Virus record (IMG/VR): IMGVR_UViG_3300035126_001491
Location: 1-47,011 of that record
Reading direction: 5' to 3' (one strand)
DNA: 47,011 nucleotides
Origin: a virus
The notes under the pieces were generated by a model. It did no database searches and had not been told where the DNA came from. It saw only the letters and a program-made list of their open reading frames with translations. Below, piece after piece: positions 1-47,011 of the stretch; the first letter of the stretch is position 1, and the number at the start of each line of letters is the position of its first letter. Position numbers and translations under genes: made by a program.

Positions 1-174
1 CTAGTCTCAATACTAACAAAGGAGGAGTTTGAGATTCTTAAAATGAGATTTATAGATTCAATTGATGTCGTTGATATCTCTAAAAAATTGAATTTAAACC
101 CTCAAAAGATATACTCTATGATAAGAGAGGCTAAAATGAAGTGTATAGAAAACAAATGGAATATAAATATATAG
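1..174 (+). CDS. C-terminal end of a sigma-factor-like helix-turn-helix protein (5' truncated by window)
   Basis: The frame is open from base 1 to the TAG at 172-174 (57 residues), so this is the tail of a gene that starts outside the window. It reads LTKEEFEILKMRF, then a short turn and VVDISKKLNLNPQKIYSMI. That is the pattern of a sigma-70 region 4 type helix-turn-helix (T-x-x-E-x-x-I-L-x-x-R-F, then x-x-I-A/S-x-x-L-N-L, then a recognition helix). A phage sigma factor or another HTH regulator would fit, and region 2 cannot be checked. The next gene overlaps its end by 34 nt. Confidence 0.5.
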   Translation, partial: LVSILTKEEFEILKMRFIDSIDVVDISKKLNLNPQKIYSMIREAKMKCIENKWNINI

Positions 175-560
175 CTAGAACAAGACTAAATAAAGACTAC
201 AAGCAGATCATGTCTGCTTTTAGTGCCATATGTACACAGCTAGAATTTGGAGAGGTTTCAAATAAAGAAAAGATTCCTCTTTTTGCTTCGTATTACACTC
301 TCGTATTTTTAAAGGCTGGCGATATTCCACCAATAGTCTACGCTATAGACGCTTACCTAGCTAAAAACCCAGAATTTGCTCTAGACGAAAACGATCTAGA
401 CCTAGCCGCTGAGATAATAACAGAAAACCACATACACGAACTTAAAACAGAGGGCTTAATAACGATTAAACAATCAAGCTCTGGCGTATACGAAATTTTC
501 CTCACAGAAAAAGGTAAATCCGACTCTAAAGCTCAAGGCAAAGATATTAGACTTATATGA
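141..560 (+). CDS. Hypothetical protein with a winged-helix-like C-terminus
   Basis: Unrecognised 139-residue protein. The GTG at 141 follows a GAGAGG sequence about 10 nt upstream. An in-frame ATG at 156 is the alternative start but has no Shine-Dalgarno sequence. The last third (IHELKTEGLITIKQ, a short hairpin, then IFLTEKGK) has the spacing of a winged-helix module: helix, GLI, beta wing, LTEKG. A DNA-binding accessory role is therefore possible, and no catalytic motif is seen. It overlaps the sigma-like gene upstream, and its TGA overlaps the next ATG (ATGA), so the three are probably cotranscribed. Confidence 0.6.
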   Translation: MYRKQMEYKYIARTRLNKDYKQIMSAFSAICTQLEFGEVSNKEKIPLFASYYTLVFLKAGDIPPIVYAIDAYLAKNPEFALDENDLDLAAEIITENHIHELKTEGLITIKQSSSGVYEIFLTEKGKSDSKAQGKDIRLI

Positions 561-958
561 AATCATCTATCCTTTCATCCTTCTTCTTTCTACAACTAGT
601 AGAGAATTTCAAGAAATCCAAAGCAAAACTAGTGAGACAACCAAAGGTAGATGTTATTGACGGATCTGAACTAAATGCTATAATGAAAGTTTTTTCTCCT
701 GTTTATACAATAATGGAGACTCAGGCGTATGGGCTTCCGATTTGCGAAGAAGATCTTGACACTAGCGCAGCTTTGGTTTCGGCCTTCTCTTGGCACTACT
801 GCCTAGGAATAACCGATCCTTACATTATAACACAGATTATGTGGGAAGCCTACAGCAACGGAGATCTTTCACTTTACAGTAAACACTATAAAAAGATTTC
901 AAATACAACTAGCATAATCCTCTGTGAAATGAGAGCAAAATGCGGCAAGAATGCATAA
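557..958 (+). CDS. Hypothetical protein (133 aa)
   Basis: No family is recognised. The protein begins with a short hydrophobic run (SSILSSFFFLQLV) followed by lysines. This is too short and too close to the charged segment to call a signal peptide with confidence. The remainder is probably helical, with scattered cysteines near the end (ILCEMRAKCGK). The start ATG overlaps the previous stop by 4 nt and its own stop overlaps the next start by 8 nt, which indicates translational coupling in a run of small genes. Confidence 0.55.
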   Translation: MKSSILSSFFFLQLVENFKKSKAKLVRQPKVDVIDGSELNAIMKVFSPVYTIMETQAYGLPICEEDLDTSAALVSAFSWHYCLGITDPYIITQIMWEAYSNGDLSLYSKHYKKISNTTSIILCEMRAKCGKNA

Positions 959-1343
959 GACAAATATAAAAGGAAAATCTTCAGAAGTATTGTTTGAGCT
1001 TATGTGCGTAAACATGGGTTTTCATTGCTGTAAGCCTATATTCGATTTCATGAGGTACGACTATATAACAGACTTTGGAGAAGGTTTTAAAAAAGTACAG
1101 ATAAAAAGTTTTTATTTAGACGAGAAAATCGGAGAATATAGATGCGACCTGCGTAGAAATAACAAGAAGCGCGGTAGCAAAGTTAGGTATTTAGACGGCG
1201 ACTTTGATATTTTGGCCGCTTGCGTATCACCGAATAAGTGGTTAGTTATTCCCTGGGATAGCATCAAGGAAAAAACAGAGATAAGACTTTCAGACAGGAG
1301 AGTACACGATGGGACAGCTAAGCTTATCACGTTTCAAATATAG
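951..1343 (+). CDS. PD-(D/E)XK-like nuclease fold protein
   Basis: A 130-residue protein with the layout of small PD-(D/E)XK or Holliday-resolvase-like proteins. There is an N-terminal helix with a Glu near residue 12, an acidic residue in YDYITDF (D37/D41), and the Q50-x-K52 pair in KKVQIKSF as the (D/E/Q)-x-K element. The C-terminus (WLVIPWDSIKEKTEIRLS) matches the usual beta-strand end of these proteins. The substrate is unknown. Possible roles are resolution or restriction-like cleavage of DNA, or an inactive fold member, since the strict E-x-K is Q-x-K here. It lies in an overlapping run of plus-strand genes. Confidence 0.55.
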   Translation: MHKTNIKGKSSEVLFELMCVNMGFHCCKPIFDFMRYDYITDFGEGFKKVQIKSFYLDEKIGEYRCDLRRNNKKRGSKVRYLDGDFDILAACVSPNKWLVIPWDSIKEKTEIRLSDRRVHDGTAKLITFQI

Positions 1344-1854
1344 AAGCTACGAAGAATGTCTTTCTGATTTAGAATCAAGGAAAAATCTTAACATATCTTC
1401 AGAGTATATCCTTTCATTTTCTCCATTACTAATCGCTGGTAAAATTAAATGCTACGTAATGTATAACGAGAAAGAAGAAATTTGTGATTCCTTATGCACG
1501 AAATGCTTAAGTCGCACAGGTATCTCTCCGATATACAATGGAAAATATGTCTATCCTCTTTGCAGGCTGTGTATGCTTGACCTAGAGCAGTTAGATAACT
1601 CAGACAAAAGGAACGTAAAAATGACGAAGAACAAGAAGAACAACGTGTCAGAGACAACAATTGACTGGACCGATTTTGAAAAGTCAGTCAATGAGCGAAC
1701 CGCAAAGCTAGTAAAGCTTTCGGAAAAGTACAACCTTTATCCAGCAGATATGAAGCAAGCAATCATTGACAAGTATGGAAAGGAAATCGCCTTCAAGAAG
1801 GGTCGTAACGGTGGTATTTTCTGGTCTGTATCAATGGTAACAACAAATGTTTGA
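1309..1854 (+). CDS. Zinc-binding hypothetical protein with possible internal start
   Basis: A 181-residue protein starting at an ATG with a good AGGAGAG Shine-Dalgarno 8 nt upstream, overlapping the previous gene by 35 nt. A CTKC...CRLC pair (residues about 63-88) looks like a small treble-clef or zinc-ribbon site. The second half (residues 105-181) is a separate lysine-rich, probably helical domain ending in a KKGRNGGIFW segment. An in-frame ATG at 1621 has its own AAAAGGAAC sequence, so a shorter product from that point is possible. No function is recognised. Confidence 0.55.
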   Translation: MGQLSLSRFKYRSYEECLSDLESRKNLNISSEYILSFSPLLIAGKIKCYVMYNEKEEICDSLCTKCLSRTGISPIYNGKYVYPLCRLCMLDLEQLDNSDKRNVKMTKNKKNNVSETTIDWTDFEKSVNERTAKLVKLSEKYNLYPADMKQAIIDKYGKEIAFKKGRNGGIFWSVSMVTTNV

Positions 1855-2482
1855 TTGGAACAAATCAAAAGTAATAGCTGTAGTTGGTCACACAGGAAGC
1901 GGAAAAACCGCTTCTTGTTATAACATTATGGACTCAATGAAAGGCAGGTCGAAGTACATAGTAGACCATCCGTTTCCAGAGGCTCTAGCTAGCACTGGTA
2001 TAGAGAATATCCCAAACGTTAATTTTGAGGACGTTTGCGACAGCGCCGTTTGGATTGATGAGCCTCAATTGGTCTTCCCTAAGGGAGAAAAGAAAAGCAA
2101 CGATGCTCTTATGATGATGTGCTCTTTGGCTCGTCAACGCGATGTAACTCTCATGTTTTCAACAAGCGATACAAGATGGATAAACAGGGGTATGGAGTCT
2201 TATGTGGACACATGGCTTATTAAGAACCTAGACTTTAATCTAGTTAAGCAGGGAAGCATAACACAAAAAATCATCAAACAAAAATACTATAACATCATGC
2301 CTAGTTCCTTCAGGCTTGAGAATTCAGAAGGTATTCTTTACAGCCCTAGTCAGCTGGAGCGACCAATCAAGGTAAATATACCATTACCAAAGTATTGGTC
2401 AGAAAAACTAAGTAAGCCATATAAGTTTTCAACGCAAAAGATAAGTGAGGTATTTGGAAATGTTTGTGAAAATAGTATCTAA
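1847..2482 (+). CDS. Zot/HerA-FtsK-like P-loop ATPase
   Basis: A 211-residue ATPase. The Walker A is GHTGSGKT (residues 14-21) and the Walker B is AVWIDEPQ (about 66-73), followed by a LARQRDVTLMFSTSD segment. The latter corresponds to the sensor-like strand after a conserved Arg in Zot, HerA and A32-type ATPases. Such enzymes pump DNA or assemble filamentous virions, and small stand-alone versions are packaging ATPases of membrane-containing icosahedral viruses. A role in DNA packaging or ejection is therefore conceivable. A general DNA-translocation role in a tailed phage is equally possible, and no terminase nuclease domain is attached. It overlaps the previous gene by 8 nt. Confidence 0.6.
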   Translation: MFDWNKSKVIAVVGHTGSGKTASCYNIMDSMKGRSKYIVDHPFPEALASTGIENIPNVNFEDVCDSAVWIDEPQLVFPKGEKKSNDALMMMCSLARQRDVTLMFSTSDTRWINRGMESYVDTWLIKNLDFNLVKQGSITQKIIKQKYYNIMPSSFRLENSEGILYSPSQLERPIKVNIPLPKYWSEKLSKPYKFSTQKISEVFGNVCENSI

Positions 2483-2693
2483 GATAAATCACGACGGCAA
2501 CCATTATTATGTAACTGTTGTCTCTCCAGAGAGCAAGATTCAACAGATCGCAACGTCCGACCATCCCCTAATCGAAGGGATGACATACAGAGCTAATCCA
2601 AAAATACACTGGGTTAGCTATAGGGATTATGAGCCAGAGCTAGCGCATTTTAGAATATACGGAAGACAAACTCCAATGGAGCAAACTGCTTGA
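2460..2693 (+). CDS. Hypothetical small protein
   Basis: A 77-residue protein. The ATG at 2460 is chosen over an upstream in-frame GTG at 2445 because GAGG lies 9 nt before it. It begins MFVKIVSKINHDGNHYYV and looks like a small beta-rich domain. No family is recognised. It overlaps the ATPase gene upstream by about 23 nt and the next gene by 4 nt, so it is probably coexpressed with both. Confidence 0.45.
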   Translation: MFVKIVSKINHDGNHYYVTVVSPESKIQQIATSDHPLIEGMTYRANPKIHWVSYRDYEPELAHFRIYGRQTPMEQTA

Positions 2694-2995
2694 TAAAGCT
2701 AAGTATAGAAATCAACGAGTCTGAAAATTACGTAGAAGTAACTCTTCCAGAAAAAGAGCCTTCTATTGATGCAATAATAAAAACCGTTATGATATGTCAA
2801 TTTGATCACAAAGCGACAGATTCGCTTAATTCTCAGATTAAAAAAACATACGGCGAAGAATACCACTCTAAGGTTATAAACTCAATGTCAGAAATAGTTA
2901 ACAGCTTCCGAGAGCTTGTTCAAAACTCTCTAGCTCTAGACCCTGAGGCGCCAGCAACGCCTGTTGTTTTTCTTTCACCAAGGATGCAAAAATGA
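2690..2995 (+). CDS. Hypothetical protein (TTG start)
   Basis: A 101-residue protein starting at a TTG that overlaps the preceding TGA, with a GGAG about 10 nt upstream. It opens with a beta hairpin-like segment (KLSIEINESENYVEVTLPEKE) and continues as a helical region ending PEAPATPVVFLSPRMQK. No motif is recognised. Its stop is within the next gene's ATGA overlap. Confidence 0.5.
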   Translation: MIKLSIEINESENYVEVTLPEKEPSIDAIIKTVMICQFDHKATDSLNSQIKKTYGEEYHSKVINSMSEIVNSFRELVQNSLALDPEAPATPVVFLSPRMQK

Positions 2996-3420
2996 AAAAG
3001 GTAGACTGGACAAAAGAGCCTGAGATACGTTGGGAAAAGAAAATCTGCCCAATTTGTAGAGAGCCTACTGGCGAGTCTAGTATGTGCTACAACATGCTAG
3101 ATAGATCTGGAGATATGATTGGCGGCCCAGAAGAAATAGAAGCAAAAACCGTAGAGGTAAACGGCGAGCTATTTCCTTTATTTTCACAACAATGCTATTA
3201 TAGAACAAATAATGATTACTGGGTTTTTTTCAATTATCCAGTTTCTATAGCTTTAGCAAACGTTATTGCTGAAATAGAAGGTGTAGAATCGGTCATTGTA
3301 AGATCACCGTATAAAATAACGGTAACAATCGGTGAGCAGTTTGATGACACCCAGGTTAGAGCTTCAATCAATAAAAAATATCGTGAGTTCATAAATGGAA
3401 TTAGAAAGCAAAAAATTTGA
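2992..3420 (+). CDS. Zinc-knuckle protein with an Nfu-like C-terminal half
   Basis: A 142-residue protein. The N-terminus has a CPICREPTG zinc-knuckle-like element with further Cys residues. The second half (YWVFFNYPVSIALAN, then EIEGVESVIVRSPYKITVTIG, then VRASINKKYREFI) resembles the N-terminal domain of Nfu/NifU-type scaffold proteins in strand order and in the GVxxV/ITVTxG pattern. That comparison is from memory and weak. No C-terminal CxxC scaffold site is present, so iron-sulfur assembly should not be assumed. It overlaps thyX by 26 nt. Confidence 0.5.
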   Translation: MKKVDWTKEPEIRWEKKICPICREPTGESSMCYNMLDRSGDMIGGPEEIEAKTVEVNGELFPLFSQQCYYRTNNDYWVFFNYPVSIALANVIAEIEGVESVIVRSPYKITVTIGEQFDDTQVRASINKKYREFINGIRKQKI

Positions 3421-4096
3421 TGTGCTAGACAACGGATTTGTTAGATATATAGACCATATGGGTTCTGATCTAACTGTTGTTAACTCCGCTAGAGTCTCCT
3501 TCAGCAAGGAAAGTTCTTGGGAGAAGTCGGAAAATAATGCGAAAGAACTGTGTCTTTCTGAAAAAGATAAAAAGCTAGTTAAATATCTAGCAGATCACAA
3601 GCACTGGACGCCATTTGCGCATCCGCAAATCTCTCTTCATTTTAAAGCCCCCATATTCATAAGAACTCAACTTTTTAAGCATAAGGTAGGGTTTGTTGAA
3701 AATGAAATATCAAGAAGATATGTCAAAGACAAGCCCGAATTTTATGTTCCTTTTTGGAGATCTGCACCTACAAACGGAGCTAAGCAAGGGAGTTCTGCTC
3801 CAATGAAGTATACAGACCATATAACTGGTTACTATCAAAATATTTGTGATGATGCTGTTGATCTATACCTTCACCTGATGGAAGAGGGTGTTGCGCCTGA
3901 GCAGGCTAGATCGGTTTTGCCTCAGGGTACTTATACTGAATGGTATTGGACTGGAAGTCTAGCTAGCTATTCAAGAGTATACAAACAAAGGGTTGATAGT
4001 AACGCGCAATGGGAAGTTAGGGTTTATGCCGAGACTATAGGAAAAATATTGAAAGAACTATTTCCAGTTAGTTGGGAGGCTTTAGTTGCCGACTGA
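3395..4096 (+). CDS. thyX: Flavin-dependent thymidylate synthase ThyX
   Basis: ThyX makes dTMP from dUMP with FAD, NADPH and methylene-tetrahydrofolate, feeding phage DNA synthesis. The 233-residue length fits the family. The HWTPFAHPQ segment (70-78) and the signature region (95-109) are present, and the fold continues through RSVLPQGTYTEWYWTGSL and RVDSNAQWEVR near the C-terminus. The classical RHRxxSxNExSxRY signature reads KHKVGFVENEISRRY here: both Arg are Lys and the Ser is replaced, while His and N-E-x-S-x-R-Y are kept. It sits apart from the ribonucleotide reductase and dUTPase, which act in the same pathway. The start ATG overlaps the upstream gene. Confidence 0.92.
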   Translation: MELESKKFDVLDNGFVRYIDHMGSDLTVVNSARVSFSKESSWEKSENNAKELCLSEKDKKLVKYLADHKHWTPFAHPQISLHFKAPIFIRTQLFKHKVGFVENEISRRYVKDKPEFYVPFWRSAPTNGAKQGSSAPMKYTDHITGYYQNICDDAVDLYLHLMEEGVAPEQARSVLPQGTYTEWYWTGSLASYSRVYKQRVDSNAQWEVRVYAETIGKILKELFPVSWEALVAD

Positions 4097-4739
4097 TATA
4101 AGAGATAGGATAATATGCACTGCTTTTTCAGCAATTGCTTCTGAGAAAGAAATAAGATCCTCTATGGCTATAGCCTCAGAGCAAGATCTTAAGGGTTGTG
4201 TTTTGGACTTGTCATCAATAGTCCGCATGAAAAATGAAGCCGCTGAGCATAAAAACATATTTTTAGCGATAAATTTTCCTTTTTCTGGAATAGACGAAGG
4301 GTCTTGCTTGGAGCTAATTAAAAAAAGTTCTGAGTTTCCGTTTATTAAAAATATCTACGTATCTCTAGATAAATTTATTATACAGAAGCCAAACATGGGC
4401 GAGTTAAGATCTTTTATACAAAAGACCTCAGCACTATACAAAAATGAAATAAACTATTGTTTAGAGCATTGTTGGCTAAAAAATAAAGAAACCGTAGACA
4501 AAGTCTGCTCCATACTAGAACCATATGAAAGACACGGTCTAGTTATATCAACTTATGCAAAAAAACCAGACAAGCTTTCAGAAATAACTGCTATAGGCAA
4601 ACACTTGAACTCTAACGGTTCTTGTAAATATTCTTATTTTGGTGCTATACCATCAAAAAAAGAAGGCGTCGTAGAGATACTGAGTAGTGGATTTGCGTAT
4701 TGCGCAATGCCAAGACAGTTTTTAGGACCACTGATTTAA
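4086..4739 (+). CDS. Hypothetical protein, possibly a TIM-barrel (aldolase-like)
   Basis: A 217-residue protein from a TTG overlapping the end of thyX. It alternates short hydrophobic strands and helices (GCVLDLSSIVRM, NIFLAINFPFSG, IKNIYVSL, HGLVISTYA, YSYFGAIPS), as in a TIM barrel. The strand reading LAINFPFSG recalls the FPxG loop of deoxyribose-phosphate aldolase. The catalytic lysine pattern of DeoC is not clear, so no function is assigned. It is the last gene of the leftmost run, and the following virion gene begins after about 40 bases. Confidence 0.45.
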   Translation: MPTDIRDRIICTAFSAIASEKEIRSSMAIASEQDLKGCVLDLSSIVRMKNEAAEHKNIFLAINFPFSGIDEGSCLELIKKSSEFPFIKNIYVSLDKFIIQKPNMGELRSFIQKTSALYKNEINYCLEHCWLKNKETVDKVCSILEPYERHGLVISTYAKKPDKLSEITAIGKHLNSNGSCKYSYFGAIPSKKEGVVEILSSGFAYCAMPRQFLGPLI

Positions 4740-4777
4740 GTATCACTTTTATTTGTGTATTTAATTCAGAGGTAAAA

Positions 4778-5278
4778 ATGGCAACAACTGGAACAAACAA
4801 CAACACACCCGCAGTCGTAAGAAGAGTTGGCGCTTCAAGCAATAAAAATACTATGACGTTTACTAGCGTGGCTCAAGGTCAGCTAGAAACGCCAGATGCT
4901 AGCGCAAACAAAACTACAGATAGCGTTATATCTAAAATTGATTACGCGCTTGGCGGATTAAGACAGGCGTCAAAACTTGGCGGAAAAAGAGACTATACGT
5001 TTATAACAACTGAGGAGGATTACAACCTTACAGGAGCAGGAGCTACAAAAGTTCTTGATCAGTATGGTAGAGTTCTTGTTATAAACGGTGCAAATATTGA
5101 GGTTGAAAAAACCGCTTCTGGTCAGCCAAAGTTTTCGACTACAGCAACAACTTTCTCCGCAGACCTTGCGCCTGGAACAAAGTCTTACGAAGACAACATT
5201 GGCCTTGTGTACTTTACAAAAATGACTGCTGGAAGCTCGGTAACAACACTAACAGTTGGAGATCAGCTAGCTAGCTGA
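4778..5278 (+). CDS. Probable virion protein
   Basis: A 166-residue Thr/Ser/Ala/Gly-rich protein starting at an ATG preceded by AGAGG at good spacing. An earlier in-frame start would overlap the upstream gene and lacks such a site. It is beta-rich, low in cysteine, and without membrane segments or enzyme motifs. Composition and position at the head of a run of virion-like genes suggest a structural protein. It may be decoration-like, but no family is recognised. Confidence 0.55.
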   Translation: MATTGTNNNTPAVVRRVGASSNKNTMTFTSVAQGQLETPDASANKTTDSVISKIDYALGGLRQASKLGGKRDYTFITTEEDYNLTGAGATKVLDQYGRVLVINGANIEVEKTASGQPKFSTTATTFSADLAPGTKSYEDNIGLVYFTKMTAGSSVTTLTVGDQLAS

Positions 5279-5286
5279 TAAATAAA

Positions 5287-5901
5287 ATGTCCGTATCTGG
5301 AACACAATCAACAACTTATTCATTTCAAAAAGGCGGCGGCTCAATGGCGGTTTCTAGCGCTGTGTCGCTAGGCAACGATATTGTTTCTAACGAAGCAAAT
5401 CCGCAAAACCTTTCTCTCGGTCAAAACGTGCCTAGAATACCAAAACTAGTAACACCAGTTACTGGAACACAAGAGGTGTTTGATGTAAGACCAACAATGT
5501 TTGAAGATGACAACGAGGTATACTCGTTCTCATTTGCTGCGGCGGCAAATTGCGTAGATACACATGTAATGGTAGCGAATTACGAATACATAGTAGACTC
5601 GGTTAAAGCTAAATTCGTAACAGCTTCATCTTCTGGTACAATAGACGTTAAAATCTGTGACGACGGAGAAGCCCCCTCGGCAGGCACAAGCGTTCTATCT
5701 TCAACTATTTCAATAGCTGGAACTGCTGATACGTCTGTTTCTGGTACACTAACCACAACAGAGGCGAACAGAAAAATATCAAAGGGACAGTCAATAGCCC
5801 TTGATTTTGGTGGAACAGTTACAAGCATAGCAGGATTAGTTGTCACTTTAGTCCTCAGAAGAGTTATAGCTCCTGGTAGAACTGGAAATTATTTAGAGTA
5901 A
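5287..5901 (+). CDS. Beta-rich virion protein, head-decoration-like
   Basis: A 204-residue protein. After a Gly/Ser-rich N-terminus the second half (about 95-195) is a jelly-roll-like domain: YEYIVDSVKAKF, GTIDVKICDDGEAP, GTADTSVSGTLT, ISKGQSIALDFGGTVTSIAGL and VVTLVLRR. This strand series with SAGTS and KGQSIALDFGG turns recurs in phage head-decoration and fibre-associated proteins, which I know as a pattern but cannot verify here. It follows the preceding virion gene by 8 nt. Confidence 0.55.
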   Translation: MSVSGTQSTTYSFQKGGGSMAVSSAVSLGNDIVSNEANPQNLSLGQNVPRIPKLVTPVTGTQEVFDVRPTMFEDDNEVYSFSFAAAANCVDTHVMVANYEYIVDSVKAKFVTASSSGTIDVKICDDGEAPSAGTSVLSSTISIAGTADTSVSGTLTTTEANRKISKGQSIALDFGGTVTSIAGLVVTLVLRRVIAPGRTGNYLE

Positions 5902-5905
5902 TAAA

Positions 5906-6325
5906 ATGAAAAAAGAAAAACTTTTAGCGTCTCTTAGAAGAGTAATAAAAGCCGCAGATGAGATTATGTCTCAAATGCCAGAAGACCAATCATACTCAGG
6001 GACTATGGTAAGTCAAGATGGTGGTTCTTCGAAAGTCATTGTAAAAAAGGCCGACTTTTCAAATGGAAGAATTAACTCATTAGTTCTTCAGGCGTGCCCA
6101 GACGGTAACTGCCCACCATCAGAGTTCGAAGGTAGATGCTGCACTTTTGATCCAACTCTTGGTTGGAACTGCCAAGACGGAGTAATGGCTGGAGAGTGTG
6201 CTTCTCAAGGTGGAGTATTTGAAGCAGGTCTAAGCTGCGCAGATAAACCAGCATGTGGTGGAGGTGGTTTATTAGATAGTACTAATCAACAAACATCCGC
6301 GCCAACCATAATGACGGAAATGTAA
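5906..6325 (+). CDS. Cysteine-rich virion-like protein with basic N-terminal leader
   Basis: A 139-residue protein. It starts with a basic amphipathic segment, MKKEKLLASLRRVIKAADE, resembling the leaders of several other genes in this window. The C-terminal half has at least ten cysteines in the arrangement CPDGNC, RCC, NC, ECASQGGVFEAGLSC and PAC, typical of small disulfide- or metal-stabilised domains. No signal peptide is evident. The next gene begins 2 nt after its stop and carries a similar cysteine motif. Function is unknown, and an encapsidated or surface protein is inferred from context. Confidence 0.55.
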   Translation: MKKEKLLASLRRVIKAADEIMSQMPEDQSYSGTMVSQDGGSSKVIVKKADFSNGRINSLVLQACPDGNCPPSEFEGRCCTFDPTLGWNCQDGVMAGECASQGGVFEAGLSCADKPACGGGGLLDSTNQQTSAPTIMTEM

Positions 6326-6326
6326 A

Positions 6327-7781
6327 ATGAAAAAATTAGATAGTCTTCTAAAAAGACTTTCAGAGGCGCTCTCTGAGAGAATGGTTGTTGCTGAATCAAC
6401 AGGAACAACTCCTGGGGACGGAGACAGTCCTAGAGATAAGTCTAATACATTTGGTGGTTGTATATTTCAAGTTGGTCCAGCTAGAGTTTATATGCCTGCA
6501 TATTCTGAAGAAGAATGTGCTGGATTTGGTGGTGAATTCACATTAAGACAATGCAATGACGATACAGAGTTTTGTTATAGAGGACCACTAAATGAAGACA
6601 ACAGATCTTCAGGATCTCAAATAGTTAAAGCTCAAGATTGCGATCTAAGGTTTAACAACCCCCCTCAGCCACCATTCACAAATCCTGATGGGGATATACC
6701 ACGTGGCTGGTATGGCGGTGGCAATACTTGCTCGGATCCTTATATAGGCTGGCATCCTAAATGTAAAGTCTATTTTGATAATCCAGTTACAAAAAATAGT
6801 AAAGCAAAAGGCGTTAACGGTTTTGTTACCTTGCACAGTTGTGTTGACAAAGACGGTAATCCGGTTAAAATGCCAGAAGGCGAAGTTCCAATACCAGTAA
6901 TACCATTGGTTATAGACACGAGAACGCTTCCATTATCACCAGAAGGAAGTAGATATCCGCCCCCTGGTACGCATCTAAAGCCTGGCCCAAGAGGGTCTCC
7001 TTGGGACGGTGGTATATGGCGAGGATTTAGGCCAGTAGCTACTATACCTAATCCTGAATTTATAAAATATATAAAAGAAAAAGTTCCTCAGTGCAAACAG
7101 TATATTTGCGGCGGTTCACTTAGTGGATCAATAAGATTTGATAGATATATACAGAACAGAAGGATGCCTCCTTTTGGCGGCATTATAGTCAACAGATGTA
7201 TTATGTCTAAATTTGGTCTTTGTGACGACGATGCAAAATTTGAAGATTACTTTGAGAGAACATTTCCAGAAATAATAGCTGGCGGCACAGGCATTAGAGA
7301 TTGCGAAAAGTCTATATGCTCTCTTTTAGAGAAGTATATATCTGATGTTGAATCGGGCCAAGATAATATATATAATTGGGATTCTAATTACGGTCCAGAA
7401 ATATTTGACCCAAGAACCATGTGTCCAATATTAACTGGTGTAGGAAATTTAAATCCAGCTCAAGAACAAATTAAAAATGCTTGCGCTGGAAGCATGAAGT
7501 TCTTGGCTAATCTGTTTAATATTTCTAAACCACAAGCTGGAAACCACCCAAATGGCGGCGGCGCAGTAGATCCAGAAACCTGGAGCAAAGGCTGTTACAA
7601 CTGCATGGTATGGTTAAATCCTATAAATGGTCAGTGGTTACCAGCAGATTTTCCTTGGCCTAGATCGGCCAGCGAGCAACTAGACACGCTCTATCTTCTA
7701 GAAGAGCAAGGCTTAGATATCTCTTGGTTTTGCGAGCAAGGATGCAATTTTGAAGCCTTGTGTGGAATAGAGGCGCCATGA
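6327..7781 (+). CDS. Large cysteine-rich virion-like protein
   Basis: A 484-residue protein. The N-terminal leader MKKLDSLLKRLSEALSER is followed by a Gly/Asp linker. A cysteine motif (GGCIFQ...EEECAGFGGEFTLRQC) resembles that in the preceding gene. The middle is rich in Pro, Gly and Trp (PPPGTHLKPGPRGSPWDGG). The C-terminal part has many cysteines in pairs (CKQYICGG, CEKSICS, CYNCMVW). No enzyme motif is seen. The high Cys, Pro and Gly content and its place between other virion-like genes suggest a structural or internal head protein. Its TGA overlaps the next ATG. Confidence 0.55.
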   Translation: MKKLDSLLKRLSEALSERMVVAESTGTTPGDGDSPRDKSNTFGGCIFQVGPARVYMPAYSEEECAGFGGEFTLRQCNDDTEFCYRGPLNEDNRSSGSQIVKAQDCDLRFNNPPQPPFTNPDGDIPRGWYGGGNTCSDPYIGWHPKCKVYFDNPVTKNSKAKGVNGFVTLHSCVDKDGNPVKMPEGEVPIPVIPLVIDTRTLPLSPEGSRYPPPGTHLKPGPRGSPWDGGIWRGFRPVATIPNPEFIKYIKEKVPQCKQYICGGSLSGSIRFDRYIQNRRMPPFGGIIVNRCIMSKFGLCDDDAKFEDYFERTFPEIIAGGTGIRDCEKSICSLLEKYISDVESGQDNIYNWDSNYGPEIFDPRTMCPILTGVGNLNPAQEQIKNACAGSMKFLANLFNISKPQAGNHPNGGGAVDPETWSKGCYNCMVWLNPINGQWLPADFPWPRSASEQLDTLYLLEEQGLDISWFCEQGCNFEALCGIEAP

Positions 7782-8872
7782 CGAATTTTAAAAATATTAT
7801 AAATAAAAACATAAACAAATTTGTAATAAAAAATCTGCAAAAAAATAAAGTAATTGCAGAGTATAACCAAACTGTGTCCGCTTGGGCTAGAAATAAAATT
7901 ATTCAAGCGTATGTTAAGTTAATAAAAGATTATGCGAGCATTGTAAATGAGTTTTTTAAAATAGGAAGTGGCAATTCTGTATTTACAATTTCACAGTCTG
8001 GCGGAGTTACAATTTTCCAATTTTCTATTGACGCCAATCTACCAGGTGGTCCTGTTGGAAAATATTGTAAAAGTTATTACTCATTTTCTAACACCGAGTT
8101 TTTAAATACATATGAAGAATTTGATCCTGTTGAAATTGAAGCTCCAGAAGGTTCCTTTTTTATAATCGGTAATAGTGGTAAAAAATCAAATAAAATTAAG
8201 ATAAAAAAACAAGCATCTCTAGATTCGACCCGAAAAAAAATATATATAAGAGCCTTTGTAGAACCAGTTTCTCCAGAAATATTTAATAATCCAGTAGGAC
8301 AACAAGTTGGTTTTGTATCTTTACCGCCAATTTATATTCTTCCAAATCTAACTATAGATGATAATCCTAATATAGAGGCACAAACATTAGAGGATTATAT
8401 AAAGCAGCTTAAAGAAAAAATTGATGATTTAAGGCGGCAGCAAATAAACGAAGAACTAACAAAAGAAGATGTAATAGAATCTCTTTCGGAGTTAGCAGAG
8501 GGTGTAAAAAAACAAACCGAAAATATATCAGATAATATAGTAGTCTTACAAGATTTAGAATACACTTACGCACAAGTCTCCCAATACATATACAGCAAGG
8601 GACTTGCGAGAGATTGGCTTATAGAACTATGGGATAGAACCACTTATAACTCATGGCAAACCGGATTAGGTTTGGGTGGAACTGGTTCTGGCATTAACTG
8701 TACTAATGGAATAACAGCCTTAGCGGAAGCTGTAATGGCCGCGCTGAACTCTGAAATCAGAGATAAACCTTGCAACACTATTACTGATGAATTTCTTTTC
8801 AATAGATGGAAAGAACTAGCAGAAGAAATAGTTAGAACCCCAAGATTTATGGACTGGACAGACTGCGACTGA
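7778..8872 (+). CDS. Probable virion protein with basic leader and coiled coil
   Basis: A 364-residue protein. The ATG at 7778, forming ATGA with the previous stop, is preferred over an ATG at 7760 that has no ribosome site. The N-terminus is strongly basic (FKNIINKNINKFVIKNLQKNK, ending VIAE at residue 28). The middle is a beta-rich domain. A coiled-coil-like stretch (about 195-255: EDYIKQLKEKIDDLRRQQI onward) precedes a Gly-rich TGLGLGGTGSG loop and a helical C-terminus. It is the last gene of the virion run before the glycosyltransferase operon. No family is recognised. Confidence 0.55.
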   Translation: MTNFKNIINKNINKFVIKNLQKNKVIAEYNQTVSAWARNKIIQAYVKLIKDYASIVNEFFKIGSGNSVFTISQSGGVTIFQFSIDANLPGGPVGKYCKSYYSFSNTEFLNTYEEFDPVEIEAPEGSFFIIGNSGKKSNKIKIKKQASLDSTRKKIYIRAFVEPVSPEIFNNPVGQQVGFVSLPPIYILPNLTIDDNPNIEAQTLEDYIKQLKEKIDDLRRQQINEELTKEDVIESLSELAEGVKKQTENISDNIVVLQDLEYTYAQVSQYIYSKGLARDWLIELWDRTTYNSWQTGLGLGGTGSGINCTNGITALAEAVMAALNSEIRDKPCNTITDEFLFNRWKELAEEIVRTPRFMDWTDCD

Positions 8873-8873
8873 C

Positions 8874-8879
8874 TAGAAT
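8874..8879 (+). promoter_or_regulatory. Possible -10 element (TAGAAT) before glycosyltransferase gene
   Basis: TAGAAT ends 5 nt before the GTG start at 8885, and the overlapping AATAGTGT (8877-8884) also occurs before the genes at 14928 and 30715. No -35 hexamer at the usual spacing and no Shine-Dalgarno site are apparent. Confidence 0.3.
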
Positions 8880-8884
8880 AGTGT

Positions 8885-9793
8885 GTGAAAAAAGCAGCAA
8901 TATATACTATAATAAAACCAAATAAGCCCGACAGTCACATGTCGGGCGGTTTTGCAGCTATAAATACTATAGCAAAATTACTTGAGAACATAGGTTATTT
9001 AGTTCAAGTAATAACTCCAGAGGACGAGTTCATTGATTGCAAAAATTTTGACTTGTCCGTTTACGCCGACATATTTAATGACCCAGAAAATTCAAAGTGG
9101 TTTGAAAATCATCAATACTCTAGCTTTTTAGATTGTAAAAAGTATATAGTTGTTGAGTGCGCGTACACTGGCTGCACACATGCCCCTTATGGTCTTGGTG
9201 GCAAGGTTGATGGGGGTTCTTACGAACCAAACAAGATATCTGAATATATGTCAACGCTAATGAGCGGATCTAAACTTAACATATTCTTGAGTCCGCTTCA
9301 CAGTCTAGAATTCTCAAAGTTTTTAGGCTCAACACCACCTAATATATATCATTTCTTTCAGCCAATAGACACAGAAATTTTTTACGATAAAAAGCTCCAA
9401 AGAGACATACCTTATCTTTTTGTCGGAGCCTTAAATTGGTTCAAGGGTCTTGGTGATGCTATAGCAATGTTTGGGGATAAAGGATTACACATAGTCGGAA
9501 GAAACACTGGGGTTATTGAGTCACTTCCAAAATCTATAGTTTATTTAGGGGAAAAAACTCCAAGTCAACTTTCTGAAGTATACAATAGAACGCAAAAATT
9601 TGTTCATGTTCCAAGATGGCAAGAACCTTCAGCAAGAACTGTCGTAGAGGCGGCTTTATGTGGGTGCGAGTTAATAGTGAATGAAAATGTTGGCGCTTTG
9701 AGTTTTGGATATGACATAAGAAATCCAAAAATAAGCCAACTTTCTCAAGACCACCTAGCTCGAATAATAGAGGCTGTTTTAGCATATGAATAA
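8885..9793 (+). CDS. GT4-type glycosyltransferase
   Basis: A 302-residue GT-B fold glycosyltransferase. The N-terminal domain contains MSGGFAAINTIAKLLENIGY (Gly-rich acceptor-side loop and helix). The C-terminal domain contains LFVGALNWFKGLGDAI and LHIVGR. It also has the nucleotide-sugar-binding helix start EPSARTVVEAALCGCELIV, which matches the E-x7-E pattern of family GT4. It probably transfers an activated sugar to a phage or host target, and the acceptor cannot be told. The start is a GTG with no clear ribosome site. It overlaps the methyltransferase gene by 8 nt, which points to joint action in building a modified glycan. Confidence 0.75.
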   Translation: MKKAAIYTIIKPNKPDSHMSGGFAAINTIAKLLENIGYLVQVITPEDEFIDCKNFDLSVYADIFNDPENSKWFENHQYSSFLDCKKYIVVECAYTGCTHAPYGLGGKVDGGSYEPNKISEYMSTLMSGSKLNIFLSPLHSLEFSKFLGSTPPNIYHFFQPIDTEIFYDKKLQRDIPYLFVGALNWFKGLGDAIAMFGDKGLHIVGRNTGVIESLPKSIVYLGEKTPSQLSEVYNRTQKFVHVPRWQEPSARTVVEAALCGCELIVNENVGALSFGYDIRNPKISQLSQDHLARIIEAVLAYE

Positions 9794-10976
9794 TATAACT
9801 AAGCGCGCAATACAGCAGTCAAAGAGCATCTTGGATATCGGGGCCAATATAGGGCAGTCGGCTACCCTTTTCAAAAATATAAATCCGAAGGCAAACATCC
9901 TTTCCATAGAAGCGAATCCAGCCTGCGAATTAGAATTAAAAAAAAGAGCTGATAGCTACCTAATAGCTGCTCTTGGTTCTGATTCTTCTGAAAAAGAATT
10001 TTTCGTTAACAAAAGCGAACCAACATGCCAGGGCGCGTCATTCTTCAGAGAACAAACAGCTTTCTACAAAGACGGAAACGTAAATATCTCTAAGATAAAA
10101 ACATATAAGCTTGATGATTTAATTGGAGATGCAGAATACGATTTTATCAAGATAGACACTCAAGGATCTGAGCTTCCAATTATAATTGGTGGTGAAAAAA
10201 CAATCAAAAAAGCAAAGTGGATTTTGCTAGAAACGCCAGTTGTAGAATATAACAAAGGCTCAGCAAATTCAAGTGAAATAATTTATGCAATAAACAAGCT
10301 TGGTTTTGTTTTTGTTGCAATTGATGGAGAAAATAAATTTCAAGGACAAACGGTACAAAAGGATATGCTTTTTAAAAATTATACTAAAGAAAAAGAGACC
10401 GATTTATCCAACAATATTTTAATTGGTGGAAAATTCGAAGCGCTTAGAGATGTTTATCTTGCCAATCAGCCAGACTGTTACTTAGAGATAGGATGCTTCA
10501 GACTGAATACAGCTATAAACTTAATGAAGCTCCATATGCCCAAATCTGCTTATTTATTCGATCTTTTTGAGAAAGCTCCGCCTCACGAGATTCCTCCAGA
10601 ACAACCGCCATTATCAATAACAGAAGCTTCAGAGCTTCTAGCCAACAGCATTGAAGATCATTCTCGTGTATCGCTTGTTAAAGGCGATTCAAATAAAACT
10701 CTAGCTAACGTGGTTAGTAAAGTAAATGGAACCAATCTCGAAAATGTTATGGTCTTCATAGACGGCGGGCATAGCTACACAACAACAATCAGAGATATGA
10801 TAAACGTAGCTACAATCAACCACAGAACTATAATAGCAATAGACGATGCCGATTGGGGCGAGATATCAATAGCAATATCGGATCTACTCAAAATAGTTAA
10901 GCACAGAAATCCAATAGTTTCTAAACCTTTGAACAACCTAGTTATCGTTTATATAAATGAAAATAAAACTAACTGA
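9786..10976 (+). CDS. Two-domain SAM methyltransferase (FkbM-like plus second class I domain)
   Basis: A 396-residue protein with two Rossmann methyltransferase domains. The first (about 1-205) is FkbM-like: motif I ILDIGANIGQS (14-24), the acidic strand end ILSIEANP, and DFIKIDTQGSELPII. The second (about 215-390) starts with a new motif I, YLEIGCFRLNTAI, and has VMVFIDGGHSYTTTIRDM and TIIAIDDADW, the pattern of cephalosporin-hydroxylase or Methyltransf_24-like enzymes. FkbM enzymes O-methylate sugars and other natural products. Overlap with the upstream glycosyltransferase suggests glycan methylation. The substrates are inference. Confidence 0.75.
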   Translation: MNNITKRAIQQSKSILDIGANIGQSATLFKNINPKANILSIEANPACELELKKRADSYLIAALGSDSSEKEFFVNKSEPTCQGASFFREQTAFYKDGNVNISKIKTYKLDDLIGDAEYDFIKIDTQGSELPIIIGGEKTIKKAKWILLETPVVEYNKGSANSSEIIYAINKLGFVFVAIDGENKFQGQTVQKDMLFKNYTKEKETDLSNNILIGGKFEALRDVYLANQPDCYLEIGCFRLNTAINLMKLHMPKSAYLFDLFEKAPPHEIPPEQPPLSITEASELLANSIEDHSRVSLVKGDSNKTLANVVSKVNGTNLENVMVFIDGGHSYTTTIRDMINVATINHRTIIAIDDADWGEISIAISDLLKIVKHRNPIVSKPLNNLVIVYINENKTN

Positions 10977-11433
10977 TTCAGAAGTTAAGATATGCGAGTG
11001 GCTTGGTAAAAGCCGTTACCAAAATAACAGAGTTGCATCTGTTTTAGATAAAAAAATTGGTCCTCAGAGTTGCGATATAACTGATTTAGATGGAATCTGT
11101 GGAGAGTTTGCATTTTGTAAAGCGTTTAATCTATATCCAGACATGTCTATAGAGCCTAGAAAAGGCGGATTTGATTTAGTTTGGAATGGTAAAAAAATAG
11201 ATATAAAAACAACTCGATATAAAACTGGCAAGTTATTAGCAACAAAAGACAAAAAATTAGAGGATTCGGATATTTACGCTCTAATTATTAAAAACTATCA
11301 AAACTACACAATTGCTGGATGGTGTTATTGTGAAGAATTAATAAAAAACAGTAACCTAGTTGATCTAGGTCACGGTTTAACTTACTGTTTGTCTCAGGAA
11401 AAGCTTAGAAATATATCTAAACTTACAGTATAG
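10957..11433 (+). CDS. PD-(D/E)XK-fold protein, nuclease-like
   Basis: A 158-residue protein. It has E50 in the helix GICGEFAFCKAF, D73 in KGGFDLVWNG, and D82-x-K84 in KKIDIKTTRY, the full E...D...(D/E)-x-K layout of the PD-(D/E)XK fold. The later part (IYALIIKNYQNYTIAGWCY) is the strand and helix often seen after the core in phage-encoded members. Its role may be DNA cleavage in recombination or host DNA degradation, but the target is unknown. It overlaps the methyltransferase by 20 nt and is the last gene before a 95-nt gap. Confidence 0.65.
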   Translation: MKIKLTDSEVKICEWLGKSRYQNNRVASVLDKKIGPQSCDITDLDGICGEFAFCKAFNLYPDMSIEPRKGGFDLVWNGKKIDIKTTRYKTGKLLATKDKKLEDSDIYALIIKNYQNYTIAGWCYCEELIKNSNLVDLGHGLTYCLSQEKLRNISKLTV

Positions 11434-11513
11434 TATAGTTTATATAATCGATCCTACGGGTCCTAATCGTTTAACGCTTGATTTAGAATTGAATTATTAA
11501 AACACATAAAATC

Positions 11514-11519
11514 TATAAT
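11514..11519 (+). promoter_or_regulatory. Probable -10 box (TATAAT) for gene at 11529
   Basis: A perfect TATAAT lies 9 nt upstream of the ATG at 11529, inside the largest intergenic gap of the window (11434-11528). The expected start of transcription would fall almost on the start codon, giving a leaderless or near-leaderless mRNA. No Shine-Dalgarno site is present. TTGAAT at 11489-11494 is a possible -35 at 19-nt spacing. The rest of the gap is A+T-rich, with a direct TCCTA repeat around CGGG near 11451-11465 and another TATAAT-like string near 11445. Confidence 0.5.
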
Positions 11520-11528
11520 AGAATACAC

Positions 11529-12536
11529 ATGCGAATAGTCTTTGTAAACAACTTCTACAATGCCGGAGGATCAACAAAAACCGCTTACGCGCTAGCTGAA
11601 AACTTCTCTAAAAATCACGAAATGCAGTTTTACGGATTTTGGGATGGTATATACAGAGAAAAATTTTCTGAACTTGGTGAAACCTTTTTATTAAAATCAA
11701 ATAATTTTGATTATGACGATCTAATGATTGAAAACATAAGAGTTTTTAATCCTGATATTATTCACATATTTATTCCTGGCAATCAAAATCCTAGCTATTT
11801 TAAGAAATTGCCAGAGAAAGCGAAAAAGTTCGTTACTGTTCTGTGTAATCAAAAACTAGGCTTTGAAAGCAGTAATTTTACTAAAGTTTTCTTTCTATCT
11901 AAGTACGGAGAATTATTCAGTGGGCCGATTGAAAATGGCATGGTATTGAGACCTGGCTTTGACTACTCTTTTGAGCACAAGCCGCAAAGACAAAACCCTG
12001 TAATCGCAAGGGTTTCTGCATTCTGCCCATCAAAGCTCGTAGATCACACTGTTTTTGCCGCAAAGAAATTTCCCAAAAACAATTTTATAATTGCTGGAGA
12101 AGTTCAAGACTTGGAATACTATAAGCACATAATCTCTTTAAAAGAGACCGAAAAGATAGATAACCTCAGGATTTTCTCAAATGCCTCAGATGATCTCGTA
12201 GCAAAAATTTTAGAAGACTGCGATATATGGCACTACCCAACTTCCTCAGAAGTTTTTTGTTTCTCTGTACTAGAAGCGATGGCGGCTAAAAAGCCTGTTA
12301 TATCATATAAGCTAGACGCGGTAAAGGAATTTTTTGATTACAACGACTGGCTAGCTGACGATGTTGATGACATGATAAACAAAACTGCCGCAATGATAAA
12401 CCGCGCCCCTTCAGAAAGAGAGGAAATAGGAGAAAAAAATTATGACCTATATCTGGAATACGGGTCAAGAATCTTTTCTGAAAAAGTAATGAGACAATAT
12501 CTAGAAACTGAATCCGAAGAAGACTTAGCGCTATAA
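11529..12536 (+). CDS. GT4-type glycosyltransferase
   Basis: A 335-residue GT-B enzyme. The N-terminus RIVFVNNFYNAGGSTKTAYALAENF carries the Gly-rich acceptor loop. The C-terminal domain has ARVSAFCPSKLVDH, FIIAGEVQDLEYY, and the sugar-nucleotide motif TSSEVFCFSVLEAMAAKKPVI (E-x7-E), all family GT4 features. It begins after a gap with a TATAAT box and lacks a ribosome site. It stands between a nuclease-like gene and the ribonucleotide reductase, apart from the larger glycosyltransferase cassette at 34067-38974. The acceptor is unknown. Confidence 0.75.
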   Translation: MRIVFVNNFYNAGGSTKTAYALAENFSKNHEMQFYGFWDGIYREKFSELGETFLLKSNNFDYDDLMIENIRVFNPDIIHIFIPGNQNPSYFKKLPEKAKKFVTVLCNQKLGFESSNFTKVFFLSKYGELFSGPIENGMVLRPGFDYSFEHKPQRQNPVIARVSAFCPSKLVDHTVFAAKKFPKNNFIIAGEVQDLEYYKHIISLKETEKIDNLRIFSNASDDLVAKILEDCDIWHYPTSSEVFCFSVLEAMAAKKPVISYKLDAVKEFFDYNDWLADDVDDMINKTAAMINRAPSEREEIGEKNYDLYLEYGSRIFSEKVMRQYLETESEEDLAL

Positions 12537-12537
12537 T
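12532..12537 (+). promoter_or_regulatory. Probable -10 box (TATAAT) before ribonucleotide reductase gene
   Basis: TATAAT overlaps the stop codon of the upstream glycosyltransferase and ends 10 nt before the ATG at 12548. The arrangement is like that before 11529, with no Shine-Dalgarno site in between. A separate promoter would let the nucleotide-metabolism operon be expressed apart from the glycosyltransferase. Confidence 0.45.
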
Positions 12538-12547
12538 ACATACTAAC

Positions 12548-14476
12548 ATGCAAGAAAAATCACTTCCAACAGAATACCAGAGCTTCATACATATGTCTAG
12601 ATACTCTAAGTGGGTTCCTTCTGAAAACAGAAGAGAATCATGGGAAGAGACTGTCTCTAGATATTTTAGGTTTATGAAAAAGCACTTAAAAGAAAACCAA
12701 GGGTATGAACTTACCCAAGAGGTGGAAAAAGAACTTTTTAATGCGATTATAAATCTAGAGGTAATGCCTAGCATGCGAGCTTTAATGACTGCTGGTGATG
12801 CACTCTCTAGAGACAATACTGCTGGCTACAATTGCTCTTACGTAGCAGTTGGTAATTTAAGAGTTTTTGATGAAATTCTGTATGTATTGATGTGTGGTAC
12901 TGGTGTAGGATTTAGCGTAGAGCGTCAATATGTTGAAAAGCTTCCAACAATCAGTGAAAACTTTAGTCAATCTGATACGACAATTGTCGTTCAAGATAGC
13001 AAAGCTGGTTGGAAGAACGCCTTCAGAGAACTTATCGCTCTACTTGTTGGCGGCCAGATACCGAAATGGGATCTCAGTAAAGTTCGTGCTGCAGGAGAAA
13101 GACTTAAAACTTTCGGAGGACGAGCGTCTGGACCCGAACCTCTTAATGAACTCTTCAAGTTTACAACAGAAACTTTTAAAAAGGCTGCTGGAAGAAAACT
13201 TAATTCCATTGAGTGCCACGATATTGTTTGTAAAATTGCAGAAATTGTCGTTGTCGGAGGTGTCAGAAGATCAGCTCTTATATCCCTTAGTAACCTCACT
13301 GATGAAAGAATGCGAGACGCAAAAAGCGGAGCCTGGTGGAACGAAAATCCTCAACGCGCACTGGCAAATAACTCGGTCGCCTACAAAGAAAAACCAGACG
13401 CAACAATCTTTATAGAAGAATGGCACTCGCTGATAAAGAGTAAGAGTGGTGAACGCGGTATATTTAACAGGGATGCTTGTAGAAAGACTGTAGCAAAGCT
13501 TGGTGAAAGAAGAGATCATAACCATGACTTCGGAACAAACCCATGCTCTGAAATAATTTTGCGAGACAAGCAGTTCTGTAATCTTACAGAAGTTGTGGTG
13601 CGCTCGGATGATGACGAAAAGTCTTTAGCCAGGAAAGTAGAGCTAGCCACTATATTAGGAACTTGGCAGGCTTCGCTTACGTATTTTCCATACCTGTCTT
13701 CTGCTTGGAAAAAGAATTGCGAAGAGGAAGCATTACTTGGGGTGTCCTTAACTGGAATATTAGACAATGAAATGATGAGAACGAATAATCAAGAACTTTC
13801 AGGATTATTGACTCGTCTAAAAAATGTTGCTGTACAAACCAACTCTATTTGGGCTAAAAATATTGGGATAAACAGGGCTGCGGCGATAACATGCATTAAG
13901 CCTTCTGGTACTGTTTCTCAACTTACAGATTCAGCGTCTGGAATACATCCTAGACACAATGAATACTATATAAGAACTGTTAGAGCTGATAGAAAAGATC
14001 CTCTTTGTCAGATGATGTTAGATATGGGTTTTCCTGCTGAGCCTTGCGTTATGAAGCCAGACAGCGTTATGGTTTTTTCGTTCCCGATGAAGGCTGTTGG
14101 ATCTGTCACTAGAAACGATATTGCTGCTATTGACCATCTAGAGCTATGGCTTGCTTACCAAAAGTACTGGTGTGAACACAAGCCATCAATAACAATAACT
14201 GTTAAAGAAAATGAGTGGTTAGATGTTGGAGCTTGGGTCTATAGGCATTTTGATGAGATTAGCGGAATTTCATTCTTACCACATTCAGATCACTCATATA
14301 GACAGGCTCCTTATCAGGACTGCTCAAAAGAAGAATACGAATCGCTATTTCTTAAAATGCCTAAGAATGTTGACTGGGCAAATCTTAAGATTTATGAAAA
14401 AGAAGACAAAACTTCTAGTTCGCAAACTTTAGCTTGCTCCGCAAATGGTTGTGAACTAGTTGATATAGGAGGATAA
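12548..14476 (+). CDS. nrdJ: Monomeric B12-dependent (class II) ribonucleotide reductase
   Basis: It reduces ribonucleotides to deoxyribonucleotides using adenosylcobalamin, supplying phage DNA synthesis without oxygen or a second subunit. The 642-residue sequence has the redox cysteine in YNCSYVAV (C96), the finger-loop site NPCSEI (N331, thiyl C333, E335), and the partner cysteine 11 residues on in FCNLTEV (C344). A C-terminal CSANGC pair (C630, C635) accepts reducing power from thioredoxin. These match the Lactobacillus leichmannii-type enzyme by relative spacing. MCGTGVGFSVE and CIKPSGTVSQLTDSASGIHPR are further family motifs. It is directly followed by dUTPase. Confidence 0.92.
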   Translation: MQEKSLPTEYQSFIHMSRYSKWVPSENRRESWEETVSRYFRFMKKHLKENQGYELTQEVEKELFNAIINLEVMPSMRALMTAGDALSRDNTAGYNCSYVAVGNLRVFDEILYVLMCGTGVGFSVERQYVEKLPTISENFSQSDTTIVVQDSKAGWKNAFRELIALLVGGQIPKWDLSKVRAAGERLKTFGGRASGPEPLNELFKFTTETFKKAAGRKLNSIECHDIVCKIAEIVVVGGVRRSALISLSNLTDERMRDAKSGAWWNENPQRALANNSVAYKEKPDATIFIEEWHSLIKSKSGERGIFNRDACRKTVAKLGERRDHNHDFGTNPCSEIILRDKQFCNLTEVVVRSDDDEKSLARKVELATILGTWQASLTYFPYLSSAWKKNCEEEALLGVSLTGILDNEMMRTNNQELSGLLTRLKNVAVQTNSIWAKNIGINRAAAITCIKPSGTVSQLTDSASGIHPRHNEYYIRTVRADRKDPLCQMMLDMGFPAEPCVMKPDSVMVFSFPMKAVGSVTRNDIAAIDHLELWLAYQKYWCEHKPSITITVKENEWLDVGAWVYRHFDEISGISFLPHSDHSYRQAPYQDCSKEEYESLFLKMPKNVDWANLKIYEKEDKTSSSQTLACSANGCELVDIGG

Positions 14477-14914
14477 ATGCAGGTAAATCTTAAATTTGTT
14501 GATGATAAAAAACTAAAGCAAATACCAAAATATTCAACAGTTGGATCTGCTGGTATGGACGTTTGCTCTTCTGAAGAAATTATTGTTCAGCCAAAATCAA
14601 TAGCTTTGGTAAAAACAAATCTTTCACTAGAAATACCAAGCGGCCATGAAATACAGATAAGATCAAGGAGCGGTTTAGCCGCAAAAAGCGGTATTTTTGT
14701 TCTGAATGCTCCAGGTACTATAGATTCTGATTATAGAGGAGAGATAGGGGTAATACTTTATAATATAGGTGATAAAGAATTTATAATAAAACCAGGAGAT
14801 AGAATAGCTCAGGCCGTTCTTTCTAAATACGAAAGAGCTGAAATCATAATCGTAGAATCGATTTCTAAAACAGAAAGAGCTGATGGCGGCTTTGGTTCTA
14901 CGGGTATAGAATAG
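14477..14914 (+). CDS. dut: dUTP diphosphatase (trimeric dUTPase)
   Basis: It hydrolyses dUTP to dUMP and pyrophosphate, keeping uracil out of DNA and giving ThyX its substrate. All five motifs of the trimeric family are visible in 145 residues: GSAGMDV (23-29), RSRSGLAAKSG (62-72), APGTIDSDYRGEI (78-90), PGDRIAQAVL (106-115) and the P-loop-like ADGGFGSTG (135-143). The ATG abuts the TAA of the ribonucleotide reductase gene and is preceded by GGAGG, so the two are cotranscribed. Confidence 0.95.
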   Translation: MQVNLKFVDDKKLKQIPKYSTVGSAGMDVCSSEEIIVQPKSIALVKTNLSLEIPSGHEIQIRSRSGLAAKSGIFVLNAPGTIDSDYRGEIGVILYNIGDKEFIIKPGDRIAQAVLSKYERAEIIIVESISKTERADGGFGSTGIE

Positions 14915-14920
14915 TGTATA
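14910..14920 (+). promoter_or_regulatory. AATAGTGTATA element, candidate phage promoter
   Basis: This 11-mer overlaps a TAGAAT -10-like hexamer (14907-14912) and is identical to the one at 30697-30707. At both places its first base lies 18 nt before the ATG of a gene without a Shine-Dalgarno site. It begins inside the end of dut. An AATAGTGT core also precedes the gene at 8885. Confidence 0.45.
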
Positions 14921-14927
14921 TATTTTT

Positions 14928-15305
14928 ATGGCAATCAGCGCAGAAAAATATATAATGAAAAACAAAGTTGAATTGCTCAAGCTGTACTCGGCATTTTATG
15001 CTGGTCTTGAATTAGATACATATATATACGAAAACGTCTTAGAAAAAGACATAAAAAAGAAGGCTTGCGAGCTAGCCTCTCTTTGCCACAAATATGCAAA
15101 TAGCGATTTAGAATTTTCTATAAATAAAAATATTCTAATCACAAAAACAGACGAGTATATAATAGAGGAACTCTACTCTGTAGTTTTATGCGAAGAGCAA
15201 GTAAAAATAGGAAACCTAACTAGAGAGGGCGATTTCTACATGTCTTCCTCTTCAGAAGATTTTAAGACTATTCCTAGATATAAAAAATATATAAGAGTCA
15301 AATAA
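14928..15305 (+). CDS. Hypothetical protein
   Basis: A 125-residue, largely helical protein of unknown function (KYIMKNKVELLKLYSAFYAG, LEKDIKKKACELASLCHKYA). A later in-frame ATG at 14955 is possible. It has no recognisable ribosome site but sits 18 nt after the start of the AATAGTGTATA element, so it may head a new transcript. Its TAA overlaps the next ATG (TAATG). No catalytic motif is visible. Confidence 0.5.
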   Translation: MAISAEKYIMKNKVELLKLYSAFYAGLELDTYIYENVLEKDIKKKACELASLCHKYANSDLEFSINKNILITKTDEYIIEELYSVVLCEEQVKIGNLTREGDFYMSSSSEDFKTIPRYKKYIRVK

Positions 15306-15655
15306 TGCCAATATACCCATTTTACTGTGATACTTGCGGTTTCTCAGAAGAGCTTTTTTTAAAAATGACAGATGAAAAGCCAACCTCGTGTCCCAAAAAA
15401 TGCGGTGGAAAATACATAAGAGACTACTCTGGAATAAATACTGTAATAGATGCTAGCCAACCTAAAACAATTGGTGATTTAGCTAATAAAAATACGGAAA
15501 ATCTTGTGAAAGAAGGCAAACTTCCGAAGTCTGCGCTAGAATTTGATTCTAAAAAGAAGGCTCTTAGAAAGAGGAAGGCGCACATGCGCGATCTAGCCAA
15601 AATGACTCAGGCGCAAAAGACTCATTACATAATGACAGGAGAGAAAAAAATTTGA
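15305..15655 (+). CDS. FmdB-type zinc-ribbon protein
   Basis: A 116-residue protein beginning MPIYPFYCDTCGFSEE, the typical start of FmdB-family putative regulatory proteins. C8, C11, C29 and C33 form the zinc ribbon. FmdB-like proteins were named from a formamidase/amidase operon, and their molecular role is unsettled. Phages often carry them. The rest is a lysine-rich helical tail (KKKALRKRKAHMRDLAKM), which could bind nucleic acid. It overlaps both neighbours (TAATG before, TTGA after). Confidence 0.65.
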   Translation: MPIYPFYCDTCGFSEELFLKMTDEKPTSCPKKCGGKYIRDYSGINTVIDASQPKTIGDLANKNTENLVKEGKLPKSALEFDSKKKALRKRKAHMRDLAKMTQAQKTHYIMTGEKKI

Positions 15656-15951
15656 GCTTTAAAGTTGAACAAATAAAAAAAGAAGGATTTGAAGCAACTA
15701 TTGGAACCTTAATATGTGACAACACAGGTCTTAAGATGGCTGAAATAATAATAAGATCTTCTGATATGGATAACTATATCGAGGCTCGTTGGCAAAATGA
15801 AAAGCTTCCAACTTCTGGCACGCATCTTGTTAAAGGAAAACTTTCTTGTAGCCCAATAGAAACTCCAACACAAAAAACTGCTATAATAAAATCGGTTGTA
15901 ATAAGCAAGGATGACAAGCAAATAAATAGACTTGTTGTTAAAAAAATATGA
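15652..15951 (+). CDS. Hypothetical protein (TTG start)
   Basis: A 99-residue protein starting at a TTG that overlaps the upstream TGA, with AGGAGA 9 nt upstream. It appears to be a small beta-rich domain (FEATIGTLICDNTGLKMAEIII, GTHLVKGKLSCSP, TAIIKSVVIS) and could be OB-like. No family can be named. Its end overlaps the next ATG (ATGA). Confidence 0.5.
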   Translation: MSFKVEQIKKEGFEATIGTLICDNTGLKMAEIIIRSSDMDNYIEARWQNEKLPTSGTHLVKGKLSCSPIETPTQKTAIIKSVVISKDDKQINRLVVKKI

Positions 15952-16286
15952 AATTCATAAGCGAACAAAAACAAATAATTAACAATGACAGTCCTTCCGT
16001 TGAATACTACAATGAACAAGGCGTTGGTTGTGAATCGGAAGAAAGCGCTGCAGCAAAAAAGACTCTAGCTGGATCTACAACAAAACACTTTGTAAAGCAA
16101 TCAAAAAGACAAAGAAGACTATTCAATCCTATAATAGATGATATAGATCAGAAAAGCGTTCTCAGAACTGAAAATGAGTTTTTGTTTCAAGAGGTAAACA
16201 AGGAATGCTTTGAGGAATATCTAAAGTATCTAAAGAATAGAAATAGTTACTTTTTAATGCAGGCAAACACATTTTGGAAAAGATAA
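15948..16286 (+). CDS. Hypothetical protein
   Basis: A 112-residue, hydrophilic, probably partly disordered protein (SEQKQIINNDSPSVEYY, then KKTLAGSTTKHFVKQSKRQRRLF) with a helical end. No family is recognised. It is coupled to both neighbours by ATGA and TAATG overlaps, so it belongs to the operon leading to RecA. Confidence 0.45.
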   Translation: MKFISEQKQIINNDSPSVEYYNEQGVGCESEESAAAKKTLAGSTTKHFVKQSKRQRRLFNPIIDDIDQKSVLRTENEFLFQEVNKECFEEYLKYLKNRNSYFLMQANTFWKR

Positions 16287-16537
16287 TGAACAAAACAAAA
16301 ATATTGAAGTTAAAAAAAGACGTATTCAATGCCGTATCTAACAATTGCAGAGATTCAGATTCAGAGATTATTTGTGAAAAAATTTCAGCAATTTTAGATG
16401 AACACTTCAATCTAGTTGAGCAAAAGTCGTCAAAATCTAAGCCATATCTAGCATCAACTGGGTCTACTGAAAAGCAAACCTTTGCAATAAGAACCAAAGG
16501 CGAATCTCAGAGAGCTGATGGAGCGAGGGGATTATAA
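16286..16537 (+). CDS. Hypothetical small protein
   Basis: An 83-residue protein. The ATG at 16286 overlaps the upstream TAA and is preferred to the in-frame TTG at 16274, because GGAAAAG lies at good spacing. The N-terminal half is helical and charged. The C-terminal half is Ser/Thr/Arg-rich (STGSTEKQTFAIRTKGESQR). Function is unknown. Confidence 0.45.
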   Translation: MNKTKILKLKKDVFNAVSNNCRDSDSEIICEKISAILDEHFNLVEQKSSKSKPYLASTGSTEKQTFAIRTKGESQRADGARGL

Positions 16538-17016
16538 TGAGAACAGAACCACACCAATCACTAGAAGTTTTTTGGGGTATTAAGTTTAACGACGGTTCTC
16601 ATGCTCTTGAGGATGTAAAAACCCCTGGAGAAAAATCTGAATGGTTCTGCATTCAAGATTTAGTAAACAAAGAAAAATATCCAGTATTTCTTAAGTTGTT
16701 TAAAAGAACTAGTCAAGGTAATAAAGATTATAAGAGCGTTTGCGTTGGAAATGGAACAGCTAAAAGCTTCTTCTTTTCAAAAAGAGCGTCTTTAATTCTC
16801 GGAGAAGATTCATCAAAAGAACATTATGGCATAGGCTATCATGATAGTGAGTCACGCAAGGTTTTGATATCTTGGTATGACTCAAATTTGAATCTCGTTG
16901 AAAAAGAAGAAAGAGAAGCTTACATATGCCAGGACATATTGATCCCAAAGATTACGACAGCATCTTCGTACCAAAGCTCAAAGTACCAATATCCGCCCAC
17001 ATCACAGAAATTATAA
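16537..17016 (+). CDS. Hypothetical protein
   Basis: A 159-residue protein. The start overlaps the previous stop (TAATG) and follows a GAGGGG sequence. The first 130 residues look like a compact alpha/beta domain (SLEVFWGIKFNDGSH, WFCIQDLVNKEKYPVFLKLF, KSVCVGNGTAKSFFF). The last 30 overlap the next gene in another frame for 91 nt. No family is recognised. Confidence 0.45.
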   Translation: MRTEPHQSLEVFWGIKFNDGSHALEDVKTPGEKSEWFCIQDLVNKEKYPVFLKLFKRTSQGNKDYKSVCVGNGTAKSFFFSKRASLILGEDSSKEHYGIGYHDSESRKVLISWYDSNLNLVEKEEREAYICQDILIPKITTASSYQSSKYQYPPTSQKL

Positions 17017-17384
17017 TTGATAATAAAATTAAGTGGCGGGCAAAATCAGGGGCTGAAATAACAAGGCCCCTGGTTCCTTTTTGGAGAAAGTCTGTTTGCA
17101 AGGAAAATCCTGCGCTTAAACAATTGTCCGAAGAGTATGGCTTAGAAATTTCGTACGTCAAAAACCTTCTTAAGGTATTCAGTAGCAAAAACGTTTTATC
17201 ATACGTTAAAGGCAGGGGAATTGTAACATTTAGATTTTTGCCTTTAGACAAGCAAAAAACTGTTATATATAACCTATACCAATCAGAGCTTTCTAGCTCA
17301 AACGAAGAACAAGAAAAGAAGGTTGTCGATATCCCGAAGGACCTAACCTTTACTAGGAACACAAAGAAAGAATCAATAATATGA
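16926..17384 (+). CDS. Winged-helix DNA-binding-like protein upstream of recA
   Basis: A 152-residue protein. The region around residues 60-110 has a winged-helix layout: helix LKQLSEEYGL, recognition helix ISYVKNLLKVFSSKNVL, then a beta wing SYVKGRGIVTFRF. That suggests DNA binding, perhaps a transcription or replication accessory factor. It overlaps the gene before it by 91 nt, which is long even here, so the exact start is uncertain. The stop overlaps the recA ATG (ATGA), so the two are translated together. Confidence 0.5.
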   Translation: MPGHIDPKDYDSIFVPKLKVPISAHITEIIIDNKIKWRAKSGAEITRPLVPFWRKSVCKENPALKQLSEEYGLEISYVKNLLKVFSSKNVLSYVKGRGIVTFRFLPLDKQKTVIYNLYQSELSSSNEEQEKKVVDIPKDLTFTRNTKKESII

Positions 17385-18352
17385 GTAAATCAGATCTAAC
17401 CCTAGAAAACTTTTTAATACCAATAACGTCGCTTAAGGAAGAACAGGGAAGAACATTCAAGACAACACTATCTCTTGATATAGCCTTATCTGGCGGTATA
17501 CCAGAGGGTTCTAGCGTTTTGATGAGCGGCAAGCCAAAGGTTGGAAAGACGACTCTTGCTCTGCATTACGTTCAACAATGTCACAGAGAAGATCCAACTA
17601 AAAAGGCCTTCTTTTTTGATGTTGAGGGTCGTCTTAGAACAGAACTTCTAGACTGTTTTCCAGACTTGAACAGAGAAAATGTTGCAATAGTCAGATCAAA
17701 TGAAAACAAGATACTCAGCGCCGAAGACTTTCTTAATCTGCTGTACACTACGCTCAAAGACTACCCTAGATGCATTTGTATACTAGATTCGATAGCCGCA
17801 CTATGTCCTGAGGCTGAGCTTTCTTCAAATATAGGCGATGGCGTTAAAATGGCTGGAACTGCTAGTCTAATGTATAAAATGTTTAGACGAGTAAGCCAAA
17901 TATTACCTGTCACAAAAAGCACCTTCATAGCACTCACTCACATGATTGCTAATCCCAACCCTGGACCTGGCAAAAAGAGTTACGGGGTCGGTGGAAATGC
18001 GCCTCAATACGGAGCTTCTGTTTGGCTTGAGGGTGGTTGGAAACAAGATATAGAGGACACAAACAGTAAAACGATAGGCCAAAATGCGCATTTTTACATA
18101 GTCGCTTCGGCTCTTGGTTCGCCAGGCGCCGATGTGTCTATACCTATAATATACGGAAAGGGCGTCGATGAAACGATGGATCTTTTTAATCTAGCCTGTG
18201 AATTTGGTATAATATCAAAATCTGGAGCATGGTACACAGTCCCAGGAAACAAAGAAAAACTTCAAGGCCAAATGAATGTAATAGATCACTTGAGAAAAAA
18301 CGAACAGCTAAGCAAAGAAATTTATGATCAAATAAGAACAATGGCTATATAA
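17381..18352 (+). CDS. recA: RecA/UvsX-type recombinase
   Basis: A strand-exchange ATPase that forms filaments on single-stranded DNA. Evidence in 323 residues: Walker A GKPKVGKTT (50-58), Walker B CICILDSIAAL (131-141) and the start of the core SLDIALSGGIPEG. There is also the L1/L2-type region with GKKSYGVGGNAPQYGASVWLEGG (DNA-binding loop context in RecA). The C-terminus is short, without the acidic tail of cellular RecA. It sits among small nuclease and zinc-finger genes just ahead of helicase and primase, the usual place for a phage recombination-dependent replication protein. Confidence 0.88.
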   Translation: MSKSDLTLENFLIPITSLKEEQGRTFKTTLSLDIALSGGIPEGSSVLMSGKPKVGKTTLALHYVQQCHREDPTKKAFFFDVEGRLRTELLDCFPDLNRENVAIVRSNENKILSAEDFLNLLYTTLKDYPRCICILDSIAALCPEAELSSNIGDGVKMAGTASLMYKMFRRVSQILPVTKSTFIALTHMIANPNPGPGKKSYGVGGNAPQYGASVWLEGGWKQDIEDTNSKTIGQNAHFYIVASALGSPGADVSIPIIYGKGVDETMDLFNLACEFGIISKSGAWYTVPGNKEKLQGQMNVIDHLRKNEQLSKEIYDQIRTMAI

Positions 18353-18361
18353 GGAGTATAT

Positions 18362-18673
18362 ATGAATTTCAAGAAAATAAAAGATAATAATGAAATAATC
18401 GCGAGTCCACTTTCCGCTGAAAGCCTAAAAATGGTAAAGGTTTCTTTCACATTTCCAGTCTGGAAAGACTGGGCTGTTAGGGATATAATGGCAGAAATTA
18501 ATGATATGAGTCTAGAGGATATCCCACACGAAATAGAGGAATCCTCTGTAACAGTTGAAGATCTTGTGAAATATAGTAAAGAAGTCAAGGGATGGTACTT
18601 TTACCACAGAAATCACGATATAAGTCTAGAAGACATAATTTCTAACTCAAAGAAAAAGACAAAGAAGAAATGA
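18362..18673 (+). CDS. Hypothetical protein
   Basis: A 103-residue protein with a strong Shine-Dalgarno (AAGGAG) in the 9-nt gap after recA. It is mixed alpha/beta, with VKVSFTFPVWKDWAVRDIMAEIND in the middle and a lysine-rich end (SKKKTKKK). No motif is recognised. Its TGA overlaps the ATG of a nuclease-like gene, so a role near recombination is likely but unproven. Confidence 0.5.
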   Translation: MNFKKIKDNNEIIASPLSAESLKMVKVSFTFPVWKDWAVRDIMAEINDMSLEDIPHEIEESSVTVEDLVKYSKEVKGWYFYHRNHDISLEDIISNSKKKTKKK

Positions 18674-19065
18674 AAGTAAAATCTGTGAACGATCCGACCA
18701 AGATAATAACTTGGGATCTTCGAGAAAGTTCATGGCCAATGAAATCATCCTACACTTGCAGATCTAAAATCCAACATGAGATAGGCAAGATTATAAAGGG
18801 TAGATATCCATTAGACCCGGTTCTTGAAGATATAACAATACCAGACACTAGGCTTTCGTTAGATTTTTATATTCCGCACAGGAAGATAGCGGTTGAAGTT
18901 CAGGGCGAACAACACGACGAAATGAATCCGTTTTTTCATAAATCTAATGCTGAGTTTGAAGGTCAGAAGCAAAGAGACGAAACAAAAAAATTCTTCTGCG
19001 AGCTTAATAATATAAGACTAATTGAGATCAGGAATATTAAAGATGCAGCAAAATACTTCTTCTGA
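18670..19065 (+). CDS. DUF559/Vsr-like endonuclease-fold protein
   Basis: A 131-residue protein. The core RLSLDFYIPHRKIAVEVQGEQHDE has D65, E76 and Q78 followed by H82, the R/L-x-DF...IAVEVxGxQH signature of DUF559 and very-short-patch-repair-like endonucleases of the PD-(D/E)XK superfamily. The C-terminal NNIRLIEIRNI strand is also typical. Such proteins nick or cut DNA in repair or mobile-element roles. Here, between RecA and DnaB-like helicase, a replication or recombination role is inferred. It overlaps the next gene by 23 nt. Confidence 0.65.
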   Translation: MKVKSVNDPTKIITWDLRESSWPMKSSYTCRSKIQHEIGKIIKGRYPLDPVLEDITIPDTRLSLDFYIPHRKIAVEVQGEQHDEMNPFFHKSNAEFEGQKQRDETKKFFCELNNIRLIEIRNIKDAAKYFF

Positions 19066-19519
19066 AGACAAGTCAATAAAAAATAAGATTCTAGAAAAGA
19101 TAAACCAGATGCAAGGAACTGTCTCTTTAAATTTTACTGTTCCAGAAGAAATTGATACTATAATAAATCTATCTAGACAACAGCTTAAGAGCATAGGAGG
19201 CGAAGAGCTTTCTATAAACTGTATAAGACTAGCTCAATACGCGCTATTTATAAAGACTGAGATAAATAAAATGAAATCAGCTAGGGACTGGTGTGAGGCA
19301 AACATAGATAGTATAATCGGGAGAGAGATATCAAATACAAACGGATACGGCTTGGGCGAGAAAAGTCTTATAATTAAAAGAAATGATCCCGTGGCCAAGG
19401 AATTAGAATCTGCAAAAATACAATTTGCCTCCAAGGTTACGATGCTTGAAGACATAGACAGAAAGATTGAATTTTTAGCAAACTCAATGAAATCTCTAGC
19501 TATAGAAAAGAGAGTTTAA
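19043..19519 (+). CDS. Hypothetical helical protein
   Basis: A 158-residue protein. The ATG at 19043 (AGGA 9 nt upstream) is preferred to an in-frame TTG at 19022. Sequence is mostly helical and charged: IKNKILEKINQMQ, then IRLAQYALFIKTEINKMKSARDWCE, and a C-terminal coiled-coil-like LEDIDRKIEFLANSMKSLAIEK. No family is recognised. It lies between a nuclease-like gene and a zinc-finger gene in the replication operon and may be a replisome accessory protein. Confidence 0.5.
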   Translation: MQQNTSSEDKSIKNKILEKINQMQGTVSLNFTVPEEIDTIINLSRQQLKSIGGEELSINCIRLAQYALFIKTEINKMKSARDWCEANIDSIIGREISNTNGYGLGEKSLIIKRNDPVAKELESAKIQFASKVTMLEDIDRKIEFLANSMKSLAIEKRV

Positions 19520-19520
19520 A

Positions 19521-20021
19521 ATGAATGACAGAAAAGAACAATTACAAAAAGCAATAATGACGAATGATATGGAGCTTGTCAGGGATTTTTATGAATATAT
19601 ATTTGGGGATAAGCCGCCGAAGACTCTAGCATCTACAAATAAAAGCTCTGTGGCTGAAGACTATCGTAAAAAAATCCGAATGGCAATTCATATACTCTCA
19701 GATGAAGCTGAAGATTTAGAGTATATAGACACTCATGAGGTTGTCAAGGAAAAACCAAGGCCTGCAGCTACTAACAACTCTGATATGCAATTTATATCTA
19801 GCAAGGACTTTGAGCTTCCAGAAGATAATAATCCAGAGTACGAAAAACTAGCTAAATCAATCCCAAAAAGAAAAAAAGAAAAAAGACCAGATTATAAAGC
19901 AAATGTAGTTAAGTGTGCGTTATGTGGTTCTGATTTTGATTTTAATAAAGAATACCCAGTCGGTATGCTAGAATCGGGCGCGAATGCCAAGATCAAATGC
20001 AACAAGTGTCGTGCAGGATAA
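19521..20021 (+). CDS. Zinc-ribbon protein upstream of the helicase
   Basis: A 166-residue protein. The N-terminal 70 residues are helical, the middle is low-complexity and Lys/Pro-rich (KSIPKRKKEKRPDYK), and the end is a zinc ribbon: CALC, then about 27 residues, then CNKC. Such an arrangement is compatible with a DNA-binding loader or accessory protein for the adjacent DnaB-type helicase, but this is inference from position only. The 3' end overlaps the helicase reading frame. Confidence 0.5.
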   Translation: MNDRKEQLQKAIMTNDMELVRDFYEYIFGDKPPKTLASTNKSSVAEDYRKKIRMAIHILSDEAEDLEYIDTHEVVKEKPRPAATNNSDMQFISSKDFELPEDNNPEYEKLAKSIPKRKKEKRPDYKANVVKCALCGSDFDFNKEYPVGMLESGANAKIKCNKCRAG

Positions 20022-21447
20022 GTCTTTCGATATAGACTCTGAGGTATCAATTCTGGGATACGCTGTAAAATGCGGGTCTCAGAATTTTTATTCTGGCATA
20101 TCAGATATAGACTCTTCCTTTTTCAAGGATAAAGATCACGGTCTTATTTTTGAGTCTATCAAAAATTCATATGAGTCTCGCCATTCAGAAGAACCGTCAA
20201 TAGAGGCCGTGGCAAATTTTGCTAGAAATTCCGCATCATGGACAACCCATGATAAAGAAACTTTCCTAGAAAAATTGGAAGCCTGTTACTCAAAGAATGT
20301 TAGCGAGGCCGATGCCAATCTCGCGCTTAGGCGTGTCAAGTATTGGCATATAGTTAGAAAGCTAGGCAGTAAGCTAAAGGAGTCTTATTCAGATCTCTGC
20401 AAGACTAGCGGCGACGAAGACATAGTCGAAATAGTAACCAAGGTAGAAGAGACCATATTTAGTTTCATTCCAGAGATAAAGAAGGAAAACGATTATGTAA
20501 ATATATGTGACTTTGCTCTTGGGCATATAGAGTATATTAAAAATAATCCAGTAAGCTATGCTGGTATGCCGACAGGATTCCCTAGGTACGACCAGTGCAT
20601 AGGTGGTGGATATAGGAGAGGAACGGTTAATGTAGTTGGCGCTAGACCAAAGGTCGGTAAAAGCACCTTTTGCCTTAACGTTGCAAAGAATGTTGCCTCA
20701 AACGGCGTTCCTGTTCTTTACCTAGATACAGAGATGAAGAAAGAAACACAGACTGTAAAATGGGTTTCTCTTTGTTCTGGAATACCACAATCTGAGATCG
20801 AAACCGGCGCTTTCGCCTCTAGCGAGAGATCTTCATTTATAATTAAGGAAACTATAGAGAACCTTAAATCAACTCCTTTTTATCACACGTCTGTAGCAGG
20901 ACTTAAGCCGCAAGAGATATTCTCGGTTTGCAGAAGATGGCTAGCTAGCATTGTTGGTAAAAACAAAGATGGATCGACTAAAGACTGCCTAATTATTTTG
21001 GATTATCTAAAAACAATGGATCTAGGAGATTTGGGCGATTTTCAGGAGTACCAATACTTAGGAGATTTTATAACAAAGCTTCACAACTTTGCCGTGAAAA
21101 GCGATGTTCCAGTTCTAGCAACAGTTCAGTTAAATAGAGATGGAATAAATAAAGAAGACACTAGTGTTGTTTCTGGAAGCGATAGAATTCTTTGGCTTTG
21201 CTCAAGTTTAGCTTATTTAAAGAAGAAGACCGACGAAGATATAGCCGCTGGTGACAGCAAGGCTAACGGCGACAGAAAAATGGTTGTTGTTGAAACTAGA
21301 TACGGAAAAGGCATGGATTCTTCCTCAGAGTACATAAATGTAGTTTCAAACATGGACAAGTCACAATTCACGGAAGGAAAGTTTAACTTTGAGGTTATTG
21401 GTGAAGGTCTAGAAAATGATGACGACGACGAAGATCTCCAGTTCTGA
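19984..21447 (+). CDS. dnaB: DnaB-type replicative DNA helicase
   Basis: It unwinds duplex DNA ahead of the polymerase as a RecA-fold hexamer. A 487-residue protein with an N-terminal helical domain (about 15-120) beginning SEVSILGYAVKCG. The motor domain has GMPTGFPRYDQCIGGGYRRGT, Walker A GARPKVGKST (219-228), VPVLYLDTEMKKE (motif 1a) and CLIILDYLKTMDL (Walker B). PVLATVQLNRDG follows as the sensor strand. The ATG at 19984 overlaps the upstream gene by 38 nt. An in-frame GTG at 20011 could be the true start. The primase gene overlaps its end by 32 nt. Confidence 0.9.
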   Translation: MPRSNATSVVQDKSFDIDSEVSILGYAVKCGSQNFYSGISDIDSSFFKDKDHGLIFESIKNSYESRHSEEPSIEAVANFARNSASWTTHDKETFLEKLEACYSKNVSEADANLALRRVKYWHIVRKLGSKLKESYSDLCKTSGDEDIVEIVTKVEETIFSFIPEIKKENDYVNICDFALGHIEYIKNNPVSYAGMPTGFPRYDQCIGGGYRRGTVNVVGARPKVGKSTFCLNVAKNVASNGVPVLYLDTEMKKETQTVKWVSLCSGIPQSEIETGAFASSERSSFIIKETIENLKSTPFYHTSVAGLKPQEIFSVCRRWLASIVGKNKDGSTKDCLIILDYLKTMDLGDLGDFQEYQYLGDFITKLHNFAVKSDVPVLATVQLNRDGINKEDTSVVSGSDRILWLCSSLAYLKKKTDEDIAAGDSKANGDRKMVVVETRYGKGMDSSSEYINVVSNMDKSQFTEGKFNFEVIGEGLENDDDDEDLQF

Positions 21448-22492
21448 ACTTAAAAAATTAGCAGATTCATACGATCTTCCAATCCTAGAGGCTCTAGGTT
21501 TTGATTCTATAACACCAAAGGGAATTCAGCAAAAATGCATAATACACGGCGGTGATAATCCAGCCGCATTTTCTTTTGATAGAAGAAGAATGTGCTGGTC
21601 GTGCTTCACTCACGGCTGTCACAAAAAATACGGAAACGACATAATAGGCTTGATAAGAGCCGTAAAGAACTTTGGCTACAATGATTGCGTTGATTGGATT
21701 CTTCAGATTGTCAACAATCCAGAAATAAACGCTGGATATACACCTGAAGAAAAAGTCTTCACTTCAAATCCGCCAAATAAAATACTAGACGAATCAATAT
21801 TAGAAAATCTAGAGGCTGACTTTTCAAGCATATCTGATAGAAGTTTCTCGGAAAAGACTTTGTTTCATTTTCAGTCTGGGGTTCCCAAAAACAAAGTTAA
21901 AATGCAGCACAATAGATTGATGATACCTATAAGAAATGAGGGCGGGCAGCTGGTTGGTTTTACTGGCAGAAGCGTTTATGAAAAAAGTGATAGAACTGGC
22001 GGATATCATCCAGAATGGGCAAATGCTGAGGGTAATTTCACTGCAATTTTTTCAAAATGGAGACACTACCCAAAAGGTCTTAACAAGAGCGGGGAGCTTT
22101 ATAATTTTCACGAAGCAAAAAGATGGGCCGAAAGACTAGGATTTCTTATAGTAGTCGAAGGTCCATTTGACGCTTGGAGACTTTGGGAGTTTGGTGTTAA
22201 AAATTGCGTAGCTTCTTTTGGTTGCTCATTGTCAAAGGATCAGTTTGATAAAATAAAGAAACATAATTTTAAATGCATAGCCCTAGCTTTTGACTCTGAC
22301 CTTGCTGGTAAATCTGGCTTTGAAAAAGCTGATTCTATTTTTAAAGATAGAATTTCAGTAGAAAAATTAATACTTCCTGACAACAAGGATCCTGGAGATC
22401 TTAAGACAGAAGACTATAATATGTTCATAAAACCTCAACTATCAGTATTGAGAAGGCGCTATGAATACAAAGATAATAATCATAACGGGTAA
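21416..22492 (+). CDS. dnaG: DnaG-type DNA primase
   Basis: It makes RNA primers for DNA synthesis. A 358-residue compact version of DnaG. The zinc-binding domain has C41-x2-H44 and C60-x2-C63. The Toprim domain has the catalytic E248 in LIVVEGPFDAWRL and the acidic pair D293/D295 in ALAFDSDLAGKSG. The intermediate region includes RLMIPIRNEGGQLVGFTGR, another primase-helicase motif. A long DnaB-binding C-terminal domain is absent, giving a shorter protein than cellular DnaG (about 600 residues). It overlaps the helicase and the dNMP kinase genes. Confidence 0.88.
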   Translation: MMTTTKISSSELKKLADSYDLPILEALGFDSITPKGIQQKCIIHGGDNPAAFSFDRRRMCWSCFTHGCHKKYGNDIIGLIRAVKNFGYNDCVDWILQIVNNPEINAGYTPEEKVFTSNPPNKILDESILENLEADFSSISDRSFSEKTLFHFQSGVPKNKVKMQHNRLMIPIRNEGGQLVGFTGRSVYEKSDRTGGYHPEWANAEGNFTAIFSKWRHYPKGLNKSGELYNFHEAKRWAERLGFLIVVEGPFDAWRLWEFGVKNCVASFGCSLSKDQFDKIKKHNFKCIALAFDSDLAGKSGFEKADSIFKDRISVEKLILPDNKDPGDLKTEDYNMFIKPQLSVLRRRYEYKDNNHNG

Positions 22493-23114
22493 AGCACAAA
22501 GCGGAAAAGATACCTCCGCGAATTTAATTAAAAAAAATCTGTGTTCTTTTGGTAAAACTTGCGATATATACGCATTTGCTGGAGAATTAAAAAACATATG
22601 CGAGAACATATTTGGGCTTGCTAATCAGCAGTGTTGGGGTTCTGATTTTGATAAGAACACCAAAACAAATTTTAAGTGGCGAGATCTACCCTTACCAAAA
22701 GACAGATTGGCTATTATAATGAATAAACCAAGTGCGCCAAAGCTAGACGATAGCTTAACTGCTCGTGAGGTTATGCAAATATGGGGTACAGATATTTTTA
22801 GAAAATTTGACAACGATTGCTGGGTTCGCTCTACAATAAAGAGAATCAAAAAAGAGAGTCTTGATTTTGCAATTATTGCAGACGCTAGATTTCCAAACGA
22901 AATAGATTATTGTTTAAAATATAAGCCTACAGTAATAAGATTGACTAGAAACGTCACATCAAACAATCATGAGAGCGAAGTAGCTTTAGATAATTACAAT
23001 TTCGACACCATAAAAAGCTACACCATAGACAACCAACATATGTCCATAGAAGAACAGAATGAAAAACTAAAAAATATAATGAAAGAGATAATTAATGATA
23101 GTTGCGATGAATGA
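22461..23114 (+). CDS. Deoxynucleoside monophosphate kinase (T5-type)
   Basis: It phosphorylates dNMPs to dNDPs, recycling nucleotides for phage DNA. A 217-residue P-loop kinase with Walker A GKAQSGKDT (10-18), the lid/substrate region LTAREVMQIWGTDIFRKFDNDCWVRS, and ADARFPNEI (140-148). That combination is typical of phage dNMP kinases. It overlaps the primase gene by 32 nt and the next gene by about 20. With ThyX, ribonucleotide reductase and dUTPase it makes the phage largely self-sufficient in dNTP supply. Confidence 0.8.
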   Translation: MNTKIIIITGKAQSGKDTSANLIKKNLCSFGKTCDIYAFAGELKNICENIFGLANQQCWGSDFDKNTKTNFKWRDLPLPKDRLAIIMNKPSAPKLDDSLTAREVMQIWGTDIFRKFDNDCWVRSTIKRIKKESLDFAIIADARFPNEIDYCLKYKPTVIRLTRNVTSNNHESEVALDNYNFDTIKSYTIDNQHMSIEEQNEKLKNIMKEIINDSCDE

Positions 23115-23535
23115 ATCTTCAATACTGTCTGACATATACGACAGCGATAATCCAGCAAGGATTAAGATATACAACTCCATAAGAAAATTTCTTGCTTCAT
23201 TCCCAAAAGGAACCATTCATTGTATTGGAAAATATAAAAACGGAATATCAATGGATTTTTGCGAGGTCTGTTCTGAAATAGGCATCTTAAGAGAAGTAGT
23301 CGTTCCTTACGAAGATAATGATCATAGTTGGCCAGATCCCATAAAGAACAAGTTTAAAAAAATAATAAAAAGCTCTAATTCTGTTTTTTTGGTTTCTACT
23401 GGCGGATTTAATCCAAAAAAAATAAAAGATATGAACAATTATGTTTATAAAAAATCAGATTATATAATAAACATAGTTTCATCCGAAAAAAACTTAGAAA
23501 TCAAAGTGGTTAAAAATGGAAATAAAATTTCTTAG
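23095..23535 (+). CDS. Possible SLOG-fold nucleotide-binding protein
   Basis: A 146-residue protein. The strand order (IHCIGKYKNGISMDFCEVCSEI, LREVVVPYEDNDHSWPDP, SNSVFLVSTGGF, NNYVYKKSDYIINIVSS) recalls SLOG-superfamily proteins related to DprA, YpsA and LOG. These bind nucleotides or nucleotide-derived signals with a Gly-rich loop after the first strand. The canonical GG-A loop is degraded, so this is tentative. An in-frame ATG at 23107 is an alternative start. The next gene overlaps its end by 20 nt. Confidence 0.45.
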   Translation: MIVAMNESSILSDIYDSDNPARIKIYNSIRKFLASFPKGTIHCIGKYKNGISMDFCEVCSEIGILREVVVPYEDNDHSWPDPIKNKFKKIIKSSNSVFLVSTGGFNPKKIKDMNNYVYKKSDYIINIVSSEKNLEIKVVKNGNKIS

Positions 23536-24496
23536 AGCTTCTTCAATAAACTCTTATAGAGGTTGCGAGTTTGCTTTTTTTATGGAGCAAATCTTAGAGA
23601 TACCAACAAAGAGCGGAAAAAAGGCACTGTTAGGCACTATTACTCATCATGTGCTAGAACTAATGGCAAAAGCAAAAAAGCTAGGTCACAATGGTGGCTT
23701 GCTTTTTGATCATGAAAAGCTTCTTGATATATGTTGGAATAGATATACAAAAGAAAATCCAGAAATGGATTTAAAAAAGGGCGACAAAAAATTTTGTCTT
23801 TCATCAATTCAAAAAGTTATAAATACTTTTTATGATCCAAAAAATCTCAACGTTCTGCATACAGAAAAACAGTTTAGGATACCATTAACAGATCCTGTTT
23901 TTAAATATGAATATTATGATATAGTAAAAGGTGTTGTTGAAAAAGGAAATTATGAGATAAGGGGGACGATAGATTTGATAACCCAGGTTGACAACGAAAC
24001 TATTGAGGTTGTTGACTGGAAGACTGGATCTAGAAAATGTTGGAACACAGGCGAGAACAAGGAGTTTGAGTATCTTCAATCAAAAGACATACAGCTAAGA
24101 ATGTATGACCTAGCCTGCTATTTAATGTTTCCGCAATACAAGAACAGGCTTCTAACCATTCATTTTATCAATGATGGTGGACCTTTTACTGTTGCTTTTT
24201 CCGACGAAGACAGAAAAGAGACCCTGTCCATAATAGAAAAAACATTTAAAAATATTAAATGGAACCAGCTTCCAACTAGACTAAAAGAAAGCAACGCTAG
24301 CGATAGGTGGAAATGTAAAAGTGTTTGCCACTTTGGCAAAACAAAAACAGCAGCCGGCTGCAGCATTTGCGACACAATACATTCTTACGTTGTTGGAAAC
24401 GGTATAGACCAGACGATACTAGAGATAGATAAGCTAAAGAAATCTAAGCAAGAACTAAAAAACAAAACTAGCGATAGGAGAAACGTTTTTGAATAA
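23516..24496 (+). CDS. RecB/Cas4-like PD-(D/E)XK exonuclease with Fe-S cysteines
   Basis: A 326-residue nuclease. H45 in GTITHHVLE, D153 in RGTIDLI and D167-x-K169 in EVVDWKTG form the RecB-type active site. C17 near the start and three or four C-terminal cysteines (C267, C271, C282, C285) match the layout of a 4Fe-4S cluster, as in Cas4, AddB and Dna2-type nucleases. There is no CRISPR array or other Cas gene here, so a DNA end-processing role in recombination or replication is more likely than spacer acquisition. It lies directly upstream of the polymerase N-terminal half. Confidence 0.82.
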   Translation: MEIKFLRASSINSYRGCEFAFFMEQILEIPTKSGKKALLGTITHHVLELMAKAKKLGHNGGLLFDHEKLLDICWNRYTKENPEMDLKKGDKKFCLSSIQKVINTFYDPKNLNVLHTEKQFRIPLTDPVFKYEYYDIVKGVVEKGNYEIRGTIDLITQVDNETIEVVDWKTGSRKCWNTGENKEFEYLQSKDIQLRMYDLACYLMFPQYKNRLLTIHFINDGGPFTVAFSDEDRKETLSIIEKTFKNIKWNQLPTRLKESNASDRWKCKSVCHFGKTKTAAGCSICDTIHSYVVGNGIDQTILEIDKLKKSKQELKNKTSDRRNVFE

Positions 24497-26357
24497 TATG
24501 AACTACACACCACTACATGTACATACATGCTGGTCTCTCTTAGACAGCACGGTTGACGTAAATGAATATGTCGCAAAAATAAAAGAGACTGGAGGCTCTG
24601 CTTGCTCAATAACCGATCATAATAATTTAAAAGCGGTTGTTCCATTCTTCAAAGCGTGTAAGGCTAGGGGAATAAAGCCAATAATAGGCGTCGAAGTGGA
24701 CGTTTATTTAACTGACGAAAAATTTATTGGCAGGCTAACGCTGATAGCCAAAAACAAAGTTGGCTACAAAAATCTAGTAAATATAGTCTCAAACGCTAGA
24801 TCAGAGTCTGTGTTTAAAAAAGAGACTACGCCAAAAACTTTTTTCAAAGATCTTCACCAATACTCTAGCGGGATCATATGCATGATCGGTGACTTAAGAA
24901 GCGAAATTTTTCATTCTTGCTTTGTTAATTTTGAAATGGCGTACGGCTCAAATAGCGAGGAAGAGTGCGAGAGCCTTCTTAGGCAGGACTGGAAAGAAAA
25001 AGTAAATGAGGTATTAGAAAAATACAGGAAGGTATTTAGCGATGTATTTTTATATTTTGATTATTCAAAACTTCCAATTATTAAGGTTTTAGGCCAAAAA
25101 ATAAAACAAGAATTTTATGAAGCTATACCCTCTGTAAATGTGCACTATATATCAAAAGAAGATTATCAGATTCACAGTCTTATATCAAGCGACTCAGAGG
25201 CTTTGTCTTCAAATATAGATGATTCTAGAATTTTTGAAGAAGAGTATTGCTTTTGCCACCTTACAAAAACAATTCCTTCTGGCGAAAAGACCAAATTGGT
25301 TGTAGATTTGGTTGAGGACTTCTCAATAGAAGAGCGCCCCATGATACCAGATTTCAAGGTTAAAGGACATGAAATACAGGATCAGGACGAGTATCTTAGA
25401 GATATTTGCAGAAAGGGCTTCTTAGAAAAGATATCGCCAAAGATTTCTTCAGACGCAAACCTCAAAAACATCTACCTAGACAGGATTAGACACGAGTTAG
25501 GTGTTTTCAAGCAGGCTAAGATATCAGGATATTTTCTAATCGTCAAAGACATTGTTGATCACATTAAACAAATGGGCTTTCCAGCAGATAGCCGCGGCTC
25601 TTCTTCAGGCTGCTTAATTTCCTACCTAATAGGTGTATCGTCAATTGATCCAATAGTGCCAGATGCATCACTTGCATATGCAAAAGAAAGAGAGCTTCCT
25701 TTTGAAAGATTTTACAACGAAGGAAGAAACACCGCTAGTAATGTTTCTTTGCCAGACATTGATATGGACGTACCCCCTTCCATAAGAGACGATGTTATAA
25801 AATACCTACGCGAAAAATACGGAAAAGATCAAGTGGCTCATATAATCACGCATTCTAGGTTTAAAGGTAAGGGTGCGATAAAAGAAGCTTTTAGAATATT
25901 AAAACCTGTTAACAATTACTTTGATGTATCGAATGAAATAACAAAGCTTTTTGTTGATGAGAGCAAGATATCAGATGAATTAATTGAACTTCAAGAAGAA
26001 GACCCGTCATACGGAATTATAAGATGGAATATAGATAATATTACTGATGTAAATAAGTTTTACAATCAATACAAAGAGGCTTTTGATTTTGCTATAAAAA
26101 TAGAAAAGTTGCCAAAAAACGAAAGTGTTCATGCTGCTGGTATAATAATAGGCGATAGACCGTTATATAAGCACTTTCCAATGACATATTCAAGCAAGTT
26201 AGGTCAGATGGTAATTGATATCGAAGGTTCAGATTTAGAAATTCTTGGAGGCGTTAAGTTTGATATATTAGGAGTTTCTGCTATAGAAAAGGTTTTCCAG
26301 ATAGAGAAAATGATAAATAAAAAACTTAATGAGGTTAGATTTGGAGAATTAAATTGA
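24489..26357 (+). CDS. dnaE: DNA polymerase III alpha, N-terminal half (PHP and palm)
   Basis: The catalytic half of a split DnaE-type polymerase, 622 residues. The PHP domain has H10-V-H12, ITDHNN (about 41-46) and IIGVEV, all metal-ligand motifs kept. The palm has SRGSSSGCLISYLIG (368-382), PDIDMD (422-427, two catalytic Asp), VHAAGIIIG (548-555) and VKFDILG (589-595, third catalytic Asp D592). The protein ends about 20 residues later, before the GVFQLES fingers motif that follows in intact DnaE. The rest is at 31987-33504. The TTG at 24489 is chosen because AGGAG lies 8 nt before it, and an ATG at 24498 is the alternative. No intein sequence is present at its end. Confidence 0.92.
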   Translation: MNNMNYTPLHVHTCWSLLDSTVDVNEYVAKIKETGGSACSITDHNNLKAVVPFFKACKARGIKPIIGVEVDVYLTDEKFIGRLTLIAKNKVGYKNLVNIVSNARSESVFKKETTPKTFFKDLHQYSSGIICMIGDLRSEIFHSCFVNFEMAYGSNSEEECESLLRQDWKEKVNEVLEKYRKVFSDVFLYFDYSKLPIIKVLGQKIKQEFYEAIPSVNVHYISKEDYQIHSLISSDSEALSSNIDDSRIFEEEYCFCHLTKTIPSGEKTKLVVDLVEDFSIEERPMIPDFKVKGHEIQDQDEYLRDICRKGFLEKISPKISSDANLKNIYLDRIRHELGVFKQAKISGYFLIVKDIVDHIKQMGFPADSRGSSSGCLISYLIGVSSIDPIVPDASLAYAKERELPFERFYNEGRNTASNVSLPDIDMDVPPSIRDDVIKYLREKYGKDQVAHIITHSRFKGKGAIKEAFRILKPVNNYFDVSNEITKLFVDESKISDELIELQEEDPSYGIIRWNIDNITDVNKFYNQYKEAFDFAIKIEKLPKNESVHAAGIIIGDRPLYKHFPMTYSSKLGQMVIDIEGSDLEILGGVKFDILGVSAIEKVFQIEKMINKKLNEVRFGELN

Positions 26358-26560
26358 AACCTATATCTAGCGCTTCAATATCGATAAAAGAAGATAGCGA
26401 TAGGATATTAATGCAACAAAATGGTCAAACTATAGCTATAGCTAATATAAATGATGTGATGTTGGCAATAGAAATTTTAAGCGCTTTTAAACACAGATTT
26501 TTTATGACCAAATCCTATAATTATAATTTTGTGTATAAAAATAGTGATGGACCGCTTTAA
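26354..26560 (+). CDS. Hypothetical small protein
   Basis: A 68-residue protein from a TTG overlapping the TGA of the polymerase half. It contains KEDSDRILMQQNGQTIAIANINDVMLAIEIL, which looks like a small strand-strand-helix unit. No family is recognised, and its reality rests on tight coupling and the lack of another frame in this stretch. The next gene overlaps its 3' end by 14 nt. Confidence 0.35.
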   Translation: MKPISSASISIKEDSDRILMQQNGQTIAIANINDVMLAIEILSAFKHRFFMTKSYNYNFVYKNSDGPL

Positions 26561-27674
26561 TTTAAATAAGCACATAAATCTAGCCGCCGCAAATTACTTT
26601 ATAAAGGCCGATGATGAGTTATCGGATGATGAGCTATCGATAGAAGAAGGTGCTTTGTTTGATGCTATTAGGCAGAGCATGAATCCTGAGACGGAGGAGG
26701 GCGTTTGGCAATTTATACAGCAAAATCTTGCGTCTATCTTGAGTGGAAGCGGCATCGCGCTGACATTAATGCTTAATCAAAACTTTAGAAATTGGATGAA
26801 GAGAATAAGCATTAGTTTGTGGAATATGTTTAAAAGATCTGGTCTTTCTTCTTCTCAAGCATTACAAAAAGTAATCCTCTTCTTAAGAGATCTATTTAAA
26901 AGCGGTCCAAATAACCCAAATAATCCTTTATCCCAAGATTGCATGGACGCTCTCAGAGGCCTAAAGGATATATTCTTAACGATATCTCAAATGCCTATTG
27001 AAACATCGATTACCGCATTGATAAACGCTCTAACTGAAGCTGTTTCTTTAGCGGCTAGCATAATAGCTAAACTAGCCTCTTGCACTGGTATTGGGGCACA
27101 ATACGCGTATAATTTCATATATGAATGGCTACTAATCTTGCTAGGTGAAGGACTATCAGCAATGGGGCTTACTCAAGATCAAATAAAGCAATTTATAAAG
27201 AAACTGGTAGAATGGATTCTTAACGGAGCTAAGGTTCTAGAAATTCCACCTCTGCCATACGTTTTACCATTTAGTCTTCCAAGATTAGATCCAAATTGCG
27301 TAAATCCTAGAAACTATCTAAAAGATCTAAGAATTCATAGAATAGAAAACAATGAATATGTTGTGCCATTTTTAGCTGGCTTAGCTTGGGCCGCGCTAAT
27401 AGTGGCCGCTGTTGCCGCTGTTTTAGCTGCTCTTCCCGCAATATTGGCTGGATCAACAACAGTTGGCGCTGTTTTAACCGCTGCTGGCATAACGGCGCTA
27501 GGGCTATCACAAACAGCTTCAGCTGCTGGCTATGAAATGACAGAAGAACAAATTGAGGCATTTATATTAGAAAAGGCTAAAGAAGCCGCTAAATGTAAGG
27601 GCGTAAGTGTTGAAGAAAATTCAGACACGCCAGAAGACAATCAAACAAACCCAGCGCTTAGTCCTTCGAGATAA
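26547..27674 (+). CDS. Virion-like protein with C-terminal membrane segments
   Basis: A 375-residue protein from the ATG at 26547 (a TTG at 26529 is less likely). The N-terminus MDRFNLNKHINLAAANYF resembles other leaders in the window and is followed by an acidic stretch. The middle is helical with amphipathic segments. Residues about 275-330 contain one or two hydrophobic helices (LAGLAWAALIVAAVAAVLAA, then an Ala/Gly-rich segment). These are followed by MTEEQIEAFILEKAKEA and an acidic tail. The gene at 29472 on the other strand has the same hydrophobic-then-acidic-helix end. An internal head or membrane-active ejection protein is inferred. Confidence 0.5.
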   Translation: MDRFNLNKHINLAAANYFIKADDELSDDELSIEEGALFDAIRQSMNPETEEGVWQFIQQNLASILSGSGIALTLMLNQNFRNWMKRISISLWNMFKRSGLSSSQALQKVILFLRDLFKSGPNNPNNPLSQDCMDALRGLKDIFLTISQMPIETSITALINALTEAVSLAASIIAKLASCTGIGAQYAYNFIYEWLLILLGEGLSAMGLTQDQIKQFIKKLVEWILNGAKVLEIPPLPYVLPFSLPRLDPNCVNPRNYLKDLRIHRIENNEYVVPFLAGLAWAALIVAAVAAVLAALPAILAGSTTVGAVLTAAGITALGLSQTASAAGYEMTEEQIEAFILEKAKEAAKCKGVSVEENSDTPEDNQTNPALSPSR

Positions 27675-27960
27675 ATCTAAGATTTAGCCTAAAAAGAATT
27701 TTCGCAATTGCTGAAGCTGTTTCAGAAACGCTTTCTTCTGATAATTCAGGGTGGGTTGCGTGCAGCATTTCATGTATAATTGTGTCTAACTTATCTTTTT
27801 CTGATAAATTCCTATTTATCCAAATCTCTGGTTTCTTGTACCTGTGATCATCACATTCTCCAAAAGATCCTGGCATATCCTTAGATTTTACAAATCTAAT
27901 AGTCCAATTCTTTCCATTAAACTTAAATTTTACTTTTTCTTCTTTCTTTGCGGGTGGCAT
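27658..27960 (-). CDS. Small HExxH metallopeptidase-like protein
   Basis: A 100-residue protein with HEMLH (63-67) in TIIHEMLHATHPELSEESVSETA. It is a minimal zincin motif with a downstream Glu in the EESVSETA helix as a candidate third zinc ligand. The N-terminus is a short beta sheet (KFKFNGKNWTIRFV, PEIWINRNLSEKDK), like SprT-type or ImmA-like phage peptidases. It may process virion proteins or act on host proteins, and the target is unknown. Its 3' end overlaps the convergent plus-strand gene by 17 nt, and it overlaps the next minus-strand gene by 31 nt. Confidence 0.6.
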   Translation of the reverse strand: MPPAKKEEKVKFKFNGKNWTIRFVKSKDMPGSFGECDDHRYKKPEIWINRNLSEKDKLDTIIHEMLHATHPELSEESVSETASAIAKILFRLNLRFISKD

Positions 27961-28313
27961 GATGGTAAAAGATCTACATCAAATGGCTTTCTCTTGAAAG
28001 ACCCTGTCCTTAGAGCGTGAAGAAAACCGTTAACTCTACCATATCCCCACTGCTGTGGCCCTGTAACATTTGGTCTTACGCTTTCAGGATTGGTTTTATA
28101 TGCACCAACGCCTCTTCTAAAAACGGCCATTAATGTTTTTGTAGATGTTTTTTTGCAAGAATCTTGACCATATTTCTCATTATGATCAGTTGCCTTTTTA
28201 GCTAGAGTTTCTCTAACTGACTTACTCTGTTCTTCGCCTAAAGCAAAAAAAATAACATCTAAAAAACTTAGATTAACTTCTGACATCGGTACTTCTATAT
28301 CTTCACTGTTCAT
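27930..28313 (-). CDS. Conserved phage protein (FRRGVGAYKTNPESVRPNV type)
   Basis: A 127-residue protein. The second half (TLMAVFRRGVGAYKTNPES, then VRPNVTGPQQWGYGRVNGF, then HALRTGSFKRKPFDVDLLP) is a motif I recall from many phage and large-virus proteins, sometimes fused to head or protease genes. I am not sure of the family number (possibly DUF5824). Function is unproven, and association with virion genes is the common theme. It overlaps the lipoprotein-like gene by 11 nt. Confidence 0.55.
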   Translation of the reverse strand: MNSEDIEVPMSEVNLSFLDVIFFALGEEQSKSVRETLAKKATDHNEKYGQDSCKKTSTKTLMAVFRRGVGAYKTNPESVRPNVTGPQQWGYGRVNGFLHALRTGSFKRKPFDVDLLPSCHPQRKKKK

Positions 28314-28545
28314 TTTTGCTACTCCGTTTGGTAATAAACTCTCTGTAGGCCCATAGGAAAGCTATTATTGCTATTGGCGCATACCAAAAAATCCAACCGT
28401 AACTATTACCACTCTGACCAGAATCTATACCCTTTTTAATTGCATATGTCATAGGCGAATCATTTCTTTCATCTGGAATGAATTGTGGTCCAGAAAAACA
28501 AGAACTCATAATTAGGGTTAGATAAATTATTGTTAGCTTTTTCAT
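28303..28545 (-). CDS. Small lipoprotein-like membrane protein, possible spanin or lysis accessory
   Basis: An 80-residue protein. The N-terminus KKLTIIYLTLIMSSCFSG is a short signal sequence with a possible lipobox ending at Cys16 (MSSC, an imperfect match). A second hydrophobic segment (GWIFWYAPIAIIAFLWAY) near the C-terminus is followed by basic residues. Two membrane anchors in a very small protein next to a holin-like gene fit a phage lysis accessory or spanin-type role. This is inferred from position and shape only. Confidence 0.45.
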   Translation of the reverse strand: MKKLTIIYLTLIMSSCFSGPQFIPDERNDSPMTYAIKKGIDSGQSGNSYGWIFWYAPIAIIAFLWAYREFITKRSSKNEQ

Positions 28546-28979
28546 GTTTTATTTCCCGCAGAGGCGCTACCAAAATAAAAACCAACAATACTCAAAAGTA
28601 TTTGCCTGTATTCTCCAGCATACAGATATCCGTTTATCTCAACGAAAAAAGTTTTATTAAAACTAGGTATAAATCCTAAGAAATATTCTGGAGACTCTGT
28701 TTGAACTTCTACGAAAGTTGGTATTCCAAAAAACGGTAAAACGAATGGCGCGGCTAATGTGGCAAAAAGAACAGTAAGAACTATAAGTTGTCTTACGCCC
28801 TTTCCAATATCTATTGGTACTCTTTTAACAGCGTTGTCCTTAGCTTTTTCTTTTTGTTCGTTTAAAGCTATAAGCCTCTCAAAAAGCTGCTTGTCGTTAT
28901 CTCTTTTCTCTGCTAGATAACGAAAAACAAAGCCTGTTATTCCGCCACCCAACATAGAAAGGAGTTCTACAGGTATCAT
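28542..28979 (-). CDS. Holin-like membrane protein (three-TM type)
   Basis: A 145-residue protein. It starts MIPVELLSMLGGGITGFVFRYL (hydrophobic N-terminal segment), then a charged helix with EKRDNDKQLFERLIALNEQK. A long hydrophobic stretch (LIVLTVLFATLAAPFVLPFFG) follows, and it ends with LLSIVGFYFGSASAGNKT. The order, and especially the GFYFGSxxxGxK end, match the three-TM holin family of phages and gene transfer agents as I remember it. Holins form lesions in the inner membrane at lysis. No endolysin is seen beside it. It overlaps both neighbours by 4 nt. Confidence 0.6.
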   Translation of the reverse strand: MIPVELLSMLGGGITGFVFRYLAEKRDNDKQLFERLIALNEQKEKAKDNAVKRVPIDIGKGVRQLIVLTVLFATLAAPFVLPFFGIPTFVEVQTESPEYFLGFIPSFNKTFFVEINGYLYAGEYRQILLSIVGFYFGSASAGNKT

Positions 28980-29479
28980 GATTTATCTTTATTGAATTTT
29001 GATATTTTTTTATGCATCTGTTGTCTATTTGAGCAAGGCATAAAATAATTTGTGTTTGGTTTCAAACCAGGCTGTTTCCCATCTATATTAAAAAATCTTT
29101 GTATTGTATCACAACCTAATTTTTTTGCGAGTTTTCTGGCCGCCTTTTTCTTCGTAAATGTATATGATTTATAATCTTCCTTGTCAATTTCTGAAGATGT
29201 ATAATCAGTTACACTCTTTTTCTTTTCCCACATTCTGCAAGACCAGTATCTAGCCTTCCATTTTGGGCCTGGATTGTCATCACAGCTGTGTCTCGATCTA
29301 AAATTCTTTCTCCTGTTGTCGCTGTCTCTTTTTATTTCCATATTTGGATCTCCAAACATAACACGGACAACGTTTCCTTTGTCATTTTTCACATAAACGT
29401 AGAATTTTTTCTTTCCGTAACCAGGATCACCTTTACCTATTCGTCTAGGTTTGTTTAAAGTTACATTTTTTTTATCCAT
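28976..29479 (-). CDS. Conserved virion-associated protein (FGDPNMEIKRD/WSCRMW motif)
   Basis: A 167-residue basic protein. The N-terminal part KKFYVYVKNDKGNVVRVMFG, DPNMEIKRD, NFRSRHSCDDNPGPKWKARY and WSCRMW is a motif common in marine phages and some algal viruses, often attached to prohead-protease or capsid genes. The second half (FTKKKAARKLAKKLGC, NTNYFMPCSNRQQMHKKI) is a separate small Lys-rich domain. A head-assembly or virion link is inferred from those associations. It overlaps the gene on either side by a few bases. Confidence 0.55.
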   Translation of the reverse strand: MDKKNVTLNKPRRIGKGDPGYGKKKFYVYVKNDKGNVVRVMFGDPNMEIKRDSDNRRKNFRSRHSCDDNPGPKWKARYWSCRMWEKKKSVTDYTSSEIDKEDYKSYTFTKKKAARKLAKKLGCDTIQRFFNIDGKQPGLKPNTNYFMPCSNRQQMHKKISKFNKDKS

Positions 29480-30431
29480 TTAATAAATCCTCCTGCTGCT
29501 GAATTCTTTCTTGTATTAATTGCTGTATTTCACTATCTGACATATCGGCCAGAGCCGCTCCTGAACAAGTAAGCGCCGCCCCGCCAGTTACCGCAAGCGC
29601 TATTGGTGCGGCTGCTCCACCAGTAAAGACTATTATTGCAACCGCACCTATACCAACCGTAGTCCATAGAGCCACTTGACCCCAATCTACACCTGCCGTT
29701 GGTCCTTGCGTAGTTTGACAACCATACCGTCGAACTACACAGTCTGCAGCCCAAGCAGCCGCAAGCTGTGGATTATAATTTCTGATCATAGCACCTAAGG
29801 CTAAACTAGGCTCTAATGCTCCAGTAAGCACTTTATCAAATATGTCCTTAAGGCCACCAAGTTCATCAACACCAGCAAAAGGACTAAATTCTATCAAAAG
29901 GTCTAAAAATTTTTTAAACTCTAAATTACATTCCCCATTAGAAATTATTGCTAAAAGATCGCGCATATCTGACAGAAGATCTGATAATGTCTTAACAATC
30001 AAAATAATCCCTTCGCTTTCTGCTATTCTCGGCTCTCGCAGAATTCCCCAAAATCTTCCAATCCAAGTCTGTGCAGGATTAGCTATAGTAGATGCTGGAA
30101 CTGAATCTTTAAATATATTTATAAAAGCCTCTAACTCAGCAATAATTCTTTTCATTCTTGGATCTTTAAAATACTTTAAACAATTTGGCGGCAAATTTTT
30201 TAGCCAGTCCTTAATTTTAACAACAGCTGCGGCACCCAAAAAAGTAAGAGAAAATAGAACTGAAACGGTATCAACCTCGGTATTACTTATCCCAAGAAAA
30301 GATTCTCCTAAAAGTTCCGCATCAGGCAGTTCCGCATCAGGCACAGCTGTGATACTATCAATCCTGACCTCTTCATTCGCGGCCGTGTTAAGTAAGAATT
30401 TAATATTTAATTGTTTTTTATTGTTTTTCAT
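29472..30431 (-). CDS. Virion-like protein with C-terminal membrane segment
   Basis: A 319-residue protein. The N-terminus MKNNKKQLNIKFLLNTAANE has the basic leader seen in several genes here. The middle is helical with scattered cysteines. Near the C-terminus is a hydrophobic stretch (TTVGIGAVAIIVFTGGAAAP, then ALAVTGGAAL) and the acidic amphipathic helix MSDSEIQQLIQERIQQQ. The ending parallels the plus-strand gene at 26547, so the two appear to be diverged paralogues or analogues. A membrane-active internal virion protein is the favoured guess. Confidence 0.5.
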   Translation of the reverse strand: MKNNKKQLNIKFLLNTAANEEVRIDSITAVPDAELPDAELLGESFLGISNTEVDTVSVLFSLTFLGAAAVVKIKDWLKNLPPNCLKYFKDPRMKRIIAELEAFINIFKDSVPASTIANPAQTWIGRFWGILREPRIAESEGIILIVKTLSDLLSDMRDLLAIISNGECNLEFKKFLDLLIEFSPFAGVDELGGLKDIFDKVLTGALEPSLALGAMIRNYNPQLAAAWAADCVVRRYGCQTTQGPTAGVDWGQVALWTTVGIGAVAIIVFTGGAAAPIALAVTGGAALTCSGAALADMSDSEIQQLIQERIQQQEDLLNG

Positions 30432-30685
30432 AAAACGTTCTCTAGTTGATCCTCTGTTTTTACCAAAACATCCCCATTTTTGTAAGTATTTCCAAAGTTT
30501 TCAACTTTATAGTGGATTAAGTACCCAGAATTGTTTGGTAGACTTTCAATCTTTACGACCTTTCCAACGCTTCCATAATGTAAACACTTCGCATTTATGT
30601 TCTTAACAGTATCGCCAACCATGAATCCTTTATAGCTAGCGGTTAACTTGTTAAGGAGTTTTTGTATTGATTTTGATAGGGACAT
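30428..30685 (-). CDS. Small SH3-like domain protein
   Basis: An 85-residue protein. The leader-like start MSLSKSIQKLLNKLTASYKG is followed by a small beta-barrel-type domain: GDTVKNINAKCLHYGSVGKV, ESLPNNSGYLIHYKVENFG, YKNGDVLVKTEDQLE. This KCxHYGSxGxV...GD.L.KTxDQL pattern recurs in phage head proteins to my recollection, but I cannot name the family. It is the first gene of the minus-strand run, divergent from the metallopeptidase gene at 30715. Confidence 0.5.
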   Translation of the reverse strand: MSLSKSIQKLLNKLTASYKGFMVGDTVKNINAKCLHYGSVGKVVKIESLPNNSGYLIHYKVENFGNTYKNGDVLVKTEDQLENVL

Positions 30686-30696
30686 TTAACTAACCC

Positions 30697-30710
30697 AATA
30701 GTGTATACAC
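30697..30710. promoter_or_regulatory. Divergent regulatory region: AATAGTGTATA element with GTGTATACAC palindrome
   Basis: The 29-bp space between divergent genes holds AATAGTGTATA (30697-30707), identical to 14910-14920 and at the same distance (18 nt) from the ATG. It also holds the perfect 10-bp palindrome GTGTATACAC (30701-30710). No Shine-Dalgarno site precedes the plus-strand ATG at 30715. The palindrome could be an operator or a bidirectional promoter core. Confidence 0.4.
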
Positions 30711-30714
30711 AATT

Positions 30715-31326
30715 ATGCCAACACATCAGATCCCAGGTGATTTCTTAGATTTTGTCAAAGAAACTTGCGCTAGAAATGGCATTAAGCTTAAGATAGGCAG
30801 GGGCAAGTCTGTTGTTATGAAACCTTTTGGGTTTAGAGTTTTAGGATATTTTGACGAAGGCGGTTCAATACTTGCCTGTGCCAGCGGAGGGTCCGCGCAA
30901 GATTTTCTTTCAACACTAGTTCATGAGTTTGCGCATGTTTTACAGTGGATTGAGGGAGACAAAACGTACAAGTTCTGCGATCATAGAAAATATGGCAGTG
31001 TTCAAAATGCGGTTTGTATGTGGATAAATAATGAGATAACTTTGAATAATAAAATCTTAATTAGGTACACTCAAAAAATGATCGATTGTGAATTAAACGC
31101 AGAAAGAAGAGCAGTAAAACTAATAAAAGAATTCAATCTTCCAATTGATCTAGACATATATAAATCTAAAGCTTCAGCCGTTCTTTATAGTTATTGGGTT
31201 TCAATAAAAACCAAAAAATGGGACGCTAAGATAGGTAAAAAGCAAATGGCTGCTAGTGGAAGATCGCTTAAAAGGTCTTTTAGGAGTCTTCCAAAAAACG
31301 TCGAAAGATCCTTCATAGGCGCCTAA
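30715..31326 (+). CDS. HExxH zinc metallopeptidase-like protein
   Basis: A 203-residue protein with the zincin motif HEFAH (70-74) in TLVHEFAHVLQWIEGD and a candidate third ligand in the helix DCELNAERRA (E126 or E130), the glutamate-zincin layout. The C-terminus is basic (GRSLKRSFRSLPKNVERSF). Phage metallopeptidases of this type are often annotated SprT-like, and the substrate is unknown. It begins after the divergent AATAGTGTATA region and leads the operon with the exonuclease, second polymerase half and SSB. This is the second HExxH protein of the window. Confidence 0.65.
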   Translation: MPTHQIPGDFLDFVKETCARNGIKLKIGRGKSVVMKPFGFRVLGYFDEGGSILACASGGSAQDFLSTLVHEFAHVLQWIEGDKTYKFCDHRKYGSVQNAVCMWINNEITLNNKILIRYTQKMIDCELNAERRAVKLIKEFNLPIDLDIYKSKASAVLYSYWVSIKTKKWDAKIGKKQMAASGRSLKRSFRSLPKNVERSFIGA

Positions 31327-31334
31327 AATGATTC

Positions 31335-31985
31335 ATGGCCAACAATAAGAATTTCGTTGTTTTTGACTTAGAAACTAGCGGGTTAGATCCTAAAGACGGC
31401 GCTGAGATTGTTCAGATATCAGCGGTTGCTTTAAAATATTCAGACTACTCTGAAATAGAAAATGGTAGGTTTGATTTGCTTATAAAGCCTCAAAAGCCCG
31501 AAAGGGCTAGTCCAGACGCTATAAAGGTGATTGGCGAAGATTTATGGAGTAGGGCTAAATCTGATGGACTTCATCCAAAGGTTGGCATAAGAAAGTTCAA
31601 AGAGTTTTTAGACTCTGTTAATCATACAAAGAAGTTTTGGACATCCCCAGTTCTTGTTGGCTTCAACATAGTAAACTTTGACATACCATTCCTTAAGCAC
31701 CAGATGCTTGAATACAAGATAATATCAGAAAAAGATGATTTACCCTGGTCTAACATGCAAATAGACATGTTTCCATTGATGTTTTGCATATTTGGAAGAG
31801 ACGGTTTGAAAAACAACAAGATGGACACGTATGCAGAGATAATAGGACTTAAGAGAGCAACCGCAAATCACGACGCTGCTGAGGATGTAGACATAACAAA
31901 AAAGATGTTCCAAAGATATATGAACTTCATGAACTTTAAAATAAGACCAAAAATAAACGCTCAAAAAGAAACCCAAGCAAATTAA
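31335..31985 (+). CDS. dnaQ: DnaQ-type 3'-5' proofreading exonuclease
   Basis: A 216-residue DEDDh exonuclease: Exo I FDLETSGLD (D11, E13), Exo II GFNIVNFDIPFL (D116), Exo III NHDAAEDV (H179, D184). It would remove mismatched ends behind the polymerase, like epsilon of DNA polymerase III. The gene ends 1 nt before the start of the C-terminal half of the split polymerase, a clear sign that the products work together. It is separated from the upstream metallopeptidase by 8 nt. Confidence 0.88.
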   Translation: MANNKNFVVFDLETSGLDPKDGAEIVQISAVALKYSDYSEIENGRFDLLIKPQKPERASPDAIKVIGEDLWSRAKSDGLHPKVGIRKFKEFLDSVNHTKKFWTSPVLVGFNIVNFDIPFLKHQMLEYKIISEKDDLPWSNMQIDMFPLMFCIFGRDGLKNNKMDTYAEIIGLKRATANHDAAEDVDITKKMFQRYMNFMNFKIRPKINAQKETQAN

Positions 31986-31986
31986 A

Positions 31987-33504
31987 ATGACATTTGAGAC
32001 ATCAAACATATCGTTAAAAAACGACAAGGCTTGGCGGCTAATACAGAATGGTCACACTATAGGCGTATTCCAACTAGAGAGTGATCTCGGTAAGAAATGG
32101 TCTGCTACAATAAAGCCCTCTAATATAAATGAGCTTAGCGCCGTAATATCATTGATAAGACCTGCGTGCCTAGAATCTGGAATGACCGAGACTTATTCAA
32201 AGGTAAAAAGTGGATTAATTGAGAAGCCAGATTACAATGATGAGTCTGTTAATTCGATACTGTCCCCAACAATGGGTGTTCTTATATATCAAGAACAGCT
32301 GATGAAATTTGGTGGCGAAATAGCTTGGAGGGATCTTCCATACCTTGATAGACTTGTGATTGTTGATAAGCTTAGAAAAGGCATTGGTAAGAAGGATCAA
32401 AAAATAATTATTGATCTTAGGGACAAATTCATAGCAGGATGTCTTAAGAACGGTAGATCAAAAGAAATGGCTGAAAAGCTTTTTTCTCTTATCGAAGGCG
32501 CTGGTAGATATGCTTTTAACGATGCTCATGCTAAAAAATATGCGCTTTGGGCTTACAAAACAGCCTACGTAAAAGCAAACTTTCCGCTTGAATTTTATTG
32601 CGTCTATCTAACCTACAGCAAAGGTAAACAGAAGCCTAGAGAGGAGATAGAGGATTTGATAAACGAGGCTAAGATGCTTGGTATAAGTATAGAAAAACCT
32701 TCTGTTTCAAAGTCAAATTTTGACTTCTCAATAAAAGAGGGCGTCATTCATTATGGTCTATCTCACATAAAACAGGTTGGTGAATCTGACGCCGAACTGA
32801 TAGAATCTATTAGACCAGCTAGTTTTACTAGTTTACTTATCACACACTTCGCGTCTTCAGAAAAAATAAGATCACTAGCCCTAGAAAGCCTTATAAATTG
32901 TGGGGCTTGCGATGAATACGGACTATCTAGATCGTGCATGCTATCTGTCTACAACATGCTTAAGCAATTAACTCAAAAAGAGATCGAGTTTATTTTCTCA
33001 AAAATAAATTCAGAAAGCGGAGTTCTAGATTTGATTGAGGCTGTTAAAAAATGTTCTGTTGAACAATGCGTAAAGAAAAGAAAAGACATAGTTATGTCAG
33101 AAGCTTTGTCAATTGACATAAAGTCTAGCGACTCTGCAGTGATAAAAAATTCTGTTGAAAAAGATCTTCTTGGAATAGCCTTTAGTTATGATTACAATGT
33201 AAATGTCGAAGACGACTGGAGTTGCAAGGAGTGTTTCAATAAAATGCGTGTCAACAAAAACATGATTGCGAATCTGACTGTAAAAATAAACGATATCAAG
33301 ATTACAAAAACAAAAAAGGGCAAAGATCCTGGCAAGGATATGTGCCAACTTTCTATTGCAGACAACACTGGTTTTATAAACGTGGTTTGCTTCCCCGACA
33401 CATACGAGAAATTTAAAAACTCTATAGCGGTTGGTTCATACTACTCCGTAGTGCTTAAGGGAACTGGATTCGGTTGGTCTGTAAATTCAATTAAAAACGT
33501 ATAA
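31987..33504 (+). CDS. dnaE: DNA polymerase III alpha, C-terminal half (fingers, HhH region, OB fold)
   Basis: The second half of the split DnaE, 505 residues. It begins within the palm-fingers linker (ISLKNDKAWRLIQNGHTIGVFQLES; in intact DnaE IPLDD...GVFQLES). It continues through IRPACLESGM (RPGPLxSGM), MGVLIYQEQLMKF, DKLRKGIGKKD and AGRYAFNDAHAKKYALWAYKTAYVKANFP. It ends in an OB fold (about 420-505; TVKINDIKITKTKKGKDPG, IADNTGFINVVCFP). Lengths sum to 1127, close to E. coli DnaE (1160), so nothing large is missing. No PHP or catalytic Asp residues are here. A clamp-binding motif is not obvious. Confidence 0.92.
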   Translation: MTFETSNISLKNDKAWRLIQNGHTIGVFQLESDLGKKWSATIKPSNINELSAVISLIRPACLESGMTETYSKVKSGLIEKPDYNDESVNSILSPTMGVLIYQEQLMKFGGEIAWRDLPYLDRLVIVDKLRKGIGKKDQKIIIDLRDKFIAGCLKNGRSKEMAEKLFSLIEGAGRYAFNDAHAKKYALWAYKTAYVKANFPLEFYCVYLTYSKGKQKPREEIEDLINEAKMLGISIEKPSVSKSNFDFSIKEGVIHYGLSHIKQVGESDAELIESIRPASFTSLLITHFASSEKIRSLALESLINCGACDEYGLSRSCMLSVYNMLKQLTQKEIEFIFSKINSESGVLDLIEAVKKCSVEQCVKKRKDIVMSEALSIDIKSSDSAVIKNSVEKDLLGIAFSYDYNVNVEDDWSCKECFNKMRVNKNMIANLTVKINDIKITKTKKGKDPGKDMCQLSIADNTGFINVVCFPDTYEKFKNSIAVGSYYSVVLKGTGFGWSVNSIKNV

Positions 33505-33521
33505 AAAACTTTTAGGCTTAC

Positions 33522-33527
33522 TATAAT
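33522..33527 (+). promoter_or_regulatory. Probable -10 box (TATAAT) for ssb
   Basis: A perfect TATAAT in the 40-nt gap before ssb, 17 nt ahead of the ATG, with a GAGG ribosome site between. Unlike the boxes before 11529 and 12548, there is room here for a short leader. A -35 hexamer is not evident. It would allow extra expression of SSB. Confidence 0.5.
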
Positions 33528-33544
33528 CTTTCACGAGGTAAAAC

Positions 33545-33970
33545 ATGGCAAATTACAATAAAGTTATTCTTGCAGCAAACTTAGTTTCAGATCCAGAGCT
33601 TAAGAACGTTGGAGACTCCAATGTTGTTAGATTTAGAGTGGCTATTAATAGAAAGTTCACGACTAAGTCTGGCGAAAAGAAAGAAGAAAGCACATACATT
33701 GATTGCGAGATGTGGGGTGCTAGAGCTAGTGTCATTTCTGAGTATATGACAAAAGGCGACCCAATTCTTATTGACGGAATTCTAAAACAAGAGAATTGGG
33801 AAACAAAGGATGGAGAAAAGCGAAGCAAGCACATCATAAGCATTCAGGATTTTGAGTTTATGAGCAATAAGAAGACTGCCGCAACAAGTTCGTCTTCTAA
33901 CCCTGTAGTAAAAGAGAATAAGCGGCCAACAAGAGAAGCAGTAGCGCAGCTAGAAGATATTCCATTCTGA
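33545..33970 (+). CDS. ssb: Single-stranded DNA-binding protein
   Basis: A 141-residue bacterial-type SSB. The OB fold runs NKVILAANLVSDPELK, VVRFRVAINRKFT, TYIDCEMWGARASVISEYM, GDPILIDGILKQENWETKDG and HIISIQDFEFM. A Pro/Ser-rich linker leads to the acidic tip EDIPF (137-141), the canonical docking peptide for replication and repair proteins. It lies after the polymerase C-terminal half with its own likely promoter and a GAGG ribosome site. Confidence 0.93.
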   Translation: MANYNKVILAANLVSDPELKNVGDSNVVRFRVAINRKFTTKSGEKKEESTYIDCEMWGARASVISEYMTKGDPILIDGILKQENWETKDGEKRSKHIISIQDFEFMSNKKTAATSSSSNPVVKENKRPTREAVAQLEDIPF

Positions 33971-34164
33971 TGAGCGAAGTAAAACTAGAAAAATTTTTAG
34001 AATTTTTAAGATCTCAGGGGCTGTTGAAAAATACGGCCCCTGATAACATGGAAATAATAAAGCAATATGCAAATCACGCAACAGCAGGACAACATAAAAG
34101 AGTTTTACCAGGGTACGAAGGATTCACACAAGGATCGAAAAAAGCGGGTCCTACTAATAGGTGA
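33970..34164 (+). CDS. Hypothetical small protein
   Basis: A 64-residue protein, starting in a TGATG overlap with ssb. The N-terminus (KLEKFLEFLRSQGLLKN) is a short helix pair. The last third overlaps the next glycosyltransferase frame by 98 nt and looks non-conserved. It is probably real because it fills the space and is coupled, but function is unknown. Confidence 0.35.
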   Translation: MSEVKLEKFLEFLRSQGLLKNTAPDNMEIIKQYANHATAGQHKRVLPGYEGFTQGSKKAGPTNR

Positions 34165-35785
34165 ATTTAGTCAATTAAATACTGGCTTCGCTGTTATGGC
34201 GAACGATCTATTGAAAGAGCTTCACGCTAGTGGAAAATACGAAGTTGCTGAGATTGCTTCGTATATTCAAGATGACGACGCTAGAATAGCAGGCCTTCCT
34301 TGGAAGGTTTATCCTGTAATTCCAACAAACCCTCAAGATAGAGAAAACTATAATAATAATTATAGGACTGCGCAGTTTGGTTCTTTGGTTTTTGATAGAG
34401 CCGTGCTTGACTTTAAGCCAGATATCGTTTTCTCATTCAGAGATTTTTGGCACGATGAGTGGATTACAAAATCTCCGTCTAGATATCTATTCAACTACGT
34501 ATGGTCTGCATGTGTTGATTCTGAACCACCAAAGTTAGAGTGGATAGGTGTTTATTCTAGCGTAGATATGATGTCTTCATATACAAATTGGGGCCTTTCT
34601 GTTCTAAAGGAATACTCTGGAAGAAAAATTAGAACAGCAAATGTAAACACAATGCCTGGTGTAGATAGGGATATATTTAAAAAATCTGATAAAAGCTTAG
34701 CCAGAATGAAGCTAGGTCTAAAAGATGATATAAACATCGTTTTGACTGTAATGAGAAATCAACCTAGAAAGCTTTTTCCAGACTTGATGTACGCATTTTC
34801 AAAGGCCTTAGACGATTGGAAAAATGCAGGTAGAGATGATATAGCTGAGAAGACTTATCTGTATCTCCATACTAGTTACCCAGATGTTGGCTTTGATATC
34901 GGAAAAGACATTATAAAGTATAAGCTTGGATCAAAGGTTGTTATGACTTACTGCTGTGAATACTGTAAGTCATTCTTTGCTTCATTCTTTAACGGGGAGG
35001 TCTGTACTTGTAATAACTGCGGAAATTTCACCGCTCACGCTCCAAATACCGTTTTAGGTTTATCTAGACAAGATTTAGCTACAATATATAATTGCGCCGA
35101 TCTTTACTGTCAACTCAGTGTGGCTGGCGCCTTAGAGATCCCTCTAATAGAAGCTAAGGCTTGTGGCGTACCTACTATTTCTACAGAGTACGCTGCAATG
35201 AAGGAAGTAAGCTCTTTAGGCGGATCTTATGCTGAAATTCCAGTCGCTTATTGGAGAGAGGAGTCTACCAATGAAACTGGTCAAATACGAGCAATGCCAG
35301 ATCCAGATTATTGTGGAGAAAAGATATTTTCTTTCTTCCAAGAGTCTTCGGAGTTTAGAGATTATATCTCAAATGAAGCTTTAGAAACCGTAAATACCTA
35401 CCATAAAAATCATACAACTTATGAAAAATGGGATCATATTTTTGAATCAATGCCAAAACTACCAGATGCTAGATGGTATTTGGAACCAAATATTATCGAT
35501 ACATCTAGAATTGAAATTGATTCTATAAACAACGATGAAGATTTTATTGATTATTTAATAATGAATTTTTCACCACCAAAATCTTCTCTTAAGTCGTTTG
35601 CTGGAAGAAAAGAGTTTCACACAATGCTAAAAAGCAGAGTCAAGAACTCACAAGAAAGATTTTCTGGAAATGATATAGCTGATATGATTAAAGGTATTGC
35701 TAATCAATTCAATATATTTGAACAATACAGATATAAAATTTGTAATAATATCTTAGAGCAACCAAAGAGGTTTGAAATAGTATGA
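34067..35785 (+). CDS. GT4-like glycosyltransferase with embedded zinc ribbon
   Basis: A 572-residue protein. The GT-B N-domain starts RVLLIGEFSQLNTGFAVMANDLLKEL (about 27-51). The C-domain has NIVLTVMRNQPRKLFPDLMYAF and SVAGALEIPLIEAKACGVPTI (E362 as the nucleotide-sugar Glu). Between them, residues 295-320 (YCCEYCKS...CTCNNCGNF) form a CxxC...CxxC zinc ribbon, not usual in GT4 enzymes. A further 150-residue helical C-terminal extension has no recognised match. The ATG at 34067 overlaps the previous gene by 98 nt and no better in-frame start is seen. First gene of the glycosyltransferase cassette. Confidence 0.72.
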   Translation: MQITQQQDNIKEFYQGTKDSHKDRKKRVLLIGEFSQLNTGFAVMANDLLKELHASGKYEVAEIASYIQDDDARIAGLPWKVYPVIPTNPQDRENYNNNYRTAQFGSLVFDRAVLDFKPDIVFSFRDFWHDEWITKSPSRYLFNYVWSACVDSEPPKLEWIGVYSSVDMMSSYTNWGLSVLKEYSGRKIRTANVNTMPGVDRDIFKKSDKSLARMKLGLKDDINIVLTVMRNQPRKLFPDLMYAFSKALDDWKNAGRDDIAEKTYLYLHTSYPDVGFDIGKDIIKYKLGSKVVMTYCCEYCKSFFASFFNGEVCTCNNCGNFTAHAPNTVLGLSRQDLATIYNCADLYCQLSVAGALEIPLIEAKACGVPTISTEYAAMKEVSSLGGSYAEIPVAYWREESTNETGQIRAMPDPDYCGEKIFSFFQESSEFRDYISNEALETVNTYHKNHTTYEKWDHIFESMPKLPDARWYLEPNIIDTSRIEIDSINNDEDFIDYLIMNFSPPKSSLKSFAGRKEFHTMLKSRVKNSQERFSGNDIADMIKGIANQFNIFEQYRYKICNNILEQPKRFEIV

Positions 35786-36879
35786 AAATAGCCTATATAT
35801 CCGTATATAAAGACGGCACTGGTTATGGCAATGCCGCATTATCTATGATAGAGTCGATAAGTAAGGCTGGACATGATGTTGTTCCAATCTGGGTAACTTT
35901 AAATAAGACTCCATTTAAAAATAGTGATTTTGTTTCTAAATTGGAGAATAATAATTTAGACGATTGTGATATCGTAATACAACAATGTTTACCAGATATG
36001 TTTGTTAGAATATCTGGAGTAAAAAACATAGGCTATTTCTTCTGGGAAACTGATAGTTTTAATTCTTCTGGATGGAAATCTGGATGCGAGTTGATGGACG
36101 AGATTTGGGTCACAACTGAAGAACAGTTTTTAGCTTGTGTCAATTCAGGTGTTGATAAATTAAAAATAAAAATAGTAGACCAACCAAAGGAAAAACCAAA
36201 AACAAGCAACTCTTTGTTTGATCTTGGAAAAGAAGTTAAAAATACATATAAATTTTATACAGTATCTGATTACTCAAATAAAAAGAATGTAAACGCACTT
36301 ATACATGGGTTCCTTACAGAATTTTCTGTTCACGATAATGTTTCTTTAGTTATAAAGAGCTATGTCAGCGGTAAAAGTAAATCAGAATCATCCGCTTACA
36401 TAAAAAACGTAGTATCTGAGCTTAAAAAGCAAATAGGTAAGCGCGAGCAACTTTATCCCAAAATAGTTTTGATAACTGAAATGCTTTCTGATGACGATCT
36501 TTGTAGTCTAGAAGATACTTGTGATTGTTTTGTGTCTATGTCTAGAGGTGAAGGGGAAGGCTTACCGCTTTGCTCTGCTGCCATGCGAGGTAAGCCAGTG
36601 ATAGCTCCCAAAATATCTGGAATAAAGAAAAACTTTTTATACCAAGACATTTTAATATCTTCATTCACTCCTAAAAAGGTTTTTGGAATGAATTCGGATC
36701 CTTACTACAATTGGCAAGAAAACTGGCTAGACCCATCTACAACCGAACTATGTGAAAAAATGAGGTTTGTTTTAGACAATCCTGAATTAGTTAAAAACAT
36801 AGTTGAAGAAAATAGAAAATTTCTAGAGGACAATTTTAGCATAGAAGCTTGTGCTAAAAAAATGGAGGCCTTGATATGA
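35782..36879 (+). CDS. GT4-type glycosyltransferase
   Basis: A 365-residue GT-B enzyme. The N-terminus KIAYISVYKDGTGYGNAALSMIESISKAGHDV has the Gly-rich acceptor loop. The middle has NIGYFFWETDSFNSSGW, typical of glycosyltransferases acting with a neighbouring partner. The C-terminus has MSRGEGEGLPLCSAAMRGKPVIAPKISG, matching the E-x-E nucleotide-sugar site, though the second Glu of E-x7-E appears as Ser/Ala. It overlaps both neighbouring glycosyltransferase genes by 4 nt (ATGA), so the three are made together. Confidence 0.7.
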   Translation: MKIAYISVYKDGTGYGNAALSMIESISKAGHDVVPIWVTLNKTPFKNSDFVSKLENNNLDDCDIVIQQCLPDMFVRISGVKNIGYFFWETDSFNSSGWKSGCELMDEIWVTTEEQFLACVNSGVDKLKIKIVDQPKEKPKTSNSLFDLGKEVKNTYKFYTVSDYSNKKNVNALIHGFLTEFSVHDNVSLVIKSYVSGKSKSESSAYIKNVVSELKKQIGKREQLYPKIVLITEMLSDDDLCSLEDTCDCFVSMSRGEGEGLPLCSAAMRGKPVIAPKISGIKKNFLYQDILISSFTPKKVFGMNSDPYYNWQENWLDPSTTELCEKMRFVLDNPELVKNIVEENRKFLEDNFSIEACAKKMEALI

Positions 36880-37895
36880 ATCCAGTATTGTTTGTTTCAA
36901 ATAAAATAAATAGAAAATCTAAAGAGAAATACGATATATTAACATTCTCTACACACGAAGCTTATCAAGAGGCGATGGCTAGAACTGGCCATAACTTCTT
37001 CTTGCTTGAGATGCCAGGATCTAAGAAATGGAATGAAGAGTTTAGAAAGCTTCCTAAGAACTGCGTTATAGTTACCGATTTTGAAAAAATACCATCCTCG
37101 ATAGATTTTATAATCTCACAAGAGAGATATTCTCAAATACAAAACTCAAAAAACCTAGCCAATGCTCTTAGACTTCCTTTGATACATATAGATCATGTTG
37201 AGCCTATTAATAATCCAGCCTTGCTAGAGACGATTAATATAAAAGCAGATTTAAATGTCTGTATAACAGAACACAACAAAGAAAGCTGGAAAAACAAAGA
37301 CGCTATAGTCATAAATCACGGAATAGATACTAATGTCTTTTCTGGATGGAAACCAAACGGTAGCAAAGAGGTTGTGTACACCGTAAACTATCTAAGAGAT
37401 AGAGATTTCTTTTGTGGTCATTTTGAATGGGAATATGTTAAAAACAAAGCAACGTCTATAGACCCAAAAATCAAATTTACTCTTATTGGAGATAATCCCG
37501 GAATAAGCAGGCCTATATCAGATCCAAATAAAATTGCAGAAAAAATTAAAAATTCTGCGTGCTATATAAACACCTCAAAATTTTCTCCTGTTCCAATGTC
37601 TCTTCTTGAGGCTATGTCTTGCGGGGCGCCTATAGTTTCGACTAGATATCAAGAGGTTGCTAAGATATTAAATGAAGAAAACTCTGTTTCATCGAATGAC
37701 TTAGATGTTTTGGCTGAAGCGGTTGTTAAAATTTGCAATAATGAGGAAGGATTTGAAAGCATTGGCTCAAACGCTAGAAGGTTTATTGAATCCAACTATT
37801 CTATGGAAACTTTTGTTCATAATTGGAACTCAATATTTAATAAGGCCTATAATCAAAGACTAGGAACTGTAAATGAAATATTTTATATCAAATAA
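36876..37895 (+). CDS. GT4-type glycosyltransferase
   Basis: A 339-residue GT-B enzyme. The C-terminal half shows VYTVNYLRDRDFF, IKFTLIGDNPG and INTSKFSPVPMSLLEAMSCGAPIVSTRYQEV, the GT4 donor-site pattern (the Glu of LLEAMSCG kept). The N-terminal half resembles the neighbours less and has DFIISQERYSQIQ and LPLIHIDHVEP. It probably acts on the same glycan or DNA-linked sugar chain as the adjacent enzymes. It overlaps the previous gene by ATGA and the next by 23 nt. Confidence 0.7.
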   Translation: MNPVLFVSNKINRKSKEKYDILTFSTHEAYQEAMARTGHNFFLLEMPGSKKWNEEFRKLPKNCVIVTDFEKIPSSIDFIISQERYSQIQNSKNLANALRLPLIHIDHVEPINNPALLETINIKADLNVCITEHNKESWKNKDAIVINHGIDTNVFSGWKPNGSKEVVYTVNYLRDRDFFCGHFEWEYVKNKATSIDPKIKFTLIGDNPGISRPISDPNKIAEKIKNSACYINTSKFSPVPMSLLEAMSCGAPIVSTRYQEVAKILNEENSVSSNDLDVLAEAVVKICNNEEGFESIGSNARRFIESNYSMETFVHNWNSIFNKAYNQRLGTVNEIFYIK

Positions 37896-38280
37896 AGAAT
37901 CAGAACATTTAAACTTTACAAAATTAACCGAGCAGGAATTTTTAGAAACAGTCGATACCGCAATAGATGAACTCTATATATATCCTGGAACTTTTGAAAC
38001 TTCTGAGGCGCCAGAGGCGTTGCTTGCAAAAATTAACATGCACTGTAAAAAAGACTCGAAAATAACAATTGGTTTTATAAATATTTATCAAGTTTTTGTA
38101 AATGTTGCAAATCATAAAATAGATCTAGGTATAGGTCACGCTACCTGTAAGTCGATAAAAAACGCATTTAATGTTCAAGCCGCCCATAATTTTATTTTGT
38201 CTGCAGGTCTAGATGTTTCTAAGGTTTATCTAGAGGACGGATGTTCTATAATAAAGGTTGAATGCAATGTCAAATCCTGA
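37873..38280 (+). CDS. Hypothetical protein in glycosyltransferase cassette
   Basis: A 135-residue protein, not recognised. Features such as DELYIYPGTFETSEAPEALL, SKITIGFINIY and AHNFILSAGLDVSKVYLEDG recall the C-terminal half of a Rossmann methyltransferase. The SAM-binding motif I is absent, so it may be a degenerate or partner subunit. It overlaps the glycosyltransferases on both sides, and coexpression is evident. Confidence 0.45.
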   Translation: MKYFISNKESEHLNFTKLTEQEFLETVDTAIDELYIYPGTFETSEAPEALLAKINMHCKKDSKITIGFINIYQVFVNVANHKIDLGIGHATCKSIKNAFNVQAAHNFILSAGLDVSKVYLEDGCSIIKVECNVKS

Positions 38281-38974
38281 AGTGTCTGTAGTAATAACTA
38301 CATATAATGAAGAGAATTTTATAGAAAAAGCTATCAAAAGTGTTTTGAACCAAACTCTGCCAAAAAACATGTATGAACTGATAGTTATAGACGACGGTGG
38401 CGTAGATTCAACTCAGGACATTATTTCTAATCTTCAGTCAAAAACAGACTTTGAAATAAAGTATACAAAGAAAAATAATGGCGGAACGGCTTCTGCTAGA
38501 AATCTTGGTGTAAGCAAATCTTCTGCACCATTCATATCTTTCTTAGATGGAGATGATTTTTATGATCCAAGAAAACTTGAAGAATCTTTAAAGTTTATGC
38601 GAAAAGGTGATAGCGTTGGTATTGTTTATAGCGACTATATAGAACGTTATCCAGACAGAGCGCAACTAAGATTAAAGATGAATTTTGATAGAGAGCTTCT
38701 ATTCAAAGAATGTATTGTATCAACCAATTCGATGGTTAGAAGAAGTGCTATTGAAAGAGTTGGAGGCTTTGATGAATCTTTTAGATATATAGAAGATTAC
38801 GATCTTTGGTGCAGAATAATCCTATCTGGCTATTTTGCACTAAGAGTTCCAATTCCATTATTTACATACAATAACCACAAAGCAAGTAAAACTAATTCAA
38901 CGAATGTAGAAAAGATAAATCCAGAATGGGAAACTATATATGGAAGGATCAAAAAAAATGAGTGGAAAATATAA
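38267..38974 (+). CDS. GT2-family glycosyltransferase
   Basis: A 235-residue GT-A enzyme. The ATG at 38267 is chosen (AAGG 9 nt upstream); a TTG at 38258 is less likely. EVSVVITTYNEENFIEKAIK opens the Rossmann-like fold. YELIVIDDGGVDSTQDII and NGGTASARNLG are donor-binding motifs, DGDDFYDP (94-101) is the metal-binding DxD region, and GGFDESFRYIEDYDLWCRI holds the catalytic-base ED motif of GT2. It uses a nucleotide-activated sugar, and the acceptor is unknown. The next gene overlaps its end by 17 nt. Confidence 0.85.
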   Translation: MSNPEVSVVITTYNEENFIEKAIKSVLNQTLPKNMYELIVIDDGGVDSTQDIISNLQSKTDFEIKYTKKNNGGTASARNLGVSKSSAPFISFLDGDDFYDPRKLEESLKFMRKGDSVGIVYSDYIERYPDRAQLRLKMNFDRELLFKECIVSTNSMVRRSAIERVGGFDESFRYIEDYDLWCRIILSGYFALRVPIPLFTYNNHKASKTNSTNVEKINPEWETIYGRIKKNEWKI

Positions 38975-39476
38975 CCAGGATCCGATAAAAGAAACGTTTT
39001 TATTAGGAACTAGATTCCCAAATAGAAAATCAATTGCTATATGCATGGATTCGGTTAGGAGTCAAGAGTACTACGAAATAGTAAGCGCTCTATACAAGAA
39101 GAATACATATGATTACGATTATATGATATTTACATCTGATAATAATTCACCAGCTCTTGTGAATCCTTGCGCTTTATATTATTACAATTATATAGAGCAC
39201 TATAGAGGTGATGCTTTAGCGTTGACAATAAGATCTGCTATAAATCTAATGCAGTCTGGATGCATTTTAAATAAAAAGGTTTGGTATATTTCAGACATAA
39301 CTGGAATGAAAGAGATATCAAAATCTCTTCCAGCTATTTGCGATTTTTTTGATGAGATTGTTTTTGTAAATGAGCATATAAGAACAATTTTCCTTTCATT
39401 TTTCCCATTTTTAAATGAGTCTAAAACCTCGACCGACGAACTAGATATAATGCTTTTGGAGAAACGCTTCACATGA
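38958..39476 (+). CDS. Hypothetical protein, end of glycosyltransferase cassette
   Basis: A 172-residue protein. The ATG at 38958 has AAGGA 10 nt upstream; an in-frame ATG at 38940 is the alternative. It alternates strands and helices (RKSIAICMDSVRSQEYYEIV, YDYDYMIFTSDNNSP, KKVWYISDITGMKE, EIVFVNEHIRTIFL), like one Rossmann-type domain of a GT-B enzyme without the donor site. It may be an accessory or degenerate glycosyltransferase. Its stop overlaps the next ATG (ATGA). Confidence 0.45.
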   Translation: MSGKYNQDPIKETFLLGTRFPNRKSIAICMDSVRSQEYYEIVSALYKKNTYDYDYMIFTSDNNSPALVNPCALYYYNYIEHYRGDALALTIRSAINLMQSGCILNKKVWYISDITGMKEISKSLPAICDFFDEIVFVNEHIRTIFLSFFPFLNESKTSTDELDIMLLEKRFT

Positions 39477-40270
39477 AGAAAGAAGAAATTATAAACGCAA
39501 TTGTAGAAAACAGTGATATGCTTTTGGATGATCTTAAGACTAAGAAGGTTTCTGAGCTTAAGGAAATTTATTCAGAAGTAACTAAGAACATAAAACCAAT
39601 TATTTGCGGAGTTTCAGAAACAGATCCGGGTTGGTCAGACTATGTTATGTCTAATTTTTCTGAAAACGAATTAAAAGATGGAATGCCTACTTGCGATGGG
39701 CTTAGAAGAGTTTTTAAGAAACTTATTGGTCAAATAATAAGCTGCTATATGGATGTGATAAAGGCCCCAACGCTTTCAGACCCGACAGCCACCGTATCTT
39801 GCAGTTTGACTTTTCAAAGATTCGGAAGCTCAAAGTCGTTTTCTATTGGGGATGTATTTGATGTTAATCCAGACAATACTCCTTGGCCCTATTGTAAGGC
39901 TAGCACCGCAACAGCGGCTACTAAAGCTGAAGCTAGAGCATTAAGAAAGGCGCTTGGATTAGTCAAGGTTTATTCTGCAGAAGAAATACAGGAAGGTATG
40001 GACGTTAACGATATATCAATGTCTTCATCTGACGGAAACAAAAATATCTCAGATAGCGCTAAGATAGCAATAAATACAATGTCAAATAGACTTGGTATAA
40101 AGCCTGTAAAGCTGTTTGCTATTATGGGGTTAGAGAAGCAAGACGTTTCGACATTGACGTATTCAGAGGGTCATGCTGTTCTTTCTAAGCTAAACTCCTT
40201 CACTAGAGGAGAAGCTAACGGCGGAGAATCCATACCACAAGAAATCAAATCATCGGAGATCATAATCTAA
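39473..40270 (+). CDS. Possible single-strand annealing protein (Rad52/Erf-like)
   Basis: A 265-residue protein. The segment CKASTATAATKAEARALRKALGLVKVY (about 134-160) is the T(R/K)AxxRALRxAL helix that marks Rad52-, Erf- and RecT-related annealing proteins. The region before it (TVSCSLTFQRFGSSKSFSIG) would be the beta sheet. The C-terminal part SDSAKIAINTMSNRLGIKPVKLFAIMG, with a second short helix pair, resembles their C-terminal domains. It would pair complementary single strands and complement RecA. The assignment rests on one motif and order, so it is tentative. It is followed by a coupled small gene. Confidence 0.5.
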   Translation: MKKEEIINAIVENSDMLLDDLKTKKVSELKEIYSEVTKNIKPIICGVSETDPGWSDYVMSNFSENELKDGMPTCDGLRRVFKKLIGQIISCYMDVIKAPTLSDPTATVSCSLTFQRFGSSKSFSIGDVFDVNPDNTPWPYCKASTATAATKAEARALRKALGLVKVYSAEEIQEGMDVNDISMSSSDGNKNISDSAKIAINTMSNRLGIKPVKLFAIMGLEKQDVSTLTYSEGHAVLSKLNSFTRGEANGGESIPQEIKSSEIII

Positions 40271-40758
40271 TGGAACCTAAGAAATATAATCCGTCATATA
40301 AAATATATAAACCAAATCAAAAAGAATTTACTAAGGGTTCTGCCACTTCGTGGGAGTATAATCCTATAACAAAAAACTTCTTTCTGACAATTGCCAAGCA
40401 GCTAGAGTCTAAAGATCAAAATGGAAACGCTGTTTTTGATTGGAAAGAAAACCATGAAACGGTAAAACTAGACTTGGAAGAGCTTGCAGAGATAGCCTTG
40501 GTGCTTTCTGACAAAAAGGACCACTTAGGAAATAGCGATGGTCAGACGCAAAAAGGTAAGGGTCTTTTTCACCAAACCAAGGACGGTAATACAATAATAA
40601 AGCTCTATAGAATTGATAGTGAGGATCCAACATACGGCTTAGAAATAAGCTCTAAAAAGTCATCCAATCAATTTTGGTGTGGGCAAAGAATAACTCTAGC
40701 CGAAGCTAGAGTATTATTCATAATGTGCAGCAAAGCTATAGAAGATAAGATTTTTTAA
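40270..40758 (+). CDS. Possible nucleic-acid-binding protein
   Basis: A 162-residue protein overlapping the annealing-protein gene (TAATG). Pattern: KNFFLTIAKQLESKDQNG, NHETVKLDLEELAEIALVL, GNTIIKLYRID, YGLEISSKKSSNQFWCGQRI, TLAEARVLFIMCSKAI. It suggests a four-strand sheet plus helix, as in Whirly/PUR-like single-stranded DNA binders. That is a guess from shape only. The stop lies in a hairpin shared with the convergent gene. Confidence 0.45.
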   Translation: MEPKKYNPSYKIYKPNQKEFTKGSATSWEYNPITKNFFLTIAKQLESKDQNGNAVFDWKENHETVKLDLEELAEIALVLSDKKDHLGNSDGQTQKGKGLFHQTKDGNTIIKLYRIDSEDPTYGLEISSKKSSNQFWCGQRITLAEARVLFIMCSKAIEDKIF

Positions 40759-40766
40759 TCGTCTTC
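40741..40766. terminator. Hairpin at convergent gene ends, possible bidirectional terminator
   Basis: The sequence pairs GAAGA with TCTTC and GATT with AATC, separated by a TAA/G internal bulge and a T4 loop (visible in 40741-40766). It covers both convergent stop codons. The stem is short and A+T-rich, and the U-run is in the loop rather than after the stem, so termination is possible but weak. Confidence 0.3.
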
Positions 40767-41087
40767 CATTTCTAATTCTTCGGTGTCAACAGAATCTGGG
40801 ATCTCGGATCCCGGATTTTGTTTTTCTGACTTAATGTAGTTTGCAGCATCAACAATGTAGTCTGAAGCTAGTGTTATTTTTGATTGAACATGCTCTGGTA
40901 GATCTTCATTATCTGAGATAAGGTCGTGCAACTCTTGCGCGTTTCTGATAAGTGTTTTTAAGTCAGATTTTGCCATTCCCCCTTCTTCCCCATATTCCCC
41001 ACTATCTTTTTGAGGATTCATCATTGGCATTTCTACACCTTCATGCTCAGCGGCCTTTAAGAAATATTTTATAAAATTTGGTTTCAT
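40755..41087 (-). CDS. Acidic virion-associated protein with basic leader
   Basis: A 110-residue protein. The start MKPNFIKYFLKAAEHE is a basic-hydrophobic leader followed by a Gly/Glu/Met-rich linker. The core (LKTLIRNAQELHDLISDNED, LPEHVQSKITLASDYIVDAA, NYIKSE) is a helical motif I recall from many phage proteins of unknown function (LPxWVQxKIxxAxDYI). The end is acidic (DSVDTEELEMEDD). Its stop is convergent with the gene ending at 40758, and its start overlaps the previous minus-strand gene (TAATG). Probably encapsidated or head-associated. Confidence 0.55.
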   Translation of the reverse strand: MKPNFIKYFLKAAEHEGVEMPMMNPQKDSGEYGEEGGMAKSDLKTLIRNAQELHDLISDNEDLPEHVQSKITLASDYIVDAANYIKSEKQNPGSEIPDSVDTEELEMEDD

Positions 41088-41884
41088 TAGTCAACTCTCT
41101 TTATTCCGCAATTAAGTGAGAGCGAATTGCCTGAGTCTTTAATTGGATCTATAGGCAATCCGTCACCCCCAGCGCATCTATTTCGCGCTAGTTTAAGTTG
41201 TTTGCAAAGTTTTGTAAGTTCTGTTCTTACTTTCTCACCACTGCTATTTCCAGCGCAGAATTCTTCAACTATTCTCTTTAGCCCCTTCCAATACTCTTGA
41301 TGAATTCTGCAGTAGCATTTCATATCGGTTATTGTCATCCCAGGATAACATCCGACATTGCCTTGTTCTGTGTGATAGCATAGAGACCTTAATTCTGGAC
41401 ATCTATATCTACCCCAGCCAACAATTAGACCCCTGAGTAGCTTGGCTGTTGGATGATCTGCATTACTTCCAACCATTAATGTTTCTAAACATGCAGCAAC
41501 ATCAGAAGCTTCTCGTTCGCAATCTGTTGGTATGTTTGTTGGAGAAGTCGGGCACGGAACTGGTCCGCCTCCGCCTCCACCGCCGTCAACAGAGCTAGGG
41601 TCAATAGTGTTTCCGTTGGGATCAACGGTAATTTCTTCTGATTCTATCGATGGTTTAGGCTTTGTGCCTCCTGGATATGAGTCATAACACGTATCTTCAC
41701 AAGAAAGATTTGGATAAAAAGTACAAACCCAGGTAAAATATGGGTAATCTCCACAGGCTAATCCTTCTGAATAACTGCAGTGTTTGACTTCGCCAGTTTT
41801 CTGATCTCTACAACAACAAGCTCCGTATTCTACACCAGCTGAAACGTTTCTGAGCTTAGCTAAAATTTTTGATAGTTTTTTCAT
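41087..41884 (-). CDS. Cysteine-rich virion-like protein
   Basis: A 265-residue protein. The leader MKKLSKILAKLRNVSAGVE precedes a cysteine-dense domain (YGACCCRDQKTGEVKHCSYS, GLACGDYPYFTWVCTFYPNL, SCEDTCYDSYPGG) like those at 5906 and 6327. A Gly/Pro linker (DGGGGGGGPVPCP) leads to a second cysteine-rich helical domain with about a dozen Cys (CEREASDVAACLE, MKCYCRIHQEYW, TKLCKQLKLARNRC). No enzyme motif. It likely belongs to the virion, with disulfides or metals stabilising it. Confidence 0.55.
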   Translation of the reverse strand: MKKLSKILAKLRNVSAGVEYGACCCRDQKTGEVKHCSYSEGLACGDYPYFTWVCTFYPNLSCEDTCYDSYPGGTKPKPSIESEEITVDPNGNTIDPSSVDGGGGGGGPVPCPTSPTNIPTDCEREASDVAACLETLMVGSNADHPTAKLLRGLIVGWGRYRCPELRSLCYHTEQGNVGCYPGMTITDMKCYCRIHQEYWKGLKRIVEEFCAGNSSGEKVRTELTKLCKQLKLARNRCAGGDGLPIDPIKDSGNSLSLNCGIKRVD

Positions 41885-41885
41885 T

Positions 41886-42098
41886 TTATCCCTTAATTAC
41901 ATGATTAACAAAAGTAACGCCTATAGATATAAACACTGCTATTATAGCTGACCCAAAGTACATTTTAGTCCTCAGGACAGCCAACTCTTCCTTTATCGAG
42001 GATAGATCAGCCTCTATCCTAGACAATCTATCGTTGCTTCTAGTCAGTTCTGCAAGAATTAGTTTTTTATACTCAATCCAACCATTATCTTCTGACAT
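41886..42098 (-). CDS. Small coiled-coil protein with C-terminal membrane anchor
   Basis: A 70-residue protein. The ATG at 42098 has AGGTG upstream; a GTG at 42104 is the alternative. The first two thirds are a coiled coil (RSNDRLSRIEADLSSIKEEL) and the end is a single TM helix (MYFGSAIIAVFISIGVTFVN) with a basic tip. The design resembles XhlA-type phage proteins that act with holins, or virion-associated membrane anchors, but no definite family is claimed. It sits 1 nt upstream of the cysteine-rich gene. Confidence 0.5.
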   Translation of the reverse strand: MSEDNGWIEYKKLILAELTRSNDRLSRIEADLSSIKEELAVLRTKMYFGSAIIAVFISIGVTFVNHVIKG

Positions 42099-42104
42099 AA
42101 TCAC

Positions 42105-42785
42105 CTACAGATACTCTATAATACACGCGAGTATTATAAAAGGTGCAACATTTATGTCTGTTGGTTCTATGCACATACCAATATGCCAATCGTGTTGATT
42201 TGATGGTATTCCTGTAGATCCTACCAATGCATAAGCCCCGCTAGGACCAGGGTTTCTAGTTAAATTTAATGAGTTTTTAGATAGATGGTAAAAGCTAGTC
42301 CAGGACGCACTTCCAGAACCAGCCACTCCAGTACTAGCGCTAGTATGGCATATTTCAAAAGCATTAATTCTAACCACGTTAGATTTTTGAGATTCAGGGT
42401 AAACGTATGGATTTACATCTAGCCCAGAGGCCACAAATTTTGCGCTAGTTATATTATAAGACCCAGTTGATGCTGGCTCTCCAAAATTTATACTAAGTGT
42501 TGAAGACCAGTTTGGTATATTTGTTATTGGTAAAGAGACAAAATTTAATATATCGTTTTTAACAACGCCAGAAGAAGAGTCTGGTATTCTTCTTACGTTT
42601 GTTGTAGATCTTTTTCTTTTTAAAGAACCTAGTGGTGAGACATTTGCTATATCTGAATAGCCGCTAACCTGAATTGCAAACGAACTTCCAGTACTAGTAA
42701 AGCATATTGAGTCAGGACTTAAATCGTAATATTTAACTCCGCTTACAGCCTCGTATTCTGTAGTCCTAAACTTTATAGCTGGCAT
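42105..42785 (-). CDS. Probable virion protein, paralogue of the upstream gene
   Basis: A 226-residue protein from an ATG in a TAATG overlap with the upstream gene's stop. A start 28 codons further upstream would overlap that gene. It ends HDWHIGMCIEPTDINVAPFI followed by ILACIIEYL. The neighbour ends HDWFMCLSASPTGIGSHTGF followed by GLYFSVEYL, so both share the last 30 residues and a similar core (WSSTLSINFGEPAS/YKSTLNIRFEHTSS; FEICHTSAS/CEIVHPETS). They are tandem diverged copies, and a beta-sandwich virion protein is likely. Confidence 0.6.
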   Translation of the reverse strand: MPAIKFRTTEYEAVSGVKYYDLSPDSICFTSTGSSFAIQVSGYSDIANVSPLGSLKRKRSTTNVRRIPDSSSGVVKNDILNFVSLPITNIPNWSSTLSINFGEPASTGSYNITSAKFVASGLDVNPYVYPESQKSNVVRINAFEICHTSASTGVAGSGSASWTSFYHLSKNSLNLTRNPGPSGAYALVGSTGIPSNQHDWHIGMCIEPTDINVAPFIILACIIEYL

Positions 42786-43429
42786 TATAAGTACTCTACA
42801 GAGAAATAGAGTCCAAAGCCTGTGTGTGACCCTATGCCTGTAGGAGATGCTGAAAGACACATAAACCAATCATGAACTGTTGAATATGTGTTTGATCCGC
42901 TAGGCCTTAGACCGCTTAGGCCAGGACTGTCAGTAAGCGTTAAATATGGAGAGCTTCCACTGCAGGGAACCCATGCAGAAGAACCAGATCCTTCTACAGC
43001 TTGGCTAGTTTCTGGATGTACTATTTCACATGCTTGGCATATAACACCAACGGGGCCATTAGAAACGTTTGATCTATCATAGATCTGTATCTTTCCGTTC
43101 TGTGTTCTTACAGAGCTTGTGTGCTCAAATCTTATATTTAAAGTAGATTTATAGTTTGGGATATTTTTTATCCAAAGAGTAGCGTCAGCCACTCCGCCTC
43201 TAGATATTATGGCCCCAGTTGAGTTAACATACTGAACGTTATCTATTTCAGCACCAGCGCTAGTACCATTGGCGTTTGAAACAAAAGTCCTTTCTTGATA
43301 CTCACCAATTCTTACACTAGAGCTTGATCCTCCAGCTCCAAAAAAACCCAACCCAGAACCGTTTAAGTTCTGACTTCCAGAATTTATAGCTCCTATACCT
43401 TCGTTTGCATAAAATGTTACTGTCGCCAT
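42785..43429 (-). CDS. Probable virion protein, tandem paralogue
   Basis: A 214-residue beta-rich protein (MATVTFYANEGIGAINSGSQ, then GIGEYQERT-like turns) with the conserved end HDWFMCLSASPTGIGSHTGF leading into EYL. I recall similar HDWxxxxSASPxxIGxxTxFGLYxxxEYL ends in phage structural proteins of marine and cyanophages, but no function is established. It has AAAGGTG upstream of its ATG. It pairs with the gene at 42105 and follows two larger virion-like genes on the same strand. Confidence 0.6.
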   Translation of the reverse strand: MATVTFYANEGIGAINSGSQNLNGSGLGFFGAGGSSSSVRIGEYQERTFVSNANGTSAGAEIDNVQYVNSTGAIISRGGVADATLWIKNIPNYKSTLNIRFEHTSSVRTQNGKIQIYDRSNVSNGPVGVICQACEIVHPETSQAVEGSGSSAWVPCSGSSPYLTLTDSPGLSGLRPSGSNTYSTVHDWFMCLSASPTGIGSHTGFGLYFSVEYL

Positions 43430-43454
43430 ATATTAAAATACACCTTTCACTTTA

Positions 43455-44741
43455 TTATCTAAGAACACTTGTGTTTTCTCCGCGCCCAGCCTCTTGAGTA
43501 GTGTTTAGTGCTGGCCAAGCGCCAGTAGCGCAAGCTCCGTCATGACCATTAACCATGCTAAAGTAGTACAATGGACCGTTAGTCGATAACTTTGTTGCCG
43601 ACTGGTTTTTCATTCTTTTTGCCTCAACAATAGTGTTATGCCATATAGGCTTTATCATAAAGCCAGGAGGATACGCGCCTGATGCGAGAGTTGAGGTAGA
43701 TCCAGTCCATGATAAGTTTGTTGCCGCAGAATGAACTATCGAACCAGTTGCCATTATAATTCCTGGAGCAACTACACCTCTTGCATTTACGGGATTTCCC
43801 CATTCGTTTACATTTATACATTGAACAAATATATTAGTTCCAGTAAAAGCCCCGAAAGGAGCGCCAAATTTTCCGCCAGTTGTATTGCTTTCATTAAAAT
43901 AGGCTATTTCTGCCCTATATAAAAATCTATTACAGCCATTGTAACTGGCGGCTCCATAAGAAGCATCTTCATTTGTTAACGGTGCTGGGTATCCAACAGT
44001 AGAATTCCAATCTATCCGTAAAAATACTGGCTGTTCCTCTGTGTGATTAAAAAGATAAACAGGTTCTAAGGTATAGTCACTGTCATCAGACTTAGCCACT
44101 AGATGTGATTTTAGTTCAATTATCGTCCCAGCTCTAAGATATCCATAGTTTCTATCACCAGCGTCTTTTACTACCTCTGCAACATTTATTGCTTTCCCTT
44201 TCGCTGGGTTAGACAAGGTTCTATCAAAAGGGTCTCCAGAGTTTTGATTTTTAATTGGGTTATATCTTACTTCAACCTCTTCCCAATCGTATATCCAATA
44301 AAATTTATTGGTAGTTGAGGCAGTTGCGTTTACCGCTGTGATACGAGCGTAGAATGAGTGGTCTGTTTGCCAAACTCCGTGTCTTTGATTATATCTTAAA
44401 TCTAAAGCTCCGCCAACGTAATCTTTTAGCGGCGTTTCTGCGCCGTAAGGAGCTGGAGATCCTCTTGTGTCAGATGCGTTATCGTTGGCAAATCCATAAT
44501 AGCCCATGTCTACTTGAGCGTTTAGAGTTACAAGATCAACGGCTTTACTAGGGACTGGTCTTCCAAAAATATCATAACCCCATCCAGCAACCATTACTGG
44601 CAACCTTATGGCCATGCCTCTAGCATCAAAAGCATTATAATCACCAGGGGTGCTTCCCATAGCAACGTTAGGCTTAGCCGCTTCTTTTCCTGATCTAGCT
44701 CTAAATGGGTTTAATCCATGTGTTCCTTGTGGGACTATCAA
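43455..44741 (-). CDS. Probable virion protein (428 aa)
   Basis: A 428-residue protein beginning MIVPQGTHGLNPFRARSGKE. It is Gly/Asn/Tyr/Trp-rich and beta-dominated (GALDLRYNQRHGVWQTDHSF, TIIELKSHLVAKSDDSDYTL, TGTNIFVQCINVNEWGNPVN). No transmembrane segments, leader or enzyme motif are seen. Its start is 2 nt after the stop of the large upstream gene. Composition and neighbours suggest a structural, capsid or tail component. Confidence 0.55.
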   Translation of the reverse strand: MIVPQGTHGLNPFRARSGKEAAKPNVAMGSTPGDYNAFDARGMAIRLPVMVAGWGYDIFGRPVPSKAVDLVTLNAQVDMGYYGFANDNASDTRGSPAPYGAETPLKDYVGGALDLRYNQRHGVWQTDHSFYARITAVNATASTTNKFYWIYDWEEVEVRYNPIKNQNSGDPFDRTLSNPAKGKAINVAEVVKDAGDRNYGYLRAGTIIELKSHLVAKSDDSDYTLEPVYLFNHTEEQPVFLRIDWNSTVGYPAPLTNEDASYGAASYNGCNRFLYRAEIAYFNESNTTGGKFGAPFGAFTGTNIFVQCINVNEWGNPVNARGVVAPGIIMATGSIVHSAATNLSWTGSTSTLASGAYPPGFMIKPIWHNTIVEAKRMKNQSATKLSTNGPLYYFSMVNGHDGACATGAWPALNTTQEAGRGENTSVLR

Positions 44742-44743
44742 AA

Positions 44744-47011
44744 CTATAAACCTCCCTCTATTGTAGGAGCTTCCCCTCTAGTTGTTGCAGGAGGTCTAGT
44801 TGTACATGGTATAAATATAGCGCTAGCTTCTGCCTTAGCTGTTTTGCCGTAGTTTGATGTATTTGAGCTGTTATTGTTTTTAACATCAGCGCCAGGCCTC
44901 ATAGATACGCCACCGTTAACACCAGCGTTATTTACAGACCCAACAAAAGTAGTAACACCAATTGTTCCGAATGCTGAGTTTGAGCCTCCAAAACCACCAC
45001 CTTGGTTATATATTTGTTCTTGAACATTTTCAAATATAGATTCTAAATTTATTGTGTTCTTGTTAGATCCTGATGAGAATGAGTTTTGGGATATTTGATC
45101 TAGCTCTGACTTCTTTGAAAAACCTATAGGCCCAAAGAATGTTTTAAATTTGTATGTAGTTTTTACACCGTCGATCCCAAAAGAGACTCCTACATCGCTT
45201 ATAGAACCCATCGTGTCTGTTCCAGCTGTTATTTCAGATCCTAAATTAAACTCAGGATAACCTTCCACTACTACAGTTGCATAAGATATTGTGTGAGTTA
45301 AAGTGTTTGCTCTTTCAGCTATTATATCACCAGCGTCATTCATTCTAGCGTAATTGCCATAAGTCCACGGATTTAGTCTATTATCATCAATAACGTTAAC
45401 TGGTCTAGAATTTATTAATCCATTAACCCAAGGTCCATATTTGATATAGTTCCAAACTAAAGGTATAAAGAATCCACCGTGAGAATTTATATCAACCAAT
45501 CTAACTTCAGCCAAACCAACTATTGATTGAAGCGCTATAGCCTGATTTTGTAGTGATAAATAGTAATCAACAGAAACCTTTTTAACGCTTCTATTTACAT
45601 TTACCCTAATACCATTAGTATTCAAATCTGCGGTATCCGCTGGTACTATTGTGAAATCATAAAATACTTTAGATAACAAATCTAAAAAACAGCCGCTTCT
45701 GTCAGTTCTACTTAGGCTTATGTAATTAGTTCCAGTGCTCCATCCTGTTACAGCGCCATTCGTTACAGCTGATGGCGCTACCATTCTATAGCCGTCAGTA
45801 CCTAACAGGATCGGTTCGTTAAGTGTTACTATTGCAAACCTAGGATCAAATCTGTAAGTTTCTACACTTACTCCAGAGTGATACAATGTAACATCCTGAC
45901 CACCTTGTTCACTAGGGTCAGAGTACGCCCATATACATGAATTTGGGTCTAAATATTCGTATTGCTGCTGATTGAAGCTTGCAGCTATTGTAGTATTGTT
46001 TACATACAAGAACGGTCTAAACAAACCGTTAGGCGCTCTAAAGCTTTTGCCGTCAGAGTTCAAAAGAGAATTAGGAAAACCTATAGGCGACTGAGAATCA
46101 TAGAAAGCGATATCTGGAGCGGCATCTACTACATCATATTCTATAGGTATTTTTTTCTGATTGGCCTCATAACTAGAGCCTATACTTTCACATATTGTTG
46201 ATTCAGGAAGTCTACAAATAAACTTTTTACCGTAATACTCCTCAGCGCATCTTCTAGTAGCCTGATAAACAGCCTCCTTAAGAGTTTCTTGCACAGCATT
46301 GGCGTTTTGTCCAGTAGTTGCGTTAACATTTCCTGTGTCAAAATCAAATGCTGGCCCGTAAACACCAATTGAGTTTGGATTCATTGAAAACGAAGATACC
46401 GTTTGGGTGGTTGGTGCATCAAATCCATAATCTAAATCAAAACTATTGTACGTGTTATAAGTAAGAGCTAGTGTTGTAGACGGATTAACACCGTTGCAAT
46501 ATGTATACCATACCGCTGTTTCCCATGACGCTTTGTTATATAAAGCGGCCCTTAGGATAGACTCAGAGGCTATATACCCTCTTCTAGTTCTTGTGACTTG
46601 GTTTTTAGTTCTACTTGGATATCTTTGTCTAGTATTACCAAATTCATCGCTTTCCTGGCCTAATGTGCTTAAAACGCTTTCTGGTATGTTAAGATTAACA
46701 GTTGGAAGTGTTAAGAAGCCCGCTTGTTTTAAGAAATCTAAGCAAACGAAAGCCCTGTCTATAACGGCTCCGTTTCCCAATTCGCAAAAAACTGGAAAGT
46801 TTCCGTTAGGACTAGTGTTCCATAGCGTTCTTACCCTGTCTCCTGTGACTATAGTTGTGGTTGGATCTTGTCTTAACTCTCTACCAACTTCCCAGCTCAC
46901 AACTTTATCTGATCTAGAGGATATAAAAGTTTCTAAACCGTTACTAGACGTAAAATTATACTGGTTTTTTCTTTTTATGCCTTTTACATAAGCTACAGTT
47001 AACCCTTCACT
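44744..47011 (-). CDS. Large virion protein, 5' end beyond the window
   Basis: The minus-strand frame is open without a stop from base 47011 to the TAA at 44744-44746, so at least 755 residues are coded and the true start lies outside. A GTG at 46900 is an internal codon with no ribosome site. Sequence is Asn/Ser/Gly/Tyr-rich and beta-dominated. The C-terminal third has TISYATVVVEGYPEFNLGSE, GVSFGIDGVKTTYKFKTFFG and PIGFSKKSELDQI. This is followed by a Gly/Asn-rich region and a Pro-rich end (IPCTTRPPATTRGEAPT). The GVKTTYxFxTF...GxxxKxxxD strand-and-turn set recurs in big phage structural proteins, as far as I recall. Likely a large tail or head component. Confidence 0.6.
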   Translation of the reverse strand, partial: SEGLTVAYVKGIKRKNQYNFTSSNGLETFISSRSDKVVSWEVGRELRQDPTTTIVTGDRVRTLWNTSPNGNFPVFCELGNGAVIDRAFVCLDFLKQAGFLTLPTVNLNIPESVLSTLGQESDEFGNTRQRYPSRTKNQVTRTRRGYIASESILRAALYNKASWETAVWYTYCNGVNPSTTLALTYNTYNSFDLDYGFDAPTTQTVSSFSMNPNSIGVYGPAFDFDTGNVNATTGQNANAVQETLKEAVYQATRRCAEEYYGKKFICRLPESTICESIGSSYEANQKKIPIEYDVVDAAPDIAFYDSQSPIGFPNSLLNSDGKSFRAPNGLFRPFLYVNNTTIAASFNQQQYEYLDPNSCIWAYSDPSEQGGQDVTLYHSGVSVETYRFDPRFAIVTLNEPILLGTDGYRMVAPSAVTNGAVTGWSTGTNYISLSRTDRSGCFLDLLSKVFYDFTIVPADTADLNTNGIRVNVNRSVKKVSVDYYLSLQNQAIALQSIVGLAEVRLVDINSHGGFFIPLVWNYIKYGPWVNGLINSRPVNVIDDNRLNPWTYGNYARMNDAGDIIAERANTLTHTISYATVVVEGYPEFNLGSEITAGTDTMGSISDVGVSFGIDGVKTTYKFKTFFGPIGFSKKSELDQISQNSFSSGSNKNTINLESIFENVQEQIYNQGGGFGGSNSAFGTIGVTTFVGSVNNAGVNGGVSMRPGADVKNNNSSNTSNYGKTAKAEASAIFIPCTTRPPATTRGEAPTIEGGL

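Follow-up and report, generated by a model that had tools for sequence, protein, structure and literature searches.

The window analysed here is the whole 47,011-base stretch of an IMG/VR virus record classed as linear (none of the records that we compared is established as a complete genome). It encodes a DnaE-type polymerase as two separate proteins. A single polypeptide is a usual, although not a defining, trait of DnaE; in the window, the enzyme is carried by two plus-strand ORFs, here called polN and polC. The polN gene (24489..26357) codes for the PHP, palm and thumb half of DnaE, with 622 aa when read from a TTG codon at 24489 and 619 aa when read from an ATG codon at 24498. The polC gene (31987..33504, 505 aa) codes for the half with the fingers, HhH and OB domains. 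On the same strand and directly ahead of polC lies the gene of a DnaQ-like DEDDh 3'-5' exonuclease (31335..31985, 216 aa); its stop ends at 31985 and the polC ATG is at 31987, so the distance of 1 nt given in the original prediction is correct. A variable insert (26354..31326) runs from polN to the exonuclease gene and is composed of two plus-strand ORFs, seven minus-strand ORFs and then a plus-strand ORF of 203 aa.

A PD-(D/E)XK nuclease gene (23516..24496) adjoins polN upstream and a single-strand DNA-binding protein (SSB) gene (33545..33970) adjoins polC downstream, both on the plus strand; both are likewise placed in the near relatives for which upstream or downstream sequence is present. 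The cassette of the near relatives is composed of the PD-(D/E)XK nuclease, polN, a variable insert, the DnaQ-like exonuclease, polC and SSB, with a methyltransferase-like gene sometimes found between the exonuclease and polC. The window also encodes a DnaB-like replicative helicase (19984..21447, plus strand), a DnaG-type primase (21416..22492, plus strand) and a UvsX-like recombinase.

The domain content of polN agrees with what had been predicted for 24489-26357, namely a PHP domain and a palm with three catalytic Asp. The protein matches the Pfam families PHP (PF02811, 4e-34) and DNA_pol3_alpha (PF07733, 1.7e-57). The catalytic Asp are D423, D425 and D592, which we take to be equivalent to D401, D403 and D555 of E. 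coli; together with D427, they are invariant in 42/42 split representatives. Two starts can be considered: the ATG at 24498 is common to relatives such as L005, L010 and L012, and the TTG at 24489 has a better-spaced GGAG. The single-chain AlphaFold2 model is of moderate confidence (pLDDT 74.0, pTM 0.60), and its best fold match is Pol III alpha (4iqj_A, residues 5-619; Z 24.3, 443 residues, rmsd 5.5), extending over the PHP domain. The positions that we assume to be the PHP metal ligands are kept in roughly one representative out of two (H10, one of them, in 18 of 42); proofreading would therefore most likely be carried out by the separate exonuclease.

The polC protein matches DNA_pol3_finger (PF17657, 4e-31) and HHH_6 (PF14579, 1e-14). 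Its OB match falls under the Pfam cut-off (24.7 vs 27 bits), and residues ~405-505 of its model align with OB-type chains in a fold search, so that the series from the fingers to the OB fold proposed for 31987-33504 is present by Pfam (fingers, HhH) and by fold match (OB). Several finger residues, R58, Q102, E103, R130, K135, H181 and Y185 among others, are invariant in 42/42 representatives. The single-chain AlphaFold2 model is again moderate (pLDDT 72.7, pTM 0.50). Its best fold match is also Pol III alpha (4iqj_D, residues 639-1121; Z 17.0, 438 residues, rmsd 12.8), and its rmsd to DnaE amounts to 10.7-13.7 A across the longest alignments, which indicates that the domain arrangement is poorly modelled. 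The alignments of the model stop at residue 1121 of Taq (chain of 1220) and at residue 1073 of E. coli (of 1160), and they show in polC no counterpart of the most C-terminal portion of intact DnaE. A C-terminal tau-binding domain is typical of E. coli-type DnaE and is absent from some DnaE. It had been stated that the two products sum to nearly an intact DnaE and that nothing large is missing: the sum holds, but the second part does not extend to this far C-terminal region.

On phrog_405, a single PHROG profile of 1190 positions, polN covers 40-619 and polC 624-1053. By profile match, the N half stops at residue 576 of E. coli alpha and the C half begins at 584; the corresponding residues of Taq are 636 and 644. 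Since the polC match to the Pfam finger model begins at position 21, the cut lies about 20 residues into this model, in the palm-to-fingers segment, a boundary that the DnaE chain crosses once in the E. coli and Taq structures. These abutting matches bear out both the prediction of one DnaE-type polymerase made as two complementary proteins and that of a break between palm and fingers after which the second protein resumes.

The 5.6 kb that separate the two halves, which the prediction had placed in the description of the split, are correct as a distance in the window but are not a trait of the split itself. Among relatives, the shortest spacing of the halves is 0.67 kb (G009, G018), and the longest, in G015 and G019, exceeds 10 kb. 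In L012 and L022, the exonuclease ORF alone fills the gap and the insert of the window is absent. As some relatives are devoid of it, the 5.6 kb are to be read as an insert, and the compact form of the locus is N half, exonuclease, C half. No homing endonuclease family was found among the window insert ORFs scanned, and these ORFs correspond neither to the untranslated-insert nor to the homing-endonuclease type of break.

The facing ends of the two proteins bear on whether the halves are joined after translation or before it. The break site of cyanobacterial DnaE lies near the YCFN/YAFN motif; here, as had been noted, the YAFN motif is intact inside the second half (polC residues 175-178). The Pfam scan of both halves recovered no intein family, in agreement with the prediction, and no Rfam family was detected within 23000-35000 at E<=0.1. 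Moreover, about ten residues of the N half follow its last match to DnaE, and in the C half the match begins at profile position 2-3. We regard it as highly improbable that the halves nevertheless end up in one chain, whether through an intein that splices in trans and escaped recognition, through trans-splicing of the RNAs or through removal of a large intron. Joining of this kind has models in cyanobacterial DnaE, split by an intein (PMC3919608), and in the PolB of jumbo phage MIJ3, which has a putative split intein (PMC6892783), as described in the available parts of both papers. Against it stand the short extensions at the two ends, the scans for intein and RNA families, the minus-strand ORFs between the halves of the window and the gap of L012 and L022, which is the exonuclease ORF. 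With no intein family, no RNA family and a compact form that leaves no room for an intron, non-covalent assembly is the simplest reading.

The exonuclease itself matches RNase_T (5e-14), and its D, E, D, H and D residues are kept in 112-117 of the 118 ORFs taken from the loci (81 distinct sequences). A relative of it lies between the halves in 66/68 junction-split groups (among the matches listed), and on the same strand in 97/97 loci counted (overlapping loci included). In the remaining two, L136 and L138, no exonuclease is recognised in the gap, whose ORFs are without Pfam match; together, L136 and L138 are the deepest branch of the split clade in the trees. This state is compatible with an arrival of the exonuclease after the split as well as with its loss there.

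The same organisation was sought by a close-relative search and a search of 21 whole related records. Of these 21, 14 encode the two halves in separate ORFs that point the same way (47-99% identity); one half only is present in six (polN alone in one, polC alone in five), and G004 contains a distant intact DnaE of 891 aa. In one of the 14 (G020/L024), the polC frame includes an in-frame stop and N bases. Profile searches of viral contigs reached relatives at ~33% identity with the same break. The viral loci found with the polN and polC queries (163, merged when overlapping or near-identical) make up 113 distinct viral groups, the window itself excluded. Among the matches listed, 69 groups belong to the split class, of which 68 are cut at the palm-fingers junction and one (L166) elsewhere; 22 others are intact, six are cut elsewhere and 16 are without both halves on a single stretch. 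Because the loci were drawn by these queries, with 80 taken out of 229 relatives in one search and 80 out of 106 in the other, 68/113 is not a phage-wide frequency. Further cuts were observed in polC (L116, L118) and in polN (L152-155), L153 being cut once more. In bacteria, both halves are in one ORF in 79 of the 80 loci (best 80 of 304 relatives).

The same break, for which a search of phage and metagenomic databases had been suggested, is present in these 68 groups and in two cultured phages, P1201 and phiT1. The same recurrence bears on a trivial explanation, an assembly artefact that joined two contigs or frameshift errors, which we hold to be vanishingly unlikely: the C half of L024 indicates that some members are imperfect, but the same order and break are found in contigs of many metagenomes as well as in the two cultured phages, which contradicts the assembly error that had been envisaged as a refutation.

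For phylogeny, near-duplicates and loci short of either half were dropped. The 42 split representatives, analysed with 20 bacterial loci, are recovered as one clade (support 0.994 for the concatenated halves, 0.79 for N and 0.98 for C). With coarser clustering, 14 bacterial loci and 22 of 23 GenBank phage stretches, the clade has 30 representatives, a support of 1.0 and no intact member. The N-half and C-half distance matrices correlate (r 0.90, against 0.21 for the best of 999 permutations), which indicates that the halves travelled together. Most simply, the split in this clade was a single event at its base.

Breaks also exist outside the clade. In GenBank, polN matches 1,294 phage records. 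A fold search against viral models returned short Pol III alpha pieces in P1201, phage G, PA5, Fowlmouth and LW81, among others. The 23 GenBank stretches were chosen by hand, with P1201 and G included because short pieces had been seen, so that their repartition into 17 intact and 6 broken (phiT1, KLEB27-3, P1201, G, Rope and SA-C12) is not a frequency either. Three of these are broken at other places: KLEB27-3 slightly later, with an HNH gene (gp166 / HNH / gp164), Rope between PHP and palm, and SA-C12 inside the fingers. AU tests were run on 34 rows, with groups named after the tree was seen. A single origin of every junction-split polymerase was rejected (p 2.3e-6), as was a clade uniting P1201 with the present family (p 5e-66). 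A clade uniting phiT1 with the present one obtained p 0.575, so that common ancestry is neither shown nor rejected. As P1201 is separate from the present clade, there were at least two independent breaks at the junction.

How the gene was broken is a distinct question. A homing endonuclease may have split it, with the exonuclease gene coming later; we consider this origin, which is compatible with non-covalent assembly, as possible but rather doubtful. Homing endonuclease genes do lie in polymerase breaks of other phages, as in phage G (gp329 / homing endonuclease / gp331) and in KLEB27-3, and in Aeromonas phage 25, whose gene 43 is split, a seg homing endonuclease is found at that place, although the paper, in its available part, leaves causation open (PMC2988022). 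In the present family, the break holds an exonuclease gene in nearly all junction-split groups listed, the scanned insert ORFs of the window include no homing endonuclease family and the gap ORFs of the basal L136 and L138 have no Pfam match, all of which count against such an origin. An old element may nonetheless have been present and since lost.

Between the window and L003, dN/dS is 0.043 for N, 0.067 for C and 0.084 for the exonuclease. Pairs with few changes are scattered, with 0.228 for C between the window and L007 (7 synonymous and 6 nonsynonymous changes) and, between L012 and L022, 0.334 for C (3 and 4) and 0.00 for N (13 and 0). We then considered the polymerase content of 12 chosen records (window included, up to 243.8 kb and possibly fragments). 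Exactly one PF07733 place was found in 12/12, whereas the PolA, PolB and beta-clamp (PF02767) families were found in none of the 12; two of these records have one PolA candidate each, which failed scoring. A full-length dnaE elsewhere in the same genome, which had been proposed as the observation that would turn one half into a relic, is absent from these 12 records, possibly incomplete. We accordingly see little room, of the order of a quite improbable case, for one or both halves being relics, with the host replicase used instead or one half employed in another job such as repair. Fragmentary records may indeed miss another polymerase, and a host enzyme would be usable. However, all 42 representatives keep the catalytic residues of polN unchanged, as well as several residues in the fingers of polC, dN/dS is low for both halves between the window and L003, the halves are co-inherited, helicase, primase and SSB genes lie alongside, and no other polymerase family is present in the 12 records.

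We propose, with fairly high confidence, that polN and polC form a non-covalent polymerase of the C family, the only recognisable replicative one of the phage, with the exonuclease probably as a partner. In this proposal, polN would give the PHP scaffold, the palm, the thumb and the catalytic metal ligands, and polC would give the fingers, HhH and OB domains, the two proteins associating without covalent link over the natural palm-fingers surface. The neighbouring DEDDh exonuclease would proofread and would probably join the same complex, most simply on the PHP domain; epsilon of E. coli binds the PHP domain of alpha in this manner.

Gene order makes the exonuclease a likely partner. The original prediction had also seen it as a possible bridge between the halves. 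Nothing other than gene order speaks for a required bridge, and since L136, L138, P1201 and phiT1 have no exonuclease between their halves, a bridge encoded at this place is not needed in every case. An obligate three-subunit replicase (polN, exonuclease and polC), in which the proofreader either keeps palm and fingers structurally connected or monitors how they assemble, is thus an unlikely form of the proposal. If true, polymerase activity would appear only once the proofreader is bound, and an ancient rearrangement of single origin would have been kept in a diverse phage clade with records up to 244 kb.

The observations indicate that a bacterial-type replicative polymerase can be cut permanently at the boundary of catalytic palm and fingers and can, apparently with no splicing involved, stay divided throughout a diverse phage clade. 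Such proteins offer ready-made split points for probing the assembly of C-family polymerases, and the gene order of this phage group links polymerase and proofreader. The independent breaks in the present clade and in P1201 mark the junction as a permissive, natural cut.

Corynebacterium phage P1201 (gp59/gp58, NC_009816) is among the closest known likenesses: its DnaE is full-length and has the same palm-fingers cut, gp59 matching the N profile to 575/576 and gp58 the C profile from 4, with a finger match from Pfam position 22 (21 for polC of the window) and no intein family. Unlike in the window, no exonuclease gene separates its two annotated ORFs, which overlap by 29 nt, and it is sister to the intact GTE5 and Skysand (support 0.993). 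Rossellomorea phage phiT1 (gp20/gp18, PV767480; both annotated 'DNA polymerase III subunit alpha') is broken at the same junction, with a finger match from Pfam position 20 and no intein family, but only a 49-aa ORF and no exonuclease lies between its halves. In Bacillus phage G (NC_023719), DnaE is encoded as gp329, gp331 and gp339, and one break is at or near the same junction (gp331 ends at N profile 555/576 and gp339 begins at C profile 2). It differs from the window by its three pieces, by the homing endonuclease gene in its other break (gp329/gp331) and by the many genes between.

Other split polymerases are less similar. Cyanobacterial DnaE is likewise distributed over two genes, but a split intein rejoins them, whereas the window has no intein family and an intact YAFN. 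The T4-like gp43A and gp43B, two halves of a replicative polymerase, co-purify and are active (Petrov et al. 2010, as reported in the available part of PMC2988022); by analogy, they are a working precedent for non-covalent assembly in another polymerase family. They differ from the window in being of family B; according to the same text, their split goes together with a homing endonuclease in phage 25 and with an untranslated insert in phage 44RR. In group 2.2 jumbo phages, Pol III alpha consists of two proteins from separate genes that are thought to reconstitute the enzyme; the accessible part of this study describes a minimal catalytic core that lacks the other Pol III domains, alongside a family B polymerase (Iyer et al. 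2021, PMC7824862). The window is unlike this form as so described, since PHP, HhH and OB are present and PolB was found in 0/12 records, possibly fragments.

The split is not unique: other phages have the same or similar breaks, and both split Pol III alpha and split PolB are already published (PMC7824862 and PMC2988022, in the parts available). In our literature search, which covered few subscription papers, none of the texts listed described a DnaE that is divided between palm and fingers and has an exonuclease gene nested in the break. Compared with the split Pol III alpha already known in phages (Iyer et al. 2021, PMC7824862, in its accessible part), the new elements are a whole clade with one main break site, an exonuclease gene nested in that break, and a polymerase that includes PHP, HhH and OB domains in records where no PolB was found.

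In polN, the half of the split DnaE that carries the PHP domain, palm and thumb, a GGAG motif precedes the TTG at 24489 by 8 nt and lies 17 nt from the ATG at 24498 (window 24477-24500). Since the equivalent of this ATG is the polN start in the relatives L005, L010 and L012, the start position either differs among relatives or is ambiguous. In polC, the half with the fingers, HhH and OB fold, a CxxC pair (C413 and C416, window 33223-33234) adjoins the OB fold and is invariant in the 17 aligned polC rows (17/17). The polC frame of the related locus L024 lacks a usable start upstream of the conserved region and contains N bases and an in-frame TGA close to its end, defects that probably reflect an assembly problem.

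Upstream of the DnaQ-like exonuclease gene, a 203-aa protein is encoded (window 30715-31326), which clusters with others from the compared stretches in a group of 11 ORFs and gave weak, below cut-off metallopeptidase-like matches (DUF6782 and SprT-like). Several glycosyltransferase genes were assigned by PHROG/Pfam matches (window 34067-38974 and 11529-12536).

Within the clade of phages whose DnaE is split at the palm-fingers junction, the halves are broken again into three or four ORFs in L152-L155, L116 and L118 (L153 being part of a 175.8-kb record). Other viral DnaE proteins (L144-L149, L151 and L167) have their break elsewhere, either in the palm (profile 413/409-422) or at 365/344. The sole bacterial locus with a two-ORF DnaE among the best 80 of 304 relatives, L233 from Acidimicrobiia bacterium FR_3, has overlapping ORFs, perhaps through a frameshift, and its break site differs from that of the phage clade.
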